A stretch of DNA of 64,000 nucleotides, taken from Isoetes taiwanensis (taxonomy: Eukaryota > Streptophyta > Lycopodiopsida > Isoetales > Isoetaceae). Below, piece by piece: positions 1 to 64,000 of the stretch. The DNA lies in contig JAJEKV010000053.1 of the NCBI GenBank assembly GCA_021234155.1, positions 1,251,307-1,315,306 on the forward strand. Reading direction: 5' to 3'. The position numbers and the translations under genes were made by a program. A model generated the notes under the pieces. That model did no database searches. It was not told the origin of the DNA and saw only the letters and a list, made by a program, of their open reading frames with translations. Position 1 is the stretch's first letter; each line of letters begins with the position of its first letter.

Positions 1-2
1 CC

Positions 3-1090
3 TCCCTTGCTGACGATTTGGCTTCTACTTCTGTGGTCCTTAACCGTCTCCAGACTGCTCTTCCTTTCTGGCAGTCTATATATTCCTCGCAACAAGTCTT
101 GCATTGGATTCAGTTTGGTTATCGCCTCCCTTGGTTATCTTCTTGTCCATCGGTTGCTTTTTCCGCCCCAAACCACTCTTCTCTGTCTGCCCACCTAGAG
201 TTTGCTCGCTCAGCTGTATCTGATCTCTTGCGTACGGGTGCCGCATCCCAGGTCCTCTCACAGCCTTTCTTTTGCTCCCCTTTGGGTGTCGTCCCCAAAG
301 CCCTCAACAAGTTTCGCCTTATCCTTGATTTGCGATGTTTGAACTCCTTCTTGACCATCCCCTCCTTCCGGTACGAGTCTCTTCAGTTGCTTTCACATTT
401 ATGTCTACCTAATGATTTCCTCTTTGCAGTCGACCTTAAGTCTAGGTAGCACCATGTCTCTATCTGGCCTCCTCACCGCACTTTTTTGGGATTTGAGCTC
501 GAGGGTCTATTTTATGTCTTTAATGTCCTCCCTTTTGGTCTTGCTTCCGCTCCCTTTGTCTTTACCAAGTTAGTCAGACAGTTAGTTCGGTTTTGGCGTG
601 GTCAGGGTATTCGTTGCTTGCCCTATGTCGATGACATCTTGTTTTTATGCCAGTCCCTCCCTGAGTCTTTCCAGATTCGCGTCATTGCCGATTTGCAGCA
701 GGCCAGTTTTCTCTTGGCATGGAAGAAGTGTCGTTTTCATCTCTCACACCGCACAATCTTCTTAGGCTTCATAGTAGATGCTCAGGAAGGTTTCTTTCGC
801 ATTTCTCAGGCCAAGAAGGAGCGGGTCTTGTCTTTTTGTTCTGGTATGTTAGCCTCCCAGTATATCACCTCTCGCCTCATTACCCGGTTTCTTGGTTTTA
901 TCCAGTCTTTGCGCTTAGTCCTGGGTCATCTTTGTGCTGCCTTGACTTGGGGCCTCAATTCAGATTTGCGCGATGCAGACCTTTGGGATACCCCTCTCCT
1001 TTTGTCGCCTCTTGCGTCTCAGGAAATCCGGTTGTGGGAGACTGTTATACGTCATTTCGACCGAGCCCCTGTATGGCCCCCCACTGTGGT
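3..1090 (+). pseudogene. DIRS-type reverse transcriptase (broken)
   Basis: The frame is open from the window edge. Recognisable blocks are the substrate-binding region LILDLRCLN near 330, DLKS followed by HHVSI near 435-460, the block FNVLPFGLASAPFVFTKL near 520-575, and the catalytic box YVDD at 624-635. A TAG at 447-449 interrupts the frame exactly where related enzymes continue, and the same frame resumes immediately. A frameshift near 1085 separates the enzyme from its RNase H. The protein would copy element RNA into circular DNA. The short motif spacing and the downstream RNase H extension match DIRS/Ngaro enzymes better than LTR or LINE enzymes. Confidence 0.85.
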
Positions 1091-1898
1091 CAAGTCTACC
1101 TTGATGAGGGCTGGGGTGGCTGGCTTTCACGTCCCGGTTCTCAGCCTCTCTCCTTCTCTGGTGTCTTCTCAGCAGATGCTCGCCTCCAATCTTCCACTTG
1201 GCGCGAACTCTTTGCTCTTTTTCAGATCTTGCAATCCTTTACTGACCGCATCTCGCGTGATAACTCGCGGGGATAACTAAAATGTGTTTTTTCTGTTACA
1301 GAATGGCGGTTCACGATCTCCAATCCTTCATTTGTTGCTCCTTGAAGTACTAATTTTTTGCTATCAGCATCGGATTCAGTTGGAGCCGTTGTGGGTTCCA
1401 CGTTTGGAGAATGAGTGGGCTGATTATCTATCAAAGATCCGGGCCTTTGACGAGTTTTCTCTCTCCCCATCTATTTTTCATCTCTTGGAGGAGCGCTGGG
1501 GCCCTCATCATGTGGATCGTTTTGCTAGCCCATCCAATGCCTTGCTGCCAGTCTTCAATACTAAGGATTGTTACCCTCATCGGATTGCGCCTGATGCATT
1601 GTCTTATGATTGGCATGTGTTCAATAACTACTGCTTTCCTCCGCCTGCCTTGATTCCCGAAGTATTGCATCACGCTCGTCTTTGTAGAGCACGGCTTATG
1701 CTAGTTGTCTTCGCTTGGCCTTCTGCACCTTGGTGGCCGTTGCTTGCCGTCGATTCCTCTTCTTGGCAGCCCTTTGTTCACGATGCCGTCTTTTTTCATG
1801 AATTTTCTCATGCCTTACTCCCATCACCCTCTTCTCCCATTGCAGGCTCTCGCCGACATGCTGCTTTATTTGCCTTACATTGTAATTTTTTCGATTAA
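1085..1898 (+). pseudogene. RNase H and DIRS-specific C-terminal extension (broken)
   Basis: The block YLDEGWGGWL followed by FSADARLQSSTWRELFAL (about 1100-1230, one frame) is the RNase H core, with the Glu and Trp-Arg-Glu signature typical of DIRS elements. The frame changes near 1280 and continues as VPRLENEWADYLSK and then WGPHHVDRFAS, DWHVFNNYCFPPPALIP, and a Pro/Trp-rich end. This post-RNase H extension is known from DIRS and Ngaro pol proteins. It degrades RNA in the hybrid during reverse transcription. Two frameshifts break it. Confidence 0.8.
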
Positions 1899-2054
1899 AT
1901 GGATCTTTATTGGTTCATCTGGTCATTTTCTCTTTTTAATTTGTCTTGTTCTAAGTTATGTTTCCCAGTTTAGGGGTTGCTTGGCTTCTTTTGCTTGTCG
2001 TGTGCATAGCTAGAAGTTGTTCAGGTTTGAGGTTTATGATAGGTTTTAACTTCT

Positions 2055-2925
2055 GTGGTTTTGTCTTGTTTTCCATATATCTTACCTTTCTTCGACGATC
2101 CCTCTTTGCCCTTCTTCACATCGGCTTTGGTATCTGTCCTCCAGTCCCATGCTTCATCTACCTTGCTCAGTTACTCTTCCGCTTGGCTATCTTTTCGGCA
2201 TTGGTGCAGCTCGCAGCAGGTTACAGCACTACCTGCCTCCCCCCTACATGTCGCCGCCTTTTTCTCCTCTTTGGTATCCGCCCATCGCAGTCCTACCTCC
2301 ATTGGCATCGCTTCTGCTGCAATTGCCTTTTTTCACGGCTTGGTCAACTTCCCGTCTCCTTGCTCCGCGCCCCTTCCTGCCTTAGTTCGTCAGGCAGCCC
2401 CACGTGTCCATAGCCCTTCACGGGAGCGCCTTTCGCTGACTGCGGCCCACGTTCGCCAGATCATTTCTTTGCTTGCCCCGCCACAAGCCGATTGGCGTGG
2501 TATTATGAAGGCCTGCCTTGTCACAATCTGCTTTGCTGGGTTTCTTCGCATATCTGAGGCCCTGCATCTGAATTGGCGTGACCTTTCTTTCTTCCCTGAC
2601 CATAGCTCGCACTTTTTCTCCCTCTTGTCCTGTGATGTTACTGCAACGTTTGTTATCTGCCTGTGGTTTTCGCACCTCTGACCCACCTTCGGGTGGACCG
2701 TTGTCTTATGCCGCTGCCCGCTCCTGGTGGTTCGAGTCTCTGCGTCTTATCGGCTTGGAGCCTCAGGCATTTGGCACCCATGCTGGTCGTAGGGGTGCTG
2801 CTTCTTCTGTCCCATCGGACATTGTCCATTCCCATGGGCGGTGGCGCTCCGCCTCCTCCCATTCGCGCTATGTTCTTCCCAGTATTCAGGAGCGCCTCAT
2901 CGTGTCTCGCCATCTTGGTCTTTGA
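2055..2925 (+). pseudogene. Tyrosine recombinase of the DIRS/PAT element (one frameshift)
   Basis: The N-terminal SAM-like region (SYSSAWLSFRHWCSSQQ onward) is followed by the catalytic part. The first catalytic Arg is in GFLRISEAL near 2540. After a frameshift near 2630-2650 come the HxxR box in GTHAGRRGAA (about 2775-2805), the His/Trp in HGRW (near 2835) and the nucleophilic Tyr in SRYV (near 2865). All tetrad positions are still readable across the two frames. The enzyme replaces the integrase of LTR elements. It ends at a stop directly before the first copy of the 38 bp terminal repeat. Confidence 0.85.
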
Positions 2926-2942
2926 GGTAGGTTCCTCTTCTA

Positions 2943-2980
2943 TCGGCCACTTGTTGTATCTCAGGACCCATCCTAGGAAT
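2943..2980 (+). repeat. Split direct repeat, internal copy (B1)
   Basis: This 38 bp stretch begins tcggccacttgttgtatctc and is identical to 3743-3780. It starts within 20 bases of the recombinase stop codon, where PAT-type elements carry B1. Confidence 0.8.
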
Positions 2981-3206
2981 GCTGCGGTTCTATTGCGCTA
3001 GCTATAGAACTGCCATTCCTTGGATGGGGACGCCACCTCAGCCCATTTTCCCTTTTTATAGCCCATTTTTTCTTGTCTTTGGCTATTGGCATTCTCCTTG
3101 AGCTTTTTTCCTAGCTTCATTCGCCTCTACCTAGTTTTCCCGCCCCCCCCTCCCTCTTAGTTGGTCAGCTTGGTTCATGGTCACTTATTTGGTCTCTTTT
3201 TTCATT

Positions 3207-3382
3207 CTCGGCGTGGCACTGTAGCCTCCGAGACATTCTTCTTTTTATTATCTCTCGGCGTGGCGATGTAGCCTCCGAGGCAGCACTAATCGGATGTTTT
3301 TTCCCGCGATGGTCATTCCGCGGACGGTTCCCGATTGGTCGGCTGTTGTTTCTTTGTTCAGCGTGGCCCTGGAGCCTCTGAA
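3207..3382 (+). repeat. Three short stem-loops in the A2 region of the DIRS/PAT element
   Basis: Related units at 3207-3232, 3254-3279 and 3357-3382 each begin with ctcgg or ttcag, have a gcgtggc core and end with the complementary ccgag or ctgaa. Each can fold into a small hairpin with 4-6 bp arms. They lie in the non-coding stretch between the two 38 bp repeats, where a circular intermediate would be recombined. Any function is inference. Confidence 0.5.
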
Positions 3383-3742
3383 CTTTTTTAGATATTTGAT
3401 ACATTAATGCGCAAATGTCTAACCCCTTGACGGGTCACTATCTTTTTTCATCTTTGTCTTGGCAGGTTATTTTGGAGGTTTCTTGGTGGTCGGTTGTACG
3501 AGGTCGCACCAGGGCGGGGTTTTCCATCCTGATGGGAGCGAGCGCCAGTTTTCTCATCTTTGTATAGACCGAGCGACGGATGAATGGTCTTTTATCTTGT
3601 ATTCCCTAGTTTCGGCGTGCTCTCGATGATTGTCTAGTTTCGGAGCACTCAAATTTCAAAGTTTTTCAGAAGTTCTACCCCAGTAGGGGCATCTATTTGT
3701 ACTCAACATTTTTACAAAGCTCAATGAGAACACCACTTCACT

Positions 3743-3780
3743 TCGGCCACTTGTTGTATCTCAGGACCCATCCTAGGAAT
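3743..3780 (+). repeat. Split direct repeat, terminal copy (B2)
   Basis: Exact second copy of 2943-2980. The sequence changes to AT-rich flanking DNA immediately after it, so I take 3780 as the 3' end of the element. Confidence 0.75.
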
Positions 3781-5015
3781 AGGAAATTATTGCTATAGTT
3801 TCATTTCACTAGTTTCCATAAATCACGATAAATAGTTTGCGTGACATTTTTGCTGAGGCTTCAAATTTTTCTTCACAGTCATTTGTTGGAACATGGATGT
3901 TTTGATACAACAAGCTTACTTTTGTTTAATTGACAATCTTATTGTTGCTATACAAATTCAAACCATGTTAAAGATAAGATAAGATGAATTTTTACGTCCA
4001 CGGGAACCCAACGGGTTATGGGACGACACATGCAAGGGCATTTGTTATGTATAGAGATCAGGCATCTACTTTTGCAACAAAGGAACCTCTAGATGTATAA
4101 TTTTTTATTTTTTGTGTTGTCCAGGCTCGACTTCTTGCTGCTATACAAAGTTTGCCATTAAAAGCTCTATATTTTGCAAAGAATAATGTTTGATCCTGAG
4201 ACAAAACAACCTTAAAAGTTGAACTTGCACGGTTAAACTTTGACACAAAGCATCTTCTATTTGGCCTTTAGGAAAAAAAACTATTTTTGTAACTTGATAA
4301 CAATAGCTTGAAAATTCTAATCGTTTATTTTTACAGAGGAATTGCACATTTTTCCAAAATTGTAGTGCTAAGCATTGAAATAATAATTCCAATGAACATA
4401 AAACAAAGTACTTCTGCAATTTATTTTGACCTTGTGCATTTTTGAGGATCTTTTAAAAAATATGCAATCTAAAGTGCTAAATGCCAATGCTTATCGAATC
4501 ATTTATAGCAAATCCTTTATGAAGTTTATCATGCCAAATATTCATTATTTTGAATAATTGTTTTATTAAAAATACTCATTATTTTGAATAATTATTTTAT
4601 TAAAAATACTCATTATTTTGAATAATTGTTTTACTACTATATTTGTAAAATCTGATATACAACAACTATAGATAGTTAAATAACATTTGAACTGATAGAA
4701 TTGTAGTACTAAGGGGTCTATGTTAATAGAGGTCCAACTACATAGGTTTGGGGCCGCTGCAATAAATTTCTTGTAATAATAAACTAGCAAAAAGCACATG
4801 AAATATTGTAGTAACGACACAAGGTCAAGTTTATTAGGCATTTAGAATGGTGGTGTTAGATTTTCAGTTACTCATACCTAGAAATGATACTTCGTTTTTC
4901 TTGCAATTTGCTCCGCTTGCTAAGGTTAATACCAAGGTTCTGCAATGTGATTAAAATGCATAGATTGCTTATTTCCACTTTGTTGTTGAAAATTATTGAA
5001 GCTAATATAGCTCGA
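3781..5015. other. AT-rich intergenic DNA with a retroposon-like tail
   Basis: No gene is supported. A stem-loop next to a T-run and a GATAA microsatellite lies at 3973-4028. A 43 bp AT-rich unit (tactcattattttgaataa) is repeated in tandem at about 4540-4630. Confidence 0.4.
3973..4028 (-). repeat. Retroposon 3' tail: microsatellite, poly(A) and stem-loop
   Basis: Read on the minus strand, a hairpin (arms gtcccataaccc and gggttcccgtggac) is followed by an A-run and a TTATC microsatellite. The same layout occurs at 8174-8224 and 62931-62978 with diverged arms and different pentamers. It resembles the 3' tail of a SINE or LINE family. Confidence 0.45.
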
Positions 5016-5710
5016 TTTTTTTTTTTTTTGAAGAACTGTGTCATCAATATATTAAAAGAATGGTAATGTTACAAAGCAAGTGAGGAGGAAGGAGAACTGC
5101 CCCAAAGAGACAGCGATACCTCGACACTCCACAACAAACTCACAAAAAAACTGCAACTCTACTACTGTACAAACCGACCATCACCATCTACAACACCCAA
5201 GAAGTCCCCCCAAATGGCAAACTTCCGCTCTACTAATCCCGGGAACACCAGAAAGCTTTGAAATAGCTTGTACCTGAGTCGTGGAATCAGAGAGGCTGCA
5301 GGCTGCTGAATCCCCTGAAAGATCCACAACCGCCGCCGCTTCCAAATCAACCACACCAACCAAGCCACGCACAGATGCAAGGCTTGCTGCCGCAAGAGCG
5401 GCCAACTACCAGGATACACATGAAGAAGCAACTGCTGGGTAGTCAATCTCACCTGAAATAGAGCCCTGACCCAATCCCAGGCAGCCTGCAAGTGAGGGCA
5501 TAAAACCAGACAATGCTCCACAGTCTCATGATGAAGGCCACAACAAGGGCAAAGAGGGCTCACACCCAGCCTAAACTGACTCACAAGGACATTCACCCTG
5601 ATACAGCGGTGCACCACCTGCCACAGAAGCACCCTAACCTTCGGTGGGGGAAGTGAGCTCCATGTCCACGTCCAAACCGAGCGCCATCGAGAGCCCGGAA
5701 TCGATTTTCA
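5016..5710 (-). pseudogene. LINE 3' end with zf-RVT domain, truncated
   Basis: The frame at 5162-5632 (minus) encodes LLWQVVHRCIRVNVL, then CPCCGLHHETVEHCLVLCP and a Trp-rich tail ending RLRYKLFQ. This is the zf-RVT domain (Cys-x2-Cys...His...Cys) at the C-terminus of plant L1 ORF2. A run of T on the plus strand at 5017-5030 is the poly(A) tail in minus orientation. The fragment is strongly 5'-truncated, as usual for LINE insertions. It shows the same domain as the copy at 60384-61010 but is clearly diverged from it. Confidence 0.8.
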
Positions 5711-6779
5711 TGCTATTCAAGTTAGTTCTGATGCATATTTTGAACTCAAGAAAGTGAAGACGATTTATGTGCTGCTAAAGAAACAAGTTATCTTGCACAG
5801 ACTAAACGACTTCCTTTGTAAATTGTTATTTTATCTGTAGCAAGCATGCAAACGTCGCATTTAATTAAAGTGGGTCTCATTCCATTCCCACTTTTTTTTG
5901 GAACCCTGTTATTTTACACAAAAAAGATGAGGGAAAACTACTCGGACTCCATAACTGTCCAGAATTTGAATATTTCTTTGTTAGGGTGGGTCCAATCTTT
6001 CCCCCTGTTTTCTCGGATCGCAAGTCGAGAACAAGAAGAATACAACTCAAATAAAGGAATTTCATTACACATTGAAACCAAAGTTGTAGTTGAAAAAGAA
6101 TTTTTATTAATAATTTGAATAGTTACAATGTATTTTACATCGGACGCAGAGACCATGGCGGTCTTGCTGTCACTACAGGTACATCATCATGGTAGGTGGT
6201 CCACCTTATGGGAAGAACGTGTGGGGCTTCTTCTTGCCGTCTGTAAGCTTTGGGAACAACCTGAAGAAGGTGAAATGCCTACGAGGAGGTGTCTCGTGAG
6301 CCACCCGCTGACTTGTCCACCCGATTTCTCCACCCTCCTCTCGCATCTTTTCATCAATCGCCGGGTCAAATATGCTCGTTCCACAACCTCCGTGGATGTC
6401 ATGCAATGCTTGCAAGATCCTTTGAGCTTTCTGGACTTGCGAAATGTTCTTCCTCTCTTCTTCATCCCTTGAGGTCCCATAGCGTCTTCAATCACGAGCA
6501 AGCTTATCCCAAAGCCCTGGTAAGAGTGTAGCCTGAGCAGGACATGTGCCAGAGCGGGATCTCTGCCGCCTGGAGCGGGATCTGTGTCGCCTGGAGCGAC
6601 CGAGCGATAAGAGTGTAGCCTCAGCGGGATCTGTGCCTGAACCACCTGGAGCAAAGACAGTCCATGATTAACAATTACGGTGCCATTAGTCATAACGAAG
6701 AAAAGAATGGAGAATTCAAAATAGATTGGAGAGCATTCATTCCATATAGCTGCATCCAATCACACAAAGAATCGTACAA
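5711..6779. other. Gene-poor stretch; long open frame of unknown nature at 6187-6759 (minus)
   Basis: A 190-codon open frame on the minus strand (6759 to 6187) has no recognisable domain. It overlaps a GC-rich patch of short imperfect repeats (gagtgtagcctgagc and gagcgggatctctgccgcc types, about 6520-6650) that alone can explain the lack of stops. I do not support it as a gene. Confidence 0.3.
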
Positions 6780-7110
6780 ATGGTCTCATCAACGGGACAA
6801 GCATTGCCTTTCTCGACTCGCGAGTCGAGAAAGGCCCTAGAAAGTCAATGTACAACCATTTTCATTACAGAATATGGCTGCATAATCACACAAACAAGCA
6901 TACAAATAGTCTCATCCTTGGGACAAGGAGGGCTTTTCTCGACTCTCGAATCGAGAAAAGCTCTGGAAAGGGAATGTACAACCATTTTCGTTACAAAAGA
7001 CTAATCACAAAAAGAAGCATACAAATGGTCTCATCATTGGGACAAGCATGTCTTTCTTGACTCGTGAGTCTAGAAAGGCCACGAAAAGTCAATGTACAAG
7101 TATTTTCATT
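6780..7110. repeat. Three-fold tandem repeat (about 120-126 bp), each unit carrying a long palindrome
   Basis: Units begin tacaaatggtctcatc and end near tcaatgtacaaccattttc. Each contains a palindrome: 6806-6835 is perfect over 30 bp, 6932-6961 is 30 bp with a mismatched centre, and 7052-7077 is decayed. All centre on ctcgactcgcgagtcgag or variants. The units differ by scattered substitutions, so the array is not recent. Confidence 0.75.
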
Positions 7111-8529
7111 ACAAAATATAGTACAATTGTTTTTTTTTTCTTTTACCAATAAGAATGGAGAAGCCATGCCCTCAAACCTAGGGGAATTTTAACATCATGG
7201 AGAGAAGAACAAGAAGAATATTAAGATCATGGATAGAAAAGTAGAAATTAAATGCTAGATTTGTAATACAATTAGATTCTAAGGCGTATTGCAAAAGCGC
7301 AAAAAAACCTAATTATATCCTCAACTAGCTTGTCAATGTTTCAATAAAAATGGTGCTTTAAATAAATTGTGGTCCTCACTATTTTGCTAGTCTGTGCATG
7401 CTTTCTAGAATATCTATGATTTGTGTTGGGTTGAACCCTTAAAGGACGCCCATGTGTGCATTTATGACAAGATTGATATATAGCCTTTAGCCCAAACATT
7501 ATAAATTTTGTTAAGAGCCATCTCGGGCCATGTCCCAAAGAGGCCCCTTGCAGTCATCTACCTTTTAGCCATTACAACAATATGTCTTTTCTCTACTGTT
7601 CAACAATATCTATATAGTCACATCATAAGTACAGTAAAGGGCCCCATGAAGTGACTGCTAGGTTAAAAGATCGAAAGAGACGCCAAAAGTACATAACAAA
7701 ACAACTGAAATATCATGTAGAAAATATTTCCAACAAATATATTCCTAGCCTAGATCTTTCATAGCCTGCCTATAAAAATCAAAAGCCTAAAAAATCAATT
7801 TTAAGGTAACATAGACTACAGACATGTTCTATTGCCTTGAGTCCAAGATTATTGTGGAAGATTGAACAAGCTAAACTTCATTGCTTTAGAGATCATTCAA
7901 CGCAGAATTGTGTACGACAATTAAACAAAATTTCTATTTTTATAAAAATGGTATGAATTCGGTTTCGCTCAATGCTTTTGCGAACGGGCTTTTCATGAAT
8001 CACTTGTAGAAATATGAATTCATTGTAAAATTTAAGAATGCAATCTACAATTCACTCTAGAAGACCACTTCTTAGTAATAAAGGTTTTGGTGCATCATTT
8101 AGAATTTCTAACCAAGAGTTAAACAATTTGATTCAATATTTGAATCAACATGAAAGATTTAAAATTTTAATTTGAATTGAATTGAATTTTTTTGTCCATG
8201 GAGACCAAAAGGTCTATGGAACTCAAGATGAAAAGAGCACAACAAACCCATTAGGGTTGAAAAAATCCTCGCTCAGAAGGATTTTGATGGGAAAACCTTA
8301 ATAGTACTAGACCCACTAAGAAACTATACATTTGTACATACTAATCTGATGATAGAAGATTTTTTTTTTTTTTTTTTTTTTTTTCATGTAATAAAATTCT
8401 TTGTTTCTATAAATCTTTCTTTTATGCCCCTTTATCTTTTTGCTACGCCAAACATAGCCAGATGATGCCTTTATCACTGCTGCACACAGGGTAGGAGCAT
8501 TATAGCCTCACCGCCTGTGCATAGTGAAA
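7111..8529. other. AT-rich intergenic DNA, no gene seen
   Basis: Stops are frequent in all frames. It holds a retroposon-like tail at 8174-8224 and a run of T at about 8360-8384. Confidence 0.4.
8174..8224 (-). repeat. Retroposon 3' tail: microsatellite, poly(A) and stem-loop
   Basis: The GAATT microsatellite, the T-run and a stem-loop (tccatggagacc pairing with ggtctatgga) have the same order as at 3973-4028 and 62931-62978. Confidence 0.45.
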
Positions 8530-8903
8530 TTTACAATGCCAAACTTGAGTACTAAAATGGATATCCTAAAGCAGGCAAATCAATTGAAAGAGACATCTCT
8601 GTATTTGGATTTTGATCTTACTATGTCACAACAATTAGCAAGACGCCAGGATTTATAAAATGTCCAGGTTACTCAAAAGAATGGTGGTAAGGATGCATTG
8701 ATCCGTGAAAAACTACGTATCTTTACACCACCACATGCAACCTTTGCTGCCACATTTCATCATGCTACGACCACTCATATTGCTGCTGCTACAAATGCTA
8801 CGCACGCCAAAGCTGCAAATGTCCATTCTACCATTCCATCCTCTCATGCTCAAGGCCCCTCCTCTCAAGATATTACTAATGGTATACCTGCTACTACTGC
8901 TTG
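8530..8903 (+). pseudogene. L1-type LINE ORF1, C-terminal part (broken)
   Basis: Translation from about 8536 reads MDILKQANQLKETSLYLDFD, followed by LTMSQQLARRQDL, an in-frame stop, then GGKDALIREKLRIF and a Thr/Ala/His-rich tail. The pattern (I-L-x-x-A-x-x-L-K, DLT..Q..RR, GK.A..R.DKL.I) is that of the C-terminal domain of L1 ORF1 proteins, which bind RNA with the neighbouring RRM. It lies upstream of the endonuclease segment and in the same orientation as the RT at 51380-54700, so it fits one LINE. The assignment rests on motif spacing only. Confidence 0.5.
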
Positions 8904-9003
8904 ATGTTGTTGAGTGGATAGTGATCTTAATTTATCTCCTCATCTCTATGCCTTGTGTCAACTTAGGCTTGCACTTGGGAAATGGTATAATCAAACCACC
9001 TCC
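8904..9003 (-). pseudogene. LINE endonuclease, C-terminal piece (separated by a 41.6 kb insertion)
   Basis: Minus-strand translation gives FDYTISQVQA and, about 20 residues on, DHYPL. This matches the end of an APE-type endonuclease (…DY…SDHxPL). It continues the endonuclease at 50586-51262 across the element inserted at 9004-50585. The shared CCTCC at both ends is the target duplication. One base of frame is lost at the joint. Confidence 0.65.
8999..9003. repeat. Target-site duplication CCTCC, left copy
   Basis: Matches 50586-50590 exactly. It directly abuts the terminal TGTGACG of the outer chromovirus. Confidence 0.85.
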
Positions 9004-10390
9004 TGTGACGTCCCCTACTCCTTATACGATGCACACATCGTATCAGAAGACGGAGCATTCCCCCGACAGCCAAACTGGCAGGGGCCATCCACCTGACACC
9101 ACTCCCAGTGGAATGAGCCAGCAAGGGAAGAGTGGATGTGTCATTCACCCGTCTCCCTTCGGGTCGACCTAGCTGTGGAAGCGTGAATAAACATGAGCAC
9201 ATAATACAATATATCAATACGATCACCTCGAAGGGTCAACACATAATGATCATCACATATACAACACATCAACATGAACAACAGCAACAAGGGAGATCCT
9301 ACCTAGAGCTCAGACTCAAGGGGGTTGACTGACGGCTTGGGCTTCCAGAGGTCATTGCAGACAGAATTCATGGCAACTAGATTTGGCTGGCATAGGAACA
9401 TAGCTGAGGGTAGTCCACTCCATCCGCCCCTCCTGTGCACACTTTGCAGAGTAGGCTGAAAAGTATTGGGACCGGGCTGTATCCTGCCGGGTACATAGCC
9501 AAGAGGGCTACTACTGGGTTGCATCTCCCCAGCCCCGATGAGGCAGGAGGAGAGTCACCTCTCTCCCCAGGGGCATGCATGCCCATCACAGGTGGCTAGA
9601 GGGCCACTGCCCTTATTCGACTTAACCTCATGGAAGGCGACGCATTGCCCCAAAGGTGTCGAGCTCATGCCTTGCCCACATGCAGTGGCAAGCCATTAAG
9701 CCTAGCTCACTAAGGTCCCTGGTAGGCTTTACACACCAGAGGAACTCTTCTGTGATGGGACAAGTCCCCCTTTTTCATCGGCTTGGCCCCTTCACCCACA
9801 GCCAGGCGGGCTCATTGTGCACATGCCGCATGTAACTGGGAACTAGTAGGCTACCTAGAATCATCTGCTACACAGGCTTTAGGCCTCTACCCCCCTTCCC
9901 AATACATGGAGGTCACAGAGTGAAATACCGACATCATCACAGAACTGAAATTAATAATATCATCTAATCTACCTACCTAAACATCCAAGGTTAGGTTCCT
10001 TTGTTAGGGCTCATGATCTTGGGATCTACAAGGTCTCTATGGCTGAATGAATATGCTAAACTACCTTATTGCCTAGCCCAAAGGCGGCTTTGCACAACAG
10101 AATGACTGATTACCTGGTACTCGACCTGCTCTAGATCCTCGGAATGCATCCATGCTTCTGATCTTGCTGAAGACTGCTGCTACTCGACGAACTGTTGTGC
10201 AAAGGCGGCTTTTCAGAGCCTAGCAATGCGAAATTGGTTCTTAGCTTGGCCGAAATGGCTCAAGAGAACCCTAAATGCGAGGCAAGGAAGGGAGCTCAAG
10301 GGAAACCGTAAATGCAAATAGAGAAAAGGTTTAGGGTGTTAGGGGAAGCCCTTATATAGAAACCCTTAGGGTTAGGTTAGACCTTGGCCA
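9004..10390 (-). repeat. 3' LTR of the outer chromovirus (R/U5 and part of U3)
   Basis: Homologous over its length to 48121-49407 plus 50295-50370 taken together. It ends (minus strand) in GACGTCACA at 9004. The U3 part contains a TATATAA box (plus 10352-10358) followed by telobox-like AACCCTAA repeats. Beyond 10390 the sequence no longer resembles the 5' LTR, so the start of this LTR is lost or replaced; 10391-10534 is unassigned. Confidence 0.75.
10352..10358 (-). promoter_or_regulatory. TATA box of the outer chromovirus LTR
   Basis: Minus strand reads ctatataaggg, about 30 bases upstream of a CCCTAAACC-rich leader. The corresponding position in the 5' LTR copy (about 50330-50337) has decayed to ctaaataagg. 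Confidence 0.55.
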
Positions 10391-10534
10391 AAAAACATAG
10401 TTCCAAAATTTCCTACTTAAGGTTCCACATCGTTCCCTTCGCAGTGTGACCTTCCTGTCGCTAGACTCTCCTATTGGCCTGCAGGTCCAACACTACGTTA
10501 GTACACATTTAATTAATATAAAGGTTGGTTGTTA

Positions 10535-11133
10535 TGTTAGTCCTGTGCCTCCTGGTTCAGGACTATTCATGCATACGACGGACCAGGTCAAGCTCAAGGA
10601 TCCACAGACAGGCATGGGTCAGCCATCAAAGGCTCAGCAGAAGACCAAGCAGCAGACCACGCAGTCAAAGCCTGCGTCCGTCAACAAGAGGCGCCGCTCA
10701 GACAAGTGATGACCCGTCACCGCCCGTTTCAGCGTCAGCGTGATTCTAGGCATTTCAAGAGGCACCGCCAACATTACTGCAAATCAGGCCTCCTTCCAGG
10801 AGTCGGCACCGAGATCAGTCCGAGTGTCTATATTGGGCCAGAGGCCATTGTACTATATATATGAGTAGAGCTAGCATATGAGGGCTAGATGAGTTTTGAG
10901 TCTTGTCTCTTTTAGGTCTTCTCTCAATTCGCGAGAGCTCATGTATGTTCATCGATGATATCAAGGAAGCATATCATTTTCCTCTCATTGTTCTTTTACG
11001 TTCCGTTTTCTTCTTCTTGTTCTTTTCTTGCAAATCCCAGCGTGACATAGTCCCCCCGGATTCTCTGTTAGATCAAGGGTCCTCACAGGAGAACAGTCTT
11101 CTTGCGGGGAGTTCCCGAACCCGACCCCAAACA
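10535..11133 (+). repeat. 5' LTR of the second Ty3/gypsy element
   Basis: Begins TGTTAGTC and ends CCCCAAACA. It is collinear with 21058-21661 with numerous small indels. A TATATATA-type box lies at 10852-10863. No convincing tRNA primer site follows the LTR. Confidence 0.88.
10852..10863 (+). promoter_or_regulatory. TATA box in the LTR
   Basis: The sequence actatatatatgag is conserved in the 3' LTR near 21383-21394, about 60 bases before a conserved pyrimidine-rich stretch. Confidence 0.5.
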
Positions 11134-11181
11134 CCGCCGCCCGCTGCCGGGTCTGATTCGTTTTTCCCTTCTTACGTCAGC

Positions 11182-12802
11182 CATGTCGTCCAAAACTTCA
11201 CGCCCGGAAGAACTTCTTTCCCCACGGCGTCTCGATTGGGCGCCATCATCGACGGAAGTCGTTCGTGACATGTATGGATCTCGCTTATGACATTGAGGGA
11301 GGCCACATTCGGTCTAGGGCTCGGTCGGCGCCACCCACCCCTCGTGTCATGTCTCATCCAAATTCTCCACCTCAAAGCGTGCAAACATTGCTCCACGACC
11401 TCGTCTCCTCATCACTATCAGAGCCCTATCCGGCTCCACCTGCTCAACCTTACTTTCATACCCCGAACATGCCTTCATCAATCACTCTTACGGCCATGCG
11501 CCTCTGCCTTCACAACCATCATCTCCTCTGGGGTAGACGGGGATATCCACATGTCTCTTTTGCTCCTCCCGAGTTTTCCCTTCCCTACCTTTCCCACCGC
11601 TCTTCCCGTTTACAATCTTACGGACCTCAAACCCAATGATCGGGCACCTCCAGTACCCCCACCTCGGCCACCCCTTGGCGCAGGGTCTTTCCAAAGACCA
11701 TACCCCCTCCAACTCCACCTCAATATCCTCACTATCATGTTCGGTCCAGCCCGGCACTTTTACCTCTACCTTTCGGACCCTTAAGCTGACTTATCCCACC
11801 TTTGGCAACCACGAAAAGGCAAACCTTTAGACCAAAGTGCTCGTGCCCACATGGAAGAATTTGAGGCTCGGCTGTCACGAATGGTCATGCGCAACCTCAA
11901 CTGAAATTCCACATCTTTTCCACCACATTGCATGGCTCCCCTCATCAATGGCTCATGTCCAACAAAAGCCACTTGGAAACAAGATTGGTCCAAATGAAAA
12001 CTTTTCTTTCTCACTATGGGACCACGGATGATGATCAACTTCATCTCAAGCAACTCAATGACCTTCAACAAGAGCCCGCAGTTCCGCGGGGATTTTGCGC
12101 ATCCGTCTTCACATTCTCGGCAAACTCAAGGAGTACCCCCACAGAGCGGATCTTGGTCCGGTTTCTCCAAGGACTTCCTCCGGCTATCGGACTCATGACT
12201 GAATACACTGCGCCCAAGACTTTGGAGCGGGCTATCGATCTTGTCAATCACTTTCGGTCAATGTTTCCTCCCGTGGCGTGGCTCTTGAGGGAGCTCCCTT
12301 TCATTCCACCCGTCATGGTTCCCCGGGCTGGCTGTTCAACCTCAACACGCCAATCCAGCGGCCTTGCGGTCCGGATCACGGTGCCATATCTCACGCAAAT
12401 ATCAAGGCCACTTGGCAAATGAGTGCAACTCCACCAATGGCCCGCCTCATTGTAAACGGCCAAGCAACATGTGCAATCATGCCCGCGGAAGAATGCACTC
12501 GCACTCATCCTACACCTTTCCGCGCAACAAGATGGTTTATCAAGTGCAAACAACACCTCGGCACCAATCGCCATATCGGCTGCCACCAAGCGGGCGCAAC
12601 CCAATCAACTCTATCAGCAAGGGGGCAACAACGGGGACCCAACACACGTTCTCCTTTTGATCCTTCAAAGCTTCGGTGTTATCATCTTTGTCAAGAATGG
12701 GGTCATACCACCACGGCATGTCCTCAACTCCCCAAGTTCAGGTGCGGCTTCACGGCACCAATCGGACCACATCGATCACGCCTCACGGCTTACCAACTCT
12801 GA
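11182..12802 (+). pseudogene. gag of the second Ty3/gypsy element (broken)
   Basis: A plausible start is at 11182 (MSSKTSRPEELLSPRRLDW). The capsid-like core is scattered over frames at about 11850-12290, including ERILVRFLQGLPPAIGLM. A zinc-knuckle-like motif at about 12672-12720 reads CYHLCQEWGHTTTAC. Its first two cysteines are three residues apart instead of two, so it is degenerate. At least five frameshifts are needed to join the parts. The protein would package element RNA. Confidence 0.65.
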
Positions 12803-13181
12803 ATTGCTAATGGCAAACAAGGCCCGGCGTCATTCTTGGGAAGCCACCTCGCGGCGCCTCGGCAATCACGCTATCAACCAGCTCCTGCCAATCAACCTCA
12901 GATGGATCAACAAGCACAGGAAGAAATTTTTCAGGCTCTTAATCCTCCAGTCCAGCCATCAAATTGGGTTGGTTTGGTTTCACGCCAGACCAGGGCGTCA
13001 CGTCCCTTAACCATTATTCCTAATGGCACGCAACCTGCCTTTACAGTCGACGCCATTCCTCATGCAGAAGACAAAAAGGTCCATTTTGCACCGGACTTGG
13101 AGAAACTCATGCCGAATGTCATGCCTAAAGTTCGCCAAAGCATTTTGAACCTCATGCAAAGCTTTCTTTGAAGGCCGCACG

Positions 13182-14156
13182 TTGGCTAATGTCCATGCCA
13201 CCACGAGAGCTCAACAACGACAAGACGCACCTTCCACGTCTCAACCTCCACGCTCTCAGACATATCCCAATATCGCTGCGGAGGTTGACCTACTCAAAGA
13301 AGTTGCTGCTTCCTTACCACGCACTCCCGCACCTGTGGATCCAGCCGATCCTTTTTCTCATGTGCCTCTGGAACTCCAAGAGGAGCTAGCCAAAATCAAA
13401 ATTCCTTTAAGCTTGGCTACAATTTTGAAACTCTGTCCTGCTCTCAAGGACCAGTTACCACTCCCGACTGTTTTGGTTGGGGCTGTTGCTACCTCTACTC
13501 CCACGGTCCATGCCACGGTGGGCAATCAACAAGTCAATCATGTTCAAATTGACGGAGGTAGCGCGGTCAATCTCATCACGGATAAACTCCGCAAACAAAT
13601 GGGCATCAAACAACTCTATCGTGCCCCATATGACATCAAATTGGCCAATGGCCATATCCGAGACCTCAAAGCGTCCCCTCTTCTTCACATCAACATAGGT
13701 GATCTCAGATTCCCCTTGGAATTTGGTGTTTGGAAGGCTGGAGAAGATCCAGGTGATTATGAAATGTTGGTCGGCAGACCTTTTCTCCGCCAGGCCAAGA
13801 GCATTCATTACTGGGCCACGGATCAGTTAGTCATCACTGATGGTCACCTCAATGCCACCATGGACTTGGAAACAGGCAAAATCATTTCCGTCGACAATGC
13901 TGAACCCTCTCTCTCCGACACCGACTCTGAGGACGCCCAGAATATTTATCAAGTTCAGGCTCCACTGCGAAGTGCGCCTCCTCGTCATCCTACCCCCAGT
14001 ATCTTTGATCCTTGGGGAGAAATGACTCTTGATCGGGGACCAGGTGGGCTGCTTTGCTTGACCCTTACCTGGCTCCTTGCAATCGAATCCAACGTGTTGA
14101 TCACTTTTCAGACGCTGAACCTCCTGCAGCTCCTGTGGAAGTACACGCTGTCATGA
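13182..14156 (+). pseudogene. Retroviral-type aspartic protease region
   Basis: This 324-codon open frame holds a linker and then the protease: the active-site block VQIDGGSAVNLIT (about residues 122-134, Asp-Gly-Gly in place of the usual Asp-Ser/Thr-Gly) and the flap/dimer block YEMLVGRPFLRQA (about residues 190-202). It would cleave the gag-pol polyprotein. It is the longest uninterrupted piece of this element and lies between gag and RT as in Ty3/gypsy elements. Confidence 0.75.
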
Positions 14157-14499
14157 AGCAACCTCTGCTTGAGGAAACTCAGCAACCTCTCTTTTTCACC
14201 ACGCAGAGCGCCACGCATCCTGTTATGCTTCAACCTCCTGCTCATATTGTCCAGGACATGGAAGTTATCCCCATATTCGGACTCGGCGTAGAGATTGTGG
14301 GCGTAGGCAACAATCGACTGTCCGGATTGCTGCCAATCTTCCCACACCCTATCGTAACAGGGCCGTCACGCTTTTCAAAAAGTTCAAACACATTTTCGCC
14401 TGGAGCTACAGAGATCTTCGGGGGATCAACAAAACCTTGGGGGAACTCACCATTCCTACCAAGTCTGATGCACGCCCAGTCTAGCAACGACAGTACCGG

Positions 14500-15110
14500 C
14501 TCAACCCCAATTACCGTGATCGCGTCAAGGCAGAAATTGACAAACTCCTTGCTGCGGGTTTTGATCTATGAGGTCAAACATTACGAGTGGGTGAGCCCCA
14601 TCGTCATTGCACTCAAACACAATGGTAAGATCCGCGTTTGTGTGGACTACCGAAAACTCAATCAGGCCACGGAGCGTGATCATTTTCCCCTTCCCTTCAC
14701 AGACCAGGTTCTGGAAGAGGTTGCTGGACATGAGATGTACTCCTTCATGGATGGTTTTTCTGGCTACAATCAGATCTCAATCAAAGAATCTGATCAACTC
14801 AAGACTACCTTCACCACCCCGTGGGGCACTTTTGCCTACAAGGTGGTTCCTTTTGGATTATCAAACTCTCCATCCACGTTTCAAGCGTATCATGCTCTCG
14901 ATTTTTCATGATTTTATGAAGGAAAATCCTTCTTTAAAATTTTTCAAGATGACTTCTCGCCTCTCGGTTCCATGGCTGACCATTTGGATAAATTGGAACT
15001 TGTCTTTCGAAAATGTGATGAGTCCGGCATTAGTCTCAATCCCAGAAATGCACCTTTTAGTCGTCTTGGTGTGTTACTTTGGGACATGTGGTTAAAGCAG
15101 CGGGTATCAC
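14500..15110 (+). pseudogene. Reverse transcriptase of the second Ty3/gypsy element (broken)
   Basis: Blocks GKIRVCVDYRKLNQATERDH, MDGFSGYNQISI and FAYKVVPFGLSNSPSTFQ lie in one frame at 14625-14885. After a frameshift comes FFQDDFSPLGSMADHLDKL near 14935-15000. The catalytic box therefore reads F-Q-D-D instead of the usual Y/F-x-D-D with a hydrophobic third residue. The domain order and motifs are Ty3/gypsy type. Confidence 0.8.
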
Positions 15111-15159
15111 CACGGATCCTGCCAAAATCAGCTGTGTGCTCAAGGCTCAAGCACCAGCC

Positions 15160-15720
15160 AATATAAAGGAAACACGCTCTTTCTTGGGTAAGGTCAATTA
15201 TTACTCCACCTTCATTCCTGGACTCGCGACCATTGCGGATCCCATTCATAAACTCACGGGTGATGAATCCACACGGGCTTGGAATTCCCGGCGGATGCTT
15301 TGCTTTCCAACGATTGAAGCTCTTGCTTTTCGGGGCCCGGTTCTTGTTCCTCCTCAATGGGACAAGCCCTTTCATGTCCATGTCGATGTCACCGGCCTTT
15401 GCTATTGGAGCTGTTCTTTCTCAAGAATATGATCGCGCTGCGATAAACCAAACCCTTCGCCCGGTAGGAAACTCAATTACTGGCTGAGCGCCTACTCGCC
15501 CGCAGGCGAGAAGCCTTGGGTTTAATTTTTCAAGGTCCAACGCTTCCGTCACTATCTTTTGGGCAGTCAAATCAAATTCTTTGTTGACCACCGGGCACTT
15601 CTTTACTTGATCAACAAATCCACGCCCACGGGCGCATTGCTCGTTGGGTCCTCCTTCCGCAAAAATTTGCACCTTTTGAAATTGTTCACAAGGCCGGCCA
15701 AATCTCATGTTGTCCCGGAT
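15160..15720 (+). pseudogene. RNase H of the second Ty3/gypsy element (broken)
   Basis: The connection block RSFLGKVNYYSTFIPGLATI (about 15175-15235) is followed by PFHVHVDVTGL near 15370 and by FFVDHRALLYLINKSTP near 15575-15620. Spacing and motifs are those of gypsy-type RNase H. Several frameshifts are present. Confidence 0.7.
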
Positions 15721-16089
15721 TATCTTTCCGCATCCACCGCGGATGATCCCTCCACCGGAGTCTCGGGCGCCTTTCACGGCGGCTCAACTCTTTTTGAGTC
15801 CGCGGCAACACCTCATTGGTTTCATGACTTTCAGCGGTATCTCCTCCACGAGCTCTTCCACCGAGGGCGCCCGCGCTCTCTCCACCAGCGACAATCCCGT
15901 CGCCATCAATTTCTCCGCGAGGTCCATGACTACACCATGGTTGCGGGCCATCTTTACAAAAAAAGGTAAGGATACAATCCTTCCGGCGGTGTGTTCTCCT
16001 TCATGAGGTCCCGGATATTGTTCGAGAAGCCCATGAAGGGCTCGGTGGTGGTCATTTTCATGGAACACCACGGCGGCCGCAAAAATCCT

Positions 16090-17145
16090 TCTTCTTTGGT
16101 TATTTTTGGCCCACGCTCTTCAAAGGCGCTCCATGCGCCATACGTGTGATGCTTGCCCGGCGTGTGGGGCGACCCGCCCGTGGCGCTCTTCCTTTGGCGC
16201 CGGTTGCCGCGCCACTTCCTTCAGCAAATGGGGAATGGATTTTGTGGGACCCATCGATCCTCTGCGCGGCACACCGTGCCTGCTACGTCCCAGTTCTCAC
16301 TGACTACGCTACCAAATGGGCGGAAGCTTGCGCACTTCCGGACAACAACTGGCGGCCGGCCGACCAAAGTCATCTATCAATAAATCATCACGCGATTGGC
16401 TGCCCCACGGGGCTGGTCCGTGATCGTGGTGTCCATTTTATCAATCACACCATCAAGGAGCTGACGGATTATCTCCCGATACATCATCACAAGAGCACAC
16501 CTTACTATCCTCGGGGAATGGTTTGGCTGAAAGCACCAACAAAACTCGGTCACAATTCTCCGAAAATTTGTGGCGCTTCTCGACCGGATTGGCAAAACAA
16601 GCTTCCCTCTTGTTCTTTGGGCTTACAATACTTGTTTCAAAATAGCTACGAGTCACACCCCTTTCAAATTGGTTTATGGTCAAGAAGCTCTCATGCCGTT
16701 TGAATACATACTTCCAACACTCCGTTTTCAACCAGCTCGCCCCATAATCCGCTTCTTTGCACTCAAAGAAAGGGTTTATCAATTGGAGCAGTTGGATGAA
16801 CTTAGAAGAGATGCTTATATTAGGACAACAAAAAATCCTTACATGACAAGCGGTGAAGACAAAACATTCAACGAAGGAGATTTGGTTCTTCTTTATGATT
16901 CTCGGTACAAAACTTTTCCTGGTAAACTTAAGTTTAAGTTGGCTTGGCCCTTATCAAATTGTTCAAGTGGTTCGACCGGCGTTTTTCAACCTGGCTGAGT
17001 TAGATGGCACTCCATTACCTACAACGGTTAATGGCTTTAAGCCTCAAAACATTTCATACAACGAAAGTGCACATCCACAAGCGGATGATGTTCGGTTTCC
17101 ACGCACAAAGCGGATAGTGACTAAACCCGGCATATTTATATTATA
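16090..17145 (+). pseudogene. Integrase of the second Ty3/gypsy element (broken)
   Basis: The zinc-binding end HTCDACPACGATR (about 16140-16180) is followed by FSKWGMDFVGPID near 16225. The third catalytic region and the C-terminal block lie in other frames (VYGQEALMPFEYILPTLRFQ near 16675; WLGPYQIVQVVRPAFFNLAE near 16940-17000). It inserts the cDNA. No chromodomain follows. Confidence 0.7.
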
Positions 17146-17149
17146 GGTG

Positions 17150-20100
17150 GAAATTTTTTACAAAATGTGGGTGCGCCCAGCTCTTTCGCTATAGGCGCTG
17201 CCTATATACAAAAACGGGCTCGAGCCCTATCTACTAAGTCCTAAGAAGAAAAACCCTCTACTCGGGTTTGGAGCGGTGATCGCGAGGATGTGGTAGAGGT
17301 TACTTTTCGGATCCCAGCGAAGGTGCGAACCACCTCCATCCCGTTGGTCTTGGTCGGGATGTTCACCCATCCCGCACACCAGCCGTCCATTCTCACGCCC
17401 GCGATTGTGGCGGCGCTAGAGGTCCGGACAATTCATCTTGCGGGTAATCCACTCCGACGGTTAAGTGGGCATAGTGCGGTCCTCGTTCAAACCGGCGGCG
17501 ACCATCTTTGGCGCCATCGGATGCCTTCGTTTACTCGGTTAGTCTTATATAGCCAATCGAGGAACTCCTTGTCGACGTGGACCAATCACATAAATCGCCA
17601 ACGTGTTTGCAATGCAAGGCTGTTTCTAAAATGAGAATCTTTTCTCCCGCCGCATATCTAGCCATGGTACCTTCTGACACATTCCTTTTAATGATATCCC
17701 ACTTCGAGTTGCCAGCATTGAATGCCATTTCTTCTTTTCACGCCCGTCGGACATTAATGTGTGTCCTTTGCCCACCTGTCACATCCCATCATTCTCTCAC
17801 GCCTCATCTCCACCGTTCATTTCTTCTCCATTTGTTGTTTGGGGACTTAGCCACATTTTTGCCTCTCAAATCGCCTCCTTGGCATCTTCGACACACGGCA
17901 CCATCAGCGGTTGCGGCTTTGCCCTTATCATGCCCCTTAAGCCCACCTTTGCGCCCTAAACCTTTTTCGTCTCTCTTTGTTCTCTGCTCTCCACTTCTTC
18001 AAGCAGTTCCTTCTATTCCGGCGGCTTTTTTAGCCATGGCTGCCCCAAACTTTCTACACTTCAAACACGCTCCAAGGGATCGCGACTCTTTTTGGTCATG
18101 TCTTTCTCGGCGCCCACCTTCGAGGCCCTTGTTGGTCGAGTCGGAAGTGGCGAACGCATACAAGCTTTACACAATTTTCACAAATGGAGCTCCCGGCCCC
18201 AAATCCATTGCAATTGCGGCGGTTCATCGCACACATCGTCAACGGCCGGAAGGATTTGCTTTCACGATTGGTCGATGGCACCACCATTTTACTTACTCGG
18301 CATTTGATTTACGAGGTATTCCACATCCCTTTGCAAAAACCTTACGTCTCTTGGGCTGCTTTACGACATGGGCGTCACTTTCGGTTTAGGCGCTATTGCT
18401 TATCAAGCCAACCAAAGATCGCCTCACAAATATTGCCAAACCTCATGAGACTTTTGTGAAGTTTACGTGGCGAAAATTGCTTGGGCATTCCATTAAGAAC
18501 ACCCACATCAATAAGCCGTTTTATAATATGGTCATCAGCGCGCCATTCACTCCACTCTGCATGTCGATTGGCCTCGGCTTTTTATTCTCACCGTCTTCTT
18601 CAAAAGTAGACCGCGTTCGGCTACCCCCTCCTCTGTCTCTGAAATTTCCGTGGGTGGCCATCTTCGGGCCCTCATTAAGTCATTATCTTCCGGTTCTTGA
18701 GAGCCCTTCCACTTCCCATATACCTCCACTCAGCGCTCTCTCACGCATTCCCGCGTCAACTCAACAAGCTGTACCTTCCGCCACACCTCCCCTCGTCTGT
18801 TCAACATCGGACCACGCATGTCCTTTGTCTCCTCTTCTTCCTCACGAGGGCCACGCCTTCCAATTCCCATCATGCCTCTCAACAATCTCGGACAAGGCAG
18901 CAACGGGGGCCTGCGCCTCCCCATCCTCGGCGGCTCACATACAAATTCCGGCAAGATGTTCAAGCCGGCGCCTTGCGGCTCCATGCGTCCCAGGAGGCTC
19001 TCATGACTGGTGTTCAGGCGTCCCTGGAGGCTTCCGATGCTGTTCAAAGAGACCTTCAAGCTGCCACTGCCCATGTTCAAACCCTGGAAGCCCAACTTCA
19101 AGAAAAGCACGCGGCTCTATTACAGGCCCGTATAGATCTCACCGGTTAACTTTCGGGATCGAGACCGCCTACTTACGGATCGGCGGTAGCTCTCCAAAAA
19201 CTGAAATTCAGGACTTATTGGAACAGAACAAGTCCAAAGATACCCTTCTGAGTGACAAGGAAAAACACATTGCTAAGCTAGACACCTTGTACTCAGAGCT
19301 TTGTGACAATTACAGCACTCAAGTTCAAAATCTCAGCGAAGCGTGGCTTCGACTCACCTCCCCTTGAAGCTCAGCTTTCCACGCTCACCAATCAGTTAAC
19401 GTCCCTCCAGACTCAGCTTTTGGAGGCTCAGAAACAAAAGGTCATCGATGACGCGGAGATTGCCACGCTTCGCCTCCATACCCCGGGGCAATCCTCTTCA
19501 CATGCCACGCTTCCTGGAAAACGGGTCCGTGATCAGTCCCGTCTTTTGTTAGAAAAAGAGCATCGGATCCGTGACCTTGAACATCAGCTCCAGCAAGCAG
19601 TTCAATCTGCTGAGGAGGCCCAAACCAAACAGGAGGGATATCTTGACATTGCCACCAACATCCCGGTGGACTTCTCTACTCCTTCCAGCTATCTTGACTA
19701 TGTGGTGGCCCGACGGCACCTCTTTCTTTTTGAATGGTACGCGGCCAATGGCAATGTTCATCAACAGCCACTCAAAAGTATGGACTTCCTTCGAATCGGC
19801 GGATCTTTCTATAGAAGACAAGGGTTTATTTTGTGCACTCTTAGTCTTTGATCAGCTCCGCGGTTGAAGATCCCGAATTAGTCATCTTCCGAGTTGTTCA
19901 GCCCATGGCTTATGTTTTTCATGACTTCTACCTGGCGGATCTCCAAGATAAATTCCGGGATGAGGCCCATCGTGTTTTTCAAGGCAACTCAAATGCTGCT
20001 TGGTTATTATCACCCACCAACAAATATTTCCAGGATCCTGCTCAGTCTCAGACTTTTGAACAAGAGTACATGCCTGAATTGGCTCAGCACTTACCTCTGT

Positions 20101-21057
20101 GGCAGGTTGAAACGTTGGAACAGTAAAAAAAAAATCTGAAGCACCCTGATGATCTTGAGTTTGCTCAGATATATATGCAGCACTTGGGAGGCTACAATCA
20201 ACTCCGTGGCCTTCTGGAAAGCAAGACCATTCCCACGGGTTGGGTCAATCCTCCTGTCTATCAATTACTCTCTACTTCAGAATGGGACCATTGGTGTCGT
20301 GCTCTTGATCAAAATCTTGTTCAAGCATTCGGGGACATGGCTCGCAACCCACGCACACGGGCATGATTCCCTCTCCATATGCTTCCTTAGGAGCCCCCCC
20401 CCCCGCGGTTCCTTTCTTCGATTGGCGTCTTCCCTTTTGGGCCTTGGTCATGGATAGCCCGCTGGGTCGACTACCCTCGATCTCCACGGGATCTCCGGTG
20501 GGATCCCGATTTGTCGACGCTCAATTGGGAGGATAATGCCACTTTGGACACTACTGAAAATTGGATTTACATCGGTAATGGCGTGGGCGGCAAAAGCTGG
20601 CGATGCTCTTAATGGTCTTGACACCTTCTTGCGAGAATGCCGCCACCTCACCGGATCCTTGATTCTGCCGTCAAGACACCGCAGGTTTTACGTTAAATTG
20701 CTGCTCTCAAATGCATCCTGGTCAGCTCTTTAAATAGGCGGCCCAATCTTTCATTTGTAATCCGAATGCCCGGGTCGGTGCCTTGGTCTTCAAACTGCCT
20801 TCTCATGGAGTGCCGGTTTGTTCCTTGGCTGCCCATGCTTGCCTGGAAGACATGGTGCGCTCTCACTTCCTCATTGAGGCCCATCCTGCCCTAGGGCTCA
20901 ACACCCACGGCGGCTCTTCAAACACGCCCGGGACCTCATTGCTCATTACCATAATGGCACCCGACTCATTCCCCGTGAGGATCACTTTCCGGCTAGCGGT
21001 TTCCCGCCCGGAAGCACTTCCTCCTTTTCTTGGACCGAGTGTCATTTGGTGGGGGAG
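17150..21057 (+). pseudogene. Post-integrase region with coiled-coil coding remnants
   Basis: Almost 4 kb between integrase and 3' LTR still shows long open stretches on the element strand. About 19040-19720 encodes heptad-rich helices (for example LTNQLTSLQTQLLEAQKQK and HRIRDLEHQLQQAVQSAEEA). About 19860-20370 encodes a region with FHDFYLADLQDKFRDEAHR and later MQHLGGYNQLRGLLESKTIP. I recognise no known domain. Extra post-pol ORFs are known from several plant Ty3/gypsy lineages, some called env-like, but I see no clear membrane segment here. Confidence 0.55.
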
Positions 21058-21661
21058 TGTTAGTCACATGCCTCCTGGTTCAGGACTATTCATGCATCTG
21101 ACGGACCAGGTCAAGCTCAAGGATCCACCAGGCAGGCATGGGTCAGCCATCAAAGGCCCGGCCAAGACCAAGCGGCCCAGACCACCCGCGGTCAAAGTGC
21201 GTGCGTCATCCAACAAGAGCCCGCTCGGACAAGTGATGACTGTCACCGCCGTGTCGGCGTCGTCGTGATTCTAGGCATTTCAAGAGGCACCGCCAACATT
21301 CTTGCCAAATCAGGCCTCCTTCCGAGAGTCGCACCGGTAGATCAGTCCGAAAGTGTCTATATATTGGGCCGTGAGGCCATTGTACTATATATATGAGTAG
21401 AGCTAGCATATGAGGGCTAGATGAGTTTTGAGTCTTGTCTCTTTTAAGTCTTCTCTCAATTGCGAGAGCTCATGTATGTTCATCAGTGATATCAAGGAAG
21501 CATATCATTTTCCTCTCATTGTTCTTTTCTGTTCCGTTTTCTTCTTCTTGTTCTTTTCTTGCAAATCCCGCGTGACATAGTCCCCCCGGATTCTCCTGTT
21601 AGATCCAAGGGTCCTCACAGAGGGCTGTCTTGCAGGAGTTCCCGAACCCAGACCCCAAACA
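21058..21661 (+). repeat. 3' LTR of the second Ty3/gypsy element
   Basis: Partner of 10535-11133, beginning TGTTAGTC after a polypurine tract at 21048-21057 and ending AAACA before the TGTTA duplication. Confidence 0.9.
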
Positions 21662-21666
21662 TGTTA

Positions 21667-21919
21667 GGGAACGACCCATTAAATACAATTACATGAATGC
21701 AAGGCATATCTCCCGGCGTAGGAAGATTATGTTTCTTCCATCGTGGCTGTGGAGACAGTGCCCTATCATGCCTAGGATGCTCATTCATGCCTACACCTTT
21801 AGTTGCCTTTGGCATGGAGGATAGTGTCCTTCCCGTATTTGGGCGTGAAGGATAGAGTCCTCCCCGTAGAAGGCATTGACTAGAGGTGCTTTCCTATCAA
21901 TGCATACCTGAATGACCTC
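21667..21919 (-). other. 3' non-coding part of the outer chromovirus
   Basis: Lies between the chromodomain stop and the inserted second element. No gene is seen. The plus strand has a short imperfect repeat (catggaggatagtgtccttcc and cgtgaaggatagagtcctcc, about 21810-21870). Confidence 0.4.
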
Positions 21920-23350
21920 TTATCTCTCAAGGTCGTCTACTTCCGTGGGACGGAAGTAGACTTTGTAATCTACCTTCCACTCACTTATCGAGTCGATGTC
22001 GACTACTTCGGTGACGAGCCGACCCTTGCATTGCTCCATGAATTGTGAGTACTGCTTCTCCAAATCTGATTGTAGTACCCACATATCGTCCTCCACATGT
22101 AAGTGTGTCCATTTTACAAGGTATTGGAGAAATTTGGATCTTCTTGTCTTCTTATAAGCCATGTCAAGAAGAACCTCAGGGATGATTTCAAGTTGGTCGT
22201 CCGTCATTTCCAGAAGCACATTTGTCTCCAATACCTCCTCTGGATTAGGAGTGTGTTTCTTTAGGAGACTTACGTGGAAGACCCTATGGATTTTTAGATG
22301 CGCTGGCAGGTCCAACTTGTAGGATTGGGTACCTACTCTTTTGGTAATCCTGAAAGGTCCAGCCCATCTTGGAGCAAGCTTCTTGCAGTTTCCGATGCGG
22401 AGCTTGGCCAGCTTCACCTTGATCTTCAACCACACCTTGTCTCCCACCTGAAATTCTCTTACTATCCTGTGCTTGTCGGCGATGCTTTTCTGCCTGCTTC
22501 TTGCTGTTAGGAGGTATCCTCTTATCTCCTGCACCAATTCTTGCATCTCCGAAAGCATCTGCTGGGAGACTTCCACTTTTGACACTGGATTGTGCCAAGT
22601 ATCCGGGGTAAGATACTGATACCCATAATTGATCATAAAAAGAGACATCTGCGATGACTCCTGCTTGGTACTGTTGTAGGCGAACTCTACTAAGTGGATG
22701 AAATCATCCCACTTAGATTGTTTGTTCCAAACATAGCTTCTTAACATATCTTCGATGATCCTGTTGGTTCGCTCTGTCTGACCATCTGTTTGCGGATGAT
22801 ATGCCGTGCTCATTGAGAGCTTCATCTGGATGGTGGTAAATAGGTCCTGCCAAAAAGCACTCATGAATTTAGAGTCCCCATCCGAGATTATCTCCCTTGG
22901 CATACCGTGGAGTCTAAAAATCTCCTTAGTAAATAGGACGGCAGTATCCAAGTTGTCCTGCACGGCACAAAGTGTGCCATCTTCGACAACTTATCGACCA
23001 CCACCATCAGGGCATCCTTGCCTCTTGCTGTTCTTGGGAGCCCTGTAATGAAGTCCATGCTAATAACCTCCCACTTAGCATTTGGCACTGGAAAAGGCTC
23101 CAAGGCTCCTGGGATTCGGAGTTGCTCCGCCTTTGTTTGCTAGCATATCTGGCACTCACGAATGTACCTTGCTATCTCCTTCTTCATGCCGCCGGGCCAA
23201 AAGTAACTGCTTCTAATCTTGAAGTATGTCTTCATAAACCCTGCATGCCCTGCTATGGGACTATTGTGTATGGAGGATTAGCTTCCTTACTCCTGAAGAT
23301 TCGGGTACACACAATTTGTTTTTATTGTATAGCAAGTTACCCTCTTTCTT
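21920..23350 (-). pseudogene. Integrase with chromodomain of the outer chromovirus
   Basis: The C-terminal 347 codons (22963 to 21920) are intact. They carry the second catalytic Asp in IISDGDSKFMSAFW, the Glu in HPQTDGQTERTNRIIEDML, the GPF motif in RWAGPFRITKRVGTQSYKL, and a chromodomain from about residue 257 (EIIPEVLLDMAYKK ... QYLVKWTHL). The upstream part with the first Asp (ISMDFITGLP, near 23050) is in another frame. In chromoviruses the chromodomain tethers integration to methylated H3 in heterochromatin. It continues N-terminally at 26229-26348 across the gag-only element. Confidence 0.85.
22030..22195 (-). other. Chromodomain of the outer chromovirus integrase
   Basis: Core residues are PEVLLDMAYKKTRRSKFLQY, LVKW and the final aromatic/acidic part DDMWVLQSDL. 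The first aromatic-cage position reads as Leu rather than Tyr/Phe, so binding to methyl-lysine may be altered. The W of VKW and of MWVL are present. Confidence 0.65.
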
Positions 23351-23363
23351 ATAGTGCCTGAAC

Positions 23364-23702
23364 TGTCAAGGTCGCACCAAGAAAGGGAGAGAAGGGGATG
23401 CACACCAATATCCGAGAGCGCAAGCTCCCAAAACAAAGGCAAAATGGAATTGTATTAAACGTAAGTATGAATACAAGATATAAACAGGGGCAGTAAATAA
23501 TAACTGCTCCCGTTACCAACCACATCTAATTATGCCGTAACTAATTAAGGCAAGTGCATGCCGTAGCTAATTAAGGCAAGTGGATGTGCTGGTGTAGGTG
23601 CTGATGAAGTGCTGATTCAGCACATAGTCAGCACCTCTGTGCTGAGTGCTGGCAGTGCTGTCAAGCAGCAAGATGGTGATCTCGATATCATATATCTCGA
23701 CA
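23364..23702 (-). repeat. 3' LTR of the gag-only element
   Basis: On the minus strand it begins TGTCGAGATATATGATATCG after a purine-rich tract and ends CCTTGACA. This is the undisturbed copy. Confidence 0.85.
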
Positions 23703-23784
23703 CTCCTCCTTGATGAGAGATCGCCATCTCCATGCTCAGCCTCCTCCTCCTGGAGATAAGATCTGAATCTTGGTCAAGGCTCAT

Positions 23785-25218
23785 TTAATCAGGGTCATCT
23801 GAAAAGCTCAAAAACCAAGTTTGCATGAAGAGATCAGCTCTATTCTCTCTGATAGGTAAATAGACCTGCTGATCAACCACTGTATCAGGAACTATAAGTC
23901 GATAGAGTTCGTCTTTGATATCCATAATTGTTTTGCCAAGAGGAACATGAAAACTATTTTCATGCATAGCCTCGATATAGGCAATAGAAGCATCAGATAT
24001 GAGTACTTCGTTAAGACTTGTGCATTCAACAACCATAAATGCAGCTACTCCAACAATGCTAGGTCGAAATTCTCTATGAAAATCAAACCCTAGTACCTTC
24101 GTTTGACCTTGATCATGTGTGGCTAGAAGTAAAGAGTCATCTGCTCCTCCTTGCTTTGGAATCATGATCATATATGATGCATTTTCAACTTCTTCACAAT
24201 CAAGTAAATTAAGATCTCCTCCTTGATCGGGAAACAGAATTGAGTTGAGTGCCATAACAGGTGCTGGAAGTGTTGGAAGTGCTTTAAGTGCTGGAAGTTT
24301 CTGTAATCCGAACAGAAAAATCAGTTGATCAGGTGTTAGAACCTGAGTGCCTCCTTGCATAAACGCCGCCAAAGTATCAGAAATGAATGCCACTTGATGA
24401 AGTGTTGCTACATTGTCTGAAAATGGGAAGAGGAAGGCCACATCAAGGTATCCTAACTCAATGGCTGAGGTATCTATTAATCCTTGCTTGGAAGATGCTA
24501 GAATATCAGAAATTGGCATCCATTTATTGGGTGCTACTGCATCGTCTGATATCCAGAAAGTAGAAGGATCTAAATCTACTACTTCATGCTTAATAGGAAG
24601 AGATAATCTGCTGCCAATGTGCTTCTCCTCCTCATCGTGCTCATCCCCATTTAGGGTAGATTGAGTCTTTGAATGCCCTGCTGCAAAGAGAGTGGCATGA
24701 TCATCTTTACCTGCATCTTGCCTCATCATGATCTCCTCCTTAATAGAAGTGATTGCTTGATGGAAGCCCATATCTTTGTCTTGCATAAAGCTGCTGCACA
24801 AAGAATCAAATGCATTAGGTGATGACCTGAGGAAGAAAAATAGTTGCATCGATTGTGAGATCTGATGCTCTTCTCCAAAAGCTTCAATCTGCTGGAAGGT
24901 GTGCTTCATGTGATCCGAGAACTCGTCAAGACTTTCGACAGTTTCGTCCCAGCACATATCCATCACCTCTGCATACAAGTGCCCAATCTTATTGGTCTTT
25001 TGGTCATGCTTCTCAATGAGAGCATGCCACAAATCGCGGATATTCTCTTGTTGGAACTCATCAAGGATAGAGTCAGCTAAAGAGAGCCCCATATATGCCA
25101 TTGCCTTGTCATCTCGGCGCTGCCAAGCATGCAAATCAGCAATATTCTTGGCATCTGGTGCAGGTTTTTGGCCATTGACAATTCCCCAAACTCCTTCATC
25201 CTTGAGAATGAAGATCAT
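23785..25218 (-). CDS. Copia-type gag with unusual C-terminal domain
   Basis: This is the longest intact frame of the window (477 codons). Residues 1-180 resemble the UBN2 family of Ty1/copia gag proteins (WQRRDDKAMAYMGLSLADSI, LWHALIEKH, SLDEFSDHMKHTFQQI, LRSSPNAFDSLCSSFM). From about residue 200 there is no zinc knuckle. Instead about 280 residues follow that I cannot assign, with acidic and hydrophobic blocks. Upstream coding-like sequence (FDGTGFQQWKSG, to about 25321, MEKNASYN) suggests the true start lies further up and is now lost by a one-base shift. It would form particles and package the element RNA. Confidence 0.75.
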   Translation of the reverse strand: MIFILKDEGVWGIVNGQKPAPDAKNIADLHAWQRRDDKAMAYMGLSLADSILDEFQQENIRDLWHALIEKHDQKTNKIGHLYAEVMDMCWDETVESLDEFSDHMKHTFQQIEAFGEEHQISQSMQLFFFLRSSPNAFDSLCSSFMQDKDMGFHQAITSIKEEIMMRQDAGKDDHATLFAAGHSKTQSTLNGDEHDEEEKHIGSRLSLPIKHEVVDLDPSTFWISDDAVAPNKWMPISDILASSKQGLIDTSAIELGYLDVAFLFPFSDNVATLHQVAFISDTLAAFMQGGTQVLTPDQLIFLFGLQKLPALKALPTLPAPVMALNSILFPDQGGDLNLLDCEEVENASYMIMIPKQGGADDSLLLATHDQGQTKVLGFDFHREFRPSIVGVAAFMVVECTSLNEVLISDASIAYIEAMHENSFHVPLGKTIMDIKDELYRLIVPDTVVDQQVYLPIRENRADLFMQTWFLSFSDDPD

Positions 25219-25357
25219 TCCGCTTTTCCATTGCTGAAAACCTGTGCCGTCAAAGATTTGAATCGCATGACCGCCAGGGAAGGTAATCTGGTTATATTAT
25301 AGCTTGCATTCTTCTCCATTGCTGTATTGATCTTGAATCAATCTCAGCACACCTAGT

Positions 25358-25369
25358 GCTCTGATACCA
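25358..25369 (-). promoter_or_regulatory. tRNA-Met primer-binding site of the gag-only element
   Basis: Minus strand reads TGGTATCAGAGC directly after the LTR end CCTTGACA. This 12-mer is the usual plant initiator-tRNA-Met complement. Confidence 0.9.
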
Positions 25370-26223
25370 TGTCAAGGTTGCACCAAGAAAGGGAGAGAAG
25401 GGGATGCACACCAATATCCGAGGGCGCAAGCTCCCAAAACAAAGGCAAAATGGAATTGTATTAAACGTAAGTATGAATACAAGATATAAAAAGGGGCAAT
25501 AAATAATAACTGCTCCCGTTACCAACCACATCTAATTATGACATAATACGCATACGGAAATGAATACGGGGACCCAAAAATGAATACGAAATACGAATAC
25601 GTGAAATACGCATACGGAGAATACGGAATATTCCATAAAATATCATATTTGTACTTGATCTTTTCAGCTTAATCTCTATTTTTTAAATATGAAAACTGTA
25701 AATTCTTCTATTGCAATAATAACAACATTAAGGGAAGAAAACATAAAAGTAAAATTTATCATATTAAAACATAAAAGTAACTCAAAAGTTAAAAGTCAAG
25801 TTTATCATATTATAAAACATAAAAGTAACTCAAAAGTTTTGTTACGTTAACATCACCATAGTTTATATATAGATAAGATATAATAAACCAACATAGAAAG
25901 GATATGATACTGTCACTCTGGGTAGAGAGAGGATGGAACAAATTCAACATCAGCAGTAGGGCTATAAGAGAGATAAAGAAAACAAAAAGAAGCCCCTTTA
26001 CGTTGAATTTTTTTCGTTAAACACTGAATACGGCCATATTTGGGCCCGTATTCTCAGGAATACGGGCGTATTCTGTTTTAGACTTTCCTTACGGCGTATG
26101 CATTTTGCGAATACGGTTTTTTTTTTAATTGCGTATTCGCCGTATTCGATGGTGAATACGGCCGTATTCTGTTTCTGTGCGGCAAGCAGCAAGATGGTGA
26201 TCTCGATATCATATATCTCGACA
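25370..26223 (-). repeat. 5' LTR of the gag-only element, interrupted
   Basis: Collinear with 23364-23702 at both ends (25370-25540 and 26183-26223), but its middle is replaced by about 640 bp of foreign AT-rich sequence. Confidence 0.85.
25541..26182. mobile_element. MITE-like insert with inverted ATACGG/CCGTAT clusters
   Basis: The left end is packed with gaatacg and catacgg motifs (about 25546-25632) and the right end with their complements cgtattc and ccgtatt (about 26024-26172). The middle is AT-rich. This is the layout of a DNA transposon derivative with subterminal inverted repeats. The LTR sequence between the two junctions is missing, so insertion was followed by deletion. No coding sequence is present. 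Confidence 0.5.
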
Positions 26224-26228
26224 TGAAC

Positions 26229-26348
26229 ATCTTCCTTTCCTTATCAGTCCTGGCCTCCTTACAAAGACTTGCCCAAACTTCTTTAAAGTCCGAATCTGTT
26301 GGCAAGGTTTCTTCGATCTTCTTGCCATACTCACTTGTGAGCGTTGAT
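26229..26348 (-). pseudogene. Integrase N-terminal side of the outer chromovirus, fragment
   Basis: Minus translation reads TSEYGKKIEETLPTDSDFKE, then VWASLCKEARTDKERKM. It joins the RNase H end at 31952 on one side and the HYKKEGNLLYNKNKLCVP block at about 23340 on the other, once the two inserted elements are removed. Confidence 0.65.
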
Positions 26349-26973
26349 TGTTGTAGTTGTCATGTAATAATTGTGAGTGATATTCTATTCTAATCTATGA
26401 GAAGCAGTGGCAGTAGATTAGAGCAGTGGCATATTAAATGGTGTCATGTTATACAAAGCTTTGGAAAGACCTATGAGAAGCAGTGGCAGTAGGTCAAAGT
26501 CAAAGTCAAAGGTGGCGGGTCAAAGTCAAAGTGGCGGGCACCCCCTACCCGGGTGTTGCTGGGCTCGCTAGAAACACACAGACACCCCCTGCCCGCCACT
26601 TAGGGTTTGCGTTGACCAGTCAAAGTCAAAGTCAACTAGGGCCGAATTTTAAGGAAGGCAAGTCTATCTACTCCTGATTTTTAGGCAAGTTGGAGAACTT
26701 TCTATATGAAGGGGATGCACAATTTGACAAGTGGATGCACCCGGATTGGAAGGTAAATATGGAGATAAATACTGGAGGAATGGATAGACAGGCGGGCTTA
26801 CAGGTCGAGAGCTGAGTGCAGGAGTTGTATTTTTTTGTAAAAGGTTTATGGATGAGTGACCATATTTTGGCTCCATGAACCTAAGCTTTTATAAGCCTTG
26901 TTTATAAAGTTGTCTAGCAAATTTGGTGAATAAAGCTATTGTTATACTGACTATTTCTGGAACAATTTCTACA
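26349..26973 (+). repeat. 5' LTR of the Ty1/copia element
   Basis: Begins TGTTGTAG and ends TTCTACA. It differs from the 3' LTR by scattered substitutions and small indels, so the insertion is not recent. Confidence 0.92.
26491..26635 (-). promoter_or_regulatory. Cluster of eight W-box cores in the copia LTR
   Basis: Eight RGTCAA units (minus strand TTGACY, the WRKY-factor W-box) occur in three runs: about 26492-26507, 26519-26531 and 26616-26635. The cluster is kept in the 3' LTR near 31471-31610. It sits upstream of the presumed TSS in U3. Stress-responsive transcription is inference from known plant copia LTRs. Confidence 0.55.
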
Positions 26974-26974
26974 G

Positions 26975-26986
26975 TGGTATCAGAGC
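26975..26986 (+). promoter_or_regulatory. tRNA-Met primer-binding site of the Ty1/copia element
   Basis: TGGTATCAGAGC one base after the 5' LTR end. Confidence 0.92.
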
Positions 26987-27000
26987 TAAGGTGACTCAGG

Positions 27001-28095
27001 ATGTCAACCAGATTCGGTGCCAATTTGCTAGCAACTGTTGAAGTGTTTAAAGGTGACACTGGTTTTCAAATTTGGAAAGAAGGAATTGAATCTGTTTTAA
27101 AGTTTGAAAATCTTTGGGGCTTAATTGATGGCGTTACATTTGCCATGGCTATTCATCCCCCCGCTAGATCTAGTACTGCAGGTACTAATCCAGGAGGTGG
27201 TCCCACTGAGAGTGCAAGTGCAAGTTCGGGTGGTGAAAGCTCGGGTGGTGGATCTGTTGTTGGTGGAGGTAGCTCTGCAATTCAAACTGATGCCACTAAA
27301 ATAATGGAGGCCCAAGCCATTATTATGAGCAAGGTAGGAACTGCTTTGAAATTAAAATTGAGAGGTAAACAGCCAAAGGAGATGTGGGAATATATGATTA
27401 AACATTTTGAAATCAAGAGTTCGTCCCAGATAGATGTTTTGGAAAAACAACTTAGAAGACTTAAGTTGTTTGAAAAAGACAATATAACTGAGTTTATGGA
27501 GAAATTTGAGTCCATAATTGCAGACTTAGAAGGTGCAGGATCTATTGTGAATGATCAAAATCAAATTCTCATGACTTAGCCAAGTCAAGTTTCTCATAAT
27601 TCTCATTTAGCTACACTAATTAGGAATGTGGCTACTAGCAAAGAGCATGTTTGTAAAATGATTCAAAACAGAGTTTGAAATTGACTTCGAAGGGGTTTTG
27701 ATGATGAAGAGCAATCACCAGAAGTACTATTCAGTGGGAAGTTTAAAAAGGGTGTAAGTACTTCAGAAATCAGCAAAGATAAAATAGGGCCATGTTTTAA
27801 ATGTAAGAGGTATGGTCATTTAAAAGCAAATTGTACTTTTGAGGGCAAGGTGTTCAAGTGTTTTAACTGTGATGGTAAAGGACATTTGGCTTCAGAATGT
27901 CCAAGTCCTAAATCTTCATCTGGAAGAGGGAGAGGTCGTGCCAGAACTGGAGGCAGGGGGAGAGGGAGGTTTCAACCAAGTATGAATCTGGTAAAAGAGG
28001 AAAGTATTGAAGAAGCTAGCAGTGGAGATGAAATTTTTGAGGTAACGTGTAATCATGTCTCAAATAATGTTCTTGCTTCAAAATCCTTGGATGAC
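27001..28095 (+). pseudogene. gag of the Ty1/copia element (broken)
   Basis: Starts MSTRFGANLLATVEVFKGDT with the copia-type FQIWKEGIESVLKFENLWGL block, followed by a Gly/Ser-rich insertion (about residues 60-95) and the KQPKEMWEYMIKHF helix region. A stop at 27577-27579 and a frameshift follow. Two zinc knuckles (CFKCKRYGHLKANC and CFNCDGKGHLASEC, about 27792-27900) and an RG-rich tail (GRGRGRARTGGRGRGR) end the protein. Two knuckles plus an RGG tail suit RNA binding. Confidence 0.85.
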
Positions 28096-28460
28096 AATTT
28101 TTGTGTGATAGATTCAGGAGCAGAAAAAAGTGTAGTCTTCAAGCCAAATCTGCTTCAGAATTGTGTAAAGAAAGTTGGGCATGTACAGTTGGGAGATGGT
28201 GGAGTGCAGCAGATTAAGGATGTTGGTGTTTTAGAAATCTTTGATTTACAAGGGAAACCTGTTAAACTCAAAGATGTGTTGTGTGTTCCTGGACTAGTAA
28301 GAAATTTGATTTCAGTAAGTCAACTTGTTGATCTTGGTTACAAAGTTGTATTTGAAAAACTGGAATGTACTATTTTTCATGATAATGAAATCAAGTTCGC
28401 TATGCGATTTTTGGTAACTTGTTTGGTTTTCCATACGGTCATGTTCCATGTCTAAATTCC
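28096..28460 (+). pseudogene. Protease of the Ty1/copia element
   Basis: FCVIDSGAEKSVVFKPNLL holds the Asp-Ser-Gly active site. LKDVLCVPGLVRNLISVSQL is the conserved block before integrase in Ty1/copia polyproteins. The frame is joined to the zinc-knuckle part of gag. Confidence 0.8.
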
Positions 28461-29340
28461 ATTGAATGTACTTCCAAACAAGTTTGGCATACTAGGCTTG
28501 GACATACAAATTTCAAGAATCTTGATGCTCGGGAAAGAGGGTTGATCACCATGACTTCAAATAAGGAAGAGAAAATTTGTGTTTGGTCAGATGCTTGGAA
28601 AGCGACTAGACAAATCTTTAAGAAGTCAAAACACAGTCAAAAAGAATTTTGGAGTTAATTCACACAGATTTGTGTGGGCCTATAAATGTAACTAGTATAT
28701 CCAAGTTACAAGTATTTTATGACTTTTTATTGATGATTTCAAAGAGAAGAGCTAATTGCTATTTATTGAAATCAAAAGATCAAGCTCTAGATGCTTTTAA
28801 AATTTTTTGTTGCTGATGTAGAGTTGGAAACCGGAGCAAAGATCAAATGTATCGATCCGGCAGAGGTGGTGAATATCCGGCCGATGAATTTAAATGGTTC
28901 GCGGCATCCAAAGGTATTAAAAGACAACTTACATGTCGGTATTCTCCACAAAGAGAATGGAGTGGCGTAAAGAAAAATAGAACCTTATTAAATGCAAATG
29001 ATCTATGTTGAAGTATTCAGATTGCCAAATTTTTATGGGATGAGGCACTAAAACCTGCAGTGTTTATTCAAAACAAAGTTGCCTTCAATGAGCATAAATG
29101 GAGCCATACCCGAAATGCTATGGTCGTAAGGCACCATCTTTTGAAAAATTTAGAACTTATGGTTGTTTGGCTTTTGCACGTTCCGTAAGAATTAAGGAAA
29201 AAGCTTGATGATCGATCTTATATCCGCTTATCCGGTAGGCTATGATGAAAATTCAAAGGGATATAGATTATACAATCCAGCTCAAAGGAAAATAATTATT
29301 AGCGGAGATGTGGTATTTTAAAGAAAATCAGTTTTACTGT
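28460..29340 (+). pseudogene. Integrase of the Ty1/copia element (badly broken)
   Basis: The HHCC region begins KQVWHTRLGHTNFKNLDA (about 28480) but its Cys pair is damaged (KICVWSDAW). Further pieces such as FSPQREWSGV-like and KTYGCLAF-like blocks lie in different frames to about 29340. Frameshifts and stops are dense. Confidence 0.6.
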
Positions 29341-29382
29341 AACTATTCCTAAAGTAAATACAAAGCAGATGGCAAGGAAGCT

Positions 29383-30760
29383 ATGAATAATCAAAAGGAA
29401 ACTAATAGTCTGCATGAAGAGTCAATTAAACTTGAAGGAAATACTAGTGTAGATGGTCAGACTAAGGTTGCAGACTTTGGTGATGATGATGATGAGGTAG
29501 AACAAGTAGAAGAACCTGCAAATGGGACTGAAAAACCTGCAGAAGATACTCAACATATACATGAAGAAATAGTGGAAAAACCAAAAGGAAAAGAAGAACT
29601 GAAGCACAGATGCTACAGGATGAAAATAAAGATATTGCATTATTTGGAAGGGATGTTCATGGCAGAAGTAAAAGATTGCTGGAAAGTGAGGGGGAAATAA
29701 ACACAGTATTTGATATTCTAGTGCTAGAAAATGAAGAGGCTCCAAAAAGTTATAATGAGGCTATAAGTGGAAAAAATAAAGATGATCGAGGAAAGCTATG
29801 GAAGATGAGATGAACTCATTTCATAGAACTAATACTTATATACTTGTGGGACGGACACGAAAAAGTAAAAATGTTGTAGGAAGCAAATGGATATCTGAGA
29901 ATTAAACTTGGAGCTGATGGGAAATCCGTAAAATACAAAGCTAGACTTGTTGCTCAAGGATTCACTCAAAAAGCAAGGTCAAGACTTTGATGAAACATTT
30001 TCTCCATTAGTAAAGATTAATAGTCTTGAATGTTGTTAGCTATTGCAAATTCTCAAGACTTAGAGATTCATCATATGGATGTCGTCTGACATTTTTAAAT
30101 GCTAAATTGGAAGAAGAAATCTATCTAAAACCAGCTCCAGGATTTGACAAAATTGAAGGTAAAGTTTGGAAGTTGAATCGAGCTGTGTATGGGTTAAAAC
30201 AGGCTCCTAGAGAATGGTACAAATGTATGGATGGCTATTTGCTTGAACAGGGATTTGAGAAGTTTTTGTGTGATGGGAATCTATATAGATTTAGAAGTGG
30301 AGATGAATGGTGTGTGATTGCCCTATATGTAGATGATAATATTATGGTAGCGAAAGGCAAGAATATTCTTTTGCATTGTAAGAATATTTTGAGTAAAAGA
30401 TTTCAAATGACTGATTTAGGAGAACTGAAGAGGTTTCTTGGAATTGAAGTCTGCAGGGACAGGACAAACAAGACTTTACTCTTAAGTCAACAAACACATA
30501 TTACTAATATGTTAAAAACTTTTAAAATGCAGGATTGTAATGTTGCAGATACTCCATTAGTACCTGGACACAGAATTTCAGAAGATATGTGCCCAAAATC
30601 TGCTCAGGAGGTGAGGCAAATGGAAAGAACTCCATACAGATCTTTAATTGGTTGTCTTGCTTATGTGGCTAATTGTACAAGGCCAGATATTTCCTTTGTC
30701 ATCCAATTTATTAAGCGAGATATAATAACAATCCCGTGTAGCTCATTGGATCGCCGCAAA
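29383..30760 (+). pseudogene. Reverse transcriptase of the Ty1/copia element (broken)
   Basis: An acidic linker (29383-29700) leads to the RT. GSKWISEN-like and ARLVAQGFTQK-like blocks lie near 29880-29970, then FLNAKLEEEIYLKPAPGFDK, VWKLNRAVYGLKQAPREWY, the catalytic LYVDDNIMVAKG (about 30325-30360) and LKRFLGIEVCRD in the frame 30026-30760. It copies the element RNA. Two or more frameshifts separate the N-terminal third. Confidence 0.85.
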
Positions 30761-30767
30761 AAGAATT

Positions 30768-31308
30768 TTGAGGTATTTAAAGGGCTCCTTGGAAGTTGGA
30801 ATTATGTACAATCCAGCTAAACTTGAACTGAAAGCATATTGTGATTCAGACTGGGGAGGAGATTTAGATCAAAGAAAATCCACTTCGGGTTATTTAGTCA
30901 TGTTGGGTGGGGCACCTGTAGCCTGGAAGTGCAAAAAGCAGTCTAGCATAGCACTGTCAAGTGCAGAGGCTGAATACAGTGCAGCCTGCTTAGTAGCAAA
31001 GGAGTTGATTTGGGAAAGAAGACTCTTAGCAGAATTGGAAACTCCACAGAATAATCCTACTGCTATTTCATCGCGACAATACCAGTTGCATAGCTATGTC
31101 AAAAAACCCTGTTCTTCACGAAAGAACAAAGCACATTGAAATGGAAGTCCACTTTCTTAGAGACATGGTGAAGAAAAACATGCTACAAATGATATATGTT
31201 GCAACGGATGGACAATTAGCTGATATTCTCACCAAGGCACTTACAGCCAGCAGGTTTCTCAAGTTAAGAACAATAATCCAGTATAATCAGAATCTGCTTA
31301 TTACATGA
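30768..31308 (+). pseudogene. RNase H of the Ty1/copia element
   Basis: AYCDSDWGGDLDQRKSTSGY and then KKQSSIALSSAEAEYSAACL are the copia RNase H signature. HIEMEVHFLRDMVKKNML and DILTKAL at the C-terminus complete it. One frameshift near 31080 separates the last part. Confidence 0.85.
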
Positions 31309-31316
31309 AGGGGGAA

Positions 31317-31946
31317 TGTTGTAGTTGTCATGTAATAATTGTGAGTGATATTCTATTCTAATCTATGAGAAGCAAAGGGCGTGGATTAGAGCAAAGGGCA
31401 TGTTAAATGGTGTCATGTTATACAAAGCTTTGGAAAGACCTATGAGAAGCAGTGGCGTTAGTAGGTCAAAGTCAAAGTCAAAGGTGGCGGGTCAAAGTCA
31501 AAGTGGCGGGCACCCCCTACCCGGGTGTTGCTGGGCTCGCTAGAAACACACAGACACCCCCCCGCCCACCACTTAGGGTTTTGCGTTGACCGGTCAAAGT
31601 CAAAGTCAACTAGGGCCGAATTTTAAGGAAGGCAAGTCTATCTACTCCTGATTTTTAGGCAAGTTGGAGAACTTTCTATATGAAGGGGATGCACAATTTG
31701 ACAAGTGGATGCACCCGGATTGGAAGGTAAATATGGAGATAAATACTGGAGGAATGGATAGACAGGGGGGCTGACAGGTCGAGAGCTGAGCGCAGGAGTT
31801 GTATTTTTTTTAAAAGGTTTATGGATGAGTGACCATATTTTGGCTCCATGAACCTAAGCTTTTATAAGCCTTGTTTATAAAGTTGTCTAGCAAATTTGGT
31901 GAATAAAGCTATTGTTATACTGACTATTTCTGGAACAATTTCTACA
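31317..31946 (+). repeat. 3' LTR of the Ty1/copia element
   Basis: Partner of 26349-26973, ending TTCTACA before TTGAT. Confidence 0.92.
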
Positions 31947-31951
31947 TTGAT

Positions 31952-32455
31952 ATGGCATTACAATGCGTCCTCGTCTTCAATGGCTTCCTAGAAAGTGCAG
32001 CTACAACTACGTTGAGCTTGCCTGGCTTATAAATTATCTCAAAGTCATATTCTTCGAGGAATTCCATCCACCTCCTTTGCCTCAAATTGAGGAGCGGTTG
32101 TGTAAAAATATATTGGAGGCTTTTGATGATCCGTATCTAGCTGGAACCTTCTTCCCAACAGATAGTGCCTCCAAATTCTTAAAGCTCTTACTATAGCCAG
32201 AAGCTCCTGATCATGCGTCGGGTAGCGCTGCTCTGCTTCATTCATCTTCTTCGAGTCATACGCCACTTCCCTTTCCTCCTGCAGAGGACTGCACCTGTTG
32301 CTATCCTACTAGCGTCTGTCGCCACAAGCTTATCTTTGGCTGGATCTGGCAACACTAGGACTGCGTTGTTGTCAAAGCTTCTTTCAAGGTCTCAAACGCT
32401 GTATGGGCCTTCTTTTGCCAATGACCTGCCCAATCCTTTATCTTTCCTGCCTGCT
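31952..32455 (-). pseudogene. RNase H of the outer chromovirus
   Basis: From about 32450 on the minus strand: KAHTAFETLKEALTT, then LPDPAKDKLVATDASRIATG, VAYDSKKMNEAEQRYPTHDQ and ELLAIVRALRIWRHYLLGRR, ending [20 protein letters not shown] and ALSRKPL. The block is that of Ty3/gypsy RNase H. One or two frameshifts are present. Immediately upstream the protease domain begins, so the reverse transcriptase has been deleted. Confidence 0.8.
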
Positions 32456-32491
32456 GTGTGTCGTATTGCTCTACTAGCCAAGACAACTGGC

Positions 32492-33605
32492 CTAGGCTTG
32501 GACTTCAAAGGTTTCAGCTTCATGTACCATCCTTGGAGAAGCAAAGTTGTGGGTGCTCCCTGTATCTATCAAGACTATGAAAGATTTTGCTTTGGCTTTC
32601 CCAGTTGTTGAAATAACTTGATGCTGACTCTCAGCGTTCTCAGTGTCAATGGCGGCAAAAATATGGCACTCACCCTGGATGTAGTCTGGTGCATCGTCCT
32701 CGTCAGCATCCGTTGGTGTCTCCCATCCCATCTCCGCTAATGCCGCGTTCATCACCAAGGGGCAGTTGTTTGTCCTATGCCCTGGCTGGAAACACCTAAA
32801 GCACAACTGCTTTTCTATACACTCCTGCTTCTTCTCTTTGGAAATGGATTGCAAAAACTGTTTCACTGCCTTGGAATAGTTGGAACCCCCTCCTTGCTCT
32901 TTGAAGGTCACCTGTTTCTTATCCTGCTTGCCAAAGTTTGCATTGCCCTGCTTCCCATAATTAGCATTGTATTGAGGCCTGCTAGCTGCTGGGCTTGCCG
33001 GTCTTGGGCTATAGCCTCCTGTGCCCTTTCCCTTATCCTGGTAATAATGCTGCCTTGGTGGATGTTCTTGGGGTCCGGTTCCCTACAGGCTGACTACTTT
33101 GGATTCTGCTTCTGAGACCGTCCTAGGGTTGATTGCTCTTACTAGCTTCCGGATCTCCTCGTTCAACCCCTCTATGTAACCCTCTACTGCGTGCCTTTCA
33201 CTCAACTTCAGCACATAAAGCCTTAGTCTCATGAATTCTTCCGTGTACTTTTGAACTGATTTGTTGCCTTGCTGCAACCTGTAAAACTGCTGCATCATGT
33301 GACACTTATGTTCTCTTGGCACATAATGACGCTTGAATGCCTTAGCAAAATTCTTGAACTTGCAACTATCCCTGCTTAGTACATGTGCTTTGGAGTAGCC
33401 TTTCCACCAAATCCCAGTGGCTCCCTTCAAGTTGGCTGTAGCTACTCTGCCTTTGTCCTTGTCCTTCATGCCATAGGCATTTCTATACTCCCTCATCTCG
33501 TCCAACCATGCTTCTGCTTCCATTCCCAACCTATTATCCCCTGAAAATTGCTCCAGCTTTCTTGCCTTCCATACATTACTGAGCGTTGAGTCAACCTTCT
33601 TCTGA
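32492..33605 (-). pseudogene. gag and protease of the outer chromovirus
   Basis: The capsid-like part (33605 to about 33083) includes ARKLEQFSGDNRLGMEAEAW, TGIWWKGYSKAHVL, FAKAFKRHYVP and LQQGNKSVQKYTEEFMRLR. A Gln/Gly-rich linker leads to the zinc knuckle CFRCFQPGHRTNNC (about 32762-32803) and the protease active site VLIDTGSTHNFAS (about 32540). The frame is mostly open, with a shift near 33080. Upstream it continues in frame into 44116-44590 once the DNA transposon and one TAGT copy are removed. Confidence 0.85.
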
Positions 33606-33609
33606 TAGT
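33606..33609. repeat. Target-site duplication TAGT, left copy
   Basis: Matches 44112-44115. Deleting the transposon with one copy joins gag codons without a frame change (…RTQSD then YQKKVDS…). Confidence 0.85.
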
Positions 33610-33628
33610 AAGCATGAATTCATTAATT
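33610..33628 (+). repeat. Left terminal inverted repeat of the transposon
   Basis: AAGCATGAATTCATTAATT, pairing with 44093-44111 with one mismatch. Confidence 0.85.
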
Positions 33629-33833
33629 AGAGAAATTTGGAATTCTCGTTTAGCATGAAATAGGTTAGCGGGTAGCCATATAGTGCAAAAACTACTACCA
33701 ATTGAGTAAAAGTTGGCATTTTTTTGCACAAATTCTGCAAAGGCTTCGGTCTTATTCGGAAATATAGTTTTTACTGCTAATGCAAAGGTTCACCGCGAGT
33801 ATAACGTAGTAGGAGGGAGTGTTAAAACTTCTC

Positions 33834-34003
33834 GCAAGAAGCGCGAACGCGATGTTTCGCAGCTGAAAGGAGACAAAATAATGTGCCTTTTATTAAAACC
33901 ATATGAGAGCATTGTGTTAAAAGAAGGTACCGAGGAGCAAGGATATCACACAAAATTCAGTATTTAAAGCCATATAATTGCTACAGAGGATCGCGGTCGC
34001 GAT
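33834..34003. repeat. GC-palindrome repeats near the left transposon end
   Basis: GATCGCGGTCGCGAT at 33989-34003 and a decayed relative around 33841-33852 belong to the family described at 37829-39674. Confidence 0.6.
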
Positions 34004-34782
34004 TATTTTTAGCATTAAACATATGGTAAAAGATATGGGTAAAGACAAAACCAAAGTTCCCGAAACAAAAATTTCCATTGAAGGAAGTAATATACAACAT
34101 AGTGTTTCAGATACTTGATCAGGTATCACACCCATTTCATTGGCCATGCGATTGACATGCTCTCTACCCAATTCCATAGCTTGTGTTGTGTCCATCTCTG
34201 AATAACCTGTGATGTCTGGAACTACAACACCCATGGCCTTTGCGATGTGCTGCAGATGTGAATCAGGCTCCCATTCTTCACTGTCCATTGCACTGCTCCC
34301 GCCTATAAGTTCGTTTTTACAAGAGCTCCGATCTTGCAAAGCAGATTCTTGGTCAATCATTGTGGATGAGAGAGCTTCGCTTCTTGCTGTACCTGATGCT
34401 CCACAGTGACCCAAGAACCTCATCTTGGTCAATCTCCATGTCTTTGGTTTCTAGTGCCTTCCATGTGTTCTTTCACGCCCGTATTCAAACTGATGTTCAA
34501 TGTTTTTCAAAGAAAGGCATGTACCCATCAAGCTTCTCATTAAGTGCACTCAATTTTTGAAAAGTGGGCTCTAGGGCTTCTATACCTTTTTCCGTCTCTT
34601 CAAGCAAGCGCTTTGTTTCTTGCATTCTCTCTTCGTAGGACTTAGCATCGAGGTTTTCCAAAATGGAATCCAACTTTGATAGATCTGTGTTTTGGGTGAT
34701 ACTGATGTCGGGTTGAGCTGGATCAGGCTCAACCCTCTCTGCTTTCGGCTCTTCCTCAAACCCATCGGCACTTGGATTGGCC
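33917..34782 (-). CDS. Unidentified gene part, minus strand of the transposon (3' region)
   Basis: Frame 34782 to 34497 encodes MANPSADGFEEEPKAERVEP, then an acidic helical segment SYEERMQETKRLLEETEKGI with coiled-coil character. Frame 34432 to 33917 encodes an acidic Ser/Met-rich stretch (AMDSEEWEPDSHLQHIAKAM) and a hydrophobic end. I recognise no domain. The two frames could be exons of one gene or separate small genes. The coding strand and position suggest they belong to the minus-strand unit starting near 38300. Confidence 0.35.
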
Positions 34783-34810
34783 ATTTTATCAAGCGTTTCA
34801 AAGAACGCCC

Positions 34811-36086
34811 TCAGGAAACGGCACACTTTACCCGAACTTTTCGAAGCCACGCTCTTTTGCCTTGCATAAGAGCAACACGAAAGCCGTCCCAGCCGAAAAA
34901 GAAATCCGAACACAACCATCGGTCGGCACCAAATTGTTCAACAATATGGTAGGCATAGGAGGTTTTCAGCTGGCATTTCAATACAAGATCTCCTTCCATT
35001 GCCGCCCATTTGAATCTTGGTTTGCCTGTAAAAAGAGTCTGATATTTCTTTTTTATCTTCTCGTCGGCATCCTCATTACCTGTTAGCGGCATTGGAGGCA
35101 ATGGTGTTGACTTAGGAGCCTTGCCGGGTGTGGAGATAGGTGAAGCTCAACTCTGGTTGCCCAGGTGTTACCACGAACATCACTCCTGTTAATGCACATA
35201 TGACTAATAAAGTACTGATGTTCTTTCACCCTTCGTTTGCTCTCCCATCCCATTTCTTCATAGGAACCTAAAGATAGGTAGCCACCGCCCTGAATTTGCT
35301 TCTGACTGTACAAGCAATTTGGCAAATTCACTGAGCGCATGATAATAACCAAGTGATAAACTTTGGCAATCGTCATGGTAGCTATCCTTGTAAATAGATC
35401 TGTGTATTTCTTGCAATCCCATACCTTGTTCATCCCTCGGATGTCAATAAATATCAATGTCGCATTCTCTGACACTTGGGAGGAAGTAGGGATGCCATCC
35501 TTTGTCACTGCTATGACAATATTTTTCTTTTCCTTTCTTTTTCTAGCCTCTTCTGGCTTTAGAATATTCCTGATTGGCTCCAGAAAGGCTACAGGTAGGT
35601 TACCTAGTGTATGATCCTTGTTATAATTAGCCTTCACGTACTCTGTATGGGTGTCGATATATCCAATATTCTCTGTTCACCAAATCGGGAAAAGCACCCA
35701 AGCAATTCCTCCCAGCTATCGAAATCCTTTTGCAGTAAATTTGTGGCATAAGAAAAAATTTCTCGCCTCATAAAAGTGAGGGTTCTGATGTCAGTTGCCC
35801 GTTGTTTGCAATCAAATCTCCCGCTATAACCTGACTGCACCTTTAAATACGTCTTGCCTTCTATAATCTCATCGAGCAGCTGTGACACCTCTGCATTCGA
35901 CATACCTCGTAGCAACCGGAGCCAGGTCTTGTTAAAGAAGTCTTTGGATGGCTTGTCCGGAAACTCACCATGGTCGTCACTGAGTTTACGACTCACCCAC
36001 AGACCGGCAACTTCCATTAACTTCTTGAAAACCTTTTCATCCATAAAAATGAATTGTTTTTCATCCTTAAGCTCCTGCACTTTCAA
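34811..36086 (-). CDS. Unidentified minus-strand gene of the transposon, central part
   Basis: Long overlapping frames 36086-35634 and 35637-35083 join with a one-base shift. They continue in 35101-34811 (PPMPLTGNEDADEKIKKKYQ ... RFKWAAMEGDLVLKC). Features are a Lys-rich segment (PEEARKRKEKKNIVIAVTKD), the block ATLIFIDIRGMNKVWDCKKY, and KQIQGGGYLSLGSYEEMGWE. The composition is that of a real globular protein and codon quality is steady. I know no family for it. A Rossmann-like or methyltransferase-like fold is only a guess from the hydrophobic strand followed by D-I-R-G. Confidence 0.5.
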
Positions 36087-36669
36087 GGTGGTCGTTGCAA
36101 TTTCATGGAAATCCTGCGAATTTCAAGGTCATCAAGATCGTGACGCGAACTTGGCGAGTAAAAACAAATAAATACCTTCCAAGCTGAAGTTTTAGCTGTC
36201 CCTATAGGTCCTTGTGGAGGGCAACCATAAGCCTTGTCTGTGATGGCGATGACGGTTTTCTGCGATTTTCAATCGGTGGCTCTGACACCGGTGTTTGCAA
36301 TTACCGTTGCATTGAATACTCAACTCTATATATTCCTTTGTCTAAGATTTCCGTTGAGCACCCTCGATCGTCTTCTAGCATATACTTTGGCAAATTCTAG
36401 ATTTCTTTGCTTTCGAACTTCGTAAACAATAGAACAAAGGAGTTGTGCAACAAGCGCAAATACTTGGTTTGCCGAAATAATATAAAATTTCTTGCCCTTC
36501 AAATCTTACGGATTGCTCCATGTCACCCTCTTCACGAAAGATAGACAACCGTCGGTCAAATCTACATAACGAGTGTCCAAAAGATAAAGAATTAGTTACA
36601 CGGTAATAGGGTCAAATGGAACGGCGTCGGCCCGGGGTGAGGACCTCTGTCGGGTATGTCTTGAAGCTT

Positions 36670-37770
36670 TTAACGGAGTTTGAACATGGTCATTTGACCG
36701 CGTTCGTGTGTCAAGTTTGCTGGTGCAGGTTCACAATCAAAAATAGAAATCTTTGTAAACCAATTAACCCCTAAGGGGTAGAACCTTTTGAACTGTTCAA
36801 GCTTCTGAGTGGTTTGCTCTGCCATCTTGCGTTCCTCTTCGGGATTGAACTTCAACTCGACTGGAATGGCAGGTGCGTGGTGCCATGGCAATGCTAGTCT
36901 AGAGGAAGCATCCGTAACTGGGGGGGGTTTGTGAACTGCTGGGCTGCGGGCTATCTTCAGTAGGTGTCAGATTCCTGAGGCTAATTCTGAAAGAAGGGAA
37001 CTTTTTTGGAATAGATCCACTGGTCAGATGTAGTGCTATCTGGGGCCTTCATAGCAATAGGAAGAGTAGGGTTAACAATACCGGGAGGGGTTTATAAGTG
37101 GATTGTGGTTCTTGAGCAATTTCTTTTGGTGCTGATGTCTCTCCCAAAGCAACAATAGGCTTCACACTCTTTTTCTTGGCCCGCGGCTCTTAGCCAATTA
37201 GTGTCCATCACGGAGGGCATCTTCTCGTCCGAATCGCTTTCAAGGCACGGCTTCGGAGGCTTCTTGTCCAGAGACAAACCATTTCTCGCATCTTAGAACC
37301 GAGCAATATGTCTCTGTTTCCCTTTATACGACAAAAGAGAGATTCATAGGATGGCAACAACCAGCCATAACCCTTAGGCGACGTGGGGACGTTTTTCCAC
37401 AATGGGTCGGGCTTGTTCATTTTTTGGGGTCGTCATCATAGGCGGGTCATAATTGCGCCATTTCAAAATGTACTCCAGAAACTGCAATGCTTGTGTGTCC
37501 TCAATGCTGCATATGATAGCATCTTGCACATTGTTCTTCGTGCCTTCCCACATTGCCACCACTATGCCAACTTGTTCAACGTCCTCAGCTTTTTTTCCAG
37601 TCCGCAGAAAGAAAAGCGGCCGCAGGTCCTTTCTGCGGTCACCCTTAATGTCTTGGTATAGCACATTGCAATCTCAATACACCATTTCCTTTCATTGGAA
37701 GGGGTTATATCTGACCGCTTCGACATCTGGTCCTCGGAAGAGAGCAAGTGCTGTAAACAAAAGCCTGTGG
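36670..37770 (-). CDS. Unidentified minus-strand gene of the transposon, upstream exons
   Basis: Coding-like stretches are KRSDITPSNERKWCIEIA and then DRRKDLRPLFFLRTGKKAED (about 37740-37560), QALQFLEYILKWRNYDPPMM (near 37470), LSLDKKPPKPCLESDSDEKM (near 37260) and ELKFNPEEERKMAEQTTQKL with WFTKISIFDCEPAP (36860-36690). Frame changes between them may be introns or indels. No domain is recognised. The likely first exon is at 38305-38262 (MAPKDSLKE before a GT). Confidence 0.4.
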
Positions 37771-38014
37771 TGAGTGCCTGGTAGGCTGCATAATGTGGTG
37801 CAAGGAAAAGGTAGAAACTACTGTAGAGAAACGCGACCGCGATCCTGCCGAGCAGCTAAAATAGAACTCCACACTATCAGCGGCGCGACGTTTGTAGTAG
37901 CACTTAAGCCGCGACAAAGAAAACATCGCGGTCGCTGAACCTAATGACGTATACTACACTAGTACTCATGAAACATATAAAGAAAGAAAATCTATACTCG
38001 GCCCGGACGTGGCG

Positions 38015-38166
38015 CGATCTTGTTGAGCAGCTACACTTATGAAGACCGCTGTCTAGAAATTACAAAACCTATCAAGCAAGACCGCGGCCGCGATCTTGTT
38101 GAGCAGCTACACTTATGAAGAACGCTGTCTAGAAATTACAAAACCTATCAAGCAAGACCGCGGCCG
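38015..38166. repeat. Two tandem copies of a 76 bp repeat
   Basis: Units start cgatcttgttgagcagctac at 38015 and 38091 and a third begins at 38167 but diverges. Each unit contains one GC palindrome, so palindrome number has grown by tandem duplication. Confidence 0.75.
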
Positions 38167-38261
38167 CGATCTTTGCCGAAAGCAATATACTTATGAAAAC
38201 AATAGAAGCTCGAGTAGGCAACATCGCGGCCGCGATCTTGCTGAGCTGAAATGTTAGAAAA

Positions 38262-38305
38262 TACCTTCTTTGAGGGAGTCCTTAGGTGCCATGGGATCGC
38301 GGGCG
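38262..38305 (-). CDS. Possible first exon of the minus-strand gene
   Basis: MAPKDSLKEG is followed by GTATTTTC, a possible 5' splice site. GC palindromes then lie in the presumed intron. Confidence 0.3.
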
Positions 38306-39244
38306 CTGGCTGAGTTCGAAATACGAGTCTTTTTGGAGTGGCTCGAGAAGGCGCTCGGAGGGCGAAGGCGCTAGGCGCTGAACGAAATCGCGGAGTCGAA
38401 ATTTGTTTTTAAAGGTTTGAAGTTTCAATTTATAGAACGCGGCCGCGGAAATTAATTGCCCGCCCCTCATAATTGCGCGTGAAAAAACGTGCCGGCCATA
38501 ATGGCGTCGTACGCCGGCAGTAATAATTACCGGCCGGCCGGCCGTATTTATTCCCTGACATAAATGCGGTCGTGCGAATATACCCGTCCGAAAAGGCAAG
38601 TAATCCGTAGGAAAGGTCCTTATCCACTTGGACGTCCGCGTTCAAATTCGGGGCGTAATTTCGGACCTGACACATTATGCAGCCATAAATGCCCCAAAAA
38701 AATCCGGTTTACGGACGGACAGTGACTGTAGAATTTGAAATCGAGAACAAACCAATTCGAGAAAGCGGGAAAAGCCAATTCAAATTTCATTGTTTTGCAA
38801 GATCTTCGAGGCGCTGGAGCTGCGCCTAAGCTGGGCCAAGTTCGGGCAAGGATTTGCTGCAGAATTCCGCATCCATTGAAGGCGCTGACGAGGGCGCTGA
38901 TAATCCGCTTGCAATCCGCCACTACACATTCAGAATTCTGCAACTGCATCGAATTCAGGGTTTCGGGCGAGGTAAAAGGCCTATTCTGATGCATATCCCT
39001 CACTGAAGTGAACTCAACGTCTATGTTGCACTGAATTTTAATTATAACTACAACCCTATGTATTGCATGGATTGATAAGATACCTCCTGATACTTTGTTG
39101 CAACTATGTAAAAATAGATGTTCTAAGCAAAACTGTGCACTCTGGTGTGTTTATTATACAATGTAAATGTGTTTCAGGTATATGCTTTCTTTCTCCATGT
39201 GGATGAAACTAAACACTGTTTTTATGACACTGCAGCTTCTGACG

Positions 39245-39322
39245 GGTACAAGTTGATGTTGACGCCACCGGCTACAAGTTGACGTTGACGCCACCGGCTA
39301 CAAGTTGACGTTGATGCCACCG
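39245..39322 (+). repeat. Three tandem copies of a 26 bp repeat
   Basis: Unit gctacaagttgacgttgacg plus ccaccg, three copies with three substitutions, in the non-coding space upstream of the plus-strand gene. Confidence 0.75.
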
Positions 39323-39698
39323 TATTCTGTGAGGTATGAGTAATGCTTTATTCTGTAAGTCAGTCGTATAACTTTGGTGCTCCACGAGATCGCGGTCGCG
39401 ATACCTTCAACCGTCTACACTTGCTATTGACCAATGAACTCCCAGCTATCGACAACTTTGAGTTGAAACCACTAGCTAGCCTCGAAATGTGATTTGCACG
39501 AGTTCTTATCGAAACAGCTAGTGTGAATGCTTGCAAAAAGCGCGACCGCGTTCTTACCCATGCTCGATAAGATCGCGGTGGCGATAGTCCCGAGCATTTT
39601 TTATTTTTCAGTTCCTATTTTTTGTAGTGGTTTGTGATCACAGTGCTTTCTGCTTACGAGGATCGCGGCCGCGCTATTCACGACCTCTTGTTTGCAGG

Positions 39699-40976
39699 AT
39701 GGCTGATGTAATTCCGCTTTATCTGCTGGGGAAAAAAGTGGCAGAAGGAAGAGTCCACAATTTCGAGCGCCATCACAATTCGACTGTCCCGGAGGGTATG
39801 GTTGTCGTTTCAATTGTGAATGTTCTGGATGGACAGTTACCGCTACCAATTCCCGAAATGGAAATAGAAAAAATGGGTGAAGCTGTGGGGACTTTTGTGT
39901 TGTGGTACAAGAAGGACATTGCTGCTCAACTTGATAGAGATGAGGAAGCATGCACCCCACGGTCGGATAAAGCATAGGCCGGCGGGGACGGAGGGGAATG
40001 AGGGGTTAGCCCGATGTGGGGAGCCGAATCATGTGCAAGGGCTTTCTAGAGATGAGTTAGTTGAGAAGGCGTGCACACTCATGCATGAATCTTTGCTACA
40101 TGGCTTATGCCTATGGTGTTATCGTTTTTGCCGATCAAACCATCTTTGTGTCGGCGTGAAGTTAGGGGAAGGCTCGATAGCTGCTACTATCATGAACATT
40201 TTTCCAATGCACGAAAAAAAGATCTCTATCTTGTTGCCGGGCACGTGCGAGAAATGCCCCAACCGCATGACCTTGTGAGATGGCCCATAGCCCTCGTGCT
40301 CGTTGATAACATTCCGGTTTCTACTCTTGTGGTTGCGGTGAAGGAGAAGGATGTGGAGAATGAACCTTACTCCATTAGACCCGAAATTGGCATCACCAAA
40401 AAGAGACCTTCTGAAGATGGTCAATCGGAGACCCGAACACGCCCGACCACGAGTAAATGTGAAAGAAAAACTAGTCTTGAGGCTATTCTAGACTTCGGTC
40501 ATCAACATCTTTGCATGAAACGATCTTTGTGCAAATTTTACATCCCGGAGATAGCTTGCATGAGAACCTTTTCTTTGGAACATGAAGTCCTCGGGCGCGC
40601 ACAACTTTTGCATATAACATGCTAGATCTTTGCTCACGAAAATGGTGTAGTCCATAAACCGATGTTGAATAACAAACGGTGTCGCGTGAAAGCATGGCAT
40701 AAAGCCTATGGCATTCCCATTTCCACTTTTACAAGTGGAAGAAGCTCTTCAATGATGGCCCGCGAATTGCCGAGCACGGAAATCTTGGGTCTAAAGCCAA
40801 GGTCTCATACTTTGGTCGGCAATCTTGTGCTATCTATGTTCATAGATGAAAACGCAGAGACGATGCCACACCTCGAAAATTACGGCGAGGGTAGCGGACA
40901 AAATGTTAAGAGGCTACCTTACATCTTGACTAAGAAGGATATACACCAAGAAGTAGATATTTCCGTTCTGAGATGA
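39699..40976 (+). pseudogene. DUF8039-like N-terminal part of the transposon plus-strand gene
   Basis: The frame at 39699-39977 reads MADVIPLYLLGKKVAEGRVH, then VPEGMVVVSIVNVLDGQLPL and EAVGTFVLWYKKDIAA. This matches the pattern of the plant transposon-associated DUF8039 domain (VAEGR...; V.V..V; IG.AVG..V.W). The frame is lost after a stop at 39975-39977. Further coding-like pieces at 40107-40625 (ARKKDLYLVAGHVREMPQPH, RWPIALVLVDNIPVSTLVVA) and 40662-40976 show no known domain. It precedes the transposase on the same strand and is probably the N-terminal part of the same product. Confidence 0.55.
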
Positions 40977-41373
40977 CGAGGCAAGCATATTTCTCCTTAG
41001 TCATTTTAAATGCGCTTGGAAAGAGAATCATTCAGAGGTATCAATAGCTAAGAGGATAGCATTTTCCAAGTGTAACACACATATTGTCATAAAGGAAAAG
41101 CTTGCTAAGACCCGGAGATCCAAACGAAAGAAGGGTACTTGCAATAGAGAGGAAATCGCATATGATGGCCCCTGATTTCTTGCGGGGAGCCTTTATTGGT
41201 CTGGAGAGCTTTGTCGCATAGATCTCCCGAGCATGCTTTAACCATTATACATGATAAGATGGATCAGAATAAGACCATGGTCCCTCGCCTAGAGAAGCTA
41301 GCAAAGTCTCAGATGGAGGGGTGAGCGATTGAAGGTCGGTGTTACAAGTGCTCTCATGCACGCCATGGTATAG

Positions 41374-42045
41374 GTGCCTTGGGCCACTTCTCACTTTGAC
41401 CTCTGGCCTGATGATTCTAATTTTCATGTGGGATCCTTGAATCATACCTTGAAGACACTGGAGAATAAATCTGAGGATAATTGGGGCCATTTGAGAGATA
41501 CTGATCGTCCTGAAAGCAGCTGGGGTGCAGCAATTTTAAACACAGATAACCTCAGGACAAAAATGATGAATGGCAGTAGAAATGATTTTATGCCTCCTAT
41601 CAAAGGCCCCATGGTAGCAAACAAGTTGCCTAGGAGGCTTTACTTGCAGCTAGATAATTGCTTTCGGTCGAATAAGAATAGATATCTTTTCTCTTACTTG
41701 TCATACTTGGTTTGGTTAGGTGTATTTGATCAAGTGCAGCTGGGATTCATGATGGTTGGACACACCCACGATGACATAGATGCCCTATTTGGAAACTACT
41801 CTACTCTAATGAGAAGATCAGATGCATTGACTATTCCGGAGCTTATGCAACTCTTCAGGCAGTGTAGTTCAAAGGCTCCTTCGCCTTACCTTGTGACAGA
41901 GGTTCCTGATTGGAAGGAATTCGTGAAAGGTTTTATCCCTGATAAGAAGGACCGTTTATGTGGTCACTTGGAACCTCTACTCTTCAAGTTTTGCATGAAG
42001 GATGGATGGCCACTAATGTTCTACAAGATGAGGCCAGGGGCATAG
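41374..42045 (+). pseudogene. DUF7869-like putative DDE transposase core
   Basis: The 223-codon frame carries LPRRLYLQLDNCFRSNKNRY (about residues 85-104) and FDQVQLGFMMVGHTHDDIDA followed by LFGNYSTLMRR (about residues 117-147). The pair LQ(L/F)DN...NKN and VGHTHDDIDALF is the hallmark of DUF7869, an RNase H-fold family of eukaryotic transposon proteins. The Asp of QLDN and the acidic residues after GHTH are the likely catalytic ones. It would cut and join the transposon ends. The usual upstream catalytic Asp lies outside this frame. Confidence 0.7.
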
Positions 42046-42248
42046 GGAGTGGCTCCAAAAAGGGAATCGAATGTGGAAGGAGGATGCCCAAGGTTTACCT
42101 ATGATTCCGAGAGGGTCACCTAAGGTCCTGCACCATATGGGAGCTTGAAAGATATAGGTGCATTAAGAGCTTCTATTGCCAAGTACATGATGCCTTTGGG
42201 CAGCTATTTCTAGAGCTGGCGATAAGTCATGGTCCAACACATATATGA

Positions 42249-42826
42249 ATGAAGTTATTGACTCTTGGGTCCACCTTGTTGCGAGTGCTTGGTGACGTGC
42301 AGCCCGGTGAGAGCTCATTCAGATTTCTGGCCCAAAGACCGGGCAAAGTGCATTGGAAGAACCCGAAAGAGTGTTTGTGGATGAGCACATTGAAGCATCT
42401 CATTACGTTGGGCCTTTCTCGGGTAGACCCAAGAACCCAGTTGAAATATTCGACCCCTACCAAGATGTCAAGAAGGGAATGCTCTTGCTAATCAGACCAC
42501 ATGATAACTGCCCGACATGGATGGGTTTTGCCGAAGAGGACCCAATAGAGGACCCTAATCTCCCACATTACGAAGAGGTGTTTGTCTCTTGGTTTGAACC
42601 TATTGCCAGAAAGGGAACCTCATATGCAATGCAGTATAGGGATTGCTGGAGCAAGAATTGGAGACCCAAACCTAATGACCCGCCACGCTACCAACCTTTG
42701 AAAACAATAGACTATGGTTGGGCCGTAGAGACCAGGCCATTGTCAGTGGTGATCCCCAGTAGTGTTCGGGCTCAGTTGCAAGAATTAGTGGCTAAAGAAG
42801 CTAAGGACGATGATGAGAACTCTTGA
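42249..42826 (+). CDS. C-terminal part of the transposon plus-strand gene
   Basis: The frame 42353-42826 encodes MEEPERVFVDEHIEASHYVG, then FDPYQDVKKGMLLLIRPHDN, WMGFAEEDP, and an aromatic DCWSKNWRPKPNDPPRYQPL block. It ends in an acidic tail. It follows the transposase core on the same strand and resembles the short chromatin-reader-like tails seen after such transposases, although I cannot name a domain. A frameshift near 42350 separates it from the core. Confidence 0.45.
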
Positions 42827-42965
42827 GGTATGCAATGCTCTTTTACATAATTACTATATCATTCATAACATGAAAGTTACAATAGACTAGTTATTATTTG
42901 TTACGCTCTGCGTTTTCCATCTCAACACAAGAGCTCTTACACTATACAATGCTAAACAGGTGATT

Positions 42966-43207
42966 CATTCATCTTCAGGATCTGTAGTAGTGATCCCTGA
43001 TATCTCATAGCTCATTCGCTCAGGAAGCCAAATCAGATGGATCATTACACGAATTGACGCAGGGCAACGAATCTCAGCGCCCAAAGCTTTTCTTCGCAGG
43101 TAGGGATCAAGAAGAAGATGCCTGTCTAGGCAACCAACAAGATCAGAGTGGCTCATTGAGCACTTGATCGCCTCGATGTGGTGAATTGATGAAGGCAAAT
43201 AATCCAT
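42966..43207 (-). CDS. Small acidic-ended protein, copy 1 of a duplicated gene
   Basis: An intact 80-codon frame: MDYLPSSIHHIEAIKCSMSH start, LDRHLLLDPYLRRKALGAEI middle, and an acidic end TTTDPEDE. The TATA-like ctcactataaaagc lies about 30 bases upstream on the same strand (43233-43246). Family is unknown. Its upstream region (to about 43400) and coding part are duplicated at 43595-44010. It is transcribed towards the transposase gene and lies inside the transposon's right arm. Confidence 0.5.
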
Positions 43208-43594
43208 GGGAGAGGAATGAACTTTAGCCCCGAAGTGAGAAGCTTTTATAGTGAGGTAGAATTATTGAGGTGAATTATTGGGGTAGACTTGAGGCCCATT
43301 ATTGCTCGTGTATAAGACCGTTGTATAAATACAAGTATAATACATCTTTCGTATGGATATATGTATGCGTACTAATATGCGTATGTTTCAAAACATGTTT
43401 GCTTGACGAATTTAGCTATGATTGAATTCAATGACAGCTTGCAGAATAAGTGGAGGTGGGATAGCACATCGTTACAATATACTCAGTTAAGGTGCATTGA
43501 TATTACATCCTTAATCGAGAATGCTATTACATCCTTACTTAGTTATTAGGTACCCATGTCATTATTACATTATTAGCGGTGCGGATTCACTCGT

Positions 43595-43832
43595 CATCAA
43601 CATCAAAGCTCGTGATGCCATTCACTCATAGATCTCCGATCGGGAAGCCGATAAATATGGACTTTAACGCTGAGTGAGCTTCACCTGCAAGCACTAGCGG
43701 GTCCATCAGCTTTAGATAAGAGCCATGGATCAAGCTTAACGCTATTTCTAAGCGCGTTCGCCCGGATCGTTGTAGCTCAAGTAACACTTGAAAGAGCGGA
43801 TGTGCTCGGGGCGAGGCATCGAGGAAGCCATG
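43595..43832 (-). pseudogene. Copy 2 of the duplicated small gene (frameshifted)
   Basis: The start MASSMPRPEHIRSFKCYLS aligns to copy 1 (IHHIEAIKCSMSH). After a frameshift the LIHGSYLK and GITSFDVDDE end aligns to LLLDPYLR and GITTTDPEDE. Its TATA box (ttcactataaaaac) is kept at about 43866-43880. The promoter stretch with ttattgatgtgaattattgg is also shared, so the duplication covers promoter and gene. Confidence 0.5.
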
Positions 43833-44092
43833 GAAGATGAATGGCCTCTACCCCCTCGTGAAGCCGTTTTTATAGTGAAGTAAAATTATTGATGTGAATT
43901 ATTGGCGTACAATGTAGGGCCATTATTGAGCTTATACGAGTGTCATGTACACGTACAAGTATAACACAAAATTTGTATGTATATGTGTATGTTAATTACC
44001 TCATGTTTGTTGGGGTCGAGTACTAGGTGAAAGTATTCGTGCTTGAGCAAATAAGGTGTGCTCAAAATTCTCAAAATTGCGTTATTTTATCC

Positions 44093-44111
44093 AATTAATG
44101 AAATCATGCTT
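44093..44111 (-). repeat. Right terminal inverted repeat of the transposon
   Basis: Minus strand AAGCATGATTTCATTAATT, followed on the plus strand by the TAGT duplication. Confidence 0.85.
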
Positions 44112-44115
44112 TAGT
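44112..44115. repeat. Target-site duplication TAGT, right copy
   Basis: Partner of 33606-33609. Confidence 0.85.
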
Positions 44116-44590
44116 CAGATTGTGTCCTGCCCCTATCATGGTTTGGACCCTCTCGGTAGTCTTGCCTCTCTTCCTCCTGCTCTTCCGATCCGGAATCAGA
44201 GTCTGAACTAGAGTCGGAGGACCCTGAGCTAGGTGATCTCCTTCTCCAGCTTCTCTTCCTTGGCTGAACTGTTCGGCCGGCTGGGGTTTCTGGCAGTTGC
44301 ACATTCTGGTCCTGTCCTCCTATTGCTGCTACTGCCATCAATGCTCTTATCTCATGAATGTCTGTCTTGATCTGGGATAGCTCCTTTTCTGGTGTTGGTG
44401 CATCAAACTCTTGGTACAAGTTTCTTGGTCGGAATTGCCTTGGTGGAGTGCGCTCTTGGTCACGTTGTCCTTGTTCCTCAACATTTCTAGGTGCTCTAGT
44501 TGCATCCACATTAGATTGAACTCTGATGATTAGTTCCTTGTTTGGGTTGTTGCACAGGTTTGTTAAATGATGCAATTGTGGGGGCAAAAT
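44116..44590 (-). pseudogene. Arg/Ser-rich N-terminal gag extension of the outer chromovirus
   Basis: The minus frame contains PPRQFRPRNLYQEFDAPTPE, a helical block IKTDIHEIRALM, then RKRSWRRRSPSSGSSDSSSD followed by an acidic GSEEQEEERQDYREG. It ends at the transposon insertion and continues in the same frame into gag at 33605. Arg/Ser-Asp-rich segments are unusual at this place in chromovirus gag. They suggest RNA or chromatin contact, which is inference. Confidence 0.7.
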
Positions 44591-44647
44591 TATATGTCAA
44601 GAAAACATAATTAAGATCATCTTTTATATTCATGGATATAATACTAT

Positions 44648-46209
44648 TTATACATTCAAGATATTAATCATGAAAATTGAAAACATTTTTAATTTTATTC
44701 TTGAAATTTCTTCAAGTAATCTGGGTTGTCCTCCAAAAATTTCTTCACTTCGGCCGTGCCGATTGTTCGCCCTAGGTTCCTGAGGATATTTGTGGCCATG
44801 CCTCCTTGAAGTGCGGTCACCAAGTCTTCGATCTGATGTATAGGCTGCAGTAGCTGCCAATCTGCCCTGCCGTCTATAGGGGACCGCAAAGTCGAAGATA
44901 CTCAATGCTATTGTTCTCTTGACAAGGATGACATGATCAATGTTTGGGGCCATACGAGCATGACTTCTGAATCCTGAGAGAGCAATGAGCATAAAGACTC
45001 CTTCTTCACCCCGTGGGCTGAATTGATGGTGTATAACCGCTATCCTTCCATCAATGAGCAAGGGGAGGTAGAACCTAAGGGCTTTGTCATGCCTTGCCTC
45101 TTCGCCGGTTCTAATTGCTACTCTGTGTCTTCCGGAGTACTCATCAACCGGTACTTCCACCATCTCTCTGTAATCACGGTACATGGAAGCTGTCAGGTTG
45201 ATGCTGCCTTCCGCTAGTGCTGGTGCCGATGCTGATGTACTAGGTAGGAGTGCGGACGTTGATTTTCCTCTGATTCCCATGCGCTCCTGAATTGCTAAGA
45301 ACTCCTCTTCCGAAGGCAACTCCTGTTCAGCCATCATCTGTCTGATGCCGGTGTAGGCTTCAATATCCGTTGATGTTTGGCCGGTGTATGTCCGGGCTTC
45401 CCTTATGCTGATAGGAAAGTCCTGTGTTTCGCAGTCGATGAAGTCATCGAGATCCGGATGTTCCCGTAGGAGATGCAGAAGTTCGTCTACTCTATAGCCC
45501 CTGTCTCGGCACTCTGGGAGGTTCTTGATGTCGTGGAGGGTTAATTATGCCTCCCCTTGGATAATCACTGGGTCCAAGCTTGTGATTCCTTGCCCAAGTG
45601 GTGGGGTTGTTCTTGTGGCTCTCAGCCCTTCTTCGAAGCGCTGGAGTTGTTGCTCTGCTTGCTGCCTTTCTTGTACCAGGTCTATGTCGGCGATGTCTTC
45701 CGCGTCCGACTCGCATCCTTCCTCTTCTTCTTCCTCTGCCTCCTCATATGCAAGGCGCATCTGTTCTTCTTCAGCTGCTGCCATGGCCATTGGCTCGACG
45801 TCTAGGGGTTGCACAGATGGTTCTCCTATCTGGGTTTGGGCTCGAAGAGATAGGAAGATAGCTACGGCTGCTGTGTAAGAAAAATATCTCCTCCTATTGA
45901 CAGCTATGGACATATAGTTAGGCAAGTGGCTAGCCTTGTTTTCTAGGTACTTGTCTATATTGGGGATGTCTTGCAGAGCTGTCTTGAGGGCCATGCTTGG
46001 AGCAAAGTATCCTATGCAAGGTGGGAGCTCTCTAGAGAAGGTCCTATCTTGGCATGGAAATCAAACATGATATCTTGGTAGAAGGGGATGGCATTGATGG
46101 TAGCTTCCACATCAACCTCCTTCTGGAAGACGGCAAAGACGGAGTTGATGTCGGCCTCGGCCACATGAGCTGGGGCGCTGTACCATCGCCTAAATTTAGT
46201 GGTTGCCAT
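44648..46209 (-). pseudogene. ORF2 of the outer chromovirus, unidentified
   Basis: A likely start at 46209 gives MATTKFRRWYSAPAHVAEAD, then INAIPFYQDIMFDFHAKIGP. After a shift near 46015 come ALKTALQDIPNIDKYLENKA and RRRYFSYTAAVAIFLSLRAQ, and an acidic run (EEAEEEEEEGCESDAEDIAD). The frame is lost at a stop near 45545. It resumes to 44648 with EYSGRHRVAIRTGEEARHDK, ALRFYLPLLIDGRIAVIHHQ, SHARMAPNIDHVILVKRTIA, and, shifted, DLVTALQGGMATNILRNLGR. About 500 codons in total. I know no homologous family. Confidence 0.55.
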
Positions 46210-46499
46210 GATGCTTGAGCAGCTGGGGATATCAAACAGATGGGGAAGCGCCTTAGGGGCCTGGAAAATCGGCTTGGAGTGAGGAGCAAAGGTGTAGGAT
46301 GCAAATGAGGGTTGTGGTCTATTTATAGACAAAACCCTAATTTTGGAAAATTTCAAAGTTGGGGAATCCCTATAATTCTAAGATATTGCTATGCAATTCA
46401 CAGGCTAATTATGTTGAAGAGTGCATTCTAAGGATCCTATTGCAACAAATTCCATCTAATTTGGGGAAAGTTAGGACAAATTAGGACAAATATGGTGTG

Positions 46500-46572
46500 A
46501 CCACTCACACAGTGCGCGAGGAGCAAATCCGAGAATGGCGAATTTGGTCTGGGCGCACTCTGTGAGGGGTGG
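46500..46572 (-). repeat. Long hairpin of the outer chromovirus, copy 1
   Basis: Outer arms ccactcacacagtgcgc and gcgcactctgtgaggggtgg pair with few mismatches. Inner arms aaatccg and cgaatttgg also pair. Same family at 46703-46776, 46899-46949 (one arm lost), 49622-49694 and 49799-49873. Confidence 0.75.
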
Positions 46573-46702
46573 GACCTTGTTTGGGTCGAGGATGATGCCA
46601 AACATGCAAACTAAGGGTAGAATCCTGCTCATCTCGTCGATATAGGTCGGATTGTGCCCTTACTTTCTTCATTTGGACAACTTTTGGCATAGATTAGGGT
46701 CG

Positions 46703-46776
46703 ACCACTCACACAGTGCGCGAGGAGCAAATCCGAGAATAGCGGATTTGGTCTAGGCGCACTCTGTGAGGGGTGGG
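46703..46776 (-). repeat. Long hairpin, copy 2
   Basis: Same arms as copy 1, about 200 bp from it, between ORF2 and the H3-like gene. Confidence 0.75.
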
Positions 46777-46898
46777 GCTCCATTTGGGTTGGCCAATTTC
46801 TACAATCTAAGGGTCAAATCCTACTAAACACAATGAGCTGAGTCGGATGGTGCCCTTATTTTCTACATTTGGATAATTATTGGCTAAGATCGGTGCTT

Positions 46899-46949
46899 GA
46901 CCACTCCGAGAATGGCGGATTTGGTCTGGGCGCACTCTGTGAGGGTTGG
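46899..46949 (-). repeat. Long hairpin, copy 3, one arm partly deleted
   Basis: Keeps gagaatggcggatttggtct and the gcgcactctgtgag arm, but the opposite arm is cut to ccactc. Confidence 0.65.
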
Positions 46950-47088
46950 GGCCAAAAACACTGAGTTTTGTTCCAATTTTGTTGATTCCAAATGCAGAAC
47001 TTAGTAATACACCCTAATTAAACATGATTTAACACATTAATTTGACAAAACCATAAATTTATATTTACAAAAATCATTTACAACAGAC

Positions 47089-48120
47089 TCAATAGTCTTC
47101 TTTCTTAATGTACTTGGCTAGCCTCATGTCCTTGGGCATGCATGTTACCCTGTTTGCGTGGAGTGCGCATGCTACCAAATCTTCAAAGTGATGAACAATC
47201 CTCTGCTCGGCTGCCTCCTGTAGCGCGAGTAACATGTCATCAGTCACGCGCTTGCTCTTGTCAAATTCCTGCAAAATCTCGCGAGTGAGTCTCGCGAAGG
47301 GGGCTCTCGGTATCAAAAGTCCATAGCTCCTCTGGAAATGCCTGATCTCCCGAGCAGCTCTGGCAAAATATGAGTCGGCCTTTCTCCTGATCGGCTTCCT
47401 CGGAGGTGCTGGTTTCTCAGGGGGCGGCTTCAGTGTGTTCTTCTTGGTTGGTCTGCCTCCTTCGACATAGGTGACCTTGTGCTCCTCATAGTACTTCGAG
47501 TATTCCTCGTACATTTTCATGTACTGGGTATACTCTTTGAGTTTCTTCCTATATTCAAGCTTGTTCTTGAGTACATAGGACTCTCGCGCAGGCCTCGGCT
47601 TCTTCTTGTCTGCTGCAGGGTGCTTCGGGGACGGCCACCTTGGGTACGGGGGTACCTCTGCTACCGGCTCCTCCTCTTCATTCCTTGCATTCGAGGGTCC
47701 TGAGCCCTCAGTGGGAACAGGGACCCTCATCTCCTCATCTGACTCAGTGTCAGATGAGGATGGCGGCTTATCGGGCTATTGCTCCCAAATGACGACGCTT
47801 TTGGCCGGCGTCGTCTTCAACTTACGCCCGGTGTCTTTAGGCAACTCGGGGGCTTTCCCCTTGTCTACCTTCTTCTGCAAGCGCTCCTCCCTGCGCTTCC
47901 TACTTCTGCCTCCTCTCCTCTTTCTGTTTCCGGCGCTCCTCCTTCTCTCGCCGACGCTCCTCCTTGGTTTTCTTGACCTGTGTTACTTCGTCCTCCCTTT
48001 TTCTCTTCCGCTCTTTCTTGTCTAATTTCTTGAGCTCCCTCTCTATCTCCCCCCTTAGTTCTTCTGCAGCTCCTTCATCTTTGTGGCCCGGCTCGCTCTG
48101 GCTGCCGGGGCCCTTCTATG
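47089..48120 (-). pseudogene. Histone H3-like protein of the outer chromovirus: charged linker and histone fold
   Basis: The last 213 codons (47730 to 47089) are open. Residues 120-213 form an H3 histone fold: REIRHFQRSYGLLIPRAPF (alpha-N), RLTREILQEFDKSKRVTDD, MLLALQEAAEQRIVHHFEDL (alpha-2), CALHANRVTCMPKDMRLAKY (alpha-3). The H3 signatures LQEA, FED, C-A-x-H-A, RVT and MPKD-x-x-LA are all kept and loop 1 has canonical length, so it is closer to H3 than to a long-loop CENH3. Before it lies a Lys/Glu-rich, coiled-coil-like linker (to 48120), with one shift near 47910 and a stop near 47780. The N-terminal tail is the inverted piece at 50092-50279. Confidence 0.82.
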
Positions 48121-49407
48121 CCTTCCTTGCCTCGCATTTAGGGTTCTCTTGAGCCATTCCGGCCAAGCTAAGAACCAATTTCGCATTGCCAGGCTCTGAA
48201 AAGTCGCCTTTGCACAACAGATCGTCGAGTAGCAGCAGCCTTCAACAAGATCAGAAGCATGGATGCATTCCGAGGATCTGGAGCAGGTCGAGTACCAGGT
48301 AATCAGTCATTCTGTTGTGCAAAGCCGCCTTTGGGCTAGACAATAAGGTAGTTTAGCATATTCATTCAGCCGTAGAGACCTTGTAGATTCCAAGATCATG
48401 AGCCCTAACAAAGGAACCTAACCTTGGATGTTTAGGTAGGTAGATTAGATGATATTATTCATTTCAATTCTGTGATGATGTCGGTATTTCACTCTGTGAC
48501 CTCCATGTATTGGGAAGGGGGGTAGAGGCCTAAAGCCTGTGTAGCAGATGATTCTAGGTAGCCTACTAGTTCCCAGTTACATGCGGCCTGTGCACAATGA
48601 GCCCGTCTGGCTGTGGGTGGAGGGGCCAAGCCGATGAAAAAGGGGGACTTGTCCCATCACAGAAGAGTTCCTCTGGTGTGTAAAGCCTACCAGGGACCTT
48701 AGTGAGCTAGGCTTAATGGCTTGCCACTGCGTGTGGGCAAGGCATGAGCTCGACACCTTTGGGGCGATGCATCGCCTTCCATGAGGTTAAGTCGAATAAG
48801 GGCAGTGGCCCTCTAGCCACCTGTGATGGGCATGCATGCCCCTGGGGAAGAGGTGACTCTCCTCCTGCCTCATCGAGGCTGGGGAGATGCAATCCAGTAG
48901 TAGCCCTCTTGGCTATGTACCCGGCAGGCTACGGCCCGGTCCCAATACTTTTCAGCCTACTCTGCAAAGTGTGCACAGGAGGGGCAGATGGAGTGGACTA
49001 CCCTCAGCTATATTCCTATGCCAGCCAAATCTAGTTGCCATGAATTCTGTCTGCAATGACCTCTGGAAGCCCATGCCGTCAGTCAACCCCCTTGAGTCTG
49101 AGCTCTGGGTAGGATCTCCCTTGTTGCTATTGTTCATGTTGATGTGTTGTATATGTGATGATCATGATGTGTTCACCCTTCGAGGTGATCGTATTGATAT
49201 AGTATATTATCTGCTCATGTTTATTCACGCTTCCGCAGCTAGGTTGACCCGAAGGGAGACGGGTGAATGACACATCCACTCTTCCCTTGCTGGCTCATTC
49301 CACTGGGAGTGGTGTCAGGTGGATGGCCCCTGCTAGTTTGGCTGTCAGGGGGAATGCTCCGTCTTCTGATATGATGTGTGCATCATATAAGGAGTAGGGA
49401 CGTCACA
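48121..49407 (+). repeat. R/U5 part of the 5' LTR of the outer chromovirus, inverted
   Basis: Collinear with the complement of 9004-10275. It now reads on the plus strand because 48121-50279 is inverted. It ends GACGTCACA followed by the primer site. It contains a short open stretch ATGGATGCATTCCGAGGATC ending at a GTAATC, a possible leader exon border, conserved in both LTRs. Confidence 0.8.
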
Positions 49408-49408
49408 G

Positions 49409-49420
49409 TGGTATCAGAGC
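49409..49420 (+). promoter_or_regulatory. tRNA-Met primer-binding site of the outer chromovirus (in the inverted segment)
   Basis: TGGTATCAGAGC one base after the LTR end GACGTCACA. Confidence 0.9.
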
Positions 49421-49621
49421 ATGATCTTGGTACACCAAGATCGAGCACTGACCATTTTCCTATTAAGACTAACAGTAGACTTCAAGTCTTGGGAATAGCC
49501 ACCCAAGCATGAACCCCGAAAATTGGAAATTTTTTTCCAATTTCTAGTGCAGTAAGTAGGTTAATGCTAAGTTAATCGAAAGTTTTAGCAAGAACTCAAC
49601 CAAATTTGGCCAAAAAGAGGT

Positions 49622-49694
49622 CACCCCTCACAGAGTGCGCCTAGACCAAATCCGCCTTTTTCGGATTTGCTCCCCGTGCACTGTGTGAGTGGTG
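49622..49694 (+). repeat. Long hairpin, copy 4, in the leader
   Basis: Arms cccctcacagagtgcgc and gtgcactgtgtgagtggtgg; inner aaatccg/cggattt. Lies between primer site and the H3-like start codon. Confidence 0.75.
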
Positions 49695-49798
49695 GACCCA
49701 AGTTGACCTAGTTAGATGCATAATTTAGCTAATCTAATGGTGCAGTTCAGCTTCTCCCTTAGATTCTAGCTAGTTTTGCATATTAGATCACTAAGAAG

Positions 49799-49873
49799 TG
49801 ACCCCTCACAGAGTGCGCCCAGGCCAAATCCGACATTCTCGGAATCGCTCCAGGCGCACTGTGTGAGTGGTGG
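49799..49873 (+). repeat. Long hairpin, copy 5, in the leader
   Basis: Same family as copy 4 with substitutions spread over the loop, about 180 bp downstream and 220 bp before the H3-like start. Confidence 0.75.
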
Positions 49874-50091
49874 ATGCTTTCTGGCTACATAAACCTAATG
49901 TACTTATCATATCTACACTAATACCTCCTAGAATGACATAATATGAAATTGCAGGTCCAAACCCTAAAATCCCCCTACCTATAAGTAGACAATTAGGGTT
50001 CCTCATTTACACTTACCTCCTCCAACAAACAGTTCCTCGTCCCAGAAGACGATTTTTAGGCACCAGGAGTCGGATTGCGTTGATACAAAAC

Positions 50092-50279
50092 ATGGCCCGG
50101 ACCAAACAAACCGCCCGCATTGTAGTGCCCGAAGACCATGTGAGCGCCCAGGAGCTAGCAGCCCGACAGAAGGCCAGACAGGCTCAGGAGCGGGCCAGGC
50201 GGAGACAAGATGCAGAGGCCAACCCAGACGCCCAAGAGGAGGCCCAGGAGTGTCAGGAGGAAGAGCAGGCACAGGAAGG
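50092..50279 (+). pseudogene. N-terminal tail of the histone H3-like protein (inverted piece)
   Basis: The ATG at 50092 opens MARTKQTARIVVPEDHVSAQ. After removal of Met, the first eight residues equal the universal H3 tail ARTKQTAR, with Lys4 kept and Ile at the Lys9 position. The following residues are a Gln/Ala/Arg/Glu-rich helix (ELAARQKARQAQERARRRQD) and an acidic end. The start lies about 670 bases after the primer site, where the first gene of an LTR element is expected. The frame is cut at the inversion breakpoint; joining to 48120 needs one base shift. An upstream TTG at 50080 is in frame but the ATG is the sensible start. Confidence 0.8.
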
Positions 50280-50585
50280 AAAACCCTAAATGCAAAGAGA
50301 GAAAAGTTTTAGGGTTTAAGGGGAAGCCCTTATTTAGAAACCCTTAGGGTTAGGTTAGACCTTGGCCAAATGGGGTTTAGCCATTTGGCAATGGGGTCCA
50401 TGGGGTTTATAATTGTGTATGTTTATTTAACATTCACAACATTCGAAGTTGCCCCCCTAGGTGCTACACTTGCCCCCTAGGTGCAACCTTTTACGACCTC
50501 CCAGTACATGTCATTTATGACATGTACGTGTGACGTGGCAGTATAATATACATATTTGGATCATATATTATGCTGGAACGTCACA
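50280..50585 (-). repeat. U3 part of the 5' LTR of the outer chromovirus
   Basis: Minus strand begins TGTGACGT at 50585. Near 50295-50370 it matches the U3/R boundary of the 3' LTR with its CCCTAAACC-rich sequence. The stretch 50371-50585 has no counterpart in the 3' LTR copy. Confidence 0.7.
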
Positions 50586-50590
50586 CCTCC
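50586..50590. repeat. Target-site duplication CCTCC, right copy
   Basis: Partner of 8999-9003. Confidence 0.85.
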
Positions 50591-51262
50591 CTGCCTATCA
50601 TGTCTACATGTAATACCTTTAGAGTGTGGCCATTGCTCTAAGCCATTACAAATTATCATCTCAAAGACTTCACACAATTGAATGAGTTCCCATCCAAATG
50701 TGACAGGTTTGTTAGCATCAGGCATTGAACATGGCGAAATTCGTATCATTAGTAGACATCCATAAACAGTCACGGGCATCCTCAAGTATAAGCTGAGCAA
50801 CTTGCATTGCAGCAGTACGAGCATTGAAGTCACCAAGAAGAATAGCATGCCCTAACTATTTGATTTGAGCAATGTCATCATAAATATCACCATAAGGGTC
50901 ATTGCGGTCTACATATTCATCATAGAAAGGTGATGATGTATGTAGGTGGAAAGTAATAAGCTGCAACAAAAATGGCACTACCCATTGTTGCAATGGAGTT
51001 TGATCCATATATAACAGTTATATCTGTCAGCTTTATGAAGCGTGATAGATGGAGCAAGGGCATCCTTGAAATAGCAAGCAACCCCACCATATAGCTACGC
51101 ATGACATTCATTAAACAATGAAAATTGATCGCCTGCGAAATGAGATAGCCTTTTGGCAGAATGCTCCCATGTTTCCGTGAGCAGAAGAATATCCATATCT
51201 TTTGCAATGGTATTCAGACCATCACGCCAAGGAAAACCTCAACAATTCCAAGACACCAACTA
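50586..51262 (-). pseudogene. LINE endonuclease, main part, inverted relative to the RT
   Basis: Minus translation over several frames shows VSWNC, then DGLNTIAKDMDILLLTETWE, FKDALAPSI, a GDFN-like turn (VTSMLVLLQCK frame) and NKPVTFGWELIQLCEVFEMI with CNGLEQWPHSKGITCRHDRQ and GG. This is an APE-type LINE endonuclease, continuing at 8904-9003. The neighbouring RT and ORF1 are on the plus strand, so only this segment is inverted. Confidence 0.75.
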
Positions 51263-51379
51263 AAGTCACATTTCCTAGGAAGATACATTTAAAGTACGAG
51301 CCGTATGAACTGAAGAGGCTTATGCCATAGAGGCGGCGGCAGCAGTAACAACATCATTAAAGTGGCAGCTTACACATCT

Positions 51380-52389
51380 TCAACCATTGCTGTCCATGCT
51401 CCTGCTTCCCGCATTTGCTTGACCTATTCTAGATCTTTTGAATATGCACAAACATTAGCTCCTGCACTTGAAGGTATTTTGGATTACCCAACTCTTTAAG
51501 AATGTAATGCTACATTTGCTGATGCTCTGCTTACTTCAGTTGTCTCCTGCTTTGGTGTGCGCGCTTCTAGTGCTGCTCAGGCTAGTAGGAAATTCTTTCT
51601 AGAAATGCATAATTCCATGCAGAATGCAAGCAGCTTAAAAAAACACTTGTGAATGATCATTGAGCCAGATACACATCATAGTACCATCAAGAATTATAAG
51701 TATATGTCAAAACGCAAGAAGGCACGCTTTGTTCTGAGCATCAGAAGCAAATGTTTGAATTGCTACTACGTGAGCCTCAGATTTTGTGGCGCAAAATATT
51801 ATATCGACCATATCCTACTCTTGAATATATTCCTATGCAGCAATGGGACGAGCGATTGCTCCAATTATATGATCATTCTAGGATTCTTAATTTTGTGCCT
51901 CATTTGGTAGGTAATATCCTTCAATTCACAAAAGAGAAAGTCAAAGAAGGTCTGTGACATCTATCCAATGGCAAGTCTCCTGATCTACAAGGTTTGCAAG
52001 TAGAATTGCTTAAATTGGGAGAAAAGGGGGAGGGGGTTCCGCTATTGCTTCTAATCATTACTGCTCTTTTAAATCAAGCTTTGCAAGAAGGATTGCCAGA
52101 AACTTGGGCTATCAGTAAAGCCGTACCAATTCACAAAGCAAGTGATAAGAATGACCCTTTGAATTATCGCATGATCATGGTCGGTTCCATATTTTCTAAG
52201 CTCCTAGCTAGTATTACTGAGAAGCAGTTGACATCATGGGCAGAACATACTGGTGTACGTGTTGTAGCACAGGCAGGCTTTCATCCAGGCCATTCTATGA
52301 TAGATCATATTTTCACATTGCACATGCTTATTAAACATAATCAAAGCTTGAAACAAGACCTCCATATATGTTTTGCAATTGATCTGAGC
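51380..52389 (+). pseudogene. LINE reverse transcriptase, first part
   Basis: Linker sequences (FFLEMHNSMQNASSLKKHL; LLREPQILWRKILYRPYPTL) lead to the RT: LLNQALQEGLPETWAISKAV with PIHKASDKNDPLNYRMI, GSIFSKLLASITEKQL, AQAGFHPGHSMIDHIFTLH and CFAIDLS. These are L1-type RT blocks 0-3. The frame breaks off within the conserved D-L/F-x-x-A-F-D motif at 52389 and resumes at 53795. Confidence 0.85.
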
Positions 52390-53794
52390 TATTGGATCGA
52401 GATTTTGGGAAGGGACGATCACTATATAGGTATTGCCATTTTAGTTAGCCGGTTATTGGCGTCATCTCGCAGCAGCATTCCCTATTGCCCTTTGGTATCC
52501 TCCTTTCTCTCCCTTGTATTTGCCTTTGTCATTTTTCATTGATATTCCTTGTAGATGTCCTTGGTGACACCATTACTTATTATTATTCTCCACCCCGGGG
52601 GATTCACCTTTGATCAGCGTATAACCCATGAGAGTTCAATGGAGGGGTGTTTTTTGGATCATTTGCGTACGTATACTTAGAGGTTAGGGGTGTTTTTAGG
52701 CACTGATTTGGAGCAATATCTATACACAGAGGGGTCAAATTGCCTTTTAAAATTGCGTATACAAGGGGGTTTTTTTGCTACCCTCTGAACGCAGATGCCA
52801 TACTTCCCCTTATGTATAAGTGCACCCCCCCGGGTTCTCCACCTGTTGGGCGATGCTATTTTTCCACCTATTGAGTGTGGCTATTGTTTTTCCACCCGCT
52901 GGGTGATGCTAATTTTTCTCCACTCACTGGGTGATGCTATTTTTTATCTTTACCCACTGGGTGATGCTATTATTTCTCCGCCTACTAGATGATACGGTGC
53001 TTTTCCTTTGTACATTTTGATGATATTACTCCTAGATATATTTACATTAATTTAATGCTCTTGCTCTTAGTTATTATTCTCCACCCGCTGGGTGATGCTA
53101 TTATTTTTTCCACCCACTGGGTGATGCTATTTTTATCTCCACGCACTGGGTGATGCTATTATTTTTCCACCCGCTGGGTAATCCTATTTTATTTTTCACC
53201 CGCTAGATGATGCTATTTTTCCACCCGTTAGGTGATGCTATTTTATTTTCCACCCACTGGGTGATGTTATGCATATTTTCACCCATTGGAGGTGGTGTTG
53301 TTTTTTCTTTCTTCCACCAGTTGGTGATGCTATTTTTTGGTACTAATATCTCACGGATGCTTACGATTTGTTGGGTTTTTATTTTCTCTTTTAGGTGGTC
53401 GCTCGTCCGTGGTATGCGTTCTTCTTTGATTTTTTTAACATTTAATGGGTATTTTCCATGTGTTCTATTTTGTCAGGGTCAAGAAATCATGTGGACTTTG
53501 CCATATATTTATCTTCCATCTTCGCCCATCTTCGAGGTTCTTGGTGACATTTTCTCATATGTTTATCTTTCGTCTTTGGGCATCCTCGAGGTCGTTGACG
53601 GCATTTTTTGCCACTGGCCTCACTCTTGCCTGCGCATAGTGTATTATTTCAGTTTTATGGGGTAGCTCGACGTTGTTCCTATGGTCAGCTCCCTATTCAT
53701 TTTCCTTAAACATGGTACACTACTGCTGTGATGAAGCCTATCTATAGGTTTTCTGTGTGCATTGCGAGTTCCTTTACAGAATCTGGATTTTATT
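52390..53794. mobile_element. 1.4 kb insert in the LINE RT containing a degenerate minisatellite
   Basis: The RT motif DLS|SAFDTVP is split exactly here; rejoining 52389 to 53795 restores it without frame change. The insert has no recognisable gene. No clear target duplication or inverted ends are visible, so its class is unknown. Confidence 0.65.
52826..53345 (+). repeat. Minisatellite, about 14 degenerate units
   Basis: Core ccacccgctgggtgatgcta followed by a T-rich spacer of variable length, units about 30-45 bp. A non-repetitive gap lies at about 52995-53075. Confidence 0.8.
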
Positions 53795-54700
53795 TCTGCT
53801 TTTGATACAGTACCTTTAAGCTTCTTTGGCAGTGCTTGCAAGCATTTGGGGTTCCACAAGACCTTCAAAATGAGTTTATCGGCTCTATGAAAGGGTCTTT
53901 GCTAAATTTCCAGCATCGGGTACCCAAATCACTAGCAATATTGGAATACGTCAGGTTGCTCTCTATCTCCTACACTTTTTGGCTGAATGGCTTGATCACC
54001 ATGGCGGTGGCGACCCACATTTAGCACACTATATCATCAAGCAACTTATGTTTCACTTATGGTACATACTGCTGCTAGTATGCAATAACACTTACATGCT
54101 ATGTACATTTTTTGTGAGAGCACAGGCCTGCATGTTAATCTCCAAAAGACCAAGCCCTTGGTAGTTCAATCTTCTTGGCATATCCAACATTACACTATGA
54201 TAGCCACAAAGTTGAAATTGTAGATAGCTACGGGTATCTTGGTGTAGAGTTCTGTAAGAACACACTTTGGGAATAGTGTATTACCAAGCGTATGACTACT
54301 AGCTAGAGAGCACTCTATACAATGCAAAACAATTGTTTTCTCACAGAGATTCATGATTGGTCACTAAAGCCCAGAACCTGTTTTACTATATGGTTCTGAA
54401 GTATGGGGGCCTGCCATGTGCTAGTGCTCTGGGGAGCTTGGAACGGGTGCAAAGGTCCTTTCTTACTTACAGCCTAGGAGTCAAAACTATGGTGCCCTAT
54501 GCTATTCTTTTACAAGAGACAGATTTTTGGCCATTTTAATATTCTGCCATGAAGCGTCATCTTCACTATATCAGCAAGGTGCATCACATGAATGATGATA
54601 GATACCCTCTTCTCACGCTTTCCATGGCTGAATTTCCCCAGCATTTGAAATGATGTTGGAAAGATAATTGTAACTAGAAATGTGTGCCTGGTGATGCAGG
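53795..54700 (+). pseudogene. LINE reverse transcriptase, second part
   Basis: SAFDTVPLSFFGSACKHLGF continues the RT. Later frames give KVEIVDSYGYLGVEFCKNTL, ALYTMQNNCFLTEIHDWSLK and then ERVQRSFLTYSLGVKTMVPY. These are the thumb and post-RT blocks of L1 ORF2. Many frameshifts and stops. No poly(A) or zf-RVT end is seen, so the 3' end is probably lost. Confidence 0.75.
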
Positions 54701-57354
54701 GCATTAATCATGGATGTGGACGTGTGGAATAGGTAGGTTGTAGATGAATTTAAAGGGCTAAATATAATCATATCTACAGATGTCAAGGAATGCATGGTCA
54801 ATAGAATTGCATTTAAGTGTAGTGTGGATCTTATTATTAGATATTGCAAAGTCCATTTTAAATCCTCTTTCCCGTTGTGATGAATCCTTATATTATTTAT
54901 AGCCCATTTGCTTATACAGCCCAAGGTATGGCTGGTTGTGCTCTGTTAACCATTTACAAAATAGTATAGCAACCAAAACATGCCACATATCATATAAGAT
55001 AAACGTATATGCAATTGTAGTTTGTGATTGTCCCTTAATTGTTAGGTTCTATAGTATTTAATTTGTGGCTAGATTTATAACTCAATAGATGCTTATGTCA
55101 TTTGAACCTCTTATGTGATCTTAAATCCACATGCGAAGCTCAAATCCTTTAGGTTTGTCCACACACCAAGCTCAAATTCCTTAGGTATCACCCAACTTGT
55201 TTTTTAATATTGTTTTGGATATTGGATCAAAATGAATATTGCTATGACTTATATGACATAGCAACATATCTATATGGGCCGCATTGTTTTGCAAGATTAC
55301 ACCAATTTAGAATGCAACACGGAAGATCATCATGGGAAAATTGCATTGGATTAGAATATTTGAAATCTCCAACTATAACAATTGCCATCGCACCAATGGA
55401 AACATTGCACTGGATTCATATATTTAGAATTTCCAAGTAAAAGCTAAAGAATAGACTAGAATAGAGTGTAAATAAAGTTGACATCTATTCTACACCTTGC
55501 TCAACAATGGACTTAATAACATTGCTTTAATCCTTATTTGACATCAACACATTTGATAAATAGAATCAAGCACTCTACATGCAATATTTGAGCAAATAGT
55601 AAGCAACATGGGAAAGTCCTACATGGCTTACTTAATAAACAAACCAAAAGCTTATTTTACCAAGTGGGCAAATTGGTTCAAGGTTCCAGGATCAAAGCTT
55701 TCAACTTTCAATTAAAGCTTTTAAGCACTAAAAAGCCTAGCCAAATGACACGACTATTTAGACAATACAAATTGTAGAAGCAACACAGAAGAAATCAAAT
55801 GGACTTTGGCCTTTGATATAACATCATTAACTCCTTCAAATGCTAAATACTCATCAATTGAAGCTCAAATAGAGTGATGATAAAAAAATGTACAAAAAAT
55901 GTCAGTCATTGCCATAATCAGATATAGCTCTTACTATATAGCTAGCTACTCGTAAATAATCTGTTGAAGTTGCCTTTGTGAGATGAGGCATCTAGACTCC
56001 ATGAGCTTAGTGGTATGACATGCATTACAAAGTATGTTAATAGCCTACATGGCTTAGTTAATAAACAAACCAAAAGCTTATTTACAAAGTGGGCAAATTC
56101 GTTCAAGGTTCCAGAAATCAAAGCCTTCAACTTTCAATTAAAGCCTTCAAGCATTGTAGAGCCTAGTCAAATGACACAACTATTTAGACAACAAACTGTA
56201 GAAGCAATACAGAAGAAATGCAAATGGGCTTTGGCCTTTGATATAACATCAGTATCTCCTTCAAATGCTAAATACTCATCAATTGAAGCCCAAATAGGGT
56301 GATGACCAAAAATGTGTGAACAATGTCAGTCATTGCCTTTGTGAGATGCGACATCTAGACTTCATGAGCTTAATTGTATGACATGCATTACAAATTATGT
56401 TAATAACTCAATGATTAGCAACCTATCTAGTTAAATTCACATGACTCGATCTGCCATAAATAAGAAGTTTTTTTAATAAAAGAACATGTAACCCAGTTTC
56501 AATTATTTGTATGACTGGAATACCATTTTCTAATTTATTAAAATGAATTTATGTACTTTTAAACTTAACCTCCAAAAACAGCAGCAAATGCTAACAAATG
56601 CAACATTACTTTCACAATATCTCCAACAATAATAATTATTCTAAAACTGTCAATGAAGTTGTTCTACTTATAAGAATGGGTACCTGAAAGACCATTCTGG
56701 TTTGGACTTACAGAAAGAGGAGGGTAAACAATTCTCGTGTGTTCTATGACTGCTTGGAGCATTTATGGATAAAGCAAAATGGCATGGTGTATCAATGGGT
56801 TTGAGTATACCTAATTTATATGCATTCTTTTGATGATGAAGAATGTTCCATTTCCAATAGAAATATAAAGAGGAGAGGAAGATAAATCAAGTGGCAAATG
56901 AGCTACAATTGATCTGTAAAATGCCAGTTGAAGTCAAATATGGAGGGCTATATAAACACCTTCAGAATCAGTAATTTGAGCCATGTTAACTGAAGATTTT
57001 CTGTCCCCTCCTGTTAATGGTGATGTACTTATTTTTTTCAACGTCGCAGTCTATTGATATGTACAAAATGCAAAAGTTACTACATGTAAATTTCAGTTAA
57101 GCATTCTACTAATAATATAAGTTCGTAGTAAGAACTTACCTTCTAAGATACAAAAACGGCTTCTATAATTTAGAACTTGGTTGGAGTAGAACGGAACATT
57201 TCCAACATCTTTGATCATTTTTCATACATAAAGGATAATGAAGTCCTAATAGAAGAGAAAATCATAGTACAATATGCTATGGTTTAGTTTATGAGCATTG
57301 AGTAGTGTGAGGAGTTTGGTATATTATAAAATTTTGTCTCTCTTTTTGCATTAG
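54701..57354. other. AT-rich intergenic DNA with a segmental duplication
   Basis: No supported gene. Holds the duplicated units at 55608-56398. Confidence 0.4.
55608..56398. repeat. Direct duplication (units about 55608-56035 and 56036-56398)
   Basis: Both units contain acatggctta, aagtgggcaaatt, ggttcaaggttccag, caactttcaattaaagc and, downstream, gacatgcattacaaa in the same order. The second lacks about 60 bp. A 95-codon frame in unit 2 (56015-56302) is broken in unit 1, so I do not call a gene. Confidence 0.75.
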
Positions 57355-57970
57355 GCTCGGACATGCCCTGCACTGTTGAAGCTGTTGGTATGCTTTGGAA
57401 ATAAAAAGTTATTGTTGTTTCAAGCAAAGCCGCAAATGTTGGAGGGGTAAGAACCATCGAGTTTATTCGCCATGCTTTATGTTCTTGAGCCCATAAAAGT
57501 GGGAAATATTAAAAGAAGACAAAATACGTTTACAAATTGTGGATGTGAGAGTGGCTTATGTAGCCCACTGAATTTACATAGGTTGTTGTCAAAACCATCT
57601 TCTTGAGTTTTGCCATCTTATGTGCTTCACTCTTCATGAGTTGATGAGGGATGTCCATCAAAAGTTTGTCGCCATTGCAAATGCTTTTGGATATGGCAAG
57701 GGGCACCCAGAGTACTTGCCATCCCGCTTTTATTTAGTTTATTTGATTGGTTAAAGTGTCTATGTAGACAAAAATTTATAAACCTAAGTAATTGATGTGT
57801 CTAAGAATTTATATGAGCTACTAGTGCTAGCCAAAGATTACTATGTATGGCAATGAATGCAATTTGGCTCGTGTACTAATGAATCTTTTTGCAGGGCACT
57901 AGTTCATGGAGCAAATATAGTAGGCTTTATTCGTGTAGCACAAGCAATGTTGGATCAGGGATGTGCGTGA
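57355..57970 (+). pseudogene. Glutamate dehydrogenase-like gene fragment, C-terminal exons
   Basis: Exon A (57355-57446) after an AG reads SDMPCTVEAVGMLW, a TAA stop, then KVIVVSSKAANVGG before GTAAG. Exon B (about 57626-57727) reads LHELMRDVHQKFVAIANAFG and YGKGHPEYLPS. Exon C (57895-57970) after TTTTTGCAG reads ALVHGANIVGFIRVAQAMLD and QGCA before a stop. This matches the C-terminus of plant NADP-type, At1g51720-like glutamate dehydrogenases (MPCT-x-EA; AANxGGV; LxHGAxI...AQAMxDQGC). Introns are present, so it is a genomic fragment and not a retrocopy. The in-frame stop and missing upstream exons make it a pseudogene. Confidence 0.72.
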
Positions 57971-59200
57971 TAAGCATACAGATAAGCATGGCAAGCATTA
58001 CTTGTGCCTCACTTGGCTGATGCAATTTATGCTGCTCTTACATAAACAAATGCAAAAGGAAGTCCAGGTTAGTGTAGTCATTCTGGTACTTTACAGTGCC
58101 CTTTCTTATTAAAGTTTTCTGAAACATAAATGCTTGTTCAGAAATTGAAAGAAACATTTGATGTTCTATCGAGAGACAGAAAAGAATGGATATATTCCTT
58201 TCCAAATTCCACAGACATGATTTAGAGCTAGATCATTGCTTCTCTATTCTTACAGCAAATGTTGTAGAAGAACAACTCGTGGAGCTGAGAGACCTTAGAG
58301 ATAAAGAAGATGCTGCCCGACAACATGGACTGACATCATAGACTTCCGAGGAACCTACACAATATTGCAAGTGTCTCATAACACTTTTAAAATCTTTGAC
58401 AAATAACCCAGTTTGTTCTGAATGATAAACTAGAGCTACCTTAAACAAAGAGTAAACAACAAAACAACGCCAACAAAGAAGGGTCAAATGTACCACTAAA
58501 ATACCACTAACAAGCAATAGAATTTTAACCCTTAAAACATGCTCAAAACGTGCCAAAACAACTACACCAATTGAAACCAAACCTCCCCTGGTGCAACGAT
58601 GATAATGTTGTTGTCGAAGTCTTGAATGTTTTCGGAGTGCATATTCCACAATAGAGTCTGTCCCGCGTGCGCTGGATCATGATCGTCCCTCTTAGGCTCC
58701 GCGCCATCCAGCTCGAGGATTGTGCATTGATCGTTAAATTGTGGCCCATTCCTCGTTCATCTTGATGCATGCTTCCACATACAGGGACTCTTGTGAAGGT
58801 AGTACATGGCTCGCATCACGACAGTTGGATTCACTTCACAAAACAAGTATTTCCATTCTCTCCTCTATCAGACTTTTCCTTATGCTTCTGCCATCCTTGT
58901 TCCATACCGAACACCAAAGACCAATACATTACACTCAAACCCCAAAGTCTATGTGTCCAGCTGGATTCGAGTCCAAGAGGAGCTCAACATCTAAGGAGGA
59001 GTTAGTGATGCAAATGGGTACCATCACCTTCACAAAATGTCAATGTTTAAAAATAGCAATTTTGATTGATTGTTTCGTATGTTACCAAGTATCAAGTACT
59101 TTATTGTCTTGAAGTAGCAATTTGAATTGATTGTCAAAACATAACTTTCAACTATGATTTAAGCCACTTCACCCTCCGGCCATGGAGGGCAACCCTCCTT
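57971..59200. other. Possible exon and unassigned coding-like pieces
   Basis: After TTCTTACAG at about 58255 a short frame reads NVVEEQLVELRDLRDKEDAA to a stop at about 58340. It looks like an exon of an unknown protein. Frames around 58543-59000 on both strands are open but show no recognised domain. Confidence 0.3.
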
Positions 59201-59217
59201 GCGCAGCACCTTGTTAT

Positions 59218-59815
59218 ATTGAAGGTCGTTAATTTATTCCTCATCACATCATGAGTACTATTGCTATATCACATTCTACATATCACATGGAAAAAAAGGA
59301 ATGGTGCCATGTGTCGAGGCGCGATTGGAGAAAAGGACGAAATGCAATGTAATAGATTTTTACGGACCATGCAATTTTCAAGTTCTATTTATAGGATGCA
59401 ACATCTGCTCCCAGATTGTCTCAGTAAGTCTTTTGTCCAACTCTTTCCAACGGAATGCATTATAGAGGTAGCTTCTTCTTCCATAATACCTCCTAATACA
59501 TCTACGTTAATAACTACATACCAAAAACGTGTACATCTACATTGATAACTACACACTAAAAATGTGTACCTGGCAATTGGCAATGTTTTTTTATATTGAA
59601 GGACATCAATCTATTCCTCATCACATCATGAGTACTATTGCTAATAACTACACACCAAAAATGTGTACATCTACGTTGATAACTACACACTAAAAACGTG
59701 TACCTGGCAATTGGCAATGTTTTTTTTTATTGAAGGACATCAATTTATTCCTCATCACATCATGAGTACTATTACTAAGTATATCACATTCTACATATCA
59801 CATGGAAGCCAATCC
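59218..59815. repeat. Three-fold repeat with ttgaagg...cacatcatgagtacta units
   Basis: Units start at about 59218, 59597 and 59731 (ttgaaggacatcaatttatt, then cctcatcacatcatgagtac). The last two are separated by 134 bp with acactaaaaacgtgtacctg between them. Two of the units extend into a shared atatcacattctacatatca. Confidence 0.7.
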
Positions 59816-59934
59816 ACTACCTAGCCACGATTATCTAGTATATATGGCAGGCTTGTATTGATATATATCACATGAAAGCCAATCCACTACGTAGTATATA
59901 TGGCAGGTTTGAGGTTTCTACCACAGGACTGCTT

Positions 59935-60062
59935 GGTCATGCTTGAACCCCTGAACTCGGGGCAATAGATTTTAATGTCCTCATTACTAGACCGATGTTG
60001 GTCATACTTGAACCCGTGACCTCAGGTGTGGTAGTTTAAGGTTCTGCCAATAGACCAGGTGG
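59935..60062 (-). repeat. Two tRNA-related SINE-like units
   Basis: Minus strand: each unit ends in a box-B-like stretch, GGGTTCAAGTATGACC (60013-59998 region) and GGGGTTCAAGCATGACC. These are preceded by GGTCTATTGGCAGAACC (box-A-like) and CACCTGAGGTCACGGG in the first. Layout fits pol III promoters of tRNA-derived SINEs. A body and tail are not seen. Confidence 0.45.
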
Positions 60063-60383
60063 GTATCTGGCAATGTTGATGCTTGAGGTATATATCAAAT
60101 TGAAATATGTGTTACTATAGGGTTAATAAAAGGCTAGAATAACATTGTATGTGAAATTACCATTATTATACAATCTAAAACTATCACTTGCAATGTTGAG
60201 GGCTCTATAGAGAAACTATGGCCTTAAGTAACATGGACATCACATTGGCTCTCATATCTAAATTCAGTAATTCAACAAATGAAGTATATAAAAATGGTAA
60301 TTCTCTCAAGGACCATAATGTACTAGTATTCCTACCTATTTTAAACGACATTCTAACTATTGTTGAAAGGGCACAAATGGGGC

Positions 60384-61010
60384 CTTTTTTTATTTTGAAG
60401 AATGCAAAACAATTTATAGTAATAAGATAGACAAAATTTGATTTCTTGGTAGAGGCTTGCGGGAGGAGTCTGCAACCCTCTGAAGATGACATGACACTTA
60501 CGTTTCACACCGCCTACAACTAGAGCTCTGCAAATATTGAATGACCACTTCTTAAAGTGAGACCACTTCTTGCCTTGTAAAAGAACATCTTGCCTTGTAA
60601 AAAGAAGCTTGTACAGCTGACCAAATGTGGCAGAGATTGCCGCAAAACACAAAACAATGCTCTATTGTTTCAGGTGCAAGTTTACAGATTGGACAGAGAG
60701 GACTAACATTTGGCTTGAAGGAGCGAACTCAAACATTAATCCTCACTACCCTATGCACAACTTGCCACAGAAGAATTGAATGTTTTGGAATAATATTCTT
60801 GTCCCATACTCTAGACCAGACCAATGCATGCTTAGCTTCTAGAATTTGCAGCTGCCAGTGCGTCGACAGAGGCAGAGGAGTTTGCATGGTGAGCTGCCTA
60901 TAGCAAGTCCGAACATACCACACACCTTCATTGTCGAGGTTGGGCTGCAAGGGGATGTTATCTGCCACAACTTCCCATATAAAATAGTCCAACGAAGTCA
61001 GCCTGAAAGT
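60384..61010 (-). pseudogene. LINE 3' end with zf-RVT domain, second copy
   Basis: Minus frame 60992-60729 reads MDYFIWEVVADNIPLQPNLD and NEGVWYVRTCYRQL, then KHALVWSRVWDKNIIPKHSI and LLWQVVHRVVRINV. It continues in the next frame with SPLCPICKLAPETIEHCFVF, the zinc-binding motif. The upstream T-run at 60385-60391 is a short tail. Same domain as 5016-5710 but clearly diverged. Confidence 0.8.
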
Positions 61011-61786
61011 GTCTTAAAACTCTTGCCACAAATGGGGCTATTAAACAATGATGTTTGTTTTTTATTTCTATATAATGATGGGGCTATATAAATAGTGGCA
61101 TATAGGATTTTGTTTTTCATCTCAATGTGCTATTGAATGTATGCTAACTTCTATTTCAATAGTCTCCATTTGTGATTCATAATATAGAAGGAATCGTCTA
61201 AAATGATGGTTTTCGATTAAGTGATGAGCAAAATTGTCAACTAAGCCACATTTCACCTAAAGATTTAGGGTTTATCACAATGCACCAACTCTAGAATACA
61301 AATGTAATGTAACGATTTTTGTGAACCAAAGAATTTTCTGCTCTATGTTTGGAAATCAACCGCACATGTTGCACCATGATAAGCAATATCAAAATTAGAT
61401 ATGTCTAATATACTCTTAACACAAACAGTAATTTATGGAAAAATTATAATGTGGTTGTGCTTGCAACAAAATGGATTGCAGATCCTACTAGATAACATGC
61501 AAAAGATATTACGAAAGCTGAAATTCCTATGGTCATTTGAGGTATATCAAACAGATAGATACTGCAAAAGAATTGATGTATCAATAATAAATATTCAAGT
61601 TGCATTTATCTTTAAGTTGTACATGAGCATGATGCATGAGCATGTACAATGCTTTGAATGCATGCACATTGTAAAAATGCATGTAGATATCTACCAACAA
61701 ATATAAAGAGCATAAAAAGTAAAAAACATCCCTAAGCATTCAAGATGTGGATGTTAATGTAGTGCAAGATATAAAGAAGAGAGGGC

Positions 61787-61935
61787 TAATGCCCTGACCG
61801 AGGGTATTATGCAAAAGAAAAAATTGAGGGCCATTTTGTGTATGGCCAAAATGTCTCGGGCGGAGACATTTTGCCCATACACAAAATGGCCCTCAATTTT
61901 TTCTTTTGCATAATACCCGAGGGATCAGGGCGTTA
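61787..61935. repeat. Near-perfect fold-back (about 149 bp)
   Basis: Arms of about 70 bp start taatgccctgaccgagggta and end with the complement gagggatcagggcgtta, around a loop of about 5 bases near 61861. Only a few mismatches. A transcript would form a long hairpin like a miRNA or siRNA precursor. Confidence 0.85.
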
Positions 61936-62154
61936 ACAACGTGATCCGAGCGTTTATCTCAGATTCGGCGACGGATGCAGGCTCTGCAATAGCTACATCT
62001 CTTGTTTCTGTAAGAATAGCTTGGCAATGGCATAACATCCTAGGTTCTTACGCATTCAGATGCATGGGCCACAGTGTGTTATAGCTGATAACAAACTTTG
62101 ATCCAGCAGCTGAGATCTGATCTCAGCCTATAAACATGAGGATCACGTTGTTAA
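61933..62154. mobile_element. MITE with 15 bp terminal inverted repeats
   Basis: Left end ttaacaacgtgatcc, right end ggatcacgttgttaa, exactly complementary, with weaker pairing inwards (tttatctcagat / atctgatctcagcctataaa). 222 bp, no coding capacity. Its left end overlaps the fold-back by three bases. Confidence 0.75.
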
Positions 62155-62930
62155 GATGGTTATATCAATGTGCATTAGGAGAGATGATTCATCAGTAATT
62201 GTTAATGCAATAAGAGAAATCTACAGTGTGTTTGTGGATTTATAGTCAGAACATGATTCATGGCATGGTGAGGAACGTTTCTACATATCATAATGAATGT
62301 GCTTAATGATGTCTCCACTTCTTTTATCTATATGATTTGTGAAGCCAAGATGTGAAAGCCCTCCATTAAGTTGCTTTCATACACATGCATTAGAAAAAAG
62401 TCATTCAATAAAAAATAAGTATTTAAGTACAAAGATTGATTCCATCCAACTTAAGAAACTATGCTGAAATAAATAAAAATGCATATGGAACTGCTAAAAC
62501 TTTTAACCCAAGCCATTGTTGAACTTCATTGCAACTGCAAATTATTTATTTAATTCAATACTAATTACAAAAGCATTCTAAGCCATAGTTTTATTTAGCT
62601 CCACAGGAATTAGAAGAGGCAAACAATCAGTTTAACTATTTAGGAGAAATAGACTAGCTTATATAAAATATTATTATATGAAGTGGTGTCAGGCTTCTTC
62701 ATAGGAACATGAAAATTCCCATTTGCACCTAAAGGAAAAGCAGTATATGTTATAGGGTCTAGCATAAACAGAAGAAAGATAAGTTGTCCATAGTTGTCAT
62801 CGGGTTAAGCATAGCAAGACAAGTAGTTCAAAAAGGTCCATGGACGTGTTTATGGACATAGTATAGTAGTTGCAATTGTTACCACAAATGTATATGATTT
62901 TTTAATAATTTAATTGATTCATTAGCAATA

Positions 62931-62978
62931 GAATAGATTTTTTGACATCCATAGAGATCAATAGACCGTGGGACCCAT
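62931..62978 (-). repeat. Retroposon 3' tail: microsatellite, poly(A) and stem-loop
   Basis: Third member of the 3973-4028 / 8174-8224 set: gaatagattttttgacatcc, then agagatc and a partly complementary agaccgtggg. Confidence 0.4.
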
Positions 62979-63544
62979 ACAATGGGCTAGAACAACCCAA
63001 AGCATCACCAAACATAATGGAAACATTGCAAGGTTGGGCAAAACCCAGATGAAACTATGACTTGGCTTTTGAGACAGACAATCAAATCAAGTTTTACGTA
63101 CCACCGCAAAACACAAGAACAAATAGAAATAACAACATAAAGAATAGAATAGAATAGAATAGTAGAACATGGCTATACAAAAGCTGTCCAGGATTAGAAG
63201 GCCACTGTATGCCATGTATGCATGATTGTAAGTTGCCATAACTCAAATAGACTAAAGTAGTAACATGACTATAATAGTACAGTTGGTACTTAAACATAAT
63301 AGAATAGAATAGAATAGAATAGATTTTCTAGATTTTTTTTAAAGCAAAAGATAATGTTGCTATTGTCTATGATACATTTGAGAACCATAGCTGGCTAAAT
63401 AAAAAGGTTCCTTTAAAGAACATCTCAATAGCGTAATTGGATTCTTATAGCAATTGAATCAAAGCTTAAATAGAGGCATAGAAGGAGGTAACTAATTGAA
63501 CCTTAGTAATATTGCTAGCTTATCATTTACATGCTTTTAGTGTA

Positions 63545-63760
63545 TGCCCGATAATGCTGGGCACCTTAACTTACCCCTCTAATGTTGAAAATCCTTTATA
63601 GGTCCTCACCACATTTCCACTGCGTTTGTTGGTCATTAATAGTGTCTAAATGTAGCCCAACAATGGTGGGCTTGGTTACAAAAGTTGGATTATTACTGCA
63701 CGCTTTTCTCATTTCGGCTGAAACATTTACAAGCAAGCAAATTATGCCCAACGCTGGGCA
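63545..63760. repeat. Three small stem-loops with TGCCC...GGGCA arms
   Basis: tgcccgataatgctgggca, agcccaacaatggtgggct and tgcccaacgctgggca, about 110 and 90 bp apart. They may be parts of a decayed MITE-like repeat. Confidence 0.45.
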
Positions 63761-64000
63761 CAGTTACTAGTTTTTTCAATAAATTTGACCTCAAGCCCTT
63801 TTTCCACCGCATGGTCGTCTCATTTTCTGCCAATGACCTTTTGTAAGCTTTTTCTTCTGGCGGAAAGCCCCCTTGACAAAGTATGACATCAAATAACAGC
63901 CAATCGATTCTGCTTTTCTCCATGTTTTTTGGAAGCTCTCAAAATAGGACATTATGTAGATATTTTTTCATAATGTTTTAGAGTAATCAGTGATGAAATT

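Follow-up and report, generated by a model that had tools for sequence, protein, structure and literature searches.

Can an LTR retrotransposon carry a histone gene of its own and, if so, what would such a gene do for the element? The question is raised by the window, a stretch of 64,000 nucleotides of Isoetes taiwanensis DNA (contig JAJEKV010000053.1, positions 1,251,307 to 1,315,306), in which a sequence-only reading had placed an H3-like gene directly behind the primer-binding site (PBS) and leader of an outer Ty3/gypsy element and had argued that an inversion has split this gene in two.

The element in the window

The outer chromovirus spans 41.6 kb on the minus strand, nested insertions included, and its first gene encodes the H3-like protein. 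The features on which the argument draws are the following.

9004..50585, minus strand: outer chromovirus element, with ends TGTGACG...CGTCACA and the target site duplication CCTCC at 8999-9003 and 50586-50590
9004..10392, minus strand: 3' LTR without its first part, 97% identical to 48121-49408 and 93% to 50276-50370
50276..50585, minus strand: outer part of the 5' LTR in its original orientation, 50276-50370 corresponding to 10298-10392; the LTR starts with TGTGACGTTCC
48121..50275, plus strand: inverted segment with the remaining 5' LTR, PBS, leader and H3 N-terminus, in the orientation opposite to the 3' LTR; AGGAAGG in inverted orientation at the breakpoints
49409..49420, plus strand: PBS TGGTATCAGAGC, from its sequence and its place directly after the LTR end
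49622..49871, plus strand: two stem-loop repeats in the leader (z -6.8 and -4.6)
50092..50289, plus strand: N-terminal part of the H3-like gene, MARTKQTARIVV..., with its ATG at 50092; it enters LTR sequence at the breakpoint and resembles the starts of L030-L035 and L037
47776..48120, minus strand: Lys/Glu-rich linker of the H3-like gene, frame-broken here and continuous in L032, L034, L035 and L037
47089..47775, minus strand: C-terminal part of the H3-like gene with a complete H3 fold (Pfam Histone E 1.5e-21; H3 in the PDB E 4.9e-22)
46500..46945, minus strand: three related repeats 3' of the H3 stop codon (z -7.2 and -4.7; the partial one, 46945-46905, z -0.6)
44111..46377, minus strand: ORF2, the second accessory gene, broken here and without a Pfam family in its main frames
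33086..33619, minus strand: gag (Retrotrans_gag E 2.1e-15), 57% identical to the gag of L017
32495..33082, minus strand: zinc knuckle and protease (zf-CCHC_2 8.7e-4, RVP_2 0.002, both below the Pfam cut-off)
21920..22990, minus strand: C-terminal part of the integrase, SH3_Tf2-1 (5e-22) and chromodomain (Chromo 7.3e-7), 74% identical to L029

The gag, zinc knuckle/protease and integrase-chromodomain regions lie on one strand in the order expected; with the frames read by eye, this copy has no reverse transcriptase between the protease and RNase H. The PBS is one that we take to be of the initiator-tRNA type. The element is bounded by LTRs and has gag-pol; a hAT transposase between terminal inverted repeats is absent, and no hAT domain occurs in the ORFs scanned. 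ORF2 had no homologue at a threshold of E 1e-3 in the 8000 scored candidates, and stem-loops resembling those of the window were not found in the three leader stretches of subfamily N (described below) that were tried.

The proposed inversion is borne out by the LTRs. Positions 9003-10291 match 49408-48121 in opposite orientation (97% over 1290 bp), positions 10298-10392 match 50276-50370 in the same orientation, and a piece from about 48121 to 50275 must therefore have been flipped inside the 5' LTR, in agreement with the inverted motif at its two breakpoints. By eye, the sequence ahead of the 3' LTR has no match.

The H3-like gene of the window

The minus frame 47775-47089 encodes 228 amino acids, of which residues 106-226 align with the H3.3 of a solved structure (E 4.9e-22). 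The complete H3 fold claimed for the stretch from 47730 to 47089 was confirmed by the Pfam Histone profile, and the two E values rule out a chance resemblance. Aligned with H3, the window fold has a loop 1 as long as that of H3, with no insertion of the CENH3 type. In the alignment to H3.3, proline and tyrosine stand in place of Arg63 and Arg129, presumably positions of weight in H3. Compared with host H3, the fold has a pN of 0.42 and a saturated pS. The other half of the gene opens at the ATG at 50092 with MARTKQTARIVVPEDH..., its stop ending at 50289, and the linker contains at least one frame change and a stop; the window copy is thus a decayed one, its H3 gene both split by the inversion and frame-broken.

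Relatives of the window type (subfamily T)

The source genome (1,658,258,908 bp in 1110 contigs) was searched, the best 150 candidates being scored in each search from loose first-look sets of 8705 and 10650. With the window H3 frame as query there were at least 151 matches, those listed having identities of 69-100%, with the window copy counted among them, and quite a few being interrupted by stops. Eight relatives with long frames were fetched (L030-L037). In four of them (L032, L034, L035 and L037) a single open frame, 394-421 amino acids from the Met, begins with MARTKQT and extends through the fold, and a fifth, L033, has MACTKQT and the fold in one open frame; in L030 and L031 the start is in a different frame from the remainder, and L036 has no MxRTK start within the fetched stretch. 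The two halves were therefore rightly read as one gene, and relatives with tail and fold in one frame rule out that they are unrelated. The frame upstream of the L034 start resembles the window leader, so the inversion seems to be confined to the copy in the window. Decay is not: L030, L031, L036, L043, L044 and L046 are decayed as well.

The layout of the T protein is an ARTKQTAR(K) start, a K/E-rich stretch of roughly 270 residues, H3 sequence from about Gly12 and a divergent fold. Because the alignment to H3 resumes at about Gly12 (GGRPTKKNTL against GGKAPRKQLA), the T protein resembles an H3 in which a K/E-rich insertion of roughly 270 amino acids divides the tail behind residue 8 or 9. 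Searches of outside proteins with the C-terminal part of the T protein gave 36 and 6 matches, each covering at most 54% of the query, and a short-pattern scan of viral contigs gave no relatives. Among genome contigs, five MAG contigs (L038-L042) match mainly the H3 part, at 61-84%.

Subfamily N and an element without nested insertions

A search of the genome with the Pfam Histone profile gave at least 150 matches, of which the best 150 were scored. The best 15 reach 164-165 bits and cover nearly the whole profile; eight of them were fetched (L001-L008) and are canonical host H3 genes of 136 amino acids. The remaining 135 have scores of 144-155 bits and frames of up to 494 amino acids; 20 of these were fetched (L009-L028), picked for long frames. 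All 20, so picked, have a frame of 401-494 amino acids; we refer to them as subfamily N. In the N protein, a domain of about 300 amino acids is followed by a basic linker and then by a C-terminal H3 part that is 84-89% identical to host H3 and retains most of the H3 core residues, which we take as conservation of what would be a working histone. Scans of three N proteins assigned the domain to no Pfam family; it has no convincing match in the PDB (best E 0.68) and does not match ORF2. Proteins of both subfamilies match the Pfam Histone profile. In both, the canonical short tail of H3 is absent, the tail carrying an insertion of about 270-300 amino acids.

In 13 of the 20 N stretches TGGTATCAGAGC lies 1.6-1.8 kb ahead of the fold, and 17 have gag behind the fold in the same orientation. 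The whole arrangement can be read in L027 and L029, an element without nested insertion: LTR, PBS, H3 gene, ORF2, gag-pol, chromodomain, polypurine tract and LTR, with LTRs 96-97% identical and the target site duplication TTATC. The pol order gag-PR-RT-RH-INT was read by eye in a frame that has breaks; Pfam supports gag and protease in L017 and the SH3 domain and chromodomain in L029 (Chromo 2.7e-8), the reverse transcriptase and RNase H being placed by eye only and the element being assigned to the chromoviruses without a pol phylogeny. The central claim, that a chromovirus encodes its own H3-like protein, is thus upheld, in the window by LTRs, target site duplication, gag and chromodomain together with the histone matches in Pfam and the PDB, and in L027 and L029 by the arrangement just described.

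One clade of elements, one or two captures of H3

The integrase-chromodomain region of the window is 74% identical to that of L029, its gag is 57% identical to that of L017, and the window and N LTRs have TGTGACGTTCC and CGTCACA in common. Judged by the integrase-chromodomain and gag identities, the T and N elements belong to one clade. The two ORF2s give a weak colinear match (E 0.0023, probability 12.7). As to the histone sequence itself, the N folds form a clade (100/99) beside host H3 (96/84), and the T folds form a clade (100/100) on a long branch of uncertain place. Neither a single clade of T and N (AU p 0.077) nor one of T, N and host (AU p 0.113) was rejected, so that the T and N folds may stem from one capture of H3 or from two.

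Abundance in the genome

The LTR-PBS junction CGTCACAGTGGTATCAGAGC has 2366 exact occurrences in the genome. The degenerate code for MARTKQT has 2727, host genes and decayed copies included, and the N fold signature xDANLCAIH (with a G- or C-centred first codon) has 1304; the reversed control gave 0 in each case. Such exact-pattern counts are not counts of intact genes, since three of four further MARTKQT sites (L043-L046) proved to be decayed or quickly stopped frames and one a different protein. On contigs C1-C154, the places listed comprise 66 junctions, 95 MARTKQT starts and 44 signatures of the N fold. There, a MARTKQT start lies 650-727 nt downstream of the junction on the same strand at 18 of the 66 junctions, with one more at 3.5 kb, and an N fold signature lies 1.87-2.2 kb downstream at nine, with one more at 3.2 kb; in other orientations, no start or N fold lies within 5 kb of these junctions.

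Selection on the histone fold

Pairwise counts over the N fold give a pN of 0.072, a pS of 0.676 and a median dN/dS of 0.032 (19 of the 20 copies, L023 being omitted; 101 of the 171 pairs have saturated dS and are excluded from the median). The T fold gives 0.089, 0.655 and 0.064 (nine rows including the window; 14 of 36 pairs saturated). The other parts have a dN/dS of 0.16 for the N domain (100 of 171 pairs saturated), 0.25 for the N linker, and 0.28 and 0.08 for the T linkers. Within the same 16 elements, gag has a dN/dS of 0.142 and the fold 0.022; in this comparison, 73 of 120 fold pairs are saturated, L023 (too short) and three copies without gag are left out, and some gag pieces have stops, which raises the value for gag. 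Copies were picked for score or open frame, and the resulting bias to intact genes lowers the dN/dS estimates. The fold is under strong purifying selection; neutral change at a pS of 0.67 could, we infer, hardly leave a pN of 0.07. Selection on the fold, whose absence would have spoken against the sequence-only reading, is evident in both subfamilies from medians of about 0.03 (N) and 0.06 (T). A single-copy conservation test (Fisher p 0.0025) is superseded by these values.

The tail start and the L045 family

Lysine occupies position 4 in all 28 copies whose start can be seen (20 N and 8 T, none picked by motif), a count in which METP and MEEV starts have only putative homology to the H3 tail and the copies are non-independent. 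The neighbours of this lysine vary: MARTKQT, MARTKGT, MANTKSA, MPRFKLT and METPKQV all occur. The retention of Lys4 may be plain inheritance. Position 9 among the eight T copies is lysine in L035 and L037 and isoleucine in six; another T-like copy, L050, whose linker contains a stop, also has Lys9. In L045, L047 and L048, the protein behind the start MARTKQTARVPG has no Pfam histone match in the pieces scanned; with an H3 tail start on such a protein, the tail may be useful alone.

Function of the element-encoded H3

What the analysis establishes directly is the architecture of these elements, their abundance and the purifying selection on the fold. The explanation that we put first, with middling confidence, is that a clade of Ty3/gypsy chromoviruses picked up coding sequence of H3, which it retains as the first gene behind the PBS, and that the product works in chromatin. 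The gene encodes an H3 with a long tail insertion or, in subfamily N, one in which the domain of about 300 amino acids replaces most of the tail. Such a protein would pair with host H4, enter nucleosomes on element cDNA or insertions and mark that chromatin. With Lys4 kept and Lys9 often lost, it would favour an active state and disfavour an H3K9-methylated one, and the element could gain escape from silencing or help with integration. Loss of Lys9 with retention of Lys4 would fit resistance to H3K9-based silencing. Against this explanation weigh the replacements at Arg63 and Arg129 in the T fold of the window, the decay of several copies, the downward bias of the dN/dS estimates with their many saturated pairs, and a Lys4 that may simply be inherited. 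We offer more tentatively a stronger version, in which the clade builds its own chromatin from H3-variant nucleosomes that resist H3K9 silencing and the tail is deployed on the apparently non-histone L045 protein also.

Rather unlikely, in our judgement, is that the protein is a histone mimic or sponge that binds chaperones, H4 or the readers and writers of the tail and so blunts silencing without forming stable nucleosomes. The T proteins, which retain the tail start while the fold diverges, and the L045 family with its tail start on proteins lacking a histone match in the pieces tested would suit such a role; in subfamily N, however, constraint is strongest on the fold and little of the tail is left, as would be expected of a folded histone more than of a tail decoy. 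Packaging, in which the histone fold would condense cDNA or RNA in the virus-like particle or pre-integration complex, seems to us improbable: the place of the gene as the first behind the PBS and the combination of basic linkers with a DNA-binding fold speak for it, but the element has a separate gag, and H3 without H4 does not wrap DNA.

We consider it very improbable that the gene is a passive passenger, a captured host H3 amplified with the element and without function. That plant LTR elements capture genes is well documented (PMC7264820), and a number of copies, that of the window among them, are decayed; against this stand the low pN relative to pS in both folds (0.07 against 0.68 in N, 0.09 against 0.66 in T) and a dN/dS lower in the fold than in the gag of the same elements. 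A weaker point against it is that neutral decay to the identity of the window fold stayed free of stops in 182 of 2000 simulations, in which indels were not modelled. That host H3 genes or pseudogenes merely adjoin LTR elements has a negligible probability: the host does have canonical H3 genes, but the target site duplication at both ends of the window element, the near-fixed distances to the PBS and the gag behind the fold in most N stretches speak against it, and the architecture of L027 and L029 refutes it.

Relation to known elements and significance

We know of no chromodomain retroelement that supplies a histone. Chromodomain retroelements do read histone marks (PMC2864245), and the elements described here share gag, PR, RT, RH, INT, chromodomain, LTRs and target site duplication with known chromoviruses, including the Tcn1-like clade of non-seed plants; what sets them apart is a pair of accessory genes that separates the leader from gag, the first of the pair encoding H3. 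Extra ORFs in the internal region are found in other plant LTR elements too (PMC7264820), and the word "histone" is absent from the main text of that review. In the Ty3/gypsy elements of Phalaenopsis, which like ours are large and carry a host-like gene, the added gene is a different one, an enzyme, the AlkB RNA demethylase, suspected of countering host control (PMC9289625). The LTR elements of 121 angiosperm genomes yielded 15 added domains that pass the filter, with no histone domain described in the part of that paper used here (PMC9289625).

A mobile element with an H3-like gene is known from the fungus Pyrenophora tritici-repentis, where a hAT DNA transposon carries H3L in 26 copies, with ESTs (PMC3538342). 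An H3 borne by a transposable element as such is therefore not wholly new; among the papers listed in searches of the open PMC library, no LTR retrotransposon with a histone gene was found. The fungal system is a DNA transposon with terminal inverted repeats and few, nearly identical copies (PMC3538342), whereas here a chromovirus clade has thousands of exact-pattern matches, long tail insertions and measured purifying selection.

A selected and abundant H3 encoded by an element would offer a direct test case for the manipulation of chromatin by mobile DNA, and the two subfamilies provide H3 variants of natural origin whose tails carry inserted domains. In genomes of this kind, elements can greatly inflate the number of histone genes counted. 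If the H3 tail has also been placed on the apparently non-histone protein of the L045 family, histone-tail mimicry would be a tool in general use by the mobile DNA of this genome.

Repeats and leaders around the H3 gene

The H3-like gene of the outer chromovirus is bracketed by ~75-nt repeats lying in the leader and 3' of its stop codon.

49622-49699, +, stem-loop repeat in the leader
49800-49871, +, stem-loop repeat in the leader
46774-46697, -, stem-loop repeat 3' of the H3 stop codon
46571-46500, -, stem-loop repeat 3' of the H3 stop codon

All four fold into strong stem-loops, with z scores between -4.6 and -7.2; a partial fifth repeat at 46945-46905 folds poorly (z -0.6). Stem-loop repeats of this type were not found in the three stretches examined for leaders of N, the second subfamily of H3-carrying elements in this genome. 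On the minus strand of the N copy L024, two LTR and leader units (990-3224 and 6773-9024, 96% identical), 5.8 kb apart, flank a single H3 gene and ORF2, the layout of a tandem or recombinant element.

Other elements in the window

3-2678, +, RVT_1 reverse transcriptase (E 9.4e-12)
10535-21661, gypsy-type element inserted in the outer element's 3' part (LTRs ~600 bp, 89% identity; TSD TGTTA)
26346-31953, copia-like element, classed by eye, inserted in the outer element's pol (LTRs ~640 bp, 96% identity)
41374-42045, +, DUF7869 protein between the outer element's ORF2 and gag (E 1.8e-40)

The DUF7869 protein is probably part of another inserted element, and by eye the frames adjoining RVT_1 look like a DIRS/Ngaro element.

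Further H3-like sequences

H3-like coding sequence also occurs on five MAG contigs classed as bacterial (L038-L042), where it is probably eukaryotic contamination. Within the Isoetes genome, one family of proteins starts with MARTKQTARVPG.

L045:1285-1482, -, protein of this family
L047:1241-1486, -, protein of this family
L048:282-1433, -, protein of this family

The pieces scanned gave no Pfam histone match, and the family represents a different, apparently non-histone protein bearing the H3 tail. In L043 and L049, MARTKQTARIHPVV is followed by a stop, and L049 retains the remnant MPKDMRLVLRIRD in the same frame; the two are apparently another, decayed family with an H3 tail.
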